Below, one piece after another: positions 1-64,000 of a stretch of DNA of 64,000 nt; position 1 is the first letter of the stretch; every line of letters starts with the position of its first letter. This DNA comes from Hemileia vastatrix (lineage: Eukaryota; Basidiomycota; Pucciniomycetes; Pucciniales; Zaghouaniaceae), in contig JASXTE010000001.1 in the NCBI GenBank assembly GCA_030280995.1, positions 27,066,106 to 27,130,105 on the forward strand. Reading direction: 5' to 3'. A program made the position numbers and the translations under genes. Below the pieces are notes generated by a model that was not told the origin of the DNA, did no database searches, and worked only from the letters and a program-made list of their open reading frames with translations.

Positions 1-2
1 AA

Positions 3-1330
3 ATGGCAACACAAAATAAAGAATTAAATAATGAACATCTATCTCTAACTCTTAAGTATGATTCATTGAGTAGTAAATATAATGAACTTTCAAACAAATT
101 CTGTGAGTTGGAAAAATTGTATGAAACACATTTATTGAAAACTGAATCAAGAACTAAGTTATCTTTTGCCCAGACAAATCAAAGTGTCTCTGAGTTGCTA
201 CAAAGATTAACTTAAGTTGAGATCAAAACTTCCAATCTACTAATGAACCAGGATAATCATAAGTATACTCAATATAATAATAATCCTTTCATTGGCAAAA
301 GTGAATCTCATTCCTTCCCTATACCACCACAACTAAAACCATCTGGTGGTAGTGTCAAATCTGAAAATGTAAGTCACAAATCCATACAGGAGGAAATACA
401 AGACCATTTATCAAGAGTAAATGAGTTATTGAATTTACCTAAGATTAGTGAAATAAAATCCAATCAGAAGAACTGGCCTATGTTAGATCAGTACCCAACT
501 TATGATGGGAAAGCCAGCTCTGATTGGCAAAATTTTATTCAAAGAATTGACAACTTGAAATTCTCATATAAGTTACCAGATGAAGAAATAACATCAAAAT
601 TAATTTCTTTATTTAAGGATGTTGCTTTATTATGGTTTGAAGCTGTATTGAGTGAGGGTAAAGATTACTCTTGGGCTGAATGGAAACAACTTATTGAAAA
701 ACAATTTGGAGGTTCTAAATTCAGGCTTACTCAGCAGACTTTATGAGAAGACTAGGTATAATCTGTTGAATGGTGACAAACCTATGGTATTTTATTGAAT
801 TTAAATAAAATATTAAAAGCCATTGAGCCTCATATGGATTTTAACTTATGGAAAGATAAGATAATATATAAATTACCTATATCTCTCAGAGACATTGTTG
901 TAGCTAGAACATTAAATGTTACTGAATATTATGACTTTATTAATATTTGCAATGAAATATTATTAAAACATAAGTATGAATCAAGGTATTCCACTTATAA
1001 AAAAATATTAAACCTGTTAAAAAAAGAATTCAAAAACACTTCAGGAGAAGCAGAAAAAACCTACTGCACCTGTAGTACCTAAATAGTATGAAACTAATAC
1101 TTGTTATAAGTGTAACAAACCTTGGGTTAAAGGTCAAAAATGTGAGAAGAATATAAATATTGTTGAAAATCAATGTGAATCTGAAACTGAAACTGAAAAA
1201 AGTAAAGAATCAAGTGATTGTGACAGTAATATCTCCTATAGTGATGAAAATGAAGTCTATATGTTGGAAGATTATTTGTCCAACTTTGACAATCCAATAT
1301 TAAATATGGACTCAAATGAATCTTTAATGA
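3..1330 (+). pseudogene. Element A gag (partial, broken)
   Basis: Gag polyprotein remnant that would form the particle and bind RNA. A coiled-coil-like stretch (3-215) is followed by a retrotransposon gag domain (about 470-990). It aligns block by block with B: YPTYDGKASSDWQ, LWFEAVL, QFGGSKFRL, YKLPISLRDIVVARTL. A zinc-knuckle relic at about 1090-1140 reads CYKCNKPWVKGQKC; the His expected between the second and third Cys is absent. The frame is broken several times between 215 and 1380. The start lies outside the window. Family assignment is firm because B gives an independent, longer copy. Confidence 0.75.
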
Positions 1331-1380
1331 ATTTTGAGGATGCTTAAATCATTAAAGATATACAAGCTGATAACTTAAAA

Positions 1381-2640
1381 ATGACACCTATCACGGTTCC
1401 AGCTATCATTTCTAAAGAAAATGTAAATATAGTATTGGAAACAGGAGCTTCTGGTTCTGTTGTTTCTACTAATACATTTCAAAAAATTGATAGTGAATAT
1501 AAGTCTAAGCTTGAACCCCTTCAAAGTAAAAATTGGAAAGGTTTTGGATCAGTACTACACCCCATTGGTAGATACAAAGCTGCTGTTTTCTTTAAACATC
1601 AACATGGTTATGTAAGAGTAACTTGTGACTTTGTAGTAATGGACAATACTAACTGTAGTAACTGTTTTATCATTGGAAATGATATTCTGACTAAGTTTGG
1701 TGTGAAATTAGACCCTTCTAATAATAATTTTACAATTGGAATGAATGGTAAAAGGAAATTTAAAATAAATTCTTTTAACACAGTCTTACAAATTGAGTCA
1801 GTAACAAATATTCTGAGCAAAGGAAGAGAATCCAATGAGATGGAACTTCTGGAATCAGAAATTTCAAAAGCATCATTTGGCACTCAGATAAGTGAAGCTG
1901 AGAAAAACAATATTTTGGACTTAATTAAAGCATTTCCAATGGCTTTTGCACATGGTACAAATGAACTTGGCCTTGTAAAAGATCATGAAGTGAAGATTAG
2001 TTTAACCTGTGATATGGATAATATTCCTTCTATTCTTAACAAGAAACCATACCCTGCTTCAGCAATGAAGAGGAAAGACATAGAGGATAATATTAAGATG
2101 TTATTAAAAATGAACATTCTTGAAAAGGTTGAAACTACACCAAAATATTTTGTAATATCACCAGTGCTAATTTCGTATGAAAAAGATAAAGCAAGACTGT
2201 GCGGTGATTAAAGAGCATTAAATACATTTACAGTTGATAATTTTTATCCCTTGTCAAGGATTGCCTCTATACATGCTACCCTTAATTTTGCTAAGTATAT
2301 AAGTTGCTTAGATGGAAATAAAGGGTACCATCAAATTCCTGCTGAAAAGAATTAACAGAACTTTTTGTTGATAACAACACACATGGGAATTTATAAATAT
2401 GTCAGGATGCCATTTGGACCAAAAAATGCTCCATCAGTATTTCAAAAGTTAATGGATATAACATTCCATAATGAAATTATTGAGGGATAGTTAATGGTAT
2501 ACATTGATGACATAATAGTGTTCTCTAAAACTTATGATGAACACTTAATCAATTTAAAGAAGGTATTTCAAAAAATGGATGAAATAAAAATGACCCTTGC
2601 ATTGAAAAAAATGTAAATTTGGGTTTGAATCTTTAAAAGT
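1381..2640 (+). pseudogene. Element A protease and N-terminal reverse transcriptase
   Basis: Retropepsin-like segment followed by RT. The active-site motif reads ETGASGSVV near the start, so the catalytic Asp of DTGA is Glu. RT blocks follow: KKPYPAS, KYFVISPVLISYEKDKARLCGD, then a TAA where B has Tyr in GDYRALN, and YIDDIIVFSKT (the YxDD polymerase site) at about 2500. Further stops occur after AEKN, in EG(TAG)LMVYIDD where B has Trp, and near 2610. The product would have been the replicative polymerase; this copy cannot encode it. Confidence 0.8.
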
Positions 2641-3538
2641 GCTTGGTCATATTGTATCTGGCTTACAAATATGTGTCGACCAAAATAAAGTGGCTGCAAT
2701 TAAGGATATTGGCATTCCTCAAAATGTAAAGGATGTACAATCTTTTCTTGGTATGTGTGGTTATTATAGACAATATATAAAAAACTACCAATTAATTGCT
2801 GCACCATTTACCACACTGATAAATAAATCAGAAGCTTTCATTTGGAATAATGAAAGACAACAGGCTTTTGATAAGTTGAAAGAATGTTTAATGACAGCTC
2901 CTATCTTGGGATTACCAGATTTCCTATTGCCTTTTGTATTTTATACAGATGCAAGTTTTATTGGTCTGGGTACTGCTTTGCATCAAAAACAACTTATTGA
3001 AGGAAAAATGTCAGAAGTAGTAATTTGCTATATTTCACGTACTCTAAGAAATAGTGAATTGAAATATGGTGCTACTCAACTTGAATGTTTGGCAGTAGTA
3101 TGGGCTCTTGAGAAGCTACATTATTACCTTGAAGACCAAAAATTTGAGTTAATAACTGACTTTAGTGCAGTTAAGTCACTCTTAAACATGACAACTCCTA
3201 ATAGACACATGCTTAGATGGCAATTAGCTGTAAAAGAATACAGAGGACGGATGACTATTACACATAGAGAAGGAAAATTACACTCTAATGTAGATCTGTT
3301 ATCTAGAGTACCTCAGCCTAATAATGATGATAATCCTGCTTATGTTCCTGAATCAGAGATTATTAACATTTATGGCATTTATATTGTAGATCTTGAGGAT
3401 GAATTTATGCAATCAATTCTTGATATGTATGCTTCAGATCCTGACTTGAGTAAACTCACTACAATATTAAATGATCCATCTAATGCTTCAATGAATGTTT
3501 TAATAAAAAAATACCAAATAAGTATAAAGAGGCATTAG
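2639..3538 (+). pseudogene. Element A RT thumb, RNase H and connection
   Basis: Long open stretch in the same polyprotein. It contains the RT thumb (LGMCGYYRQYIKNY), RNase H of the Ty3 type (YTDASFIGLGTAL near 2942, then SRTLRNSELKYGATQLECLAVVWAL), and the connection ending HSNVDLLSRV. Near 3510 the frame changes before the integrase, where B continues KTLPPKYQNAL. The segment is the best preserved part of A. RNase H would remove RNA from the RNA:DNA hybrid during reverse transcription. Confidence 0.8.
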
Positions 3539-3618
3539 AAAAAGGAAAATTTTCCATTGAGGATGGTTTTATATATTACAGAAAAAAATTAAGTAATGTA
3601 ATTGTAATTTCCCCTTCA

Positions 3619-4459
3619 ATGAAGGAGTTAATGTTAAGTATATGTCATGATGATATATTGGCAGGTCATTTTGACTACCATAAAACATTAACCAGAGTAA
3701 AAAACACAGCTTGGTGGATTAATATGTCTGAGGATGTTCAGAAATATGTTGAGACATGTGATTCTTGTCAAAAATCTAAAAGATTAACAGGCAAAAAAGC
3801 TGGTTTATTACAACAAATTGAGCAACCAAAAGCTCCATGGGAAATAATTTACATGAACTTTGTAACAGGTTTTCCAATAGCAGGGAATAAGAGTTATAAT
3901 TCCTGCTGGGTAATTGTAGATAGATTTACAAAGATGTGTAAATTTATTCCTACCCACAAAGAGGTTTCTGCAAAGGACTTAGCTTTTATATGGTGGACAC
4001 AAATGTTAAATATAGCAGGTTTCCCCAAAGCAATAATTTCTGACAGAGATCCTAAATTTACTTCTGAGTTCTGGACATCACTTATGGATGTTTCAGGGTG
4101 TCAATTAAAACTTTCTACAGAACACCATCCAAAAACTGATGGGCTAGCAGAAAGAATGATACAAACCTTATAAGATATGATAAGAAGATATTGTGATTTT
4201 GGTCTTGACTTTAAAGACAATGACAAATTCACACATGATTGGGTAACCCTTATACTAGGTTTAGAATTTGCATACAATAGTACAATAAATTCTGTCACTG
4301 GCAAAAAGCCATTTGAGTTATGGTTGGGTTATGTACTTAATACCCCTGCTAAAACTCTTAATAAATTACTTAGATTGGATATCCATCCAGGTAAAAAATA
4401 TTTTCTTCAGATGCAAGAATTATGCAGAAAACATGCTGAAGAATGTATAAATAAGGCAT
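3619..4459 (+). pseudogene. Element A integrase (cut by element N)
   Basis: Integrase with a zinc-binding H2C2 part (HDDILAGHFDYHKTL, then CDSCQKSKRLTG) and the catalytic core. Core residues: the first Asp is Asn (MNFVTGFP against MDFVTGLP in B), the second is kept (SDRDPKF), and Glu is kept (TDGLAERM). A TAA follows QTL at about 4171, the same codon as in B. The frame then continues DMIRRYC to GKKPFELWLGY and stops at 4459, where element N begins; the chromodomain end resumes at 15991. Confidence 0.85.
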
Positions 4460-5669
4460 TGTGGTATGCGCCTCGCAGGTAGCATAATTTTAGACCAATC
4501 AGCGGGCGTAGTCCAGGAAGAACAAAGGAAGTTAGCACAGTAGGAAGTGCTAAAATATAATATGTATTTGCGTGTTTCAAAGAACAAAGGAAATGGAAGC
4601 GCAGATAAGGATTAAGGGTCTGTGCACTCAGATTTTGTAGCGAGATGTGCCGCACAATGGGGAATTGTGTGTTATTGATTTAGTACCGTAAAGCACTAAA
4701 CATTATGGATTTGAACTTTCCAATAATTATGTGTTACACATTAAGAAAAGAGATATGACTTGAAGACGATTCAAGTGCATAGTATACTGTACCGCGGCTA
4801 GTCGGGTAACTTACTGAAACAGGTAATGAGGGAGGCTAACTATTTAAGCGAATTGTCAAGACTATGAACCTAGCATTAAATAAAGGAGAGTGGGAACTCA
4901 ATCGCAAAACTACCTAAGAGTCAAGGCGGCTAGGATCAGCGTTAGAGTGGGTCAAAACTGAAAATAGCACTGAAACAAAAAAAATGAAGGTAGAGTCAAA
5001 AATGCATATGTGGAGTATGAGTGAAACAAGTTAATACTAGCATTAGTAATCATAGGGTATGTTTTAGGCGCCGTAGTTATTACAAGCGGTGTACGTAGTT
5101 ACTAATAGATTAGCTATTGTTTTACTAATATGGCGCTAGAGCCAGTGCTGAAGATCCACTAGTGAACTGTGTCTTGAGTACTGGAAAAATATAAAAGGGA
5201 GGAATATTCAATAGAGAATAAGGAGAAGAGATATATTTATATAAGTAAAATAGAATAGTGAATTAGAGATATTTTCTGAGTCTTTTATCATTTGTGCCTC
5301 TGTGTGTGTATTTCATATAGCATAGTGAAAGAGTGCAACATAGAGAGAATATATAGATTTAGTAGGATTGACTATTATTAGAGTTATTTTATTGCTATAA
5401 TAAGGCATATTCAAAGACAGAGCTTCAAGAGGGAGTAGCTGTGGATATTAGTGCTTATTAAGAATAGAAATATCCATATAGTAATACTTGTTTTCCTGAT
5501 CTCTAAGACTCATCTCTCATCTTATAAACTTTCTAATCAAATATTAGTGTTACACATTATTGCACTGTCTTTAAAATAAGAGTGGCAGGCACTTCTTTTT
5601 AGAAATTAAAGAGGAGAACCAACCCATCTCGCATTGTGTCTACTGCTTAGTACTTTAGAACAGTCTACA
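4460..5669 (+). repeat. 5' LTR of element N
   Basis: Starts TGTGGTATGCG and ends AGTCTACA. It matches 14781-15990 over the full length. A TATAAAAG-like box lies near 5190 (AAAAATATAAAAGGGAGG), a plausible promoter. Compared with the 3' LTR, CpG sites are replaced by CpA or TpG at several places, for example GTGCACTC for GTGCGCTT and AGCACT for AGCGCT. Confidence 0.93.
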
Positions 5670-5671
5670 AT

Positions 5672-5689
5672 TGGTGTCCCAACAGTGGC
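5672..5689 (+). other. Primer-binding site of element N
   Basis: TGGTGTCCCAACAGTGGC lies 2 bp after the 5' LTR. TGG at the start pairs with a tRNA CCA end, as expected for a minus-strand primer site. The exact tRNA was not identified. The leader from 5690 to 5910 shows no gene. Confidence 0.75.
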
Positions 5690-5910
5690 ATAATTGTAAC
5701 TAGTGTTTTTGATTAGATTGTTTGGTTTTTAGGGTTTTGTCAAGAGGACGTAATCAAGCCGGCACTTCAGCGGAAAAGTCGTAGGGTCTACAACGAGTGG
5801 ATCAATAAGCCGTTATCAGAAGATAGCGTAGGGCTGTATTGTGAATATAGTCAGGTTTAATTACCAAGTGTGTGTTTTTGTGATCTCTGTTTCGATTTTA
5901 TATTTCGGGA

Positions 5911-8220
5911 ATGGATCCTACTGCGACTACATCTAGGGGATGTCAGGAGAGGGATAAATCACCCAATTCTTCGGCATCATTGCCAAAGACGGTAACTACA
6001 ATCATTATGTGTAAAGATGAAAGCTTGAGTTTTTTGGGTATTAATACCAAAAAGTTTTTACGCAGGTTTGAACAGGCAGCTGAAGTTCATAGAGCAACTG
6101 AATATGACATGGTGCTTCAAGTACTATTTTTTGTAACTAATGAGTGCAAAGACAATTTAGAGGATTTAAAAGGGCATGAAGAGCGAGATTGGCCAGTGCT
6201 AAAAGAACAGATGCTCAAGAGATGGCCAAAGGTTACTTAGGAAACTAGGTACACAATGAAGGACCTGGATATCTTGGTAAAAAGAGTCAAAGCTAAAGGG
6301 GGTGTTTGAGAACCTAAGTAATTTAAAAGTTTCAGGGAAGACTTCCACCAAATAGTGGAATATTTAGTTAGTAATGAAGACTTTAGTGATGCTAATGCGT
6401 CTTTACCTTGGTTTTGTGAAGCATTAGCGCCAGAAGTTGAAGACTGGGAAAAAAGGCGCTTGGATAACAAAGGAAAACTGGTTAAAAAAAGGGACGGAAA
6501 TTATAAGTACCCTGGATTAGAAGAAGTAGAAACGGAAGTGGAAGCTGAAATGAAGTTGCGTCAAGTTGAGCGTCGTGCAGCTTGGGTTGCTTTGGATAAT
6601 GAGGAGATGAATGAAGATGCGTCTGGTGTACGATCGCCTCCTCAGATGTTGTCACCTAAAGATAAAGTTTTCACTAAGGAGCCAGATTCAGTTATGGCAA
6701 GGATTGATGAGTTGGAGAAAAAGATATTTGAAGCGGCAAAGGCAAAAGAATTGTTTAGGCCCAAGAGTTCTCCTCAACCTTTGTGTTTTTCTGCTATGGT
6801 GTGCTATTATTGTAATAAAGAGGGGCATACTAGGATGAGGTGTAATGCGCTTCAAAGGGATAAAGAGGAAAAGGTAGTTTACAAGGAAGGGACTACGCTT
6901 ATGTTGGAAGATGGCACTAAGCTTGTTAAAGACAAGGATCAAGGGATGTGAGCCATGGTCATCGATCATATTAATAAAAAGTCTATGGAAGGCAGGTCAA
7001 ACAAGGGCAAAGAGCCTGAAATTAAAGAAAAAGGCAAGGATGCGAAGTCAGTCAATTTTGCAGTTACTTGTGCAGTGCTGGATTTTAAAGTAAAAGAGGG
7101 AGCAGTTGCAGCACCACTCACTGCAGCACGTTTGGAGATGTTTGCAGCAAAGCACAAGAAAATGGCCCCACCTACAGTTGCTAGGCCAAGAAGAACTGAT
7201 GCTAGGTATGCAAATCCAGAGGATATGGAGGAAGTAGGATATACTAATAGAGAGAATACACCTGCACCTATGGAGGATGTTGAAATAGAGGGTATGGAAC
7301 CAGGAGGTTATGGTGTGGATCACCAGGTAGAAGATCAAACGGCAATGTTGGAGGAGTCAGAGGCAGTACAGTAAAGAGCGGTACCTGCTGAAGGAATGCC
7401 AGGAGCAAGGAACAATACTCCAAAGAACCCACCTGGAAGAGCGAAACCTGGTGCAAAGGCAACTCAACCTAAATGGAGAATGCAGCGCCTGGTTCACTCT
7501 GATTTTCCTAAAGCGGCAGAGGATTTAGTTGCGCAATGTTTGAAGACTACAGTCTCTGTTCCATTGGGGATGCTGACAGCAGTAGCGCCGGATGTAGCAA
7601 ATGAAATTGTGGATAAGTGTAGGAAGCAAAGGATTGCTAATTGCGCTGAGTTTGATGTTGAACAGCAGACATTTCAGCCAATTGTTGGAATACCTAGGGC
7701 GCCACATTATGCAGGACCCTTAGGGTATTTAACAATTACTGTAAATGGTAAGCAAATTAAAGCGTTAGTGGATACAGGTTCACAAATCAACGTGGTGTCA
7801 GTGGATGATGCAGTGGAGTTAGGTCTTCCTGTTAAAGACGGTGAAGGCACTGTCGCAGGAATTGGTGGAGGTAGGTTACCTTTTATAGGTGTAGCAGAGT
7901 ATGTACGCACTAGAGTTGCAGGAGCAACAAGGGATATACATTTTTATGTTCCAATGGGTGTAGTAAAACCAGTTTTAGGCACGCCATTTTTAATGGATTA
8001 TTATGCAACTATAGATTATTGTTTGAATAAGACTATTGGAATAAAGATTATGGGTGATGATGGTGTTCCAGTAACAGCGGTCATAGTAGCGCCCAAGGAT
8101 GGTGGCTGGGAAACTAAGTACTCTGGAGCTGTGCGGTTAGAGAAAGAAAGAGAATTTTATGAGGAAGTCTCAGATGACAAGATAGGGCGACCGCCAGGAA
8201 GGCGCCAACATTTTCATTAG
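5911..8220 (+). pseudogene. Element N gag-protease polyprotein, one frame with five stops
   Basis: About 770 codons stay in a single frame, interrupted by in-frame stops near 6238, 6307, 6322, 6949 and 7372. Removing none of the DNA keeps homology, so these are point losses rather than frameshifts. The TGA stops (GTT-TGA-GAA, ATG-TGA-GCC) fit CGA to TGA deamination. Domains: capsid-like part (5990-6440), Glu/Lys-rich region, zinc knuckle CYYCNKEGHTRMRC (CX2CX4HX4C, 6802-6843), basic/Pro linker, then a retropepsin with LVDTGSQINVVS at about 7768 and GTPFLMDYYATIDY. The catalytic Asp is intact. Chosen start is ATG 5911, 240 bp after the LTR. Confidence 0.85.
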
Positions 8221-8258
8221 GGACTGGCATTTTAGGTGTTACTATCTCCCAGGATGAG

Positions 8259-10180
8259 ATGAACCCGGATAGTGACCAGTCAGTCCAACAAGAAGGGATA
8301 TGTAAAGCGGTACTTCATAGGTGTCTTGGGAATATTACTGTAGAATGTATTATACCTAAGCTTTTTAATTTCTTTAATTACAGATATTGTTATAGTTATA
8401 TTAAAAAGAAAAGACAAAAACAGGATTTAGGTGCAACCCGAGTTATATTAAAAAGGGTTTTATTTTAATTAATGAAGAAAGCAGCAAGAGCTGTTTTGCA
8501 TCAAAATATAAACCAGTAGCTTTTAAGGTTAAACCAGTGAATTTAGCGATGCCTGATTTGAATCCTCCTTTGCAGAGGCCAGCGCTGTCTAGGAATCCTT
8601 GTGATACCCCTTTAACGAAGTTTCCGCCTGATTTTGTGTCTACTGGTAAGATTACGATGGAAAGGCTTCAGATGGTTAATTTTGGACCAGAGGATTGGTT
8701 ATCGCAGGAAGAAAAGAAGTTGTTGTTACATGTTATGGTTCTTAGGGAAAATGCTATTGCTTTTTCAGAAGAGGAAAGAGGTTTGTTAAAACACTCTTAT
8801 GGTAAACCTTATATTGTTCCAGTTATACCTCATGCGCCGTGGCAGAAGAAGGCTTTTCAAATACCAGCGGCCATAAGAGAAGAGTATACAGAATTCATTA
8901 GGGGAAGGTTAAAGTCTGGCTTGTATGAACAGTCTATGTCTAGTTATTCAAGTCCAGTTTTTTGCGTTGTTAAACATAATGGTAAATTAAGGGTTGTTCA
9001 TGATCTTAGGGAAATGAACAAGGTTACAGTAAATGACGCAGGGATGCCACCGACGCCAGAGGAGTTTTTGGATTCTTTTGTGGGACGTGCATGTTATGGA
9101 TTAGGTGATATTATGGGAGGATACGATGAGCACAAATTGGACGAATAATACAGACCCATGACGACGTTTGAAACACCACTGGGGTGCTTCAGGTTGACAA
9201 GGTTACCGCAAGGCGCAACAAATTCTGTTGCGGTATACCAAGAACAGATGATGTGGATATTGCAGGATGAAATTCCAGAACATGTGGGAATTTTCATTGA
9301 TGATGGCGGTATAAAAGGACCAGCTAGTGATTATGATGGGGAAGTGTTAGAAGAGAATCTGTGTATTAGAAAGTTTGTTTGGGTATATGTGATTACTCTG
9401 GAAAGAGTGCTATTTAGGATAGAGGAGGCAGGATTAACGATTTCTGGGTCCAAACTTGCTTGTTGTGTTCCAGCGCTAGATATAGTGGGACATGTGGTAT
9501 GCAAGGAAGGGAGAATCATTTCTGAGAAACAGAGGAATAAGGTACTTAAATGGCCGAGACCAAGAAATACTAAGGAAGTTAGAGGTTTTTTAGGCATCTG
9601 TACCTATGTAAGAATGTTTATTCAAGATTTTGCTTTGTTGTCTTCACCTTTACAGCGCTTAACAAGAAAAGATGTTGTATGGGATTGGACGGAGGAATGT
9701 GAGGAGTCATTCGAGTTATTGAAAAGGATTGTAGGGAAAGACATTCTTTTGAAGAAATTGGAGTATGGACCAGGTGCTGGGAAAACTACTTTAGCGGTAG
9801 ATTCCAGTGTGTCCGCGGTTGGCGCAGTTTTGATGCAGGAGGATGAGGAAGGTAATGATAGACCTGTCCTTTATGAGTGTAAGACTTTTACCAAACTGGA
9901 GTCCAGGAACTTTCAGTCCAAGTTGGAGTTATGTGGAGTAGCAAAGATTCTTAAGAAGCTACAATGGATGCTTTGGGGGCAGCATTTTGAGCTGCAGGTT
10001 GATGCGCTATTGTTGGTGCAAATGATTAGTAGCCCAAGTTTACCATATGCGCCCATGACAAGATGGGCAGTGCAGATTAATTTGTTTTCTTTTGATTTAG
10101 TCCATAAACCGGGAAAATCGTTCACTATGCCGGATTCATTGTCAAGAAGACTCAGAAGCGGAAGAATTGGAAGAAGATAA
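8259..10180 (+). pseudogene. Element N reverse transcriptase and RNase H
   Basis: Pol is in a different frame from gag-pro, with a decayed linker at 8221-8536 and a clean frame from 8537. RT blocks: YSSPVFCVVKHNGKLRVVHDLR, a TAA at about 9147 inside the conserved DE-x-YRPMTTF, TPLGCFRLTRLPQGATNS, and the polymerase site FIDDGG at about 9293 (FxDD rather than the common YxDD). Thumb: TKEVRGFLGICTYVRMFI. RNase H: LAVDSSVSAVGAVL at about 9790, ending in the connection HKPGKSFTMPDSLSRR. A frameshift near 10145 breaks the link to the acidic spacer. Confidence 0.87.
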
Positions 10181-10628
10181 GAAATGGGTAAATGGGATAG
10201 ATTATTGTCATGAAAGATTTAACAGTAATGTCCGCAATGACAATAAACTAGCAGGCAGTATTTTCTGTGATGACAATAAACTAGTAATGCGGAAGGTCTG
10301 TAAAGACATAAAAATGGATATTGACGATGATGTTTGTAGCAAGGGTAGTCTGCAACTGGATTTAGGGGACGCTGAAGCTAATGTAGTGACAAGAAGTGCG
10401 CAAGGCAAGGTAGTGGAAGAGTCAGATGATGAAGATGACTCAAGGGGAAGTCAAGACAGTAGTACTCATCTCGAAGAAGGGGAGTATTCTGAAGACGACT
10501 CATCTACTGATGAAGGAGTAGAGTTGTTAAGGTTATATTTGGAAGGTAGTAGTCGACCAGATTTTTGCAATAAAAAGGGTTGGAGCAACATTAAGAAGCG
10601 CGCTAAAGGTTATTTTATTAAAAATTGA
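10167..10628 (+). pseudogene. Element N acidic spacer between RNase H and integrase
   Basis: A 150-residue acidic stretch rich in Asp, Glu and Ser (EESDDEDDSRGSQD, EEGEYSEDDSS) lies between the RNase H connection and the integrase zinc domain, in the same frame as the integrase. A TGA at about 10626 separates it from the H2C2 domain. No enzyme motif is visible. Such low-complexity linkers occur between RNase H and integrase in fungal Gypsy elements; no function is claimed. Confidence 0.6.
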
Positions 10629-11784
10629 AAGTTATGGAAGAATCGAGCTTCGTCTCCTCAGTTAGTTGTTCAAACTAGGGAAGAGAAGGAGAAGATACTC
10701 AGGGAGTTACATGAGAGTTTAGGACATAGAGGTCAAGATGAGACGTATCACAGAGTTAGGGAAAGATTCTGGTGGCCCAATATGGAAAATGAAGTAAGAG
10801 ATTGGGTTAAATCTTGTCCTGAATGTCAGCCCAGGAGTTACAGAAAGCCAAAAGAGAAAGGAAGAGCAACGGGCGAAGATACTGTTTTTGGTAGGGTCAG
10901 TTTAGATGCAGTTCATATAAAAGAAGGACACTTTAAATACTTGGTAGTATCCAGGGATGATCTATCAGGATGGATTGAAGCAGCGCTGCTGGTAAATCTC
11001 AAGGCGAGTAATGTAGCTGAATTTTTGAAGAAAGAATGGATTTACAAGTATGGGGTAATGAAGATGGTAACTGTATATGGTGGCCCTGAATTTGCTGGAG
11101 AATTCCAAGAGGTAGTAAAAGGTATTGGAGCAAAGTTACGAGTTGCAACACCATATTATCCTGAAGCAGAGGGAATGGTAGAAAGAGGGCATCAAGTTGT
11201 AAAAGATGCGCTAGTTAAACTATGTGGAAATAATGGGGCAAAATGGAATAACTATTTGCCATTAGTTTTTTTTGAGGACAGGATTTCAGTTAAAAGGACA
11301 ACAGGGTTTTCACTGTATGAACTGATGTTTGGTCAAAGGGGGGTATTACCTATTGATCTGGAGGATGGATCAATTCTAGGATGTGACTGGGATCAAGTGC
11401 GCTCGACTGAAGATTTAATTCTAGTGAGGGTAGTGCAGCTTGAAATAAAGGACGAGTTTGTGGAGAAGGCATATGATAGAATGATGCAGGTCTGTTACAA
11501 GTCAGTTAAATATTGGGATGAGCGTATAGCACATAGGTTAAGGAAGCCATTGAACCCAGGAGATTTGGTTTTGGTTTATAATAGAAGTTTAGAAAGCCAA
11601 TGGGGCAAGATGTTTTCAGACAGATGGAACGGTCCATATAGGATAAGAAAGCAGATAACTGGAGGAATTGGATGGTACTGAGTGGAAGAAACATGTGGCT
11701 TCAGATCAGATCAAAAGATTCTACCCAAGGGGTGTTCCAGTGATACAAGATAACCTCCGGGATGAGGAAAAATTACCAGAATAA
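10629..11784 (+). pseudogene. Element N integrase
   Basis: Zinc-binding part: HESLGHRGQDETYHRV with two His, then CPEC at about 10817. Catalytic core: first Asp kept (SLDAVHI), second Asp replaced by Tyr in VYGGPEF at about 11080, where DGGPEF or DNGPEF is usual, and Glu kept in PEAEGMVERG. The GPY-like C-terminus reads PGDLVLVYNRSLE and DRWNGPYRI. A frameshift near 11670 separates the tail LDGTEWKKHVASDQIKRFYPRG, ending at about 11784. It would insert the cDNA; the missing Asp predicts loss of activity. Confidence 0.85.
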
Positions 11785-12387
11785 TACCTCCAGGAAGAGG
11801 TTAAACTAACAAGTTATGTTAAGTTTTGTTTTTCTAAGAGGACTCACAGGAAGCTTTGACACAGTTGTGACAGATAGAGGGCGCTAACTGGAAGTTAGGC
11901 GGACTATGGCTGAACAGGAAACTGGCACAAGCGCTTAGATGAGGGTGTAGAGGAAAATGAAATCTTATATTTTCATCGTTCGAGGGGACATGACGAAATA
12001 GGTAATTGGATTAAAGGAGATGTGTATCATGTAAACGCAAAAGACGCTGGGGATTTAGCTAATGGGTTAGCTAACCAGGAGTGGAATAGCAATTTATAGA
12101 TGAGGCGCTCTATAGTTCAATTCTTATTTTACATGGTATATCATTGTATCACAGTAAAGGCGGTAAAGTTTTATGATATGAAGGTTTATTTATGAATTTT
12201 TTAGGGTTTAAAGTCTTTTAAAGAAAGTAGAGGGAGCAAAGTTAGGCACTCTAAAGTATGGAAGACAGGTGTAATAAAATAGCGCCATGTCTAAAAAGAT
12301 TATGTGAAGGCATAGCATGAAAAATATACAAAGACTATGTACAGGGAGAATGGACAGAGGAGGCTCATAAGGAAAAGCGCTAGTGGG
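11785..12387 (+). other. Element N non-coding stretch after pol
   Basis: About 600 bases between the pol end and the 3' end of the first antisense gene. I see no open frame of convincing quality on either strand. CpG, mostly as GCGC or GCG, is retained here as in the rest of N. The stretch would contain the facing 3' ends of pol and antisense gene 1. Confidence 0.5.
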
Positions 12388-13184
12388 CTATTCAGTATCA
12401 GAGTGAAAGCTAATAGGATATCCTTTCCAGTCTTCAGGAATGACAAAGCGACGGGGATCGGCGGAGAATCCAAGAATAGTTGATGAGCTGATTTCGTTCA
12501 TTAGCTGACCTATCATTTCTATATGGGTATAGCGAGCTTCAAGTTCAGCGTCAGAAAAAGCTGGTGTGTTAGAGTAGGATAGAGACATAGCATCATATAT
12601 AAGACGAAGTCTGGAAAACATTCACATGGAATGGACAAAGGGTAAAGGAATAGGAGCCCATCCCAGGGAGATGGATTCATTGAAGCCTGAAAAAGAGTCA
12701 GCAGGTAAAGGAAGCATAAGTATAATAAAGGATACTTACTTGCTAATAAGTTTTGTGGGCGCGCTGATGGCAAAGTAATGGTAACCGTGTCAGGAGCAGC
12801 TGCAGTGGAGCCTGAGCGCATAGAAGCATTAGAGCTTGGAGTGGAAGAAGGTGTAGCGCTAGGCTGAATAGATATTTTGCGCCTGGGAAAACTAGGAAGC
12901 AATGGAGATTCATAAGGAACATTATTATTAGTGGAAATAGTGGGACTAGTGGTTGTAGCTATGAGAGCACTACTAGTAGAGCTAGGTGGAAAGCAGATAT
13001 AACCAGCAGGCGGAGGAGTATTCTGGTTTAAAGAGATATTGCAAGTTTTGGGGTATCTAAAGCAATTGTCACAGACAGGTCTAAAGGAGGCATACCCCCG
13101 GGGTTTAGAAAAATTACAATGGAAGTTGTGGCGTTTAAAAAACAAGCACACTTGATCTTTTGGGACGGTACGATATTGAGTCAT
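12388..13184 (-). pseudogene. Antisense gene 1 in element N: Cys-rich (zinc-cluster-like) protein, unknown function
   Basis: Two exons on the minus strand: 13184-12740 and 12686-12388, joined across a 53-bp intron with GTAAGT donor and TTTTTCAG acceptor; the reading phase is kept. About 247 residues. The N-terminus has clustered Cys/His: CLFFKRHNFHCNFSK, then VCDNCFRYPKTC. A Ser/Pro/Thr-rich middle follows, then a C-terminal helix-like part (DAELEARYTHIEMIGQLMNE). One in-frame TGA at 12622-12624 (ATG-TGA-ATG) may be a deaminated CGA. It is a paralogue of the gene at 13618-14665. The Cys pattern suggests metal binding and perhaps nucleic-acid contact; no family was recognised. Confidence 0.65.
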
Positions 13185-13617
13185 AATGTTTGGATGAAAT
13201 AGATCTAGGTTATTAGAAGGGTTATTTATAAGATAACATGGAATTGTAGAGAAGTCACCAGTGTGCCATGTTTGACTTGAGCACTGGATGGTTTCTAAGA
13301 AGATAGGGAAAAATTTTCATCGTAATGAAGGACCCAAGGAAAGGCAAATCTGTCGCAGTCAAGGGAAAGTCATATACTGCGAAGATCTGAAGATTACAAG
13401 AGAGCGCATGCATCTTTGACGCAGGGGAAGTATTTGCTGCTATAGAAAGTAGCAACGATCTCAAGCATTTAGTAGAAGGGTGCTGCTTAGAAAAAGGATG
13501 ATAATTTCTGAAGGCAACTCATCTCGCAGGAAAATTAAGGGAAAATAAAATAATAATATTACAGTTTTTTTACAAGGTAATATACAATTTATAGGTACTA
13601 TATACAAGGAAGATTTT
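13185..13617. other. Gap between the two antisense genes of element N
   Basis: About 430 bases that would be the promoter and leader of antisense gene 1 and the 3' region of antisense gene 2. A minus-strand open frame at 13255-13464 has no recognisable motif and is not called as a gene. Nothing else was seen. Confidence 0.4.
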
Positions 13618-14665
13618 TTAGTATTCTGCGTCCTCAAAGATTGGAACGCAGAAAGCCCAGTCGTAAACAGCCTCTTGCATGTTTTGTTGCAAGATGGTTA
13701 TTAGCTGTTTTTGTTTTCTATACTCGGCGCAAGTATAAACCGGGACTGCCTCAAGGAATCCTTTGACGGAAGTTAGCATGTTGTTCATATGACGCATGGT
13801 CGCATCTTATGGAGCACAGGCGATTTGCTCTGCAAATTCCCAGTTTTGAGACACAGCGGGCTCTTCATCATCAATGTCCGGAGTAGTTTTGATGGGCCAT
13901 TTGTCTGGGATGATGGTGTCAAAGACCGGCTGCATAATTGTCCAGTCAGGGGTGAGTATATGAGGAGTACACTCCGGAATAGGTGTGGTATCCCAGGCGG
14001 GATCTTCTTCCAAGGCTGGAAGGAATAGAGGAACGTTTGGAGGTGGAGGCGTTTCAGCGTAAGGTGTTCCTGGTGCATTCTAAAAGAAACAAAAAAAAAG
14101 AAGAAAATGCTAGGATTAAGAAAGGAAGAAGTAGGAAAAGAAGACTTACGGTACTCTCCTCTGAAAAGAGAGATCTTGGGACAGAAGCAACGCTACTGAG
14201 TGTAGGTTTGCGGTAACCAACCTTAGTTTGTTTGTTACCAGGTGGGGTAGCAGGAGCAGGCGTGGGGTGCTTGATGGTCATTTGACTCATCATGTTAGTA
14301 GTGGAAGCGTTAGGGTTCAGGCGTGCAACGGTGGGTGGCCCATAGTAACTACACTTCTTTTTGTGTGTCTTGCAGTAATTGCATGACTATAAAAAAAAAA
14401 GGGGAAAGAAAAGAAAGGTTAGTAACAACAAGTAAGGAAAGTGAAGATGACTTACAGTGAAGAAATTATTTCCACAATGGGTTTTGGAGAAATGACAAGG
14501 AGTTATGCCATTTTCAATGCAGCGGGTACATCTTGTCCCATCCATCAGTGTTGTTACGGGCGTTGTTGGTGAAGCAGCAGGGGGCTGAGTGCGCACAAAC
14601 TGTCAAATTGCGTCCATGAAGTTGGCGGTAGTTTCAGTGTTAGGATTGGTACTTCTAGTATTCAT
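13618..14665 (-). pseudogene. Antisense gene 2 in element N: Cys-rich (zinc-cluster-like) protein, paralogue of gene 1
   Basis: Three exons on the minus strand: 14665-14456, 14386-14150 and 14079-13618, with introns of 69 and 70 bp (both GTAAGT donors, TAG acceptors) and phase 0 at each junction. About 300 codons. The Cys cluster spans the first intron: RCTRCIENGITPCHFSK, a Cys, then SCNYCKTHKKKC, i.e. two CX2CX6C-like halves resembling fungal zinc clusters. Pro-rich acidic middle; C-terminus MLTSVKGFLEAV to FEDAEY resembles that of gene 1. In-frame stops at 14603-14605 (TGA) and 13807-13809 (TAA) make this copy broken. The spliced antisense structure suggests its own promoter just inside the 3' LTR. 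Confidence 0.68.
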
Positions 14666-14766
14666 TATAAGAAAAGAGGATTACAAATAAGAAGAGAAGA
14701 AGACAGAAGATGGAAGAAGAAAACGCTGCAAGACGCAGGTATTTATGGGCTCCTGGGGACAGTCGC

Positions 14767-14780
14767 GAGTAGAGGGAGGA
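14767..14780 (+). other. Polypurine tract of element N
   Basis: Purine-rich AGTAGAGGGAGGA lies directly before the 3' LTR start, the position of a plus-strand primer. Confidence 0.7.
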
Positions 14781-15990
14781 TGTGGTACGTGCCTCACAGG
14801 TAGCATAATTTTAGACCAATCAGCGCGCGTAGTCCAGGAAGAACAAAGGAAGTTAGTGCAGTAAGAAGTGCTAAAATATAATATGTATTTGCGTGTTTCA
14901 AAGAACAAAGGAAATGGAAGCGCAGATAAGGATTAAGGGTCTGTGCGCTTGGATTTTGTAGCAAGATGTGCCGCACAATGGGGAATTGTGTGTTATTGAT
15001 TTAGGACTGTAAAGCGCTAAAAAATATGGATTTGGACTTTCCAATAATTATGTGTTACACATTAAGAAAAGAGATATGACTTGAGGACGATTCAAGTGCA
15101 TAGTATACTGTACCGCAGCTAGTTGGGTAACTTACTGAAACAGGTAATGAGGGAGGCTAACTAGTTAAGCGAATTGTCAAGACTATGAACCTAGCATTAA
15201 AAAAAGGAGAGTAGGAACTCAATTGCAAAACTACCCAAGAGTCAAGGCGGCTAGGATCAGCATTAGAGTGGGTCAAAACTGAAAATAGCGCTGAAACAAA
15301 AAAAACAAAGGTAGAGTCAAAAACGCATATGTGGAGTATGAGTGAAACAAGTTAATACTAGCGTTAGTAATCATAGGGTATGTTTTAGGAGCCGTAGTTA
15401 TTACAAGGGGTGTACGTAGTTACTAATAGATTAGCTATTGTTTTACTAATATGGCGCTAGAGCCAGCACTGAAGATCCACTAGTGAACTGTGTCTTGAGT
15501 ACTGGAAAAATATAAAAGGGAGGACTATTTGATAGAGAATAGGGAGAAGAGATATATTTATATAAGTAAAATAGAATAGTGAATTAGAGATATTTTCTGA
15601 GTCTTTTATCATTTGTGCGTCTGTGTGTGTATTTCATATAGCATAGTGAAAGAGCGCAACATAGAGAGAATATATAGATTTAGTAGGATTGACTATTATT
15701 AGAGTTATTTTATTGCTATAATAAGGCATATTCAAAGAGAGCGCTTCAAGAGGGAGTAGCTTTGGATATTAGCGCTTATTAAGAATAGAAATATCAAGAT
15801 AGTAATACTTGTTTTCCTGATCTCTAAGACTCATCTCTCATCTTATAAACTTTCTAATCAAATATTAGTGTTACACATTATTGCGCTGTCTTTAAAATAA
15901 GAGTGGCAGGCACTTATTTTTAGAAATTGAAGAGGAGAACCAACCCATCTTGCATTGTGTCTACTGCTTAGTACTTTAGAACAGTCTACA
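14781..15990 (+). repeat. 3' LTR of element N
   Basis: Same 1,210-bp length as the 5' copy, from TGTGGTACGTG to AGTCTACA. It keeps CpG at several places where the 5' copy has CpA or TpG (GTGCGC, AGCGCT, GAGCGC), and the reverse is true at others, so both copies have decayed independently since insertion. Confidence 0.93.
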
Positions 15991-16437
15991 GCGTTTAAGT
16001 ATGAGAAGAAAAGATGGGATAAAGCCCATAAAGAACAAATGATCAAAGAGGGTGATGAAGTCCTTATTTCTACACTACATTTCAATTTAAATGGTAATGT
16101 TAAATTGAAGGATCCATTCATTGGACCATTTGTAGTTAAAAAGATGGTTGGTAACAATGCTGTTGAGGTTATTCTATATTCACCATATGATAGAAAACAT
16201 CCAGTATTTCCTATTTCTCTTATAAAACCATACCATTCTGATGATACTGCTCTATTTCAAAGAAGATCAGGAAGGCATAAACAGCAACCTCAACAAATAG
16301 TTGAAAAGGCAGAAATTGAAAAGATACTTAAAAAGAGACACCTTACTAAAGAAAAGGGAGTTGAGTATCTATTAAGATTTAAAAATAAATCAAGTGAATA
16401 TGACCAGTGGATTCCAGAAAATTAAATCTCAGATCTT
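15991..16437 (+). pseudogene. Element A integrase C-terminus and chromodomain
   Basis: Continues the integrase cut at 4459: FKYEKKRWDKAHKEQM is the counterpart of FEYEKKRWDKSHKEYT in B. After the SH3-like GPF block (DPFIGPFVVKKMVG) comes a chromodomain-like module: EIEKILKKRH, EYLLRFKNKSSEYDQW. Chromodomains in chromoviruses bind histone marks and direct integration to heterochromatin. Ends with TAA after WIPEN; B extends further to LPTLLKKYKKKKP. The segment itself is open for about 145 codons. Confidence 0.85.
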
Positions 16438-16583
16438 AAAAATCTCTTGAAAAAATTTAAATCAAAATAATACTTTTTATTCAGTATTTGTATCATAGAA
16501 AATTTAAAAAAATTTCCATTCACTCCTTACTTTTAATTAAAATGTCTTAACATTTTGTTTATTGTTTTTTTTGGGTGAGGGAG

Positions 16584-16895
16584 TATCAGCCTAGATATCC
16601 ATAGGACTGAGTATTTCATATACTTAAAATAAGATAACCTTAATTACATTAAGCTTATATCTTAAAAATAAGGTTAAAATAATTATATATATGATTATAT
16701 TACATATATATATAATTATTACTCTATTATATAAATTATAGTAGTTTAAATAGCTTATCCATAGCCTAATAATACTTATTAAGGTGTTAATGGAGTCATA
16801 ATATACTTTTCTTAAGTTATATTAAGTAATTATTGACATACATAAGCTTATATGTATACATAAATCTCATATTCAGTGAAATATGCAGTATATTA
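16584..16895 (+). repeat. Element A 3' LTR, first part
   Basis: Begins TATCAGCCTAG after a polypurine tract and is cut at 16895 by Harbinger H1-1. AT-rich and without genes; TGTCAG-type start changed to TATCAG by one G-to-A change. Confidence 0.65.
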
Positions 16896-16978
16896 GGGGG
16901 TATCAATGTTCAGGGATCCGCAATTAGGGATCAGGAATTTTTTTTTCCGGGATCAGACATTATTAATTGCGGAAGATT

Positions 16979-17010
16979 CTTATCCACTAGCCCCGGGGCT
17001 AGTGGATAAG
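16979..17010. repeat. Subterminal perfect palindrome of H1-1
   Basis: TTATCCACTAGCCCC is followed directly by its complement GGGGCTAGTGGATAA. The same palindrome, weakened by CpG loss, occurs at about 58893-58922 (H1-3) and 58760-58790 (H1-2). A likely transposase-binding or hairpin site near the terminus. Confidence 0.75.
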
Positions 17011-17274
17011 GAATCCACGATAATGCATTATCCCGCCTCTTATACCCCAATTTCCATTCCTAATTCCTGATCCCAAACTCATCTCATCCATGATGGATTT
17101 GCAAGAAAGTCACATGACTCATAATTGCTGATGCCATCCTTAAGTCTTTCCTCACTCTATGCTACTTAATTTTGATGGCAAACACTTAAGTTTTTTTTCT
17201 ATCTACACACCTCAACTGCAAATTTGGCGGTGAATTCCCACTTCCCTCATCACTTAACCCTTCCACCGGCAACA

Positions 17275-18534
17275 ATGAAACACCTCTCTACTAGGAAGCT
17301 ACTTCACTCAACAATGAATGCTATCACTTTTCTTTTAGTTCTTTACTATAAATCTGACTCTGATTTGGAAGATGCTTTAGCTTATATGTGTTTTCTTTCC
17401 AAAAAGCGTTAAATCATCACCAGGGGGCCAAATCTTTATCATGATCCCCGATATGATCTGGCCTCCATTCTCAACATTCCTCATTTAAACTTCACGCAAC
17501 TTTTTAGAACTTCTCCCAATTCTTTCTTCAAACTTTATCAACTCATTTCTGAACATCCTATCTTCCATAACAATTCTCATAACAAACAGCGTAATCCTGC
17601 CATCCAACTTGCTGTTGCTCTATGTCGCTTTGGCTCAAATGGAAATGGTGCTTCCGTAAAACGTTTGGATAATCTCTTTAACATAGAATATGATACTGTG
17701 ATATTATACACCAAGCGCTGTATGATTACTATCCTTTCCCTCAAGTCTCAAAATCTTGCTTGGCCAACTCCAGAACAGCGACTTGAATCCTCTCAAGTAA
17801 TGCAAGCTGAAGGTTTCCCTGGCTGTATAGGTTTTGTTGATGACACAGCCATCCCTTTGAGTCAAAAGCCTGCTCATGATGGCAACCATTATTTTGATCG
17901 CAAAAAAAGGTTTCTTCAAAATCTCCTCCAAGTTCTCATCTTTCACAATCTAACTTTTTATCTTCTTTCTAGATACTCTATTGCCATTCAACTTGTATGA
18001 AATGTCAATAAAAAATTTATTGCTTTTCACAGTGGCTGCCCTGTATCATGTCATGACTCTTCTGTCTTCCAAAGAATGAGTATTTCTCAATCCCCTGACT
18101 CATACTTTGACAAATCTCAGTACCTCCTTGCAGACTCAGCATATGCAAGTGGAAAGTACATTATACCTGCTTTCTGTGGTGCAACTTCAGAAAATGACCC
18201 CAAAACTAAATTTAATTATCACCTTGCACAATCAAGAGTACAAATTGAACATGCTATAGGTATTTTAAAGGGACAATTTTCTAGTCTTCGGGAGCTCAGA
18301 ATCCGATTTCAAAAAAAATTGGAGATCAAAACTGCAAATCATTGGATCTTGACTTGTGTAATACTCCACAATATTCTAGCTGTTTTAAAGGATGAGTGGA
18401 ATGATCTTTATGAAGAAGAGGATCCTGAACCACCACCGGCACTCCCCTCCCTTGATTCACAAATCATTCAATCAACCGGCATACGCCCCATTATAATGCC
18501 AATTACTCTCCAACATTTCTCTTCACCCTTTTAA
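17275..18534 (+). pseudogene. H1-1 transposase (DDE_4, PIF/Harbinger, HARBI1-like)
   Basis: Catalyses cut-and-paste transposition. Blocks in order: helix-turn-helix-like LAVALCRFGSNGNG, the first catalytic Asp in GFVDDTAIPLS (GFVDGT in other copies), YFDRKKR, a 63-bp intron (17910-17972, TTTCTAG acceptor), YSIAIQLV, the second Asp in GCPVSCHDSSVF, LLADSAY, and the Glu in VQIEHAIGILKGQF, then CVILHNIL. DDE residues are retained. Stops at about 17410 (KKR-TAA) and 17998 (QLV-TGA, where H1-3 has Cys) break the frame. ATG 17275 (MKHLSTRK) matches the other copies. About 400 residues, normal for the family. Confidence 0.85.
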
Positions 18535-18990
18535 TTTTTAATTTTTATGTTTTCATACTTTCCAAATGTCCTCTTTGTGTACTTTAATCACTTGGTTTTG
18601 TATTTTGGTTTGTTGCATATTCATTTTTTTTTTTGAATTTACGGTGAATATCTTTTTTTTGGATGGCTCATTGGTTTTCTTTCACCTCCTCAACATGAAA
18701 TCACATATTTTCTTATATCACATATTTTGTCAGTGATTTTTTTTTTCATTCATTACTCATATCCTTTTCATCCTCTCCTCAAACATCCCTCAAATATTTT
18801 GGTTGCATTTATTTTCTCAACTCAACTCACCAGGTAGGTCATTTTTTTTCTTGGTTTTTTATTTGCTAATCATGATTTTTTTTTTTTTGCTTTTTTTTTT
18901 TTTTTTTATGTAAGTGCTTCATTTATTTTTGTTCTAGGGTAAACTAATTTTTTTTTTCTCTCTTTTTTCTCTTTTTTCTTGTTTTTTTTT
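18535..18990 (+). other. H1-1 T-rich spacer with splice-like signals
   Basis: Transposase 3' region. Contains the conserved block TGGATGGCTCATTGGTTTTC and CACCAGGTAGGTCA. The same block is found at 55110-54870 (-), 32230-31990 (-) and 60960-61230. CAGGTAGGT or CAGGTAAGT is conserved in all, which suggests a real splice donor for a leader exon of the oxygenase gene. Confidence 0.45.
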
Positions 18991-19720
18991 TCTCTCCTTC
19001 ACCTCTCTTTATCATCCTCAAGGCCCCCCTTTTTCCCTCTCTTTACCTGTCTCAAGACCCCCCTTTCCCCCCTCTTTAGGTCCCTCATCACCCCCCCTTC
19101 CCCTCTTTTTAGGTGCTTCAATACTCCCCCTTCCCCTCTCTTTATGTCCCTCAAACCCCTACCCCTTCCCCTCTCTTTATGTCCCTCAAACCCCTTTCCC
19201 TTCACCTCTCTTTTGCCACCTCAAACCCCCCCTTTCCCTCTCTTTAGGCGCCTCAAACACCCCCCCTTCCCCCCCTACCCACTCCCTTACCTCCTCCTCT
19301 ACCCCCCCCCCCCTCCTTCTTAATGAACAATCGTTACCGATCGTTCATTAAGAAGGAGCGGGGGGGTGGGTAGAGGAGGAGGTAAGGGAGTGGGTAGGGG
19401 TAAGGGGAGTGGAAGGGGGGGAGGAAAGATGTTAAGGGGGGGGGAAAGGGGGGTTTGAGGCGGCTAAAGAGAGGGGAATGGGGGGGGTTTGAGGCGGCTA
19501 AAGAGAGGTGAAGGGGGGTGGTTGGGAGATATAAAGAAGGGTAAAGGGGGGGATTAAGGTAACTAAGGGAGGGGATTTGGGGGGGGAATTTTGAGGGGGT
19601 TTGAGGAAATTAAGCAGGGGTATTCAGGGGGTTTTTGAGGCAGGCAAGGAGAGGATTTGAGGGGACTGTTGAGGCAAGGAGGGAGGGATTTGTAAGGGGA
19701 TTTCACATAAATAAAGGAGT
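18990..19720. repeat. Large purine/pyrimidine inverted repeat inside H1-1
   Basis: A C/T-rich left arm (about 19000-19320) of repeated units like CTCTCTTTATGTCCCTCAAA is followed by the hairpin CTTCTTAATGAAC...GTTCATTAAGAAG and a G/A-rich right arm (about 19345-19690) with units like GTTTGAGGCGGCTAAAGAGA. The right arm is the inverted copy of the left. Such tracts can form cruciform or triplex DNA. The long Pro/Ser- and Lys/Gly-rich open frames here are by-products of composition. Confidence 0.8.
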
Positions 19721-20349
19721 TGAATAGGGGACAATTATGGAAGATAAAGAGGGGTTACCTACTTTCAAATAAATATACTAACAAATTTTTTTTTGTAAAT
19801 TTGATTAATTTTTTAATTTTTTTGGCTGGAAGTATTATAGAAATAAAAAAATTTCTTTCTGTTAAGGACTGTCCCTCTTATTTCCAAATCCAAAGAGGTT
19901 TTTAAATTAAAAATTAATTTTTCTTGTAAATAATTTTTTGGTTTTTTTTTTATTTTAATAATTTTTTTGTTTTTTATTTTGATTTTACTGATTTTTTTTT
20001 TTTTTTCAGGATCTTGTGAGAAGTTTTTTAATAACCAATCTTCAGGTTCACTTTTATTTTTTATTTTTTATTTTTTTTTAATTTAATTTTTACTGAAATT
20101 TTCTTTTTTGAATGAATTTAATTATTAATTTTTTTTTATAAAATTTTGCTTTTATTGTGTTTTTTAAAATAAAACCTCAGGTTTTTTTTTTATAAATTTT
20201 TTTTTTGGAAAATTTTTTACTGATTTTTTGGTTTTTTTTTTTCAATTTTATTTTTCAAATAAAAAAAACAGCTTTTTTTATTATTAGGTAGGAATTTTTT
20301 TTTAAAAAAAATAGAGTTGAAATTTTATTGACAATTAATTTTTTTTTCA
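19721..20349 (+). other. H1-1 poly-T-rich stretch before the oxygenase gene
   Basis: Runs of T broken by A-rich patches, ending TTTTTTTTCAG immediately before the ATG region at 20360. It looks like a long 5' intron with a polypyrimidine tract and 3' splice site. No gene seen. Confidence 0.4.
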
Positions 20350-20359
20350 GATCAAAAAA

Positions 20360-21934
20360 ATGTCTTCTTCTTCTGATTCACCCCTTACTTCTCTATTATC
20401 TTCATCTTTATCTTCTTTATCATCTTCATCTTTATCATCTCTATCATCTTCTTCGAAATCAACATCCATACAATCATCTTCTAAATCATCAAAAAAAAAT
20501 TATCTTCTTTATCATCTTCATCTTTATCATCTCTATCATCTTCTTCGAAATCAACATCCATACAATCATCTTCTAAATCATCAAAAAAAAATTATCTTCT
20601 TTATCATCTTCATCTATATCATCTCTATCATCTTCTTTGAAATCAACATCCATACAATCATCTTCTAAATCATCAAAAAAAAATTATCTTCTTTATCATC
20701 TTCATCTTTATCATCTCTATCATCTTCTTCAAAATCAACTTCCATACAATCATCTTCTAAATCATCAAAAAAAAATAATGATAATCAGTCTCATAAGAAG
20801 AAAAGATATCTGAAAAAAAAAATTCTTCATCTAAATCATCAAAAAAATTTAAAGAGAATCAGTCTCATTAGAAGAAAAGATATCTGAAAAAAAAAATTCT
20901 CTGTGAAAGTTATTTTCGTCATATCCCAAACATTATTTTTCATAAAACTAAAGTAGATTAAAAAAATCAATATCCTAAAAAATTACCAGAAGATATCAAA
21001 TATCTAACTGAATTTGGAGATGATCGAGTTGTTGCAGTTATCAGTAATTCTTATAAGGCTCAATTCATATTGGAAGTTCATTCATTTGATGGTGTAAAAG
21101 ATGAAGCTTTTAATCAACAATTGGATCTTATCATAACTCTTTATCAAATGGCTTTGGTTCAATTACCTATAAGGAATACAAATTTTTTGGGTGGTATCAT
21201 GATTGGATTTGGTTGGAGACCAGGTTTTGTTAAAGGATATTCTCTTGGTATGTCTAAAAATTTTTTTCCATTCTTAATATCATTTCACTTATTTCATTTA
21301 TATAGGCATATATTCGTTGGTCAAGAATATCACTAAAGCTCATAAAGATGAAGATTTTCACTTATGGGACACTCTACCTTGCTTTAACTCTTTTCTTGCT
21401 CTTCAACTCAAATAGCTCTGTAATAAAGCATTTGAAAAAAATCATGAACTAGCAACCAAAGTTGGAATACCAAATTGGTGTGACTCCAAATGGGAAGATA
21501 TCAGCCACAAATATCTTTTATTTTCTAATGTTATTATCACTCATTCTGGATTCCACAATAGGATTCATATCGATAGGAATGATGCCAATTTTCTTACTTT
21601 TGGTATATTCTCATATATCAATCCGATAACTGGCCACCCAATACCATCTCCAGCTAAAAGCAAAGGACATGGCTTATATTTTCCAGACCACCGATGCATC
21701 ATTGATTTTGGTTTGGGAAATGGTATCATCGAAACTATTTGGAATTCTTCTAAGGATAATCATCAAACAACCAAAGCTCCTCCTGGTTTGGAATCCTGTC
21801 AAGATTTGACACATTTTGGTTGCTCATTTCAAATCAGTCATAAGTTGATTCAAAGAATCAATAAGGTAAAGAAAGAAGGTAAAGTTATTCGATTTAAAAA
21901 AACTTTATCTAGATCCAAAAAGTATGGGGATTAG
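20360..21934 (+). pseudogene. TET/JBP-like 2OG-Fe(II) oxygenase, copy 1 (in H1-1)
   Basis: Related to fungal Tet-like oxygenases, which oxidise 5-methylcytosine in characterised members. N-terminus: Ser-rich, built from 92-bp repeats. Core: FGDDRVVAVIS, GGIMIGFGWRPGFVKGYSLG, then a 58-bp intron (21248-21305, GTATGT...TATATAG), IYSLVKNITK, ITHSGFHNRIHIDRND with the metal-binding HxD (HID), TFGIFSYINPITG, GHGLYFPDHRCIIDFG, IIETIWNSSKDNHQTT with the distal His, and THFGCSFQIS. C-terminus basic, stop after SKKYGD. In-frame stops at 20959-20961 (TAA) and 21413-21415 (TAG), plus frame changes from the repeats, make this copy formally broken, although the catalytic residues are kept. Convergent with ORF2. 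Confidence 0.78.
20404..20775 (+). repeat. 92-bp tandem repeat in the oxygenase N-terminal region
   Basis: Four copies with a period of exactly 92 bp (anchor AACATCCATACAATC at 20461, 20553, 20645; a variant at 20737). Units are nearly identical and encode Ser-rich peptide in one frame. Because 92 is not divisible by 3, each unit shifts the reading frame. Confidence 0.9.
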
Positions 21935-22680
21935 AGTTGTCATCGAAAATTTTACATTTTTTCATAAATTTTAAATAAATATTTTTTATATATCAGTTTG
22001 CTCAAGTAATGTGATGAGCCAACAACCTTTGGTTGTATAACAGGTAATCATGATAACATTTATTTGTTTCATGGGGTTCCTCTTGCCTATACCTGTGGAA
22101 AGTCCCAAACTTTTGTTTCTTGACTTGGTCTGCATTTTGGCTTGAGGAATTGTCATTACTTTAAACTAGGGAAATTGATATATATTAGATATTTATTTAA
22201 TAATTTATGTAATTATATTAAATTTAGATGACTTCCACCCCTTACTTCAATAAAATGCAGGGGGGGGGGTATTGCCAAATTTTCAAATCTGACATGTGAA
22301 ATTGATGACTTAGAAAAATTTTGGTGATACCCACCCCTTGCTTCAATAAAATGCAGGGGAGAGTATCGCCAATTTTTTTAAACAGATATAGAATTTTTTT
22401 GACTTGTAAATATTTTGGTGAAATTTTTTTGGTGATACCCGTCCCTTACTTCAATAAAATCCATGGGGGGTTTTGCCAAAATTTCTTATAAGACTTGTGA
22501 AATTCTTGACATGTAAGAATTTTTGGGATACCGGTAAAATGCAGGGGGTAGTAAAGCCAAATTTTCATATAAGACTTTCAAGATTCATGAAATGAAAAAA
22601 TTTTTGTGATACCCACCCCTTACTTCAAAAAAATCCAGGGGTGGGGGATTGTCAAATTTTCAAAGGAGACTTGAAAATTT
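21935..22680 (+). repeat. H1-1 tandem repeats of about 105 bp between oxygenase and ORF2
   Basis: After the oxygenase stop come about 280 bp of non-coding sequence, then about five degenerate units from 22225 containing CACCCCTTACTTCAATAAAA and TGCAGGGGGGG, with ATTTTCAAATCTGAC between. Related units occur at 61440-61890, at 30000-30175 (inverted) and weakly at 52600-52690 (inverted). They contain AATAAAA and may act as the convergent 3' ends of the two genes. Confidence 0.75.
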
Positions 22681-22798
22681 TATTTAAAAATAGAATATTT
22701 AACATTAAAATATGATATTTCAAGAAATAAAGAAAATAATTGTAAAATTTATGTACAAATAAATATGAACGCATGAAGTGTGAAAGAAATATAAGAAA

Positions 22799-24109
22799 CT
22801 AGTCAACAAAAAATTTCATTAATTGTTCTATTTCTTCAACAGATTTTTTGGCTTTAATGCATTCGATCAAGAAATCTTTCTTTTTAGAACTTTCTTGAAG
22901 ATCATGCTTATACTTCATCTGTTCCATTAAGTTTTGATGCTCGAGTGTTTTTTCCTCTTTTTTGGATTTTTCAATACTAAGAGTTAACTCAAACTTCTTC
23001 TCCTCCAAATCTTGGACCCGATCATCCTTCTGTAAGGAGAGCTCGTACTTGTTTCTTCCAAATCTTGTACTCTGTCATCCCTCCTTAAAGAGAGCTCTTA
23101 TTTCTTCTTTTCAAAGCTTAGAGTCTCTTTAGCAATTTCCACTTGTTCTAGAGTGAGAATAAAAATTATACATAAAGTAGAAGAAAAGCAGAGTAAAGTA
23201 ATAAGAGGTATGATATCACTTACCAGCATCACATTTCTCTAAAAACTGTTCCATCAAAGAAAAAGGTGTTTGTGATGAAGTATCACTTTTTTGTCTTCTT
23301 TGGGAGAGGAAATTTAGACTACTTGAAGCCTTTTGCTTTTTGTTCAACGTAGAATTTTCCTCCTCATGATTGTCACTAGCTTCAGACTCAGTTGATTGAG
23401 GATCCTGGGTTTGTTCATCAGCCTTTTAAGAAATAAGAAAAAGATAATTAAATAAAAAATAGAATTCATAAGATAAAAGAAAAAAGAAAGAGACCTGAGT
23501 TAGATTTGGTTGGGTTAAATCACCTATAGGATCTACAGAAAAGCTATCTAGATATGTCTCATTCAAATGAGGGGAGGCTTGAGTGGAGGAAGAGGGTGGG
23601 AAAAGATTTGAACATGTTTACAGGATTAACATCGGCTTGCTCTCCAAAAATTGCATCCATCTCTTTAAAGTAAGGTCATAAATAATCAAGTTTATCATCT
23701 ATGTATTTTATGCCCTTATTTATATCGTTGTCGGTAATCCCAAAACCAGTTGAAGATGAAAGAGCCTTTGCCTTATGTATTTTGCTTGGTAATGCTTGAA
23801 GCGTTCAGACATCTGTTTAGGCAAAATATCAATCCTTCCCTTGGTCTTATTGCGTAATTCATTTTCCATTAGAAGATAGCCATTAACTTTTGATGCGAGG
23901 GGCTGTCCTACTTTAGTGGCATACTCAGTACCAAAACAAGAATCATAGTTAGATTTGGTTTTCAGCCAGTTGATAAGAATGAGATGGTCATCTTTTTTTA
24001 ATTGAACGGTCTTTGATTTCTTGGCTGAGCGGGGGAAAGTGGGAGTAGTGGGATTTGAAGAACAACTTGGTGATGGCTGCTTTTGAGAAGATCTAGGACG
24101 ACGAGGCAC
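22799..24109 (-). pseudogene. H1-1 ORF2: SANT/Myb-like plus coiled-coil accessory protein
   Basis: Second Harbinger protein, which in known elements helps the transposase enter the nucleus and bind DNA. From 24109: basic N-terminus MPRRPRSS, Ser/Pro stretch, then VQLKKDDHLILINWLKTK and NYDSCFG (a SANT/trihelix-like helix set), VNGYLLMENELRNKTKGRID, SERFKHYQAKYI, a frameshift near 23780, TGFGITDNDINKGIKYIDDKL, MDAIFGEQADVNP. The last exons form a coiled coil (EEKKFELTLSIEKSKKEEK) ending IEQLMKFFVD at 22799. A GTAAGT donor lies near 23223. Its head end is next to the right terminus, transcribed towards the oxygenase gene. Confidence 0.65.
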
Positions 24110-24448
24110 GTTAAAATATAAATGAAGATGAAAAGCAGCAGAAACAAGCAGATGAGATGGTGAGGGGTTCTGAGTGGATAGAATGGACAGGATGAGAGAA
24201 GAATGTGAGTGTTCAGCAAGGTAGAAGCCATATCCAGAGAGTAGTCCAAGATGTGGTTATGGTAGAAAGTAGGTCAAGATGTGGTTATGAAAAATTGAGT
24301 AAAAAAATGTTGGATAAGAGGTGAACATTGACAGGTAAAGTGTCTAATAACCCAATTATTAGCAAAAATAATTGCGGAAGATAATTGGGGTATAAGGATT
24401 TTTATCCGCAATTAATTTAATTGCGGATCTCTGAACATTGATACCCCC
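24110..24448. other. H1-1 right terminal region
   Basis: Leader of ORF2 and right end of the element. Contains AATTGCGGAAGATAATTGGGG and the terminal inverted repeat ending CATTGATACCCCC. Matches the start of H1-2 at 49820 in inverse orientation. Confidence 0.7.
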
Positions 24449-25374
24449 TATTATGTATATTTAGGTATATAAGTGGGTTTTAGTCTCTTAATAGCCTATA
24501 ACCTTTGTTTTTCTGCTTATTCTAGGTCATATGGACATATCCAGTGGACTCACAACGCCTTCAGAAGCATATACATCTATTTCAGGCGCATACACTCAGT
24601 TTTGACAACTTAATCTGCTTCCTTGGAGGGATATTCATGGATTTATGGGCTTGGAGGTCATTTCTGGGTTAATATGGATGCTTGGGGATGTTATTGGGGG
24701 CTTTGAAATTTCATTTTTTTGCTTTTTATGCTTTGGGTTTCATTATATTCTCTTTGGATGAGTTATTTTATCTGTTTCTTTATGGTATCCACTTTTATCT
24801 GGATTTTCTATTTATGGTATGGGCCTGTGTTATCATTAATTGTGATTGAGGGTCCTTACTGGAGGTCTGGGTGTTGAAGCTGCTTGAAGTGGACGCCATG
24901 GGGAGGTAATGGGCCCTCACAGTGCTGTAATTGCCATGGATAGAAGTGACATCATCTGGATTGAAGGTCTGTGCACTCCAGTGGATTTTGGTATAAGTAA
25001 GGGAGGATTTTGGAGGTTATTAGACATCACTTACTTACTACAATTCATGTAAACATTATAAAAAAATTATTATAATTTAGAAATATATCATACAGCCTTT
25101 ATTTATTGATATTATCTTTATATAAGCTACAACTATATTATATTTATCTATTTTCCACCACTAGCACACATTTAAATCCAAGTATTGTGAGTTTTATTTG
25201 AGTATAAGTATTTTATTAGTCTTCCCCTGAGGTTTAATCACTAAATAATTTATCAATAAGTAGTAGGACCATTAATAAATACTATTAAATCATACTTATA
25301 TACTAGATACACTGACAGGAACACATCCAGGTAGAGGAGAGACTTAAGATAACACATTAAATCAGGGCATATTA
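24449..25374 (+). repeat. Element A 3' LTR, second part, and flank
   Basis: Resumes after H1-1. No genes; contains a promoter-like stretch and AT-rich 3' part. The sequence ACTAGATACACTGACA ending at 25317 resembles the ends of other LTRs here. The net LTR would be about 1.18 kb, near the net 1.28 kb of the B LTR. 25318-25374 is flank before the next transposon. Confidence 0.45.
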
Positions 25375-26740
25375 GGGGGTGTAATCATTACCATATATAC
25401 CTGAAAGGGTTCAGTCTTAAAATACCATACAAAGGCACCATCATAAATGGCTTACATGGGGTTAGAAATGTCAAACATGAGGTCAAATACTTCCTACTCT
25501 TGTGCCATCCCCTGAAACACAATTCAGCCTACCAATTAACACATCACCCAATCCACTACACATCAGATACCCTCTCCCCTAGCCACACATTTTACATGTG
25601 ATCATAACTTATGAGTTTTTTTCTAAATCAACATTTCTTGCTCAAATTTTTATCTTCTCATCACCATAAGTTCATTCCTTTTGATTTCTTTAATCATCAC
25701 CTTTTTCCAGCTTAATTTTCTATTCTATCCTGCATCTTATGATTGCTGAGATAATGACCTTAAAATTTGAGCCTTCTTTTTTGGGCTATATCACTTTTTT
25801 TGCTTCCATGTCATTGACACACATTCATAGCACATTCTTTATGCATTTCACTTGCTCAATATTCAATTTCCCCCCCAATTTCAATTTTGCTCTTTTTCAA
25901 TCTAGTTTTTCCTACCTTTCCATCAAAGTAAGTGTCAGCTCCACTTTCTTTTTCATGAATATCTGATGTCTCTTTCTTTATATAATGAATGAGATTTCAA
26001 ATATTTGTAGGACTCTTATCAGGATAATGGTGGACTTAATTAACTCCTCTTGTTGTTAATTTCAACATCACTTTTCAAATTTTTTTACAGGTCTTAAAAA
26101 AAAATTGGAATTAGGGTTATGCTTGACAAAATCTTATGTACTTTTATTTGAAGATTCTTCAGAAGCCTAACTTTTATTCACCAAAGGCAGTTTTGAATTC
26201 GGTTCAGTGGTTTCTGAGGCATTCACCTTTGAAGTTGAGCCTTTTTTTTGCCCAATTCTACTATGATTTGTTTTGATGTCACATAATCAGATAATAAGGC
26301 TTCTATTTTTTTCTGATAACTATCTAGGCTTTCAGCTTTCATTCAAGTACCAGATAATTACATTTCAATAACTATTTGACATTTCTTCACTGATTTTCTC
26401 TACATTACTTGAATCAATCCTTTTCCAAATTATGTCAAACAGGTCTCAATTTCTATCATGAATGCATGCTCCAATCTATATAAGACACTTCTCTGGATAA
26501 TGGTGAACCTAATGAATCCCTGTTATCATTTTCAGTATCAATTCTCAGATTTTTATGCAATTTTGAAAAAATGAGTTTGAATTATGGTTAGATTTAAACA
26601 AATTTCATGTCCTTTTAAATAAAGAATCTCTTGAATACTACCTTTTATTTCCCACAAATGGCTTAAGATTGGTTCAGTGGTTGCTGAGATATTGACCTTT
26701 AAAGTTGAGCGTTTTTTTTGCAATTTCAACTTTATTTATT
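25375..26740 (+). repeat. H2a left half with repeats of 170 bp or more
   Basis: No intact gene. Blocks like GGTTCAGTGGTTGCTGAGA and ACCTTTAAAGTTGAGC recur around 25750, 26200-26240 and 26670-26715. The same blocks appear inverted at about 31190-31410. Upstream, GCACATTCTTTATGCATTTC matches inverted 31740-31760. This is the leader part of the oxygenase cassette, here without the oxygenase. Confidence 0.5.
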
Positions 26741-28400
26741 GCATAATGAATTTCATAACACATATCATAATGATTTCATCATGCAATTCTTCTTCCAGAT
26801 ACTCCCAAATATCTTTGTCTTTACTTATTTTTCTGCCCTTTCATTAAGGTGGGGTTTATTCTTTTTCTTACCATTTTCATACTTTTCTCATTCATCTCAT
26901 CTCTTCTTTCTTTGACCCACATGTTTTATATTATCATTTTTATATTTTTCATCCTTTTCTTTCTTTGTTTTGTCCACCCTAACTAACTTTTTAATTTTTC
27001 TTACCTTTTTCCTCTTATTTGAATTTAGGTCCCTCTAACCCTTATCTCATGTAAGTACTTACTAATATTTCTTTTTTTACTCACTTTTTTTCTTTTTATT
27101 CTATGAATTGCTTCAGAAGCAGTTCCACAATATTTCCTGCCTGTTTCCAATCATTTTTGGTATGTTTTTTTTTCTGGCCTTGGAAATGCTTCAGAAATGT
27201 TTCCAAGATTTTTCCAAGGTGCTTACTAAATTTTCTTTTATTTTTATATATATTTTTTTTTCATTTTTTTCATTTTTTTACAAATTGCTTTGGAAACAAT
27301 TCCAGAATGTTTCCTGACTGTGTATGTGCATTTTTCATATGTTTTGATTTTTATTTTTAACAAATCATTTTGGAAACAGTGCCAAGGTGTTTCATGCCTA
27401 TTAATGAGTTTTTTTGGTGTGTTTTTTTTCTTTTGGCCTCAGAAAAATTTCTAATATGTTTCTGAGGTATTTAATAACTTTTATTGTTTTTTATGAAAGG
27501 TTCAATGAAAAGTAAATCATTAGGGAGGGAGGAAAAGTATAGTAAATAAAGGATTTCCAAAGATTCATTTTTATTTCTTTAATTTTTAATTAATCAGTCA
27601 TTAAAGGCAATCATCAACTTTAAGTAATGGCTCATCGGGCCTTGCTAATGTATAAAGGTAATCATTCCAACACTTAATTTTTAGAATGAGTTCAAAATAC
27701 AATTCCATGTCAAATTTATTCTTTGACTTTGCTCACATCAGAACTAATTGGCAGGTAGTATTCTGAATGCCATTACTTTTAGTTTTCTGATTATCTTTTT
27801 TGACTGGTATACTTTTTAATTAATGAAGTAAATATGAAAATTTGGTAATTCTGACCACCTCCCATAGTAGATTGAAAGGGACAGTATTGCCTTTTTTTTT
27901 CTTTTTGATATTTTTTGATTTTCTTGGAAAAAAATTTTAATTCATATTTATATACTGAAAAATTGTCAAAATTTAAAGATGAAGAAATTAAAATAATTGA
28001 CTATCAGTCATTAAAGTTAATCATCATTATTAAGTGATGGGATATTATGCCTTTCTGATATATACAGGTAATCATTCAAACAATTAATTGTTTGAATGAG
28101 TTCAAAATACAATTCTATGTCAAAGAAACAGTGCCAGGATGTTTCCATTGCTTTGGAAACAGTGCCAGGATGTTTTCTGCATTTTTCTGAGCATTTTTGG
28201 TACATTTTTTATACAAATCATTTTGGAAACATTGCCAAGGTGTTTCATGCCTGTTAATGAGTTTTTTTCATATGTTTTTTTGGCCTCAGAAATGTTTCTA
28301 AGATGTTTCTGAGGTATTTACTAACTTTTTTTTTTGATTTTTTTATGAAAGTTTCAATGAAAAGTAAATCATTAGGGAGGGAGGATAATTATGATAAATA
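26741..28400 (+). repeat. T-rich region with GGAAACAGTGCCA minisatellite
   Basis: From about 27100 to 28300, variants of TTTGGAAACAGTGCCAAGGTGTTTC and TTCCTGACTGT-like words recur, along with two long direct copies (about 27360-27580 and about 28210-28420, sharing GTTAATGAGTTTTTTT and AATCATTAGGGAGGGAGG). No gene; the open frames are Phe-rich artefacts of T-rich DNA. Confidence 0.55.
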
Positions 28401-28559
28401 AAGGATTTCCAAAGATTCATTTTTATCTTTCATTTGCTAAGGATTGATGTCAATTCTCCATTTTTTTTCTTCTTTACTTTATTTACCATCAACAAGAAGC
28501 CATTGACCTTTGACAAAGGTGGAAAACAAATTTTGGCAGACTTCTCACATCCAAAACAT

Positions 28560-28731
28560 GAATCATAATTTGATTTAATTTTGTGGAAGTTGATGATGAT
28601 GAGTTAAAATTCCTTTTTTAGCTATCCTGACTTTGGTTTCTCAGGTGAGGGGCTTGCATTATCAGAAGACCTTTGTAATGAAGCATCTTTTTGAGTTGCC
28701 TTTTGAGTGTTGGATTTTCTGGGAGGCATCA
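28560..28731 (-). pseudogene. H2a ORF2 N-terminal fragment
   Basis: Read from 28731: MMPPRKSNTQKATQ, SPSPEKPKSG, then IIINFHKIKSNYDSCFG and LSKVNGFLLM, clearly homologous to H1-1 ORF2 (LINWLKTKSNYDSCFG, ASKVNGYLLM). Stops interrupt it and the rest of the gene is missing. Its position near a right end and its minus orientation repeat the H1 layout. Confidence 0.7.
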
Positions 28732-28739
28732 TGAAACTG

Positions 28740-29321
28740 GTATGTTACAAGAAAAGAGATTAAGAGGTTGTAACATAAAAAAAGTATGGGAAAAAACATG
28801 TCTGGTTAAAATGTTGCAATAAAATGTTTCAAATCTCAGTGAGGGGTGTGCACCAAGGATTGATGAGAGGATTGAGGTCTGAGTGTCACATGTGGCAGGG
28901 ATGGGGTGGGCAAGGAAGGGATGATGTGGCCTACATGTGGTTGTGAAAAAATAATTGGGAAAAAGGTGCTGATCTGAGGTCATAACTGACACCCATTTTT
29001 GAAATAAGTGACTTTTTTTCAAAATTTAAGTGCTGATTTGTTTTGAAATCCACACTTAAATTTGACCAAATATGCACCTAAATAAGTGCGGATTTCCAAA
29101 ACACACTAGCCCCAATACTGGTGGATTTCAAAATGAAATAAGTCACTTATTTCACTCAAATCCGCACTTTCTCAACCAAAAGTGCTGATTTCACCATCAA
29201 GTCCCATTTCACTGATTTGTCAGCATCATCCCATTCATACGCAGCACTCCACAGCATAACACTTCATAACTCAAAACATTGTACATCATTTACATTTTCA
29301 TATCATATCATATAAGAGTCA
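28740..29321. repeat. Junction of an H2 right end and an H2 left end
   Basis: GAGGTCATAACTGACACCC (about 28977) matches the H2 right end at 32375-32395. AAGTGCGGATTTCC at about 29087 then starts the H2 left region found again at 61990-62240 (ACACACTAGCCCCAATACTGG and onwards). The terminal GGGGG/CCCCC and flanks are missing at the joint. Confidence 0.65.
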
Positions 29322-29945
29322 TGCCTTCCTCACTTTCAAATCGTAATAAATTACATAAAGCAATGACTTTCATGGCTCTTGAACTGCTCTTGGACTCTGA
29401 TCGCGATTCTGATTCTGATCTAGAAGAAGATTTTGTCTTTTTATCAAAAATGGCCACGAAAAGTTACCTTCTTCCCAGAAAGCCTCAAGTACTTCATACC
29501 CCCAAGTACACCATCCAAACACTTCTTAAACTATCTACACCCAGTTTTAGACAGCTGTTCAGGACTTCTCAGGAATGTTTCCTTAAATTGCTTGAGCTTA
29601 TTCAGGATCATTCCATATTTCACAATAATTCTTAAAAAGAACGATGACATCCTTCAATTCAATTGGCCATCACACTATGTCATTTGGGTTCAAATGGTAA
29701 TGGAGCCGCTTTGAAACGTTTAGAAAATGTCTTTGATTTAGGGTATGGTTCATTTAACACTTATACCAAACAATGTATCACTGCCATCAACTCCTTGTAA
29801 TCTCAACTTCTCACCTGGCCAACAAAAGAAGAGCGACATGAATCATCTCAGGTTATGCAAACAGAGGGCTTCCCAGGATGTATTGGTTTTGTTGATGGTA
29901 CTGCTATTCCTTTGAGCCAGAAACCTGCTGAAGGTGGAAACAATT
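29322..29945 (+). pseudogene. H2b transposase, N-terminal two thirds
   Basis: MPSSLSNRNKLHKAM, an acidic DSDSDLEEDF stretch, then HPSIQLAITLCHLGSNGNG, VMQTEGFPGCIGFVDGTAIPLSQKPAEGGNNYF. The first catalytic Asp (FVDGT) is present; everything after NNYF, with the second Asp and Glu, is replaced by inverted repeat sequence at about 29945. Stops after HNNS (29633) and in NSL-TAA. Second Harbinger subfamily, recognisably related to H1. Confidence 0.8.
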
Positions 29946-29949
29946 ACTT

Positions 29950-30180
29950 TCACATTCTTGTCAAAAATTTTCACCAAAATATTTACAAGTCAAAAAATTT
30001 CTATATCTGTTTCAAAAAATAGGCAATACTCTCCCCTGCATTTTATTGAAGCAAGGGGTGGATATCACCAAAATTTTTCTAAGTCATCAATTTCACATGT
30101 CAGATTTGAAAATTTGGCAATACCCCCCCCCCCTGCATTTTATTGAAGTAAGTGGTGGAAGTCATCTAAATTTAATATAA
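29950..30180 (-). repeat. Inverted copies of the 105-bp unit in H2b
   Basis: ATTTTATTGAAGCAAGGGGTGG and CCCCCCCCTGCATTTTATTG are the complement of the units at 22225-22680, downstream of the inverted oxygenase copy as in H1-1. Confidence 0.75.
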
Positions 30181-30458
30181 TTACGTAAATTATTAAATAA
30201 ATATCTAATATATATCAATTTCCCTAGTTTAAAGTAATGACAATCCCTCAAGCCAAAATGCAGATCAAATCTAGAAACAAAAGTTTGGGACTTTCCACAG
30301 GTATAGGCTAGAGGAACCCCATGAAACAAATAAATGTTATCATGATTACCTTTTATACAACACAAGGTCGTTGGCCCAGTACTTTAGTTGAGGAAATTTA
30401 TACATAAAAAATATTTATTAAAAATTTACAAAAAAATATAAAATTTTCGATGACAACT

Positions 30459-31090
30459 CTAATCCCCATACTTTTTGGATCTAAATAAAGTTTTTTTAAA
30501 TCGATTAACTTTACCTTCTTTCATTACCTTATTGATTCTTTGAATCAACTTATGACTGATTTGAAATGAGCAACCAAAATGTGTTAAATCTTGACAGGAT
30601 TCCAAACCAGGAGGAGCTTTGGTCGTTTGATGATTATCCTTAGAAGAATTCCAAATAGTTTCGATGATACTATTTCCCAAACCAAAATCAATGATGCACC
30701 GGTGGTCTGGAAAATATAAACCATGTCATTTGATTTTAGCTGGAGATGGTATTGGTTGGCCAGTAATCGGTTTGATATATGAGAATATACCAAAAGTAAG
30801 AAAATTGGTGTCATTGGTATTGGTGTGAATTTTATTGTGAAATCCAGAATGAGTGATAATAACATTAGAAAATAAAAGATATTCGTGGCTGATATCTTCC
30901 CATTCGGAGTCACACCAATTCGGTATTCCAACTTTGGTTGCAAGTTCATGATATTTTTCAAATGCTTTATTACAGTGCTTTTTGAGTCAAAGAGCAAGAA
31001 AAGAGTTAAAGGAAGGAAGAGTGTCCCAGAAGCAAAAATCTTCATCTTTTTGAGGTTTAGTGATATTCTTGAGCAGTGAATATATGCCTA
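30459..31090 (-). pseudogene. TET/JBP-like oxygenase, copy 2 (inverted in H2b)
   Basis: Matches copy 1 from IYSLLKNITK to SKKYGD, i.e. only the part after the conserved intron; upstream coding sequence is absent. HNKIHTNTND shows the HxD Asp changed to Asn, while the distal His in SSKDNHQTT is kept. GHGLYFPD appears as WHGLYFPD. A TGA precedes LKKHCNKAFEK, where copy 1 has TAG one residue further on. The other frame's apparent ORF over 30584-31045 is a shadow. Non-functional by ligand loss. Confidence 0.78.
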
Positions 31091-32505
31091 GATAATAATC
31101 ATATAAGAGTTTCAGAATCCTTATCCTCTAAATATGCAATATTAAAATGTGAAATAAGACAAGTGAAATTTGGAAAAAAGGCTCAACTTCAAAGGTCAAA
31201 ATCTCAGCAACCACTGAACCTAATTCAAACCTGTTTGTGGGAAATGAAAGATATGCTTTATTAGAATCTTCAGTTAAAGGACATGTGATTTAAATAAACC
31301 TAACCCTAATTTGTTACATAAAAAAATGAAATAAAAATTTAAATTGGGAAAAAAAAGGCTCAACTTTAACAGTCAATATCTCAGCAACCACTGAATCAAA
31401 TTCAAATTTGTTTGTAGGAATTGAAAGTTAGCCTTCAGGAGAATCTTCTGTAAAAAGAACATAAGATTTGAATAAACCTAACCCTAATTCCAAGTCTGAT
31501 TTTCAAAATTTTACAAAAACTTGAAAAGTGGTAATGAAGATGAGATCAAAAGGAGTTTTATAAGTTCACTATTATCCAGATAAGAGTCATACATATATTT
31601 AAGTATGAACTTTTCATAAAAGGAATGAGATATCATATAGGCATGAAAAAAAGGAGATGAAACTTACCTTGATTGAAAAGTAGGAGAAATAGAGTGAGAA
31701 AGATTGATGTTGGAATTGTGGGGAAATTGAATATGGAGCAAGTGAAATGCATAAAGAATGTGCAATGTATGTGTTTCAATGAAATGGAGCCAAAAAAAGT
31801 GAAATAAGGGAAAGGGGGGATAATGACCATGCCAAGGAGGGATGAAGAGTAGGGTGATGGAGCTAAAAAAGAAAGTAAAAAGGGAGAGAAAAAAAAGGTT
31901 AATTATACCATTGAAATCCAAAATAACCACTTACAAAAAAAATAAAATAAACAGAAAAAAACAAAAAAAATTATAATTAGTAATCAAAAAATCAAAAAAA
32001 AGAATAAAATGACTTACCTGGAGAGATGAGATGACAAAATGAATCAAACCAAATTGTTTGAGGGATGTTGGAGGAGAATAGGAAAAGGATATGAGGGATG
32101 AATGAAAAAAAAAATCACTGACAAAATATGCGATTTCAGAAAATATGCAATTTCATGTTGAGCTGGTGAAAGAAAACCAATGAGCCATCCAAAAAAAAGA
32201 TTTTCACTGTAAATTCCAAAAAAAAAATGAATATGAAACAAACCAAAATACCAACCCAAGTGAATGAAGTACACAAAGAGGACATTTGGAGAGTACAAAA
32301 TGGTATAGGAAAGAAAGGGAAGATGTGGCCAACATGTGGTTTTGAAAAAAAAATCACAAAAAAAGTGCTGATTTGAGGTCAGAACTGACACCCATTTTTG
32401 AAATAAGTGACTTTTTTGCAAAATTTAAGTGCTGATTTGTAAGTGCTGATTTGGTTTGAAATCCGCACTTAAGTTAAGTGCGGATTTGCCAGAACTGACA
32501 CCCCC
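31091..32505 (-). repeat. H2b inverted leader cassette and right end
   Basis: Reading leftwards: right-end hairpin (AAGTTAAGTGCGG, 32470-32490), spacer with TGAGCCATCC block (32195) matching 18655-18670, CACCAGGTAAGT-type donor (about 32020), purine-rich tract 31850-31905, an exon-like part 31630-31830, and two 176-bp repeats with CTCAGCAACCACTGAA at about 31203 and 31379. No complete gene. Confidence 0.55.
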
Positions 32506-32823
32506 TATTAATTGGTTTTTATTTTAATTTTATTATTTCTTTATTTCCCTTTCATTCATTTTTTTATTTGTCTAATACAGAATGTCAAATATGGTAGTAG
32601 GGAAATCACTAAGAGGGGGGGTGATATACATGATGTGGTATGCTTAGTGAATACTCAACATGTACAGTACCTGGCAACATATTTTTGCCACAACATATTT
32701 TTTTCCTGCTGCCATTTTACTTTCCTCAATACCACCAGCATCTCATAGATACTTCTGGCTTCTAAATTTGTTCTTGTAACTCTCACTTAATTAGCTTTTC
32801 ATTTTCATTCTGCAATTTCCACT

Positions 32824-33404
32824 TTGAATACTAGAGAGAAACACCTAACTGACAAAATGAAAGGTATTATTGTTAGCATGTGGATTGGGAACTGCAAAAA
32901 GTCTCTAATTTCTCTCCATCTCTCTCATTCACTATTCACAGTTTTCTCTGTCCTTGAAAGATATTCTTCCCAAGCTACCATCAAGATTGTACCTTGTAAT
33001 GGATCCCCATGCAAGATGTGTGCCTGTGATATAAGTTTACCACAAGTTCCTCATACCCTTTTTGGAAACAAACAACCCTAATCATGAGCTTGTCCTTATG
33101 GGGGAAAATCCTCCCATTCACACATCTAAAAAAACTCAAGCATATCATGAAATGGTGGACCTGAGGAAAATGAAATGGCTAGCCCAGTTGCCTGATTTGA
33201 TTTCAATCAAGAATCTGCGGAAAGTAGTGAAGACAAATATCCACCAGTTTTATAACCCAAAAACAAAAAGAAGAAATGACTAAATTGTTACATTTAGCTT
33301 CGGAGGACCTTCCAGCAAACATGTTATATAATTTGATCAAGTCTATTCCACAAAGGATGCAAGCAGTAGTAGATGCCTCTAGGGGGCCTACTTGTTGGTG
33401 ACTA
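32824..33404 (+). pseudogene. Tc1/mariner-type transposase remnant
   Basis: C-terminal half of a Tc1-like DDE transposase. LVLMGENPPIHTSKKTQAY corresponds to the family's VLMxDNAPxH block, KWLAQLPDLISIKNLRKVVK to the WPxxSPDLNPIENxW block, and SIPQRMQAVVDASRGPT to the conserved C-terminus. The catalytic D of DNAP reads E and NPIENLW is degraded. Two frames are needed (break near 33281). A possible upstream part starts at 32857. Stop TGA at 33402. Confidence 0.7.
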
Positions 33405-35225
33405 GGGAAAGAGTTTTATTGATAAGATGATTACATATATAGAGTCTACAGATACTGTTTAGCAATGATACACGTTTGCAATGAAATCTAAGTGGTAGTT
33501 TGAGAGAAACGAGAAAAAAAAATTCGTGGCGTGGCGAAAATATGGTGCCGCCCACTGTACATACACAGTTTCCAGTATAAAACCTATGGTGCAGCCGACG
33601 CCTTTAACCCCGGTTCACTCTGGACGAAGTGCTGAAACTGCTACCATGCTACCATCTGACATATGTGTTACGCGCCTTTTCGCGCTTAGTATTATGAATC
33701 CAACAACCTGTCACCAGAAAAAAAATGTGGGCGCCTGATTGCAGGTGCCAATCCCTATCTTTGATTTGATTCAGTTCTAGCTCAGCTGTAATTATTCTTG
33801 AAAGACCGCGCACTGAACACTGAGCATGCTAGCTCCCATGGCATCAAATCTGAGTTATTCTCGTGTCACAAATGGATTGAGGAATTGGCACCTGCTAGCA
33901 GGTTCCAGGTGTTTTTTTGTGTTGTGTAAACTTTACTTCTCATGAATGAATCAGCATAGGTGATCAAAGTATCTCGCAATCTTACGCAATTAAGCTGCAA
34001 TCTTAAAACAAAATGATACCATCTGACATAGGTGTTACGCGTCTGTTTGAGCTTAGTATTATGAATCCAACAACCTGTAAACTTCTCATGAATGAAGCAA
34101 CACAGGTGATCAAAGTATATCGCAATCTTGCGCAATTATGCTGTAATCTTCAATCAAAATGATACCATCTGACATACTTTTTCACAAAAAATATATCTCA
34201 TACAACTCTTCACCTTAAAGGGCACACAATCTACTTTTGGCTTGTATTTTCTCCTTTTTTTCAAAATTGATTATGAGCTTTCCGTGTAGTTATTTTAATC
34301 ATCTTCCCTCCCCAATAAAGATTGAAACGCTTTAAATTGAATTGATTCAAGTCAGAATCGAAATTTATTTCATCAAACAAAATACTGAGTCAGTTAAGGA
34401 AACACGGCTAAACTGTCTATATCAACTATTCTTTCATGTTTCAGACCTTGAAACAATCATCTCGTTCTTGATAGGACTTGAGCATAAATCATTTGTAGAT
34501 GGATAAGTGGCTAGATTGGGGAGTGATCTGCTACTTAGACAATACTCGCGACTTGTTGGAAAATATTGATATCGTCTAGTGATATCTCATGAAGACTTTG
34601 AAATCATTCAAAGCACATCAACCTAGCCGATAAGCACTTACCCTCTCCCAAAAATTTAAAACTAGAAATATAAATAGTAAAGGCAAAGTTCTTTTTTTAA
34701 ATTTTATAGTCCTTTCCTCCACCTAAATATAAATTCAAGATGACAACATGCCGACAGTAGTTCACCAACAGTCATTTGACCACCTATGTACACATTTTAC
34801 TCATGTTCATACTCTGTCTTATCTTTCTCTTTAGTAGAAGAAATAGATAAATAAACTGTTGTTTTTTTCGAGTTATCAAGTTTCGATTGGCTTAGAGTTT
34901 TTCTTCTTATTTATGATTTCTTTTCCATAACTGTACACCATAATAAAAGTCCCTAAAACCTTCATCGTACATTTTTCTCAGGAAAAACCAACTCTCTACT
35001 TCCTTCTACCACGTTTTTTTTTCAATATCTCTTCGTTTCATTTTTTTCAAAGCCTTATTCACCCGCTCTGATTTGTTTTTAAACATCTAATTCAAATCCT
35101 CCATACTTTCTCACTTCTACAAAACCAATATTACTATCACCACTAATTGACTCTATCTAACGTCTTCATAAACGGTATCTGAAAGCTTCAGTTTTTATTG
35201 TTTCTATATCGGAATTTCTCTCTCA
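33405..35225. other. Host-like intergenic region with partial repeats
   Basis: CpG is common here (GTTACGCGCC, TCGCGCTTAG). A block ACCATCTGACATA-GTGTTACGCG...GAATCCAACAACCTG occurs at 33650-33713 and 34018-34080, and TCATGAATGAA...GGTGATCAAAGTAT...CGCAATCTTACGCAATTA at 33940-34000 and 34085-34150. About 35000-35220 is the likely promoter and leader of the protease gene. No other gene seen. Confidence 0.6.
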
Positions 35226-37226
35226 ATGACTTGCTTAAGGTTGAAGAACAATTCCTCTGGGTTTCACCGACTTTTTTTCATCATTATTATTTCTTTCTTC
35301 TCTGTTTTATCCCAGGGTAAACTCAAATTTGATGTCACCATAACCAATGTTCAAAATTTATACACCGCTTGGATCGGACTCGGCCAACCACCGCGTTATC
35401 ATAATCTAGGGTTGGCTACCGGCTCTTCCAATACTTTTTTTGGGGCTTCGGAAACTTATCAAAAATCTAACTCAAGTGTACAACTCAATGAAAGTTTTTC
35501 CTTTTCCTACCAGTATGGAAATATTTCTGCCAGTTTAGTGGAAGATACTTTCACTCTCAAGTCCGACCAAAATAATGAATTTAGTCTACCTCATGTGACC
35601 ATTGGAAATGTGACAGAATTCAGTGTAAGTCTAGAATCTCCATCACTTATTCTTTTAAAATTTTTAATTCTTTATTTTTCGTTTATTAATTTTATTTTCG
35701 GAATATTTTCTTGAATTTCATAAAACCTGTTTATTTTATTTGACTTTTTTTAAGGGATTTGGGAATGTTGATGGCTTATGGGGTTTGGGGCTATCATCAG
35801 AATCATTCCCAAGAGATGAAAAAAACATTGGAAAGCTTTTAACACCTACTGGGATAATGTATGATCGCGGCCTCTTGGAATCGGTAGTTTTTGGGGTGTG
35901 CTATGCTTCTTTCCCCCCCTTCTGCCTCACTTCTAAAAGCTAAAATCTAACCTGAATTGAATTCTTCTGTGCTAAAAATCTGCTGTCTATAAATTGATAA
36001 AAAAATATAGATCTCATTTCAGCCTACCAGGAGTGTTAGTGATCCTAACGGACTTATGACAATTGGTGGAGTGAATGAAAACCGATACATTGGCAATTTA
36101 ACGTGGTACGGATGTAGCACATATCAGTCAGCTTGTTCTCTGAAACTGTTGGTTCACTTCAAGATAAAGCTAATGGTTGGGTATTTTTTTATTTTTTCTA
36201 ACAGTACTTGGGATTGGTCCGTCTCATTAAGTTACGGAGATGACGTGTTGCATCCAAGCCTCTCCGCCAACTTTGATACAAGTGGAGTTGTTTCAAGTTT
36301 ACTTGATTCAATGGTTCTGTTTTTTTTCACCCATAAAATATACTGACAAAATGATTTTTCGCATTTCCTTCTTTTTTCATTATTTGTTCTTTTTTTCTGG
36401 TGGCTTCTCTTACTTTAGGTACCACTTTGACTCCATCCCTTCCTAGAGACTTATTCAACAAATATGTCAAATCTATTCCTGGAGCTATATGGGAGAATAA
36501 ATGGTTACAATTGAATGCTGCCGGAGTGGTTAGCAAATACATGTTACGGATTCCTCGGACATCTGTGGCTGAAATGCAAGATCTATGTTTTGGAGCATCT
36601 GATCGTCAATGGTGCTTGGTTCCAGAGGCACAACTGGTGCCGGATGGATTAATAACTGATGGCCCACCTGGTTATCGATATGGTTATGCTACTCCACTAG
36701 TAGATAATTCTACTTCATCAGCCAAAATGATTCGTACGTCCTCTTTGATCATTGTGAAAAAAAGATAACAAAACGCCAAAAAAAAAAAAAAGCTTCTTGT
36801 TGTACTAAAATTGAATTTCCATTGTTATTTTTAATGTTATACTATGATCACGATTATTCTTCCATAATTTCAACGGTCAGTTGGGATGAAAGTGATGGAA
36901 AGATTTTATGTTGCTCTTGATTTACAAAGTTATCGAGTACGTATCATGTGATCTCTATTTTACTTTTCTCATTATTATCATTTTTTCAATTTTATTTATT
37001 TTTTTGGAGTGAATTGATTCTTATTTTATTTTATATTCCTTCTTTTTTTCATTTTTTTCATTTTTTTCATTTTTTTCATTTTTTTCATTTTTTTCATTTT
37101 TTTCATTTTTTTCATTTTTTTCATTTTTTTTCATTTTTTTCATTTTTTCATTTTTTCTTTTTTTTGTGTATGTTTGAATGAAAGGTTGGAATAGCGGAAA
37201 CAGCATGGACGAATTCTACTTTTTAA
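35226..37226 (+). CDS. Pepsin-like aspartic protease homologue with altered active site (six exons)
   Basis: Exons 35226-35624, 35755-35895, 36023-36281, 36419-36733, 36881-36936, 37185-37226 give 403 residues with consistent phases; donors include GTAAGT and GTACGT. Signal-peptide-like N-terminus (FFIIIISFFSVLSQG, residues 17-31). Fold landmarks: YTAWIGLGQPPR, ATGSSNTFFGAS (residue 64: Ala in place of the first catalytic Asp), GLWGLG, TIGGVNENRYIGNL, FDTSTTLTPSLPRDLF (second site DTS instead of DTG/DSG, residues 265-267), and the C-terminal LGMKVMERFYVALDLQSYRVGIA. Probably secreted and catalytically weak or inactive. Exon 3 may hide one more short intron (about 36148-36204, GTTGGT...ACAG). 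CpG retained, unlike the transposons. Confidence 0.82.
37045..37165 (+). repeat. (CATTTTTT)n microsatellite in the last protease intron
   Basis: About thirteen units of CATTTTTT or CATTTTTTT in the 248-bp fifth intron (36937-37184). The Phe/His- and Asn/Glu/Lys-repeat open frames on the two strands come from this repeat and are not proteins. Confidence 0.9.
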
Positions 37227-37864
37227 GTAGGCTTTTTTTTGCTCATCATCTTAGTCTTTCTGTCTATCTTTTGTTCTTTTTCTTTCTTTATTAGTGTGAT
37301 TATCATTATTATTGTCCATATTCGTGCTTCAAATCTTTGAAAAAAAGGAAAAGGGGAAGGGAAAATAAAGTGACACTAAAAAGATCAGTTGAGATATAAA
37401 CATAAGACATAATTATTGATCAAGAATAGAATCACACGAATAAAATAAAATAATGTAAAAAAAGCATGGGGAATCAAAAAATAAATAAAGAAAGGTAGAG
37501 ATTAACTGTGGATCTATTTGCATGAATGATTGTCAATATGATTATTGCTATTATTATCATTATTATTCACAACGAGTCTTGTGCAATAGAACTAGTGAGC
37601 ATATCTTTTTTTTCTTTCACACTGTTTGAAGATGAGTAATTACTTAGTCTTTATTAATCATAATGATTATGAATGAGATTCAGTTTTATTATTATTTACA
37701 ATCATTCAATATCTATCACACCACAAAAATCCCTAAATTTATTATTAATTCTAACCAAACTCAGATTTGACACCATGCAAAGTTGTGTGCTCGATTTTTA
37801 ATGAGAAGATTTTATAAAAGCATCAAAGTTGAACTAAAACTAAGTTAAATCAAAAATAGGGACT
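37227..37864. other. Intergenic flank downstream of the protease gene
   Basis: AT-rich, with an AATAAAG-type signal near 37365 and short ATTATT runs. No gene seen. Ends at the CACAC target duplication of element B. Confidence 0.6.
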
Positions 37865-37869
37865 CACAC

Positions 37870-39973
37870 TGTCAGCCAGGCTATCTCAGGAGCCCAGTAA
37901 ATTGTATAATAAATTACTGGAATCATTTAATGGAATAATGCTATGAATTTTATGTAGTTACAATAAAATATCTTATTGAATAAATTTATATAAATATTTT
38001 ATAAGTAAAATAATTATTATATTTATTTTATTATTAAGAGAAATTTAATTACATAAAAGATATTATATTCTATAACATCATGGCGCATTTCTCATCTATT
38101 TAATATTTCTAAATTAATAAATTAATTATTTAAATTTTTATTATAAGTGTAATTATAAACTTAACTTATAATGTAATTACAATTTAAATAATAAAATTTA
38201 TATAAACTAAATACAACTTACCATATAATATTGGGATCTTCCTTGACCCTTAAGTGTGTCACTAAAATTACTAAATAAATTAAAATACTTATTTAATATA
38301 ATAAACTTAAATTATCACTCTAAATAAGTTATTTTATTAAATTAATTAATTTTTTCAATTAAGTTAATAATTAAATTACTTGAAATAGTTAAAACAATTA
38401 ATTTAATTTTCTTTATACTGAATTAAAAATTATTATATACATTAAGACATGAAAATAATACTTTTTGTTTTAATTAAACCCTTTCCATCTATTTGTACTA
38501 CCTGTTTTGGATTTTCATTCTCACAGTTATCATGTTTCACACTCTCGTAGTTACTCATTTTCTTACATTGTTTTGTTCTGGGATTTATGGTGGGAAAATA
38601 AGTTCCTTATTCACAGGTTTAATTTACTGTTTCATTATTTTCCCCGTATTTTATATGTTTCAATTAAATTAAAATACTTGGTTTTTTCACATTACTATAC
38701 TCTTTTTAAACACAATTGACCCTCCCCAGATGATCCTCTTTCCTATAAAAGGGCTTTTGAATCCTCTCTGGAAATTATCACTTACATTACATACATTTTA
38801 CATACTTACAATACATTATTTTTATTTTTATTAGCATTAAAAATCTAATATCAATACTCAATAAATAATCTAAGGTTGCTTTAAGTTTATTAATAATAGA
38901 ATTTGTTTCCTGCGCAGAGAAGACATTTGTCAGCCAGACTACTAGACTTACCCAGTAAAATAATTGATTATCTTACTGAGGTGAAGCCACGCCTTTTAGA
39001 TCCTTATTAATAGTTAATTATTTATTAAATACTTATGTATTACTTACAATTAACTAGCTAAGTACACTAAGTAATGAAGATAATTAATAAAAATAAGTAA
39101 TTGTCCCATATATATTTTTACTCCCAAACACCATGCTCAATAATACAGATGAGATGGGAATAAAATTTAGTATTAAAAAATATATAAAATTATAAAAAGA
39201 AAAAAATACTTTTTCAAATTCCTTTAATTAGATTTTATTGATTCAATATTTCAAATCAAATGTTCCTACACTAAAATTTGACAGACCAAAGGGTTCATAG
39301 TTTTATTTCAAATAAAATAAATATTTTTTACGCACTATTTAGTCTTACTCTTATTATTTCATATACTCTCTTTAATTAAGTTTTTTCCTCTCTCAATCTT
39401 GTATTAGGAGATGTAAATTCTGTGTTCTTTTCTCTCACATATTGCCTATAAAAAGCCCTTCCTTTTTGTCCTTTTTGATTCATTCCTGACTTACTTTACA
39501 ACTTTTATAACACTTCAATTAAACAAATTTATTACTATAATTTATAACCATTAGTATTTACATCACCGTAGTTCTAAAAGATATAATTTATAATAATATT
39601 AAAACTTTACCTCTTCTTAAATTGAGTAAAATAATCAATTAGATTAAGAAAACATGTAACTTGCCTTTGAAAGTCCAGTAACCACTTAAAATCCTTGTAT
39701 AAACCTCAAATAAATCTTCTAGACCAAAAGTGCCCCTTGACAACATTACTCACTTAATTAAGATTTTATCAATTAAACTAAATCTAACTGTTGTGTTATT
39801 CCTCATAAAATTTCATTGCATTTCTCTAAATTTGATTTACTTATTTTATTAGTTTTATTATCTTCACTTTTTTCTTTCTTTTATTATCCTCTCTTTATCC
39901 TCTCTTTAGTTCTTCCTCCTCCTCTGTTCCATTTCTTCTTGTTTTCCTCCTTCTTCTAGATGACCTGCCAACA
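37870..39973 (+). repeat. 5' LTR of element B (with nested solo LTR)
   Basis: TGTCAGCCAGGCTATC...GACCTGCCAACA. Matches 46849-49533 except for separate insertions. TATAAAAGGG near 38745 is a plausible promoter, followed by TTACATTACATACATT, kept in the 3' LTR. Confidence 0.9.
38928..39742 (+). repeat. Solo LTR S1 nested in the B 5' LTR
   Basis: 815 bp, TGTCAGCCAGACTAC...CCCCTTGACA, with perfect duplication ACATT at 38923-38927 and 39743-39747. The undisturbed site is visible in the B 3' LTR (AGACATTACTCACTT). No coding sequence, so a solo LTR left by recombination. Same family as 57005-57734. Confidence 0.92.
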
Positions 39974-40668
39974 ATTGGAGGCCTTTCCAAACAACAACAA
40001 CACTTTTCGACGAACAACATAATGCATGGACCACTTAGCGCAAAACAGAATTTTTTTTTGGCAACTGTGTTTCAAACTTTGTTTTGATCTGTTGGTTTAT
40101 AATATATTAAAGTACATATATTTTAAAGTGATTTCTTGATCACTATAGTAAGTCAACCTTTGCACCTATCAAATATATTATTAAATTTTTATTGCAATAA
40201 CAGTGCCTTGGCTATTTTTCTGAGTCACTGAGTGTAAGTGATCATATTTTTTAAAAAAAATTTTTTCCTAGTTGACCATAATAGAGTTATACTCTTATTC
40301 ATAGAGGACCATTAAATTTTTTTAAAAAAATAAATTATTAAATTAATTTTTTATTGAAATTTTTGATTTATTGGTTGACCATAATAGTACTCCGTGCTTA
40401 GTCCCAATATTACCAATATTTTTTTTGGTATTAATTAATTTTGGTTGACTTATTAAACCTTTTTGGTTGGTCCCATAATAATTATCGTTATTTCTTAATA
40501 AAATAATTTGTAATTACATATTTTTTGTATTACATTTTTATTGTTAATTAATTGATTTTTGAATAAAATTCAAATTTAATTTTTTTTTTTAAAAATCATC
40601 TGATTATTTTTATTTTGAAAATATTATTTTAAACCATTAAATCCATTTGATTTTTTTTCACAGTTCTC
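39974..40668 (+). other. Element B leader with primer-binding site
   Basis: Starts ATTGGAGGCCTTTCC directly after the LTR; TTGGAGGCC or TGGAGGCC is the primer-site candidate. The remaining 650 bases are AT-rich and show no gene. A TTTTTTTTCACAG just before 40669 could be a splice acceptor. Confidence 0.5.
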
Positions 40669-43060
40669 ATGTCCAGTAGTTTGGCAAAAAGCATGGATAA
40701 TCTTCATGTTGATGAAATTGATGTGGATGTTGATAATAAATCTGTAGGTTCTTCAAAATTAACTTACAAGAATTCTTCAGCTAACAAAAAACCTTCATAC
40801 TCCTCAGGACATAGAAATGTCAGGAAAAGTGGCAAACCCCCCTCACCAAACTACACTGAACAAAGTAAAGCCTCAGATCAATCAGAAAAATCCTCTAAAG
40901 GGTATAAAAATAAAAAAGATCCCTCTGACGCAACAAATAAAAAATCTTTCCAGAAATAAAAAAGAGCTTAAGGCAGAAAGCATGAAGTACAAGGCAAGAG
41001 TAAAAAATCTCTGGCAACAGATGCAGGAGCTCTTAAATCACAAGCAGGTTCAACCTCCTCCTTTCCCAGAATTTCAGCCTCAGCCTCAGCCTCAGCCCCA
41101 TAAGGCACCCAGCTCTTTCACTCAAAATCAAAACACTCTACAAGTGGAACAGTGGAAATGGGACTACCTGATGAACCATTACCAGCAGAATTTTCAGCAG
41201 CCAGAAGCTCAACAGCCTGGCCCATCCAGGACACAAACCTGCCATCAACCTCCTCAGGCCCATCCTTATCAGGGAGGCAGAAGAAAGAAGGCACAGGGGA
41301 AATTTCCTCCCTTGCCATGGTAATTAAATTGTTTGATAAACATGTTGGTATGTATAATAAAAAGTCTTCTTCCACAGGTAATATTGTGTATGATAGTGAA
41401 AGAACAGTTAAACCCATAAAGAGACAACTTCCTTTAATGAGTAGCCCTAATGATGTAATTAGTAAATTATCATTTGATGAACCTTTACATTTAACTTTTA
41501 ACTCTTTAATTAATCTTTCTCTTGCAATTGAAAATGTTTTGGTTTCCCCTGAAGTCTTTACCTTTCTTGAGAAAACTTCTGAGGATATATTGAAAGATAC
41601 ACTTGATTTTAATGTTGTGAAAGACAAAAATTTGAGAGATGTATTAGTACATGAGAGTGATAGATTAAATAATTTACACTTACATTGTAAAGTGAGATCT
41701 TCTGTGCAAGATACAGCTTATTTTAAAATCAAAGAAACTTTGAATATTCTTCTTAGCCAACAAAAACAAATAAGAAGTGATCATAGAGCTATCTAAGATA
41801 AAAAATATTCATCTGCACAAAACTTTGAGTGAGTTAAAACCCCTTATTGAAGAGAATTAATCATTGAAAAGTGAAATTAAGTCTCTACAAAATGAGTTGA
41901 AAAAGCTGAAGAATGATTTCCAAGCTCTGAGTACCAAATACACAGTTTTTGAGGACAGAAATGCTTTATCCCTTGAAAAAATAAATGACCAGATGTCTGA
42001 AATTCCAAGGATAAGAAATTTTTGTCTGACCTACAGGAAAAACTCTCAGCCTTAACTGTCAATCATTATGGTGTAGATGAAAATGCTACCCATAAGCTGC
42101 ATGAAAATAAAGGAAAGGAGTCTGAATAAAGCAGCTCTTTTCTTCCCCATATTTCAGCCATTAAACAGACTGACAATGAGTCTGTAAAATCTTTTGCTTC
42201 AAGCAAAAAAAATTTAATGGTCATGAACCAGCTGTTTCTGTAAATAATGAAATTTCTGAACACCTGGCTAAACTTCAAGAATTATTGATGTTAAATAATT
42301 CTAATCAAAAGGTGGACAATCCCAATAGCCAGAAAAATTAGCCCAAACTGGATCAGTATCCCACTTTTGATGGTGAGTCTTCATCTGACTGGCAACACTT
42401 TGTTCAGAGAATTGATAATCTGAAAAACTCTTATAAATTTCCAGATCAAGAAATTGTCTCTAAATTAATTTCTTTATTTTCCAATGTAGCTTTAATGTGG
42501 TATGAATCTGTCTTATTGGACAATCAACATTATACTTGGAAAGAGTGGAAAACATTAATTAAAAATCAATTTGGTGGTTCAAAGTTCAGACTTGCCCAGC
42601 AGAGATTATATGAGACTGCTAAATATGCGTCCTCCTCTCCTGAAAAACCTATTGTTTTCCTTATGAAAATTACAAAATTTATTAGAGCCATGGATCCTAA
42701 AATGGATTATGATATTTGGATAGATAAGATTCTCTATAAATTGCCAAAATCTCTGAGAGATTTGATTGTGGCAAGAACTGAGCATGTAAGAGAGAATTAT
42801 TTCTTTATTAATATCTGTAATAAAGTTATACTAAATCATAGATACAAACCAAGGAATTATCCTTTAAAATCTTATCATGACCAGCAAAAAGCCTTCCAGA
42901 AAACTTCCAGACAAAACTGGTAGACCTTCTGCCCCAGTTGCACCAAAGAAATATGCAACTAACACTTTTTTTAAATGTAAAAAACCATGGCATGAAGGAA
43001 ATATTTGTGACAAGAAAATTCATCTTGTTGAAAAAACTGAGGAATCTGAAAATACTCAAG
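40669..43060 (+). pseudogene. Element B gag
   Basis: N-terminal basic/Ser-rich part (MSSSLAKSMDNLHVDEID), a Gln/Pro-rich part in another frame (PEFQPQPQPQPHK), an unknown middle domain (41330-41796), coiled coil (41864-42055), then the gag domain (about 42340-42870: YPTFDGESSSDWQHFVQRID, MWYESVL, QFGGSKFRLAQQRLYE). The zinc knuckle FFKCKKPWHEGNIC at about 42970 has the first Cys changed to Phe. Several frameshifts and stops (near 41323, 41796, 42055, 42340). Longer than typical gag because of the N-terminal extension. Confidence 0.75.
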
Positions 43061-43890
43061 CTGATCTTGATGATTCCTCAAGTGACTGTAATAGAAATAT
43101 CTCTAATGACCATGATTATTCTCAAGAAGTTATAGTTTTAGAAAAGGATATCCAATATTTAGATAACTGGTCTGAATATTGTGATATTGACTTACCTTCT
43201 GTAGAAAATGCTGAAGTAATTAGAGATATTACTGACAGTTCCATTTTAATATCACCTTTGATATCACCAGTTATCATAAATGCTAAAACTGTTGAGGTTA
43301 TTCTTGACTATGGTGTTGGAGGAATTGTGGTGTATGAGAGAGCACTGGCTTCTGTGGATAAGGATTATCAATGCAAATTATTACCTATAACATCTGAAAA
43401 ATGGAAAGGTTATGGTTCTGTCTTATGTCCCATTGGAAAATACAAGACCACTGTGTTTTTTAAATATAATGGTGGTTTTGTCAGAGCTATCTGTGAATTT
43501 GTTGTTATGAAAAATGATAGTTTAAGCAATTGTTTCATCATGGAAAATGACATTTTAACCATGTTTGGCATTAAATTGTATCCTGAAAACAATTGTTTTA
43601 CCTTGGGAATGAATGGGAAAAGAAAATTTAAAATTTCTTCTTCTAAAAAACATTCTGCACCCTTATTAAAATCTTGTCATTCTTTGATCCAATGTAAAGG
43701 CAGAAAAACAGATGAAATGGATGTATTATTGTCTGAAATTGATACAGCTTCATTTGGTGATCAATTAACTGATGATCAAAAGGATTCAATAGTAGCATTA
43801 ATTACATCTTTCCCAATGGCTTTTGCTCATGGTTCCCATGTGTTAGGATTGGTTAAAGATGAAATATAAATTTCTTTATCCTGAAATTTG
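43061..43890 (+). pseudogene. Element B protease
   Basis: Acidic linker, then the retropepsin. The active site reads ILDYGVGGIVV at about 43303, i.e. DTG changed to DYG. Conserved blocks: KWKGYGSVLCPIGKYKTTVFF, NCFIMENDILTMFGIKL, FPMAFAHGSHVLGLVKD. Stop near 43867 where A reads through (KDHEVKISL). Non-functional. Confidence 0.75.
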
Positions 43891-45255
43891 AATGAAGTAC
43901 CTCCTAGCCTTAAGAAAAAACCTTATCCTGCTTTTCCCACAAAGAGAAAAGATATTGAATATAATATCTCAACTTTATTAAGTATGAATATTATCGAAAA
44001 AGTGGATGTTGCACCCAAATATTGTGTCATCTCTCCAGTTTTGATCTCCTATGAGAAAGATAAAGCTAGACTTTGTGGAGATTATAGAGCTTTGAATACT
44101 TATACTGTGGATGATATTTACCCTTTACCCAGAATTAGCTCTATACATGCTACCTTGCAAGGTGAAAAATTCATAAGCTGTCTAGATGGTGATAAAGGTT
44201 ATCATCAAATACCTGTTGAAAAATCTTCCCGAAACTTTTTGCTAATTGAAACCCATATGGGAATTTAAAAATATGTTAGGATGCCTTTTGGCCCTAAAAA
44301 TTCCCCTTCAGTATTCCAAAAAGTAATGGATAACATATTTCATCAGGAAATAATTGAAGGATGGTTAATGGTTTATATAGATGACATCATAGTTTTTTCT
44401 AAAACTTTTGATGATCATATCCAACAATTAGGAAGAGTCTTCCAGAAGATGGATGAAATTAACATAGCTCTATCCTTGAAAAAGTGTAAATTTGGGTTTC
44501 AATCCTTGAAAGTCCTAGGTCATGTAGTTTCTGGCTTACAGATCTGTGTAGACCAAGGAAAAATTGCTGCTATCCAAAATGTGTCAGCACCAACTTCTGT
44601 AAGGGAAATACAGAGTTATTTGGGAATGTGTGGCTACTATAGACAATATATTAAAAATTATCAAGTCATAGCCTTACCACTTACCAAACTAACAAAAAAA
44701 GATGTGGCTTATATATGGAATGAGGATACTCAAAGAGCTTTTGATACATTAAAGAAATGTTTAATTTAAGCTCCAATCCTTGCCCTTACTGATTTTAATA
44801 AGCCTTTTGTTCTTTATACAGATGCAAGCTTTATTGGCCTTGGAGCAGCTATTCATCAAAAACAAATTATTAATGAAAAAGTTTCAGAAGTAGTAATCTG
44901 TTATATTTCAAGAACCTTGAGAAATAGTGAATTGAAATATGGTGCCACTCAATTAGAGTGCTTAGCAGTTGTATGGGCTTTAGAAAAGCTTCATTATTTT
45001 TTAGATGATCAAAAGTTTAAATTAGTTACTGATTGAAGTGCTGTTAAATCCCTCTTAAACTTGAAAACACCAAATAGACATATGTTTAGATGGGAACTAG
45101 CTGTTCAAGAATACAGAAGTAGAATGACTATTATTCACAGGGCTGGAAATATTCATTCAAATTTTGATATGTTGTCCAGATTAACTCTTCCAAATGATGT
45201 ATCAATTCCAGCCTATGTACCTGAAGATGATACAATACATATACATGGTATATAA
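43888..45255 (+). pseudogene. Element B reverse transcriptase and RNase H
   Basis: RT: KYCVISPVLISYEKDKARLCGDYRALN, DGDKGYHQIPVEKSSRNF, a TAA in MGI-x-KYVRM where A has Tyr, MPFGPKNSPSVFQK, YIDDIIVFSKT (about 44374, YxDD intact). Thumb LGMCGYYRQYIKNY. A TAA after KKCLI (44767), then RNase H LYTDASFIGLGAAI, SRTLRNSELKYGATQLECLAVVWAL, a TGA in VTD-x-SAVKSLL, and the end NFDMLSRL. About 460 codons with four stops. Confidence 0.85.
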
Positions 45256-46450
45256 ATTGTTGATATGGAAGAGGAACTGTTACAACTAATTCTGGATTCA
45301 TATGATAAAGATTCTGATTTAAATAAATTTGTTACAATCTTGAATTATCCAAAGAATTCTTCTATTCAAGAATTGATAAAAACTCTTCCTCCAAAGTACC
45401 AAAATGCTTTGAGTAAGGGAAAGTTTTCCATTGAAGATGGTTATATTTATTACAGGAGAAAACTGACCAATTTCATTGTTATTCCTCCTTCCATGAAAGA
45501 AACCATCTTAAAACTTTGTCATGATGACATATTAGCAGGACATTTTGACCTTGAGAAAGCCTTAATCAGAATTAAAACCACTGATTGGTGGGCTAATATG
45601 TCTGAGGAAACTAAATTATATTTTGAATCTTGTGATTCTTTTCAAAAATCTAAAAGATTGACAGGTAAAAGAGCAGTATTGTTGCAAAATATTGAAGCAC
45701 CTGATTCTCCTTGGCAAATCATCAACATGGATTTTGTCACTGGTCTTCCTGTAGCAGGTAAAGACAGTTATAAATCTTGTTGGGTAATAGTGAATAGATT
45801 CACCATAATGTGCAAATTTATTCCCACCAAAAAAGTTATGTCCACAAAGGAATTAGCTTTCTTATGGTGGTCTTACATGTTTAATATTGTTGGATTTCCA
45901 AAAGTTATTGTCTCTTATAGAGACCCAAAATTTACATCTGAATTTTGGACATCTTTGATTGATATTTGTTGCTATGAGTTAAAATTGTCTACAGCTCACC
46001 ATCCTCAGACTGATGGTCTAGCTGAAAGAATGATTCAAACTCTGTAAGATATGATAAGAAGGTATTGTTCCTTTGGACTAGAATATAAAGACAATGACAG
46101 ATTTACTCATGACTGGGTCACTCTATTTCCAGGTCTTGAATTTGCGTATAGTAGCACTGTTTATTCTGTCACTGAGAAAAAGCCTTTTGAGCTTTGGTTA
46201 GGTTATTCCCCAAACACTCCTTCTCAAATTCTCAATAATAAATTACCTAAGTTGGAGCTACACCCTGGTTTAAAATCTTTTATGCAAATGCAACAGCTAT
46301 GGAGAGAACATTCTCAAAGCTGTATTGATAAGGCATTTGAATATGAAAAGAAAAGATGGGATAAATCCCATAAAGAATACACATTTAACAAAGGTGATGA
46401 AGTGTTTATATCTAATATCCATTTCAATCTACAGGTAAACAATAAATAAA
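45256..46450 (+). pseudogene. Element B integrase
   Basis: H2C2-like part HDDILAGHFDLEKAL and CDSFQKSKRLTG, in which the last Cys of CDSC is Phe. Core: first Asp intact (MDFVTGLP), second Asp changed to Tyr (SYRDPKF against SDRDPKF in A), Glu intact (TDGLAERM). A TAA after QTL at 46045-46047 lies at the same codon as in A. Continues DMIRRYC to EKKRWDKSHKEYT; this part shows what A looked like before N was inserted. Confidence 0.85.
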
Positions 46451-46815
46451 AAGATCATTTTGTAGGACCATTTGTTGTTAAAAGAATTGTTGGAGATAAT
46501 GCAGTAGAAGTTGTATTGTATTGTACTTATGATAGGAAACATCCTGTTTTCCCCATTTCCTTGCTTAAATCTTATACTTCCAACAGTGACTTATTTCCCA
46601 ATAGAAGGGGAAGACCTAAGCAAAAACCTCAGGAAGTCACAGAAACTGCAGAAATTGATAAAATTCTCAATGATAGAATTATCACTTCTGAAAGAGGTAT
46701 TGAATATTTTTTGAGATATAAGAACAAATCATCTGAACATGATGCATGGATAGCTGGAAAAGAAATTTCAAATCTTCCTACTCTGTTAAAAAAGTATAAA
46801 AAGAAAAAACCTTAG
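46451..46815 (+). pseudogene. Element B SH3-like tail and chromodomain
   Basis: DHFVGPFVVKRIVGDNAVEV, YDRKHPVFPISLLKSY, then the chromodomain EIDKILNDRIIT, GIEYFLRYKNKSSEHDAW, and a basic end LLKKYKKKKP. Aromatic positions (Y, Y, W) of the cage are present. A purine-rich tract GAGTGAGGGAG follows and then the 3' LTR. Confidence 0.8.
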
Positions 46816-46848
46816 AATTTTTTTATTGTACTTTTTAGAGTGAGGGAG

Positions 46849-49533
46849 TGTCAGCCAGGCTATCTCAGGAGCCCAGTAAATTGTATAATAAATTGATAAA
46901 TCATTTATAGGAATAATGCTATGCATTTTATGTAGTTACAATAAAATATCTTATTGAATAAAATTATATAAATATTATATAAGTAAAATGATAATTATAT
47001 TTATTTTATTGTTAAGAAAAATTTTATTACATAAAAGATATTATATTCTATAACATCATGGCACATTTTTCATGTATTTAATATTTTTAAATTAATAAAT
47101 TAATTATTTAAGTTTATATTATAAGTGTAATAAAAAATTAACTTATAATGTAATTAAAATTTTAAATAATAAAATTTATATAAACTAAATACAACTTATC
47201 ATATAATATTATCCATAAAGACTGGGCGCTTCCTTGACACTTAAGTGTGTTACTAAAATTACTAAATAAATAAAATTACTTATTTAATATAATAAATTTA
47301 AATTCTCATTCTAAATAAGTTATTTTATTAAATTCATTAATTGTTTCAATTAAATTAATAATTAAATAACTTTAAATAGTTAAAAAAATTAATTTAATTT
47401 TCTTTATACTGAATTAAAAATTATTATATACATTAAGACATGAAAATAATACTTTTTTTTAATTAAACTTTCTTAAATTGTTTTGTTCTGGGATTTTATG
47501 GTGGGAAAATAAGTTCCTTATTCACGGGTTTAATTTACTGTTTCATTTTTTCCCACTTATTTTATATGTTTCAATTAAATTAAAATCATTGGTTGTTTCA
47601 CATTACTATACTCTTTTTAAATACAATTGAGCTGCCCAAGATGATCCTCTTGCCTATAAAAGGGCTTTGGAATCCTCTCAGGAAATTATCACTTACATTA
47701 CATACATTATTTTTATTTTTATTAGCATTAAAAATCCAATATCAATACTCAATAATTAATATAAGGTTGCTTTAAGTTTATTAATAATAAAATTTGTTTT
47801 CTGCGCAGAGAAGACATTACTCACTTAATTAAGATTTTATCAATAAAACTAAACCTCTGTCAGGCTGAGGTCAAGTAAAAAGACGTGAACTAGCTTGAAT
47901 AGTCAGTTGTCTAGAAGATTTTAATGGTCCTATATGAATACTGTAGTATAAATCCAACAAGTAGTAAAATATAATAAAAAATAAAGGTCTCAGTAATATA
48001 ATTCTCACTGTTTTTATATATGGCTTACAATCTTTTTAGTTGGTAGAAAAATAAATTTTATAATTCAGATACTATTCAAAAGTCTTATAAAAGTACTAAT
48101 TTATATGTATTGTAATTTATTTGGTTATGTTGGTTAAATTGTAAATGATAAAGAATGAAGAAATACAACCAAAAACCCTCCTCCTTTTATTCACAATGAG
48201 TTCCCCAGTGATTCCCTTGATGTACCACCCAATACACAGTTAATGACGCCTCTAAACAACTAATAGAAATTCCCATCAACATTTCCAGTAATCCATGACA
48301 TAATTAGAAGAGTAACAACCACAAAAATCCTGTATTAATAAGTAAAATCCATCAAAATTAAGAAATAAGATAAAAAGAGAATATATGCGTAATCAACAAT
48401 AATATAAAAGTCTAAAGGGTAATTTTTAAGGTTAATAATAGCTTAATAATAAGGGAGACTCACTGTAGAAATAATGGGGCTAATCCTGACATTATACTAC
48501 GTGAAATTCCCATTCAAAAATACCCAATATTGACTGAGAAACCACCCAAAAACTCAAAAAAGAGCATGAGATGTGGGGTAACTACATGCAGTCCTTGTCA
48601 GGCGCTTGCATGGGTAAATCCTTGACTAAATTTAGGTGAATTTAAGCGTGGTGATTAAATAAGACGCCAAGAGTGAGGTTATTAATGAAATTAGTGCATA
48701 TAAACAAGGTCAATGCATTATTAATAAAGCTAGGACACTAAATAAGCGCTTGTTGCCTATTTTAGTGTTTCCCCACAGTGGGCGTAGAATGTGAGGTAAT
48801 TATAGTGTGAATAAGCTAACTTTGCTAAAAATGAAGCTACTCACACGGGAAAAAAGCAGGCAGTATGTGGCCAGTACACAGAAGCCATTTCTGGCATAAA
48901 AAACACCAAATTTGAAAAGTGTTATTTTTATGCATTTAAATAGCCAAATCAATAGTCCTAAATGAGACAAATTTATTGGTCAAAGAACATTTTTGATATT
49001 CTCAAATTTATGGTGCATATAGTCAACTTTTAAGTTAAATAAAGCGCATTTCTTGTTTTTTGCATAAAACAGTGAAAATAACAACTTTAAGTGTACTTAA
49101 AAATTATGTAGCCTTATACTTAAGGTTCTTAAGATTACCCTAAAATATTCCAACTGAATATTAAGTACCTAAGACTTATAAAAGGTGGATATATGCGTGT
49201 ATATAAGGTGTTATAATGGCATATTTTGTATATTATCATAAATTTACTTATGTATACTATTTGTGTACTCTTAATTATTATTCCCATGTATAGTTCATGT
49301 GTTTAACATAACATATAAGTAATTTTTACTCAGTCCTGAGGATATAAAGGCTGAAAACCTCACTGTTGTGTTATTCCTCATAAACTGTCGTTGCATTTCT
49401 CTCAATTTGATTTACTTATTTTATTAGTTTTATTATCTTCATTTCTTAATTTTTTTATCCTCTCATTAGTTCCTCCTCCTCCTCCATTCCATTTCTTCTT
49501 GTTTTCCTCCTTCTTCTAGATGACCCACCAACA
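46849..49533 (+). repeat. 3' LTR of element B (with 1.5-kb insertion)
   Basis: TGTCAGCCAGGCTATC...GACCCACCAACA. The LTR is split at 47857/49357. It keeps the uninterrupted S1 target site (AGACATTACTCAC), which shows S1 entered the 5' LTR after B had been inserted. Confidence 0.9.
47858..49356 (+). repeat. LTR-like insertion of 1.5 kb in the B 3' LTR
   Basis: TGTCAGGCTGAGG...AGGCTGAAA with ACCTC on both sides (47853-47857, 49357-49361). The uninterrupted site is seen in the 5' LTR. No coding sequence, no terminal inverted repeat; probably a solo LTR whose CA end has changed to AA. CpG (GGCGCTTG, AAGCGCTTG, GACGCC, GGGCGTAG) is retained, in sharp contrast to the LTR around it, so it is young. 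Confidence 0.75.
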
Positions 49534-49708
49534 CACACCTTCTATCAGATACCCTCATTTTTTTCTGGTGTTAGTTTTTTATTAAACCACCAAGTAAATT
49601 ACCAACATCTAATGGACTTGAAATCTGGTTTTTATTGGATACGTGAAAATATGGTTTGAACTTTTAAACCACAAAAATATTCACTCTAAGAAATCAAAAG
49701 AAGAGTTC

Positions 49709-49714
49709 TTATTA

Positions 49715-49797
<83 letters not shown>

Positions 49798-49819
49798 GTT
49801 TTTATTATTTTTATTATTA
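49709..49819 (+). repeat. (TTA)n microsatellite
   Basis: About 37 TTA units with few interruptions, ending directly at the GGGGG of H1-2. The poly-Leu open frame across it is an artefact. Confidence 0.97.
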
Positions 49820-50125
49820 GGGGGTATAAATGTTTGGCTGATCCACAATTAAATTAATGGCAGATAAAAATCAATATACCCTAATTATCTTCAGAAATTA
49901 ATTTTTCTAATAATTGGCTTATTAGAAATTTTACATGTCAATTTTCACCTCTCTTTTACATTTTTACCCTCAATTTTTCATAACCACATCTTGGACAACT
50001 TTCTGGATATTCCAGGCTTCCTGCCTTACTTTGAACTCCCATCCTGTCTATTTATTCTATCCGTTTAGAACCCCTTCCCATCTCATCTTTATGTTTCTTC
50101 TCCTCTTCATCTTCAAATATCTTTA

Positions 50126-51333
50126 CATGCCTTGTTGTCATAGATCTTCTCAAAGACAGTCTTCCCTCAGTTATTCTTCAAATCCCATTACTCCCTCTTT
50201 CCCCTGCTCAGCTGAGACAACAAAGACCATTCAACTAAAAAAAGATGATCATCTCATACTTATCCACTTGCTAAAGATTAAAACTAATTATGATTCTTGT
50301 TTTTGGTACTGATAATGCAAATGATGTAGGATGGCCCCCTGCATCAAAAGTCAATGGATATCTTCTAATGGCCAATGAGTTACAAAACAAGAAAAAGGGA
50401 AGGATAGATATATTGCATAAACAGATATCTGAGCGCTTCAAGCACTATTGAGCAAAATACAAAAAGGCTAAGAATCTTTCATCCTCCACTGGTTTTGGTA
50501 TTACTGACCTTGATATCAGTAAAGGTACCAGATATATAGACAATAAACTTGATTCTTTATGTCCTTACTATAAAGAGATGGATTCCATATTTGGAGAGCA
50601 AGTCAATGTTAGACCTGTGAAAATTTTGGATGGAGAAGATTCTATCTTCAAACATGATGTCCAAAGAAATTTTTATCTTTCCTCTTCCTTGACTCATGCC
50701 TCCCCTCATTTTACTTCCACCAATCAAGATATCTTGTCAATAGATGCTTATGGTAATATAAATAAGCCTGATCTCACTCAAGCGAGCTTTTATTTCTTTT
50801 CTAGTTGTCTTATTTTTTATTTCTAAAAATTTTAATTAACAAATACATGATCCTCAAGAAAGTGAGTCTGAAGCTAGCATTGATGGTGAAGAGCAAAATG
50901 TTACCTCCAAAAAAAGCAAAGACCATCAACTACTCTGAATTTTAACAGTCAAAGAAAAAAAACAGAGACAATTTTTAGCAAACCCCTTTTTCTTCCATTG
51001 ATGATTATTTGGAGAAACATGATTCTGGTAAGTGATAGCATACACCTTAATAGTTTAGTGAGCTTTTATTTTCTTTTTTTAGTATTCCTTTTCACTCTAG
51101 GTAAAGTTGGTGTTTCAAGTGATACTCTTAACTTTCAAAAGCAACAATACAAGCTCTCTTTATGCAAGGATGATAGGGAACAAGACTTGGAGAGGAAGAG
51201 ATTCGAGCTCTATTTACAGAGGGAAGAGAGGGTAAAAGACTTGCAGGAGAATAAATTTGAGCTTTCTTTAAAGAGGAATAGGAGGGTTCAAGACTTGGAG
51301 GAGAAGAAATTTGAGATAAAGAAAGAGGAGAAG
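50126..51333 (+). pseudogene. H1-2 ORF2, first part
   Basis: Homologue of 24109-22799. RSSQRQSSLSYSSNPITP, IQLKKDDHLILIHLLKIK, TNYDSCF, then stops, SSSTGFGITDLDISKG, DNKLDSLCPYYKEMDSIFGEQVNV, and coiled-coil exons from about 51108 with an 18-residue repeat: REQDLERKRFELYLQ, RVKDLQENKFELSLK, RVQDLEEKKFEIK. A GTAAGT donor lies at 51028. Cut by the LTR at 51334 and resumed at 52179. The same architecture as H1-1 supports the gene model there. Confidence 0.7.
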
Positions 51334-52173
51334 TGTCAGCCAGTAACTTATTTAACATAGTTAAACTGATCTGATTAAAATTATTACTCAATATTTAATT
51401 GATTGAAATGTTATGAACTTAATATTTCTAATTCTTTAAGTATTATATTGTGTAAAGAATATTAACTATAATTGTCTTTAAATTTGATTTTAATTACGCA
51501 AACATTTTTATTTTATTTAATTAAAATTTCATTTTGTTTTTCTAAAATTAATTGAATAAATAAATTAATAAAAAGCTGTGTGAAATTTGCACTTCTAGGT
51601 CCAAGTAACTACTGTGACTCAGACCTTTCTTGAAGCTAGCTAGAGGGGGGCCAGGGAGAGCAAGGAAAGAGGTGTTGATATTTCCTTGGAACTTTAAGGG
51701 ATGATTTAACTGTGTTACTTATTAAACTTAAGCTTAAACTATCTTATTTTATTAAATTCTAATTATTTTATTAATTCTTAACTTAATATTTTAATTTATC
51801 TTTTCAATTAATTTTCAATTTATTTTATATTAAAACTTTAATTCCTTTATCAATGATTTTGTAAAATTCAACAAAACTCATGTTGTAGTACATTTTTCCT
51901 ATAAAAAGGGTTTCACTTTGTTGCTTTAGGATTATCCTTTTTTATACATTAAATTTATCTATATTATAGTACAATCAAAACCATATACAAATAATTATTT
52001 ATTTACATTGAATCATTTATTTGAGCTATAACTGTTCAACATGAAAAGAAAGACATAAAGATATTATTAAATTACAATTCTATTATCCAAATTCAAACAA
52101 TTCCACTTAATTTCCATTTTATTATTTTAGACTCTACCATATTTATCATCTTCATCTACCATACAAGCTGACA
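51334..52173 (+). repeat. Solo LTR S3 in H1-2 ORF2
   Basis: 840 bp, TGTCAGCCAGTAACTT...CAAGCTGACA. Flanks AGAAG (51329-51333) and AGAAT (52174-52178), one mismatch. TATAAAAAGGG near 51900 is a promoter-like box. No coding content. Confidence 0.85.
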
Positions 52174-52178
52174 AGAAT

Positions 52179-52620
52179 GCTCTCAACTACAATTTCCTAT
52201 TGGATCAAATGAAACTCAAGTATCAATTTGAAGATGATTCAAAGAAGAAAGTTTTCTTGATAAAATGAGTTAGAGCTAATAAATATGTTGTGGAAATTGA
52301 ACACTTAATGAAGATGTTTGATGAAAAGTTTTTTTTATTTCATTCCAAATTTTTTTAGAAAGTTTTCTTGATAGAATGAATTAAAGCTAATAAATCTGTT
52401 GAGGAAATTGACTGCTTAATTTAAATATTAGATAACTAGTTTTTTTTATTTTGTTCATATTTCATTCCAAATTTTTTTAGAAAGTTTTCTTGATATAATG
52501 TGTCAAAGATATTAAGTCTGTTGAGGAAATTGACTGCTTAATGAAAATGTTTGATGACTTGTTTTTTTTATTTTTTTGTTCATATTTCATTCCAAATTTT
52601 TCAAGTCAAAAATTTACACA
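52179..52620 (+). pseudogene. H1-2 ORF2 C-terminus, last exon in three tandem copies
   Basis: NYNFLLDQMKLKYQFEDDSKKK corresponds to H1-1 EHQNLMEQMKYKHDLQESSKKK. The final exon (KVFLI, then VEEI-like and HLMKMFD) is then present three times at about 52245, 52358 and 52482, each preceded by TTTTTTTAG in copies 2 and 3. H1-1 has a single copy (KDFLIECIKAKKSVEEIEQLMKFF). Confidence 0.7.
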
Positions 52621-53050
52621 TCTTATTTGAAAATTTGGCAATAACCCCTCTGAAATTTACTCTGGGAGGGGTTGAGGATTATTAAGTTTTCATTTTATTT
52701 CATAAAAAATTAAGTAAATCAATTAAACAAGATAATCAACCAAGTAAAGGAATCTCAAATACTATCTGCTAATGATTTCATGAGAAAATTCAAAGAAAAA
52801 ATATGACAAGAATGGTATTATGAACATATTCATAGAATATAGTTGAATGGACACCTTCATACAACACAAGGGCACAATGGTACAATACTTAAATTGATTT
52901 GTTATCTTTAATAATTTATAAATTAAAAATTTAAGAAAATAAAATAAAAATTTACAAATCCTTTAATTACCGTATTTAGGACCCTCCCGTAATTTTTTAG
53001 TAGCCATTGACCTTTCACCCCTTACCTTACTTACCCAGTTTATCAAACTT
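52621..53050. other. H1-2 spacer between ORF2 and oxygenase
   Basis: One degraded unit of the 105-bp repeat (CTGAAATTTACTCTGGGAGGGG near 52650), then AT-rich non-coding sequence. No gene. Confidence 0.5.
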
Positions 53051-53990
53051 TGATTGATCTTAATAGAACATCTAAAATGAGTAAACTTTTTTCAAGATTT
53101 CAATCCAGGAAGGCCCTTAGTAGCTTGAAGATTATCTCTTGAAGAATTCTAAATTTCTTACATAATCCTGTTTCCTAAAACAAAGTCCATGATACATTTT
53201 TGATCCGGGAAGTATAGTCCATGGCCTTTGACTTTATCAGGTGAAAGGATTGGTCTTCCAGTAATAGGATTGATACAACAGAAAATCCCATAAGCATATT
53301 AGAATTGTATTTTTCTAAGAAAATCTGATTATTAAATACTCAATAGGTGATGATAACATTAGAAGAAAAGATATAATAGTTACTGATTTCAACTCATTCC
53401 ATATCGGTCCAATTGGGAAGTCCAGCTCTCTTGGTCAGTTTATGATTAGATTTAAATGCTCAAACACATAATTATTTCAATTGATTGGCCAATAAATAAT
53501 TGAATGATCCTAAGATTTTCAAACTTTCTAAATCTTCCTTCATTTCTTGATCACTGAGATTCTGGAGTAAAGAATAAATACCTGGAGAGAAAAATAAGAA
53601 AATAGGTTTTCTACAAAATTTATGAAAATAAAGACTTACCGAGTAAGGCACCCTTTTCATAGCAAGATCTACAGCCAAGTCCTATTATAATTACTCCAAT
53701 CTTCTTTTTATTTCTTAAACTTTTTCAAATTAATGCAATCTGATAAAAAGTAGCAATGACATCTGATTATTTATTAAACACTTCATCTTGAACACCATTG
53801 AAAAAATGAAACTGTATAAAAAATTAAGGTTTGTATCCATTACTAATAATTGAAACCACAATTTCCTTTCCACTAGCAGTTAAGTACTTGATATTATCCG
53901 GTAATTAATCGGGATAATATTTTTTTTACATATCATAGTTTTGAAGTAATGCAGCTTTTTCAAAGAACCAAGGAAGGCTTTACAAAATTG
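53051..53990 (-). pseudogene. TET/JBP-like oxygenase, copy 3 (in H1-2)
   Basis: Covers the core on both sides of the conserved intron. Before it: LPDNIKYLTASGKEIVVSIISNGYKP, FNGVQDEVFNK, VIIIGLG. Intron at about 53587-53639 with GTAAGT donor and CTCCAG acceptor, the same position as in copy 1. After it: GIYSLLQNLSDQEM, LLANQLK-stop, YGIFCCINPITGRP, GHGLYFPDQKCIMDF, THFRCSIKI. Both metal-site motifs are destroyed: FNNQIFLRK replaces the HxD region and DNLQAT replaces DNHQTT. Many stops. Dead copy. Confidence 0.75.
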
Positions 53991-54860
53991 TTTTTTTCAA
54001 ATTAAACTTTGTTTTTGATAATATTTTTCCTTCTTATTAGAAATTATAGGCTTCACTTCTGTAAAAAAAGTTTGGAGGATGGTAAGAGTGATGAGGACTT
54101 TGACATTATTTCTGAAATTTAGTTGATATTTTTAAATCTATTTTTTTTGAAATATAAAAAATAACAAAAAAATAAGACAAAAATTAATAATTAATTTTGC
54201 ATTTCTTTCTACCTTAATCCCCCAATTTCCCCTTTTTTACTTCCTCAATATCCCCCCTATTATCCTTTTTTTGGTGTCCTCAACCCCCATTTTTTTCCCC
54301 ATTTTTGTCCCCTTTTGTGTCCTTAAAATCCCTCTCTTTTCCCCTTTGGTATCCTCAAAAAACCCCTTTTTCCCCCTTTTCTATCCTTCACATCCCCCTT
54401 TTATCCCCTTAGGTTTCCTCAGACATGTTCCTTTTCCCCCGGTTCATCTCTTGAAATCCCCCCCCACCTATCCCAGTCCCTAATTTCTCCCTCCCTCCCT
54501 CCCCTTTATTACTTAGCAATTTTCTGAAAAATTGCTAAGTAATGAAGGGGCGGTTTTCAGGAGACCAAAGGGTAGAAAAGAGTGTACCTGAGAGTGTCTA
54601 AGGGGGAAAAAGGGGGGAGTTGAGAACAAAAAAGGGAGAAAAAGAGGGTATTGAGGAGGCCAAGGAGGGGGAATGAGGATACAAAGGAGTGAGGAAAGGT
54701 GGGATAAAGACCAGGCCAAGGAGGGATAAAGAGGGGATAATGGAGAATAAAAAAAGAAAAAAAAGGAAGAGAAATAACAAAGAAAAGTGTTAATTTTTCC
54801 TTGAAAACCAAAAAAAACCACTTACAAAACAAAACAAAATGGAAAAAAAACAAAAATATA
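53991..54860. repeat. Purine/pyrimidine palindrome in H1-2
   Basis: C/T-rich left part (54215-54510), central hairpin TTACTTAGCAATTTT-CTG-AAAATTGCTAAGTAA (about 54509-54543), and G/A-rich right part (54545-54740). Same position between transposase and oxygenase as in H1-1, but the central hairpin sequence differs. 53991-54214 is AT-rich spacer. Confidence 0.75.
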
Positions 54861-55186
54861 TATAATTAGCAAAAAAAATCAAAAAAATGAATGAAATGAC
54901 TTACCTGGAGAGATGAGATGAGAAAATAAATGAAAACAAGTTGTTTGAGGGATTCTTGAGGAGAGGAGGAAAAGGATATGAAAGGTAAATGAAAAAAACA
55001 GTGAAAAATGATGCAATTGCTGAAAATATGTGATTTCATGTTGAGCTGGTGAATGAAAACAAATGAGACATCCAAATAAGAGGCATTTAACATAAATTCA
55101 AAATAAAAATCAATTTTCAAAAAAAAAATTACCAACCCAAGTGAATAAAGTAGACAAGTTAAAGAATTCAGAGAGTATAAATAAAT
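54861..55186 (-). other. H1-2 spacer downstream of transposase
   Basis: Contains ACTTACCTGGAGAGATGAG, the complement of a CAGGTAAGT donor context, and the TGAGACATCC block. Equivalent to 18535-18840. No gene. Confidence 0.5.
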
Positions 55187-56348
55187 TTAAAAGGGTTGTG
55201 TTTCAAAATGTTGGAGGGTGATTGCCATAATGACAGAGTTTATGCCAGTGGAAAGAATGTTTTGTGATTCAAGGGAGGTGGGAGATGGCACATATTTGAA
55301 ATCCTCTTCTTCATAAAGATCACTCCACTCATCCTTTAAATCAGCTAGGATATTGTGGAGTATAACACAAGTCATTATCCAATGATTTGCAGTTTTGATT
55401 TCCAATTATTTTGAAATTGGATTATGAGTTGTGGAAGACTAGAAAATATTCCCTATAAAATACCAATAGCATGTTCAATTTGTACTCTTGATTGTGCAAG
55501 ATAATAATTAAAAGTTGTTTTTGGGTCATTTTCTAAAGTTGCACCTCAGAAAGCAGTTATAATGTACTTTCCACTTGCATATGCTGAATATGAAAAGAGG
55601 TACTGAGATTCATCAACTTATGAGTCAGAATTTTGATAAATCCTCATTCTTTGGAAGACAAAATAGTCATGAACATGAGCCAGGGTAAAAACTATGAAAA
55701 GCAATAAGCTTTTTATTGACATTGCACACAAGTTGAATGGCAAAGAGTATCTAGAAAGAAGATAAAAATTTAGCACATGAATGATGAGAAATTTGAGAAC
55801 ATTTTGAAGAAACCTTTTTTTGTGATCAAAATAATGGTTGCCATAATGAGCAGGCTTTTGGCTCAATGGTATAGTTGTACCATCAACAAAATCTACACAG
55901 CCAGGGAAAACTTCAGCTTGCATTACTTGAGAGGATTCAAGTTGCTGTTGTGAAATTGGCCAAGAAAGTATTTGAGACTTGAGAGAAAGGATAGCAATCA
56001 TGCAGCTCTTGGTGTATACTATTATGGTATTATATCCTATTGTAAAGAGATTATCAAAATGTCTTTCAGCAGCACCATTTCCATTTGAACCAAATTGACA
56101 TAGTGCAACACCAAGTTGAAAGGCAGTATTAAACTGTTTGCTATGGGAATTATTATGGAATTTAGGATTATTGGAGATGAGTTGAGAAAGTTTCAAAGAA
56201 GAATCAGGAGAAATTCAAAAAAATTTTCTGAAGTTTAAACAAAGAATTTCATGAATTGAGGCAAGATCATATCTGGAATCATGATAGATATTTTGCCCCC
56301 TTGGGATGATGTAACAATTTTTGGAAAGAAAAGACATATAAGCTAAAG

Positions 56349-58309
56349 AGTCAGCCAGGCTATGATAAGAGTCCATTAAATATTATGTTAAGTTACTTGA
56401 ACCTAAAAAAGAGACTAAATGCATTTAAATTATATATACAAATTAAATATCATATTAAATAAAATTATATAACTATATTTTTAATATAATTAAAATAAAT
56501 CTTATATTAAATTTTATTGTTATTTGTATATACATTCAAATAAGCATAACAAAAATATTCTATTCTGTAAGAATTGTCACATTTTTTAATAAGTTTAATG
56601 TTAAATAATTAATTAATTACAAACTTATATTATAAATTTACATTATAAATTTACATTATAATATAATTAATTAATTAATTAATTAGATATATATTAAAAA
56701 AATTATATCTCACATACAAGGATTATTAGAAACCTTTTTAGTCACAATTGGATTAATAAAATAATTAAAACAAGTAAAAACAATCTATTTAAATATAAAA
56801 TGTTTTATTTTAATAACTAAGTGGATTTATTAAAATACTTACTTGTTCAAATTCAATAACTATTATACTAGTATAATTATTTTAATTTACTTAATAAATA
56901 TTGTTTTAACTATATAGATTAAGTATATTAAAATTGTACATTACACCTAGTATAATGTTATATTTTATTAGAAATTATTATTAGTAAAATAACAAATAAT
57001 GTAATATCAGAAGGTCCCTTTGGTCTAGAAGAACTTTTCAATGGTCCAATGGCAGTGATAGGTGTAAAAGTTACTCAAAATCTCAGATAGTGTACATATA
57101 TTTCTCTTAATAAAAAGATTACTAAATGAAAAGGTAAGTTTTTGTGTTATTATTACTTTATGAAATTAGAATTACACAAAATTCAAGTACTAAGGTAGTA
57201 AGAGTAGTAATAGATTGATTGAATTTTATATAATATAATAAAATTAAGAATTGGCTTAAAAGCAGAGAGATTGAGAGGCCTTATATAGGCAAAAAAGAGA
57301 GAAAATACGGAACCACAAGTCTTCATACACAAGTCCCTTATTGAGAGCAATTCCCATAATAGAAAAATATAATTTAAAATTATTCTAGAAGGAATTTTCT
57401 TATATACAGTGTTTATATGTCAGGTTATTAAAATTATTTGATTTTTTTAGGTTTTTTCTGTATACGTCAATTGTAAATAAAATAATTTTAATTTAATATT
57501 AAGTATTAATATACTTTTATTTCACCTCTCAACTGTCATGAGGACATTGTCAATGGATAAAAAATTAAGGACATTAAATTTAAATGATTACTTGATTTTA
57601 CTTATTTTAATTAGTTAAATTATTATAAGTAAATTACAAAGTAAGTATAATTAATAAAATAAGAAATGAAGGCATGGCTCTATCCTAGTAAATAATTAAT
57701 TATTTACTTGGTAATTCTAGTAGCTTGGCTGACATGTAATGTGTTTAGTATAACTATAGTTACACAATCCCTGTTTTATATCAATGTAGTATCCTATATA
57801 AACACATTAAAATTTTAGTGGATACACCAGGTCTTTTATTTATGTTTTAAAAATTAGTTACATGGAAACCTTGCCTTCTCTTTTACACTTAATTTTAACT
57901 TTTTTTCCTTCTTTTATTCTGTATATACTTTAGTGAGGTCTCACAGGGCCTCATTTGCCTATATAAAGGCTTTGGTTTCTCACCTTGTAGTCCACATTAC
58001 TTACATTGCCTTAAAAATTACAATTATTAGATTTTTTACATCAAATTTATTACTGTGTTTAAAATACATAAATTGAAAAAATTGACTATATAAAAGGTTA
58101 CTTTAAGAGTGGTTCAACTGTTTTTTTTGTTTTGTTATAGTAGAGAGAATAAAATTTACTTACTTGATTAAAATTTGAAATTCTATATGTTCAATAAGTT
58201 GGGTTCAAATTACTTCTTTTTCCTTCTAGATTGTTTTTGGTCTTTTGGTTTATTCTTTTTATTTGTTTTTTTCTGTATTTGATTCCTTCTTCTAGTCAAT
58301 CCATCAACA
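56349..58309 (+). repeat. B-type LTR (solo) in H1-2 transposase
   Basis: AGTCAGCCAGGCTATG...CAATCCATCAACA, with flanks TAAAG (56344-56348) and TAAAT (58310-58314). Net length about 1.23 kb after removing S2, and both ends match the B LTR. A TATATAAAGGC box lies near 57960. The first base is A for T. Confidence 0.85.
57005..57734 (-). repeat. Solo LTR S2 nested in the B-type LTR
   Basis: 730 bp, inverted copy of the S1 family: reading from 57734, TGTCAGCCAAGCTACTAG, and ending GACCTTCTGATA. Perfect duplication TGTAA at 57000-57004 and 57735-57739. A third-level insertion (S2 in B-type LTR in H1-2). Confidence 0.9.
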
Positions 58310-58470
58310 TAAATTTTCTTCCAAACCAGAGTCAGAATCAGAGTTAGTGGCTAGAGTTAAAGTGATAGCATTCATATCTGAGTGAATTTGCTTCATAGTA
58401 GAGAGGTGCTTCATTATTTTTGGTAGAAAAGGTTTTTGTTAAAAGGTTTAGGTGATGAGTGTGAATTTTC

Positions 58471-58806
58471 CACCAAATGAGTAGGTGGGGTGTGTAGATT
58501 GAAAAAAATGTTATGTGTTTGCCACCAAAATTAAGTAGCAAAGAGTGAAGAGAGACATAAAGATGAGAAAAAAAATGTTATGTGTTTTCCACCAAGATTA
58601 AGTAGCATAGAGTTAAGATACACATAAGGATGGTATCTGCAATTATATTTCATGTGACTTTCTTAAAAATTAATCATGGATGTGATGAGTTTGGTATCAG
58701 GAATTAGGAATGGAAATTGTGATATAAGAGGTGGGATAATGCATTATCATGCAATCCTTACCCACTAGCTCTGGGGCTAGTGGATAAAAATCTACTGCAA
58801 TAAACA
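58471..58806 (-). repeat. H1-2 left terminal region
   Basis: Complement of 16940-17230: subterminal palindrome CTAGCTCTGGGGCTAG (58768) and GATAATGCATTATC. A 60-base duplication GTTATGTGTTT-CCACCAA-ATTAAGTAGCA occurs at 58511-58550 and 58575-58612. The last 60 or so bases of the terminus are missing, replaced by H1-3. Confidence 0.65.
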
Positions 58807-59187
58807 AAAGGGGGGTATCAAAGTTGAGGGATTGGCAATTAGGGATCAGGAATTTTTTTTCTGGGATCAGAAATTATCAATTGCAGAAGATTCTTATCCA
58901 CTAGACCCAGGGCTAGTGGATAGGGAGTCCACAATAATGCATTATCTTGCCTCTTATAACCCAATTTCCATTCCTAATTCCAGATCCCAAACTCATCACA
59001 TCCATGATAGATTTTTAAGAAAGTCACATGACTTATAATTGCTGATGCCATCCTTAAGTCTTTCCTCACTCTATGCTACATAATTTTGGTGGTGAACACT
59101 TAAAATTTTTTCTATCTACACACCCAGACTGCACATTTGGAAGTGAATTCCCACTTCTCTCATCACACAAGCCTTCCACCAACAACT

Positions 59188-60373
59188 ATGAAACACCTCT
59201 CTAATAGGCAGCTACTTCACTCAACTATGAATGCTATTTCTTTACTTCTAGTTATTTACTATAAATCAGACTCTGATTTGGAAGATTATTTAATCAATAT
59301 ATCTTTTCTATCCAAAAAGTATTACATAAACCCAAGGGGGCCAAATATTCATTATGATCCCAGATATAATCTCTGCTCCATTCCCAACATTCCTCAACTA
59401 AAATTCACTAAAATATTTCAAACTTCTCCTTATTCTTTCTCCAAACTTTATCAACTCATCTCTGAATATCCTATCTTTCATAAAAATTCTCATAATAAAA
59501 AACTTGATCCTGCTATTCAACTTTCTGTTGCACTATGTCGCTTTGGCTCAAATGGAAATGGTGCTGCTGTAAGACATTTGGATAATCTCTTTAACATAGG
59601 ATATGGCATGGTGATATTATACACCAAGAGCTGTATGAATTCTATCTTTCCCTCAAGTCTCAAACACTTGCTCGGTCAACTCCACAACAGCAAATTGAAT
59701 CCTCTCAAGTAATGCAAGCCAAAGGTTTCCCTGGATGTTTAGGTTTTGTTGATGGAACAACTATACCTTTGTATCAAAATCCTGCTCATGATGTCAACAA
59801 TTATTTTGATCACAAAAAAATGTTTCTTCAAAATGTTCTCCAATTTCACATCTTTCATAAACTAACTTTTTATCTTCTTTGTAGATACTCTATTTTCTTT
59901 CAACTTGTCTGTGATGTCAACAAAAAGTTTATTGCTTTTCATAGTGGCTGCCCTGGCTCATGTCATGACTCTTCCATCTTCCAAAGAATGAGAATTTCTC
60001 AAAGTCCTGACTCATACTTTGACAAATCTCAGCACCTCCTTTTAGACTCAGGGTATGTAAATGGAATGTACATTATACCTGCTTTACATGGTGAAAATTT
60101 AGAAAATGACCCCAAAACACCTTTAATTATCACCTTTCCAAATCAAGAGAATGTATTGAACATGCAATTGGTATTTTAAAGGGAAGATTTTCTAGTCTCT
60201 GGGAGCTCAAAATCCAATTTCAAGAAAAACTGGAGATCAAAACTGCAAATCATTGGATCATGACTTGTGTTATAATCCACAATATCCTAGCTGATTTAAA
60301 GGATGAGTGAAATGATCTTTATGAAGAAGAGGATCCTGAACCAGAACTGGATCTCCCCTCCCTTGAATCATAA
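59188..60373 (+). pseudogene. H1-3 transposase
   Basis: MKHLSNRQLLHSTMNAISL, YKSDSDLEDYLINI, IQLSVALCRFGSNGNG, a 1-base deletion near 59645, VMQAKGFPGCLGFVDGTTIPLYQ, intron, FFQLVCDVNKKFIAFHSGCPGSCHDSSIFQRM, LLLDSGY, a frameshift near 60150 before the Glu block (VLNMQLVF for IEHAIGIL), CVIIHNILADL, stop TGA at 60308. Two catalytic Asp remain. Fewer stops than H1-1 in the central part (VCDVN intact). Confidence 0.8.
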
Positions 60374-60383
60374 AAAATTCATT

Positions 60384-60881
60384 CTGTCAGACAGAGAAAC
60401 CTTATAGCTTGGAAAGAAGATTCCAAGTAAGCAAGTTGGTGAGCTTAAGGAATCTGATAACACAAGTACCTATAATGTGTTTATAAGTAGTGAAATTAGA
60501 GAAGTAGGTAGTGAGAATTTGAAAGAATAGTAACCAAGGAGAATTGAGATTTGTACCTGCAGATGAAGATGTTGAACTGAGGAGAAATGAGAGGATTGAA
60601 CCTTTATATTTGACCATCAGGACAAACATCATCAGCTGCAGGCCAGGAAAGCAAAATTTGTGTATTAGATAATTAATTACAAGGATAGAGACAGAAATAT
60701 ATGCTGTCCTTACACTAGGTATCAAATATTTTGTAATGAAATCAAAGGGAGATAATAATTAATGTCATGATATTCACTCAGAAGTCAGATGAGGTAAGTC
60801 GAGAGATATTAGTGGCAAGTGGAAATGCAATAAAAATGTATAAAGATGGAAAATATGAGCAATAGTTCTTACACACTCAAG
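60384..60881. repeat. Insertion of about 500 bp in H1-3, unknown
   Basis: Sequence from TGTCAGACAGAG to CTCAAGCA is absent from H1-1 and H1-2 at this place, where CATTC runs into GGCATA-type sequence and then CTGTCATTATGGCAATCACC. TG...CA ends suggest a short LTR, but no clear duplication was found. No gene in it. Confidence 0.45.
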
Positions 60882-61440
60882 CAGCATACCCTCTGTCATT
60901 TTGCCAATCACCCTCCACCATTTTGACACACAAACCTTTTAATTTTTTGTTTTCATACTCTCCAAATGTCCACTTTGTATACTTTATTCACTTGGCTTGG
61001 TACTTTTGTTTGTTTCATATTCATTTTTTTTGAATTTACAGTGAATATCTCTTTTTTGGATGGCTTATTGGTTTTCTTTCACCAGCTCAACATGAAATGG
61101 CATATTTTTTCAGTGTTTCTTTTTTTCATTCTTCACTCATATTCTTTTCCTCCTCTCCTCAAACATCCTTCAAATATTTTGGATGCATTTTTTTAACTCA
61201 TCTCACCAGGTAAGTCATTTTTTTCATTTTTGTTGATTTATTATTTGCTAATCATGAATTTTTTTTTTTGCTATTTTTTTTTTTTGTAAGTGCTTCATTT
61301 TTTTTTCAAGGTTAAACTATTTTTTTTTAATTTTTCTCTCCCTCTTTTCTCTCTTTTCCTGCTCTTTTTCCCTTCTTTCCCCCTTTCCCCCCTTATTCTC
61401 TTCCTCACACCTCAGTCCTCACCTTTCCCCACCAAATCAA
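60882..61440 (+). other. H1-3 spacer and remaining C-rich arm
   Basis: TGGATGGCTTATTGG block, CACCAGGTAAGTCA donor-like site, poly-T, and a C/T-rich tract ending CCTTTCCCCACC at 61431. Equivalent to 18540-19100. Confidence 0.6.
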
Positions 61441-61900
61441 TGACTTGTAAAAATTTTGGTAATGCCTACCCCTTACTTCAATATAATGCAGGGAGGGTAT
61501 TGCCAAATTTTCAAATCTGACATGTAAATTTGACTTGTAAAAATTTTGATGATACCTATTTCTTACTTCAATAAAATTCAGGGGTGGGGGGGGGGTATTG
61601 CCTAATTTTCATATCAGACTTGCAAAATTTTTGACTTGAAATTTTGGTGATACCTGTCCCTTACTTAAATAAAATGTAGGTGGAAGTATTTTCAAAATTT
61701 CTTATAAGACTTGCAAAATTCTTGACTTGAAAGAATTTTGGTGATACCCATAAAATTCAAAATGTAGTAATCCCAAATCTTCATATAAGACTTTCAAGAT
61801 TTTTGACTTGAAAGAATTTTGATGATACCTACCCCTTACTTTGAAAAAAATGCAGGGGGGGGTCGGCAAATTTTCAAATGAGACTTGAAAATTTTATTTA
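61440..61900 (+). repeat. 105-bp tandem repeats in H1-3
   Basis: About five units with CCTTACTTCAATA-AATGCAGGG and ATTTTCAAATCTGACATG, same orientation as 22225-22680. Confidence 0.8.
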
Positions 61901-61971
61901 AAAAAGAATTTTTAACATTTAAATACAAAAATTCAACTAATGATGGATAGAGTAATGAAATACAGAAATTA

Positions 61972-62848
61972 GGGGGTGTCAGTTCTGGAAAATCCGCACT
62001 TAAATAAGTGCGGATTTCCGAAACACACTAGCCCCAATACTGGTGGATTTCAAAAGTGAAAAAAGTCACTTATTTCACTCAAATCCGCACTTTCTCAACC
62101 AAAAGTGCTGATTTCACCATCAAGTCCCATTTCACTGATTTGTCAGCATCATTCCAATCATACACAGAACTCCGCAGCATAACACTTCATAACTCAAAAC
62201 ATCTTAAATCATTTACATTTTCATATCATATCATATAAGAGTTATGCCTTCCTCACTTTCAAATTGTGATAAATTACATAAAGCAATGACTTTCATGGCT
62301 CTTGAACTACTCTTGGACTCTGATTCCGATTCTGATTCTGATCTAGAAGAAGATTTTGTCTTTTTATCAAAAATGGCCATGAAATGTTACCTTCTTCCCA
62401 GAAAGCCTCAAGTACTTCATACCCCCAAGTACACCATCCAAACACTTCTTAACCTATCTACACCCAGTTTTAGACAGTTGTTCAGGACTTCTCCGGAATC
62501 TTTCCTTAAATTGCTTGAGATTATTCAGGATCATCCCATATTTCACAATAATTCTCAAAAAGAACAACAACATCCTTCAGTTCAATTGGCCATCACACTA
62601 TGTTGTTTGAGTTCCAATGGTAACGGAGCCACTTTGAAACGTTTAGAAAATGTCTTTTATTTAGGGTATGGTTCAGTTAACACTTATACCAAAAAGAAGT
62701 CCTCTTAGAAATAAATCTGAAATGGAGGTGGTGATCAACTGGATTCTGTGTTGCACTATACTTCATAACCTACTTGCTGACCTCAAAGATCAATGGTTAG
62801 AGCTGTATGAAGATGAACAAGTTGATTCACCTCCAATGTGGTGATTCA
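61972..62848 (+). mobile_element. Harbinger-type element H2c, internally deleted
   Basis: Left terminus GGGGGTGTCAGTTCTGG after AATTA, followed by the hairpin AATCCGCACTTAAATAAGTGCGG (61991-62014) and the leader also seen at 29085-29320. It keeps only the two ends of the transposase gene. The right end is not found; an LTR-like sequence starts at about 62840. Confidence 0.7.
62244..62848 (+). pseudogene. H2c transposase with catalytic domain deleted
   Basis: N-terminal part MPSSLSNCDKLHKAM, DSDSDSDSDLEEDF, HPSVQLAITLCCLSSNGNG up to GYGSVNTYTKK (62693), followed at once by the C-terminal block VVINWILCCTILHNLLADLKDQW and a stop (TGG-TGA near 62843). The missing 200 or so residues hold all DDE residues. 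Compare H2b, which keeps FVDGT. Confidence 0.8.
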
Positions 62849-63764
62849 AACCTGGGTAGGCCTTTGGAGTGCATTTTTGGGGGTATTTGGTATGTAGGGT
62901 GTTATTGGGGTTATGGTGTTATTAGTGGATTTTTTCATCTTTAGGTGGTAGTTAGTAGTGTTTATGGAGGCTTAAGCTAGGGTCACTTATTATGTCTCAG
63001 CTTAATGTCCTTTATTTTCTCTTCATTTTGGTATCCCTTATGGGTGGTTACCTTGTTTAATAGGGTAGTTATGGTGTTGTTATTGGTATTTATTGGATGT
63101 TTATTGCTTAGTGGTGCTTATGTAGGCTTAATCTAGGGTCACTTATTATGTCTCAGCTTATTTTCCTTCATTTTATTTTCATTTTGGTATGTCTTATGTG
63201 TGTTTATTTTGTTTATTAGTGAAGTTATGGGTTTTTATGGGTTGTATGGGTGTTTTAGGGCCTAGAAGCGGCCAGCCCGCCCCTAAGCAGCCTGCCTGCC
63301 CCTAAGCGGAGCCGCCTCCAAGCTGCCTGGCCGCCTGGGCACTGGGGAGGCGCTAAAATGCACTTTTATGCATGAAAAAGGCTGGGAAAGCTGGATTTTG
63401 GCTGGGGAATTGGTCAGGGTGGTCTGTGCACTGGCTGTATGATGCGTGTGTGGGAAGATTTTTAGGGAATCATCTTATCTCTTTACTCATTGCCTCTCTG
63501 TTCCTCACTGTCTCATTGGTTTGTGTTTTGTTGGAATATATTACTGTTCATTTCAACTCTTTCTGGTAGTCTGTCTGGGACTATTATCTTCACTTTAAAA
63601 GGGGTCAAGAGTGTTTAATTAGAGGGTCTAGCAAACAGATCTCTAATTTGCTGCAACAGGTCAATCTCACTTGTTTTTCTAAAGGGACAGGAGTTATTCT
63701 TTCTGGTTTTTCTCCAACTCCCTTGGTCAAGGCCTATAGCTAGTACTATAGGATTGTCTACCTT
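62840..63764 (+). repeat. Putative 5' LTR of an element continuing beyond the window
   Basis: Unlike the other LTRs. Contains a duplicated block (AGGCTTAAGCTAGGGTCACTTATTATGTCTCAGCTTA at 62968 and a near copy at 63126), a short GC-rich block (63260-63350) with GCCCGCCCCTAAG twice, and TTTAAAAGGGG near 63595. It ends before the primer site at 63767. The exact start (TGTGGTG 62837 or TGATTC 62842) is uncertain. It replaces the H2c right end. Confidence 0.55.
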
Positions 63765-63766
63765 TC

Positions 63767-63783
63767 TGGCGCCCAACGTGGGG
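63767..63783 (+). other. Primer-binding site, tRNA-Lys type
   Basis: TGGCGCCCAACGTGGGG is the classical complement of a tRNA-Lys 3' end. It fixes the LTR end just upstream and indicates an LTR retrotransposon running to the right. The last 217 bases show no gene yet. Confidence 0.75.
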
Positions 63784-64000
63784 TACAAATCTGTTGGCTT
63801 TTTGGAATCTCTGTTGATCTAGGCTTCTCTCTTTGGTGGATCTCCTTTGGTGGATTTTGGATTTGGTGCTATATCTCTTTGTGGTTAGTCTAGGGGTCTT
63901 CTTTTCTGTTGGTTTTGGTCCCTCCTAGGTCTGTAAGGCTACTGGGGGGGACTTTGGCTATCTTTGGTGGAGATTGGAGGCTGTAACTGGGAGTTGCTAG

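Follow-up and report, generated by a model that had tools for sequence, protein, structure and literature searches.

Canonical PIF/Harbinger transposons are bounded by inverted termini, encode a DDE_Tnp_4 transposase, give rise to short non-autonomous derivatives and duplicate a TWA target site. In the rust fungi, Harbinger elements have already been described in association with TET genes: Kojima 2025 (PMC12730594) reports 15 TET-bearing Harbinger families ("PHISTA") in six Pucciniales species, describes the movement of TET genes among transposon superfamilies in rusts, and states that the function of transposon TET genes has not been experimentally validated. The same paper covers two further fungal systems of relevance. 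In KDZ transposons, as in the H1 family analyzed here, a fungal TET/JBP oxygenase travels with a DNA transposon, but the transposases belong to other groups, and Zisupton and Dileera elements generate 8-bp target site duplications (TSDs) (PMC12730594). CcTET of Coprinopsis cinerea resembles the H1 oxygenase in being a fungal TET-like protein of likely transposon origin; its oxidation of 5-methylcytosine (5mC) has been shown, and it differs in being of the AG type (PMC12730594).

H1 was recognized in a 64,000-nucleotide stretch of Hemileia vastatrix DNA (the window). By the published description of PHISTA (PMC12730594), the two have in common a Harbinger-type transposase, a PU-type TET/JBP gene, a third gene inside the termini and rust hosts. 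The original prediction had treated a TET/JBP gene with a stable place inside such elements as not known to be described, a claim of novelty that fails in light of Kojima 2025 (PMC12730594). Its placing of a TET/JBP-like oxygenase inside the element's own termini stands, and the arrangement is found here to be repeated and under selection; the demethylation or counter-silencing enzyme that it proposed is a candidate role. Beyond PHISTA as described in PMC12730594, the present analysis contributes a 3-bp TSD fit, selection on the oxygenase as estimated by pN/pS, reshuffling of modules within the family, recent copies and sublines that lack part or all of the oxygenase, and decay by CpG transitions.

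Anatomy of H1-1 and its relatives in the window

H1-1 is a 7,555-bp PIF/Harbinger transposon at 16895–24449 with inverted termini, a DDE_4 transposase, a spliced oxygenase and an antisense ORF2, confirming the proposal that all of these lie within one 7.55-kb unit. The left terminal inverted repeat (16895–16926, + strand) is defined by arm complementarity and by genome matches to a 23-nt core, and the right (24418–24449, − strand) by arm complementarity. Across the extended arms (16890–16926 and 24418–24454), 35 of 37 positions are complementary, as compared to a best value of 27 among 200,000 random 37-mer pairs drawn from the window. Identical ATT trinucleotides at 16892–16894 and 24450–24452 flank the element, and the same 3 bp, mostly ATT or AAT, are found at both ends in 23 of the 29 end pairs examined. 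TA adjoins GGGGG in most end pairs, and the base outside TA also matches between both ends; one element, L044, has ATA at both ends and a left end without TA. Because of this agreement outside TA and the left end of L044, a 3-bp duplication fits better than a 2-bp TA. In the published description of PHISTA, the TSD is given as TA (PMC12730594). In its inverted termini, DDE_Tnp_4 transposase, short non-autonomous derivatives and 3-bp TSD (the last as given for PIF/Harbinger in PMC12730594), H1 resembles canonical elements; it differs in possessing an oxygenase, in a second gene whose product shows no clear Myb/SANT domain and in a duplication that is mostly AWT.

The transposase gene (17275–18534, + strand), with a predicted intron at 17910–17972, matches DDE_Tnp_4 in 18001–18531 (Pfam, E 1e-18). 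Its four best relatives are 45–52% identical over 85–99% of the query, with best matches in P. coronata (52%), P. striiformis (51%) and A. psidii (47%), an order that speaks against A. psidii MF-1 as the host. In a tree that contains no labelled PHISTA sequence, it groups with rust DDE_Tnp_4 proteins, sister to those of P. coronata and P. striiformis. The third gene, ORF2 (22799–24256, − strand), has a coiled-coil-like C-terminal part. The H1-1 pieces of ORF2 tried against Pfam gave no match at cut-off, the one sub-threshold match being to an unrelated enzyme family. One piece from a second element, H1-2, matches Myb_DNA-bind_4 below the cut-off of 27 bits (18.3 bits, E 0.003), a match seen in none of the H1-1 pieces; the PHISTA third protein is said to be without Myb/SANT (PMC12730594). 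The H1-1 copy is dead, with two in-frame stops in the transposase (17410–17412 and 17998–18000), one in the oxygenase and a broken ORF2 frame.

Three further copies lie in the window. H1-2, a diverged relative at about 49815–58807 on the − strand, lacks the left terminus, carries an insertion of ~2 kb at about 56350–58317 and contains ORF2, oxygenase and transposase in the H1-1 order, bearing out the recurrence of the three genes noted in the original prediction. H1-3 (58811–61936, + strand) consists of a left terminus and transposase, with no oxygenase region in its aligned part. C3 (29963–32295, − strand) has an oxygenase exon B 93% identical to that of H1-1 and post-transposase DNA at 84%, exon A being unmatched; beside it, a transposase-like fragment lies on the + strand at 29552–29950.

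The oxygenase and its copies across the genome

The oxygenase gene of H1-1, on the + strand, comprises a presumed low-complexity, Ser-rich N-terminus (20360–20960), in which 92-nt tandem repeats shift the frame and the gene start is inferred, followed by exon A (20962–21247) and exon B (21306–21934), the latter with an HxD...H metal triad and one in-frame stop (21413–21415). The match to PF20515 (Tet-like 2OG-Fe(II)) strengthens from E 1.5e-23 for 21416–21931, to 2.7e-28 when exon B is translated across its stop, to 1.2e-35 for exons A and B joined (residues 69–253), the family name being an annotation rather than a functional test. All four of the motifs claimed for the protein (HID, NHQTT, GHGLYFPD and FGCSFQIS) are found. 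The triad is retained in 11 of 16 sampled exon B copies, H1-1 included, and is invariant across a four-row oxygenase alignment. AlphaFold models have low confidence, with a mean pLDDT of 44 for H1-1 exon B with 28 relatives and 49 for P0001, a relative from A. psidii, modelled with 59 further rows. A Foldseek search with the P0001 model, at that low confidence, returned no match at E≤0.001, and PDB sequence searches that started from the H1 oxygenase and from related proteins found no TET, CcTET included.

Throughout the 748-Mb genome, the 23-nt terminus core has 9,905 matches at ≤3 mismatches, as compared to 0 for a backward-pattern control. The position of the oxygenase, for which the original prediction had named a genome-wide check, was examined in two sets of copies. 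It lies between transposase and ORF2, inside the element's own termini, in 4 of 4 copies picked by two exact termini facing each other 7.0–7.3 kb apart, and in 9 of 11 complete elements from 20 stretches fetched regardless of gene content, one of the nine retaining a 129-nt piece only. The 150 best-scoring genome matches to exon B (the window's own included) are 92–100% identical and stop-free in 110 cases, in a list that favors well-kept copies. Exon A is missing from 6 of 16 complete elements and the whole oxygenase from two, the recent copies L049 and L059; the flanks of oxygenase-less sister copies are 95–97% identical to those of oxygenase-bearing ones. Copies whose oxygenase is truncated or absent have thus spread as well, which shows the gene to be dispensable in cis.

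Selection, module exchange and CpG decay

Pooled pN/pS ratios, calculated without the diverged subline L061, are 0.43 (0.31–0.60) for exon B in 12 copies, 0.56 (0.42–0.75) for the transposase in 14, 0.60 (0.32–1.26) for exon A in six, an interval that includes 1, and 0.92 (0.63–1.53) for ORF2-N in 14. The exon B ratio indicates purifying selection on the oxygenase, comparable to that on the transposase. Mantel comparisons were made on 11 copies, leaving out L044, which has 91 gapped codons in the transposase, L049 and L059, which lack the oxygenase, and L061. The two halves of the transposase correlate (r 0.76, p 0.0005), as do those of exon B (r 0.62, p 0.008); transposase and exon B are uncorrelated (r 0.00–0.16, p 0.23–0.44), and the DNA directly after the oxygenase is partly correlated with the transposase (r 0.42–0.48). 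These distances show separate genealogies for oxygenase and transposase and suggest, therefore, that the parts recombine among copies, by recombination or gene conversion. The lost correlation is not peculiar to the oxygenase, as two pieces of ORF2 are likewise uncorrelated with each other (r 0.07, p 0.26).

A five-copy set had suggested that the oxygenase is always older than its transposase (pS 0.144 versus 0.034), an idea rejected on 12 copies, where exon B pS is the higher in only 38 of 66 pairs. What survives of it, besides the uncorrelated modules, is the contrast between H1-1 and H1-2, with pS of 0.646 (0.570–0.724) for the oxygenase and 0.261 (0.205–0.321) for the transposase. Third-position transversions are raised too (0.309 versus 0.088), and hypermutation alone is therefore insufficient to explain this contrast. 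The H1-2 oxygenase also has more in-frame stops (13/304 codons versus 5/342, Fisher p 0.033) and may, therefore, have died earlier.

H1 copies mutate chiefly by CpG transitions, oxygenase-bearing copies among them. Within exon B, the fraction of cells hit by transitions is 0.335 for CpG in a TCG context, 0.217 for the other CpG and 0.020 for the remaining C/G. This signature makes it likely that methylated CpG is present on H1 copies. CG methylation on young transposable elements is reported in P. graminis (PMC8444563).

Roles proposed for the oxygenase

We favor, at a probability of about 0.62, the view that H1 is a high-copy PIF/Harbinger family with an accessory TET/JBP-like dioxygenase that oxidizes 5mC against silencing, probably in trans. 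Counter-silencing is the best reading of the putative oxygenase. Against it count the continuing decay by CpG transitions of copies that bear the oxygenase, the dispensability of the gene in cis, the poor structural models and the exon A interval that reaches 1. The transposase would act on the common termini, leaving 3-bp duplications, whereas the pN/pS ratios show that selection has retained the oxygenase during the spread of the family. Its most likely activity would be oxidation of 5mC on H1-family elements, weakening CpG-methylation silencing and thereby permitting transposase expression. Since elements with an incomplete oxygenase, or with none, have multiplied too, it probably acts in trans, as a shared product.

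The same incomplete copies (6 of 16 without exon A, 2 of 16 complete elements without any oxygenase) favor a different account, in which the substrate of the enzyme is RNA, a protein or a small molecule, or in which the gene rides along without contributing to transposition; the low confidence of the structural models (mean pLDDT 44 and 49) points the same way. This account is improbable, however, given that purifying selection acts on the oxygenase about as strongly as on the transposase and that 110 of the best-scoring 150 exons are stop-free, albeit in a list favoring well-kept copies. Slightly less doubtful, although still unlikely, is modification of DNA in another way or at another base (JBP thymine hydroxylation, CMD1 conjugation or 6mA), for example to mark element DNA. 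PU-type proteins may, according to PMC12730594, have other cytosine or thymine activity, and CMD1 is among the nearest solved relatives given there, but the CpG-transition signature makes 5mC the obvious substrate. An oxygenase that belonged to the host or to a separate element, and only happened to adjoin Harbinger sequence, would accord with its distances being uncorrelated with those of the transposase and with the mobility of rust TET genes among superfamilies (PMC12730594). In both sets of copies, however, the gene sits between transposase and ORF2 and inside the shared termini, which already largely contradicts this idea and renders it very improbable.

A more speculative extension, which we regard as possible but rather less likely than its negation, is that the oxygenase serves all of H1 as a public good that recombines among copies and acts in trans, a "demethylase commons" within one transposon family. 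Oxygenase alleles would be shuffled among transposase lineages, and full copies would bear the cost of demethylation, to be exploited by truncated or oxygenase-less copies and by short derivatives with the same termini.

Transposons with their own candidate 5mC oxidase offer a direct test of the arms race between silencing and mobility. In this single genome the related termini number in the thousands and at least 110 oxygenase exons are free of stops; sister copies that lack the oxygenase occur as well, and the genome therefore provides natural matched pairs in which to ask whether the oxygenase alters methylation, expression or spread.

Structure and recurrence of the element

H1-1, the window copy of the PIF/Harbinger family H1, spans 7,555 bp (16895-24449) between 3-bp ATT duplications, and its inverted repeat pairs at 35 of 37 positions, where 200,000 random pairs of window 37-mers peak at 27. 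Three genes lie within: a PIF/Harbinger transposase (DDE_Tnp_4, E 1e-18); an oxygenase of two plus-strand exons (exon A, 20962..21247; exon B, 21306..21934) that, with exons joined, matches PF20515, 'Tet-like 2OG-Fe(II) oxygenase superfamily', at E 1.2e-35; and an antisense gene, ORF2, for which a Pfam search returned nothing at or above cut-off. This copy is dead, because the transposase contains two in-frame stops and the oxygenase one, the ORF2 reading frame is broken, and 92-nt tandem repeats shift the frame in the presumed N-terminus of the oxygenase. Between transposase and oxygenase, C-rich and G-rich arrays (18996-19600) form large imperfect inverted repeats, with arms at 18996-19095 and 19415-19514; C-rich sequence resembling this stretch occurs in L049, an H1 copy from elsewhere in the genome.

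As originally noted, the three genes recur, in conserved order, in H1-2 (about 49815-58807, minus strand), which lacks the left terminus and carries a ~2 kb insertion. Of the other window relatives, H1-3 (58811-61936) has a transposase and no oxygenase in its aligned part, and C3 (29963-32295, minus strand) has only exon B of the oxygenase. In the 747.6 Mb of host genome (791 contigs), the 23-nt H1 terminus is found at 4,957 + 4,948 places with ≤3 mismatches, and its backward control has 0 matches. The places listed are the first 100, all on contig C2 with 0 mismatches. Four stretches (L031-L034), picked for two exact termini facing each other at 7.0-7.3 kb spacing, all contain transposase (95-97%), oxygenase (91-94%; without exon A in L031) and ORF2-N, a piece of ORF2 (84-96%). 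A 3.5-kb pair, L040, keeps oxygenase and ORF2 with the transposase match absent, and no gene matches were found in the 1.0-kb pair L039 or four shorter pairs (L035-L038).

A further 20 stretches were sampled irrespective of gene content, each starting at a listed plus-strand terminus; ends fetched earlier, ends of known short elements and two with a listed partner >13 kb off were left out. An opposite terminus (≤5 mismatches) lies >4 kb away in 11; three are short elements (0.45-2.4 kb), and six have no opposite terminus in reach. All 11 complete elements contain transposase and ORF2 sequence and nine contain oxygenase sequence, counting a 129-nt piece in L045. The originally noted placement of an oxygenase inside a Harbinger element's own termini is thus borne out in copies beyond the window, in 4/4 paired-terminus copies and 9/11 sampled complete elements. 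Among 16 elements (H1-1, L031-L034 and the 11 sampled), seven have both exons, six exon B only and two neither, and in one the oxygenase is decayed.

With exon B as query (208 aa, its TAG translated as Q), the host genome yields 14,851 loose candidates at first look; the best 150, the window's own included, are 92-100% identical over essentially the whole exon. Exon B is free of in-frame stops in 110 of these 150, a share that is biased upward by the choice of the best candidates and concerns this exon rather than whole genes. The catalytic triad is intact in 11 of 16 exon-B copies (13 complete elements, C3, L040 and the stretch L042), and N replaces D in four of the five losses.

Target site duplication and relation to described families

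When both ends are aligned, they read XYZ-AGGGGG...CCCCCT-XYZ, with XYZ chiefly ATT or AAT. The 3 bp are identical at both ends in 23 of 29 H1 pairs: 10/11 in a first set (exception L038), three of four further short elements judged by eye (L004, L017 and L025, not L008), and 10/14 in a third set (exceptions L045, L047, L049 and L056). In L044, ATA stands at both sides and the left GGGGG has no adjoining TA. A 3-bp duplication is the better reading, since a 2-bp TA duplication would let the outer base differ freely. Three bp is the ordinary length for Harbinger, whereas PHISTA, the TET+ Harbinger families of rusts, are named for TA duplications (Kojima 2025, PMC12730594). Because that defining TA duplication is not seen at H1 ends as read here, H1 is a TET-bearing PIF/Harbinger member, apparently of rust origin, not filed strictly as PHISTA. 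Short derivatives of ~0.45 kb have termini in common with H1.

The expectation that a Harbinger-borne TET/JBP oxygenase was undescribed does not stand: Kojima 2025 (PMC12730594) reports 15 TET+ Harbinger families from six rusts, with a transposase, a TET/JBP gene and a third protein. The H1 observation is real, but not new in kind. No other paper among the literature matches listed treats TET-bearing Harbinger elements; in term searches of two rust genome papers, PMC12210899 names PIF-harbinger once and has neither 'TET' nor 'dioxygenase', and PMC12774611 mentions neither Harbinger nor oxygenase. What H1 adds is the 3-bp duplication, a selection estimate, the probable exchange of modules and natural oxygenase-less sisters; within-family exchange, pN/pS and oxygenase-less sublines were not found in the main-text portions of Kojima 2025 covered.

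Rust proteins make up the best matches to the transposase (P. coronata 52%, P. striiformis 51%, A. psidii 47%), and in a tree the window copies stand next to a P. coronata/P. striiformis clade, with A. psidii following. The oxygenase relatives that have names are Tet-like proteins from A. psidii and Puccinia, among which its placement is unsure because of long branches. From these relatives, the host is probably a rust other than A. psidii MF-1. One database protein, P0067, a Tet-like protein of Puccinia graminis (PF20515), bears the source name 'Ubiquitin carboxyl-terminal hydrolase 7', apparently a misannotation. The third protein may be a diverged form of the usual Harbinger DNA-binding partner; in Kojima 2025, TET+ Harbinger families are said to have third proteins without a Myb/SANT domain. 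One piece of ORF2 in H1-2 (about 50350-50650) has a sub-threshold Myb_DNA-bind_4 match (E 0.003).

Probable module exchange, and selection

Among 11 copies, pairwise distances agree between the transposase halves (r 0.76, p 0.0005) and between the exon-B halves (r 0.62, p 0.008), and not between transposase and exon B (r 0.00 to 0.16, p 0.23 to 0.44). Intermediate values are obtained when the transposase is compared with the DNA following the oxygenase (r 0.42-0.48) and exon B with ORF2-N (r 0.28-0.45). Between the two pieces of ORF2 there is no correlation (r 0.07, p 0.26), and separate histories are therefore a trait of the whole element, not of the oxygenase alone. L049 and L059 are 97-99% identical, and the L049 flanks match those of L048 at 95% and 97%; between them, ~2 kb (L049 2145-4122 and the matching part of L059) of ORF-poor sequence unrelated to that of L048 replaces the oxygenase block. 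In this replaced part, no oxygenase was found by tblastn at 1e-3 and no stop-to-stop ORF exceeds 128 aa. H1-1 and H1-2 show a similar module contrast at deeper divergence. The idea that the oxygenase is the oldest part in every case, suggested by five copies, was overturned by 12 copies.

Pooled Nei-Gojobori pN/pS (codon-bootstrap intervals; pairs not independent) is 0.43 (0.31-0.60) for exon B in 12 copies, 0.60 (0.32-1.26) for exon A in six, 0.56 (0.42-0.75) for the transposase in 14 and 0.92 (0.63-1.53) for ORF2-N in 14. On these values, constraint on the oxygenase is similar in strength to that on the transposase. Because the counts include post-insertion decay, constraint before insertion was probably stronger than they show.

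CpG loss and a possible counter-silencing role

Relative to the majority base in up to 16 copies, transitions in exon B affect 0.335 of the 167 CpG cells in TCG context, 0.217 of the 83 remaining CpG cells and 0.020 of the 2,720 other C/G cells. Two transposase parts repeat the pattern (TCG 0.221 and 0.400; other CpG 0.125 and 0.205; other C/G 0.015 and 0.016), and of the 14 stops in exon B, seven are due to a C-to-T change at a CpG. Observed/expected CpG is 0.06-0.10 in window 1-4000, 24455-29500, H1-2 and H1-3, 0.30 in H1-1 and 32300-49800, and 0.54, the least depleted value measured, in the Gypsy-like stretch upstream of H1-1 (over 4001-16400).

That stretch holds Gypsy-type protease, RNase H and integrase genes (4460-15080) flanked by 94% identical 300-nt repeats (4460-4759 and 14781-15080), followed at 15931-16422 by an SH3 match of Tf2-1-like type and a chromodomain match below threshold. 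Elsewhere in the window are two diverged retroelement copies (465-3819 and 42330-45693; 72-75%), 42 kb apart, and a T-rich 9-nt unit repeated in tandem (about 37040-37150).

The transitions and depletion form the pattern that methylated CpG would leave. CpG depletion of transposable elements through 5mC deamination has been argued for A. psidii (PMC8063080), and young elements with CG methylation are reported in P. graminis (PMC8444563). Escape from methylation has been proposed for TET+ Harbinger elements (Kojima 2025, PMC12730594), and the PF20515 match suggests that the H1 oxygenase would act in demethylation of the element.
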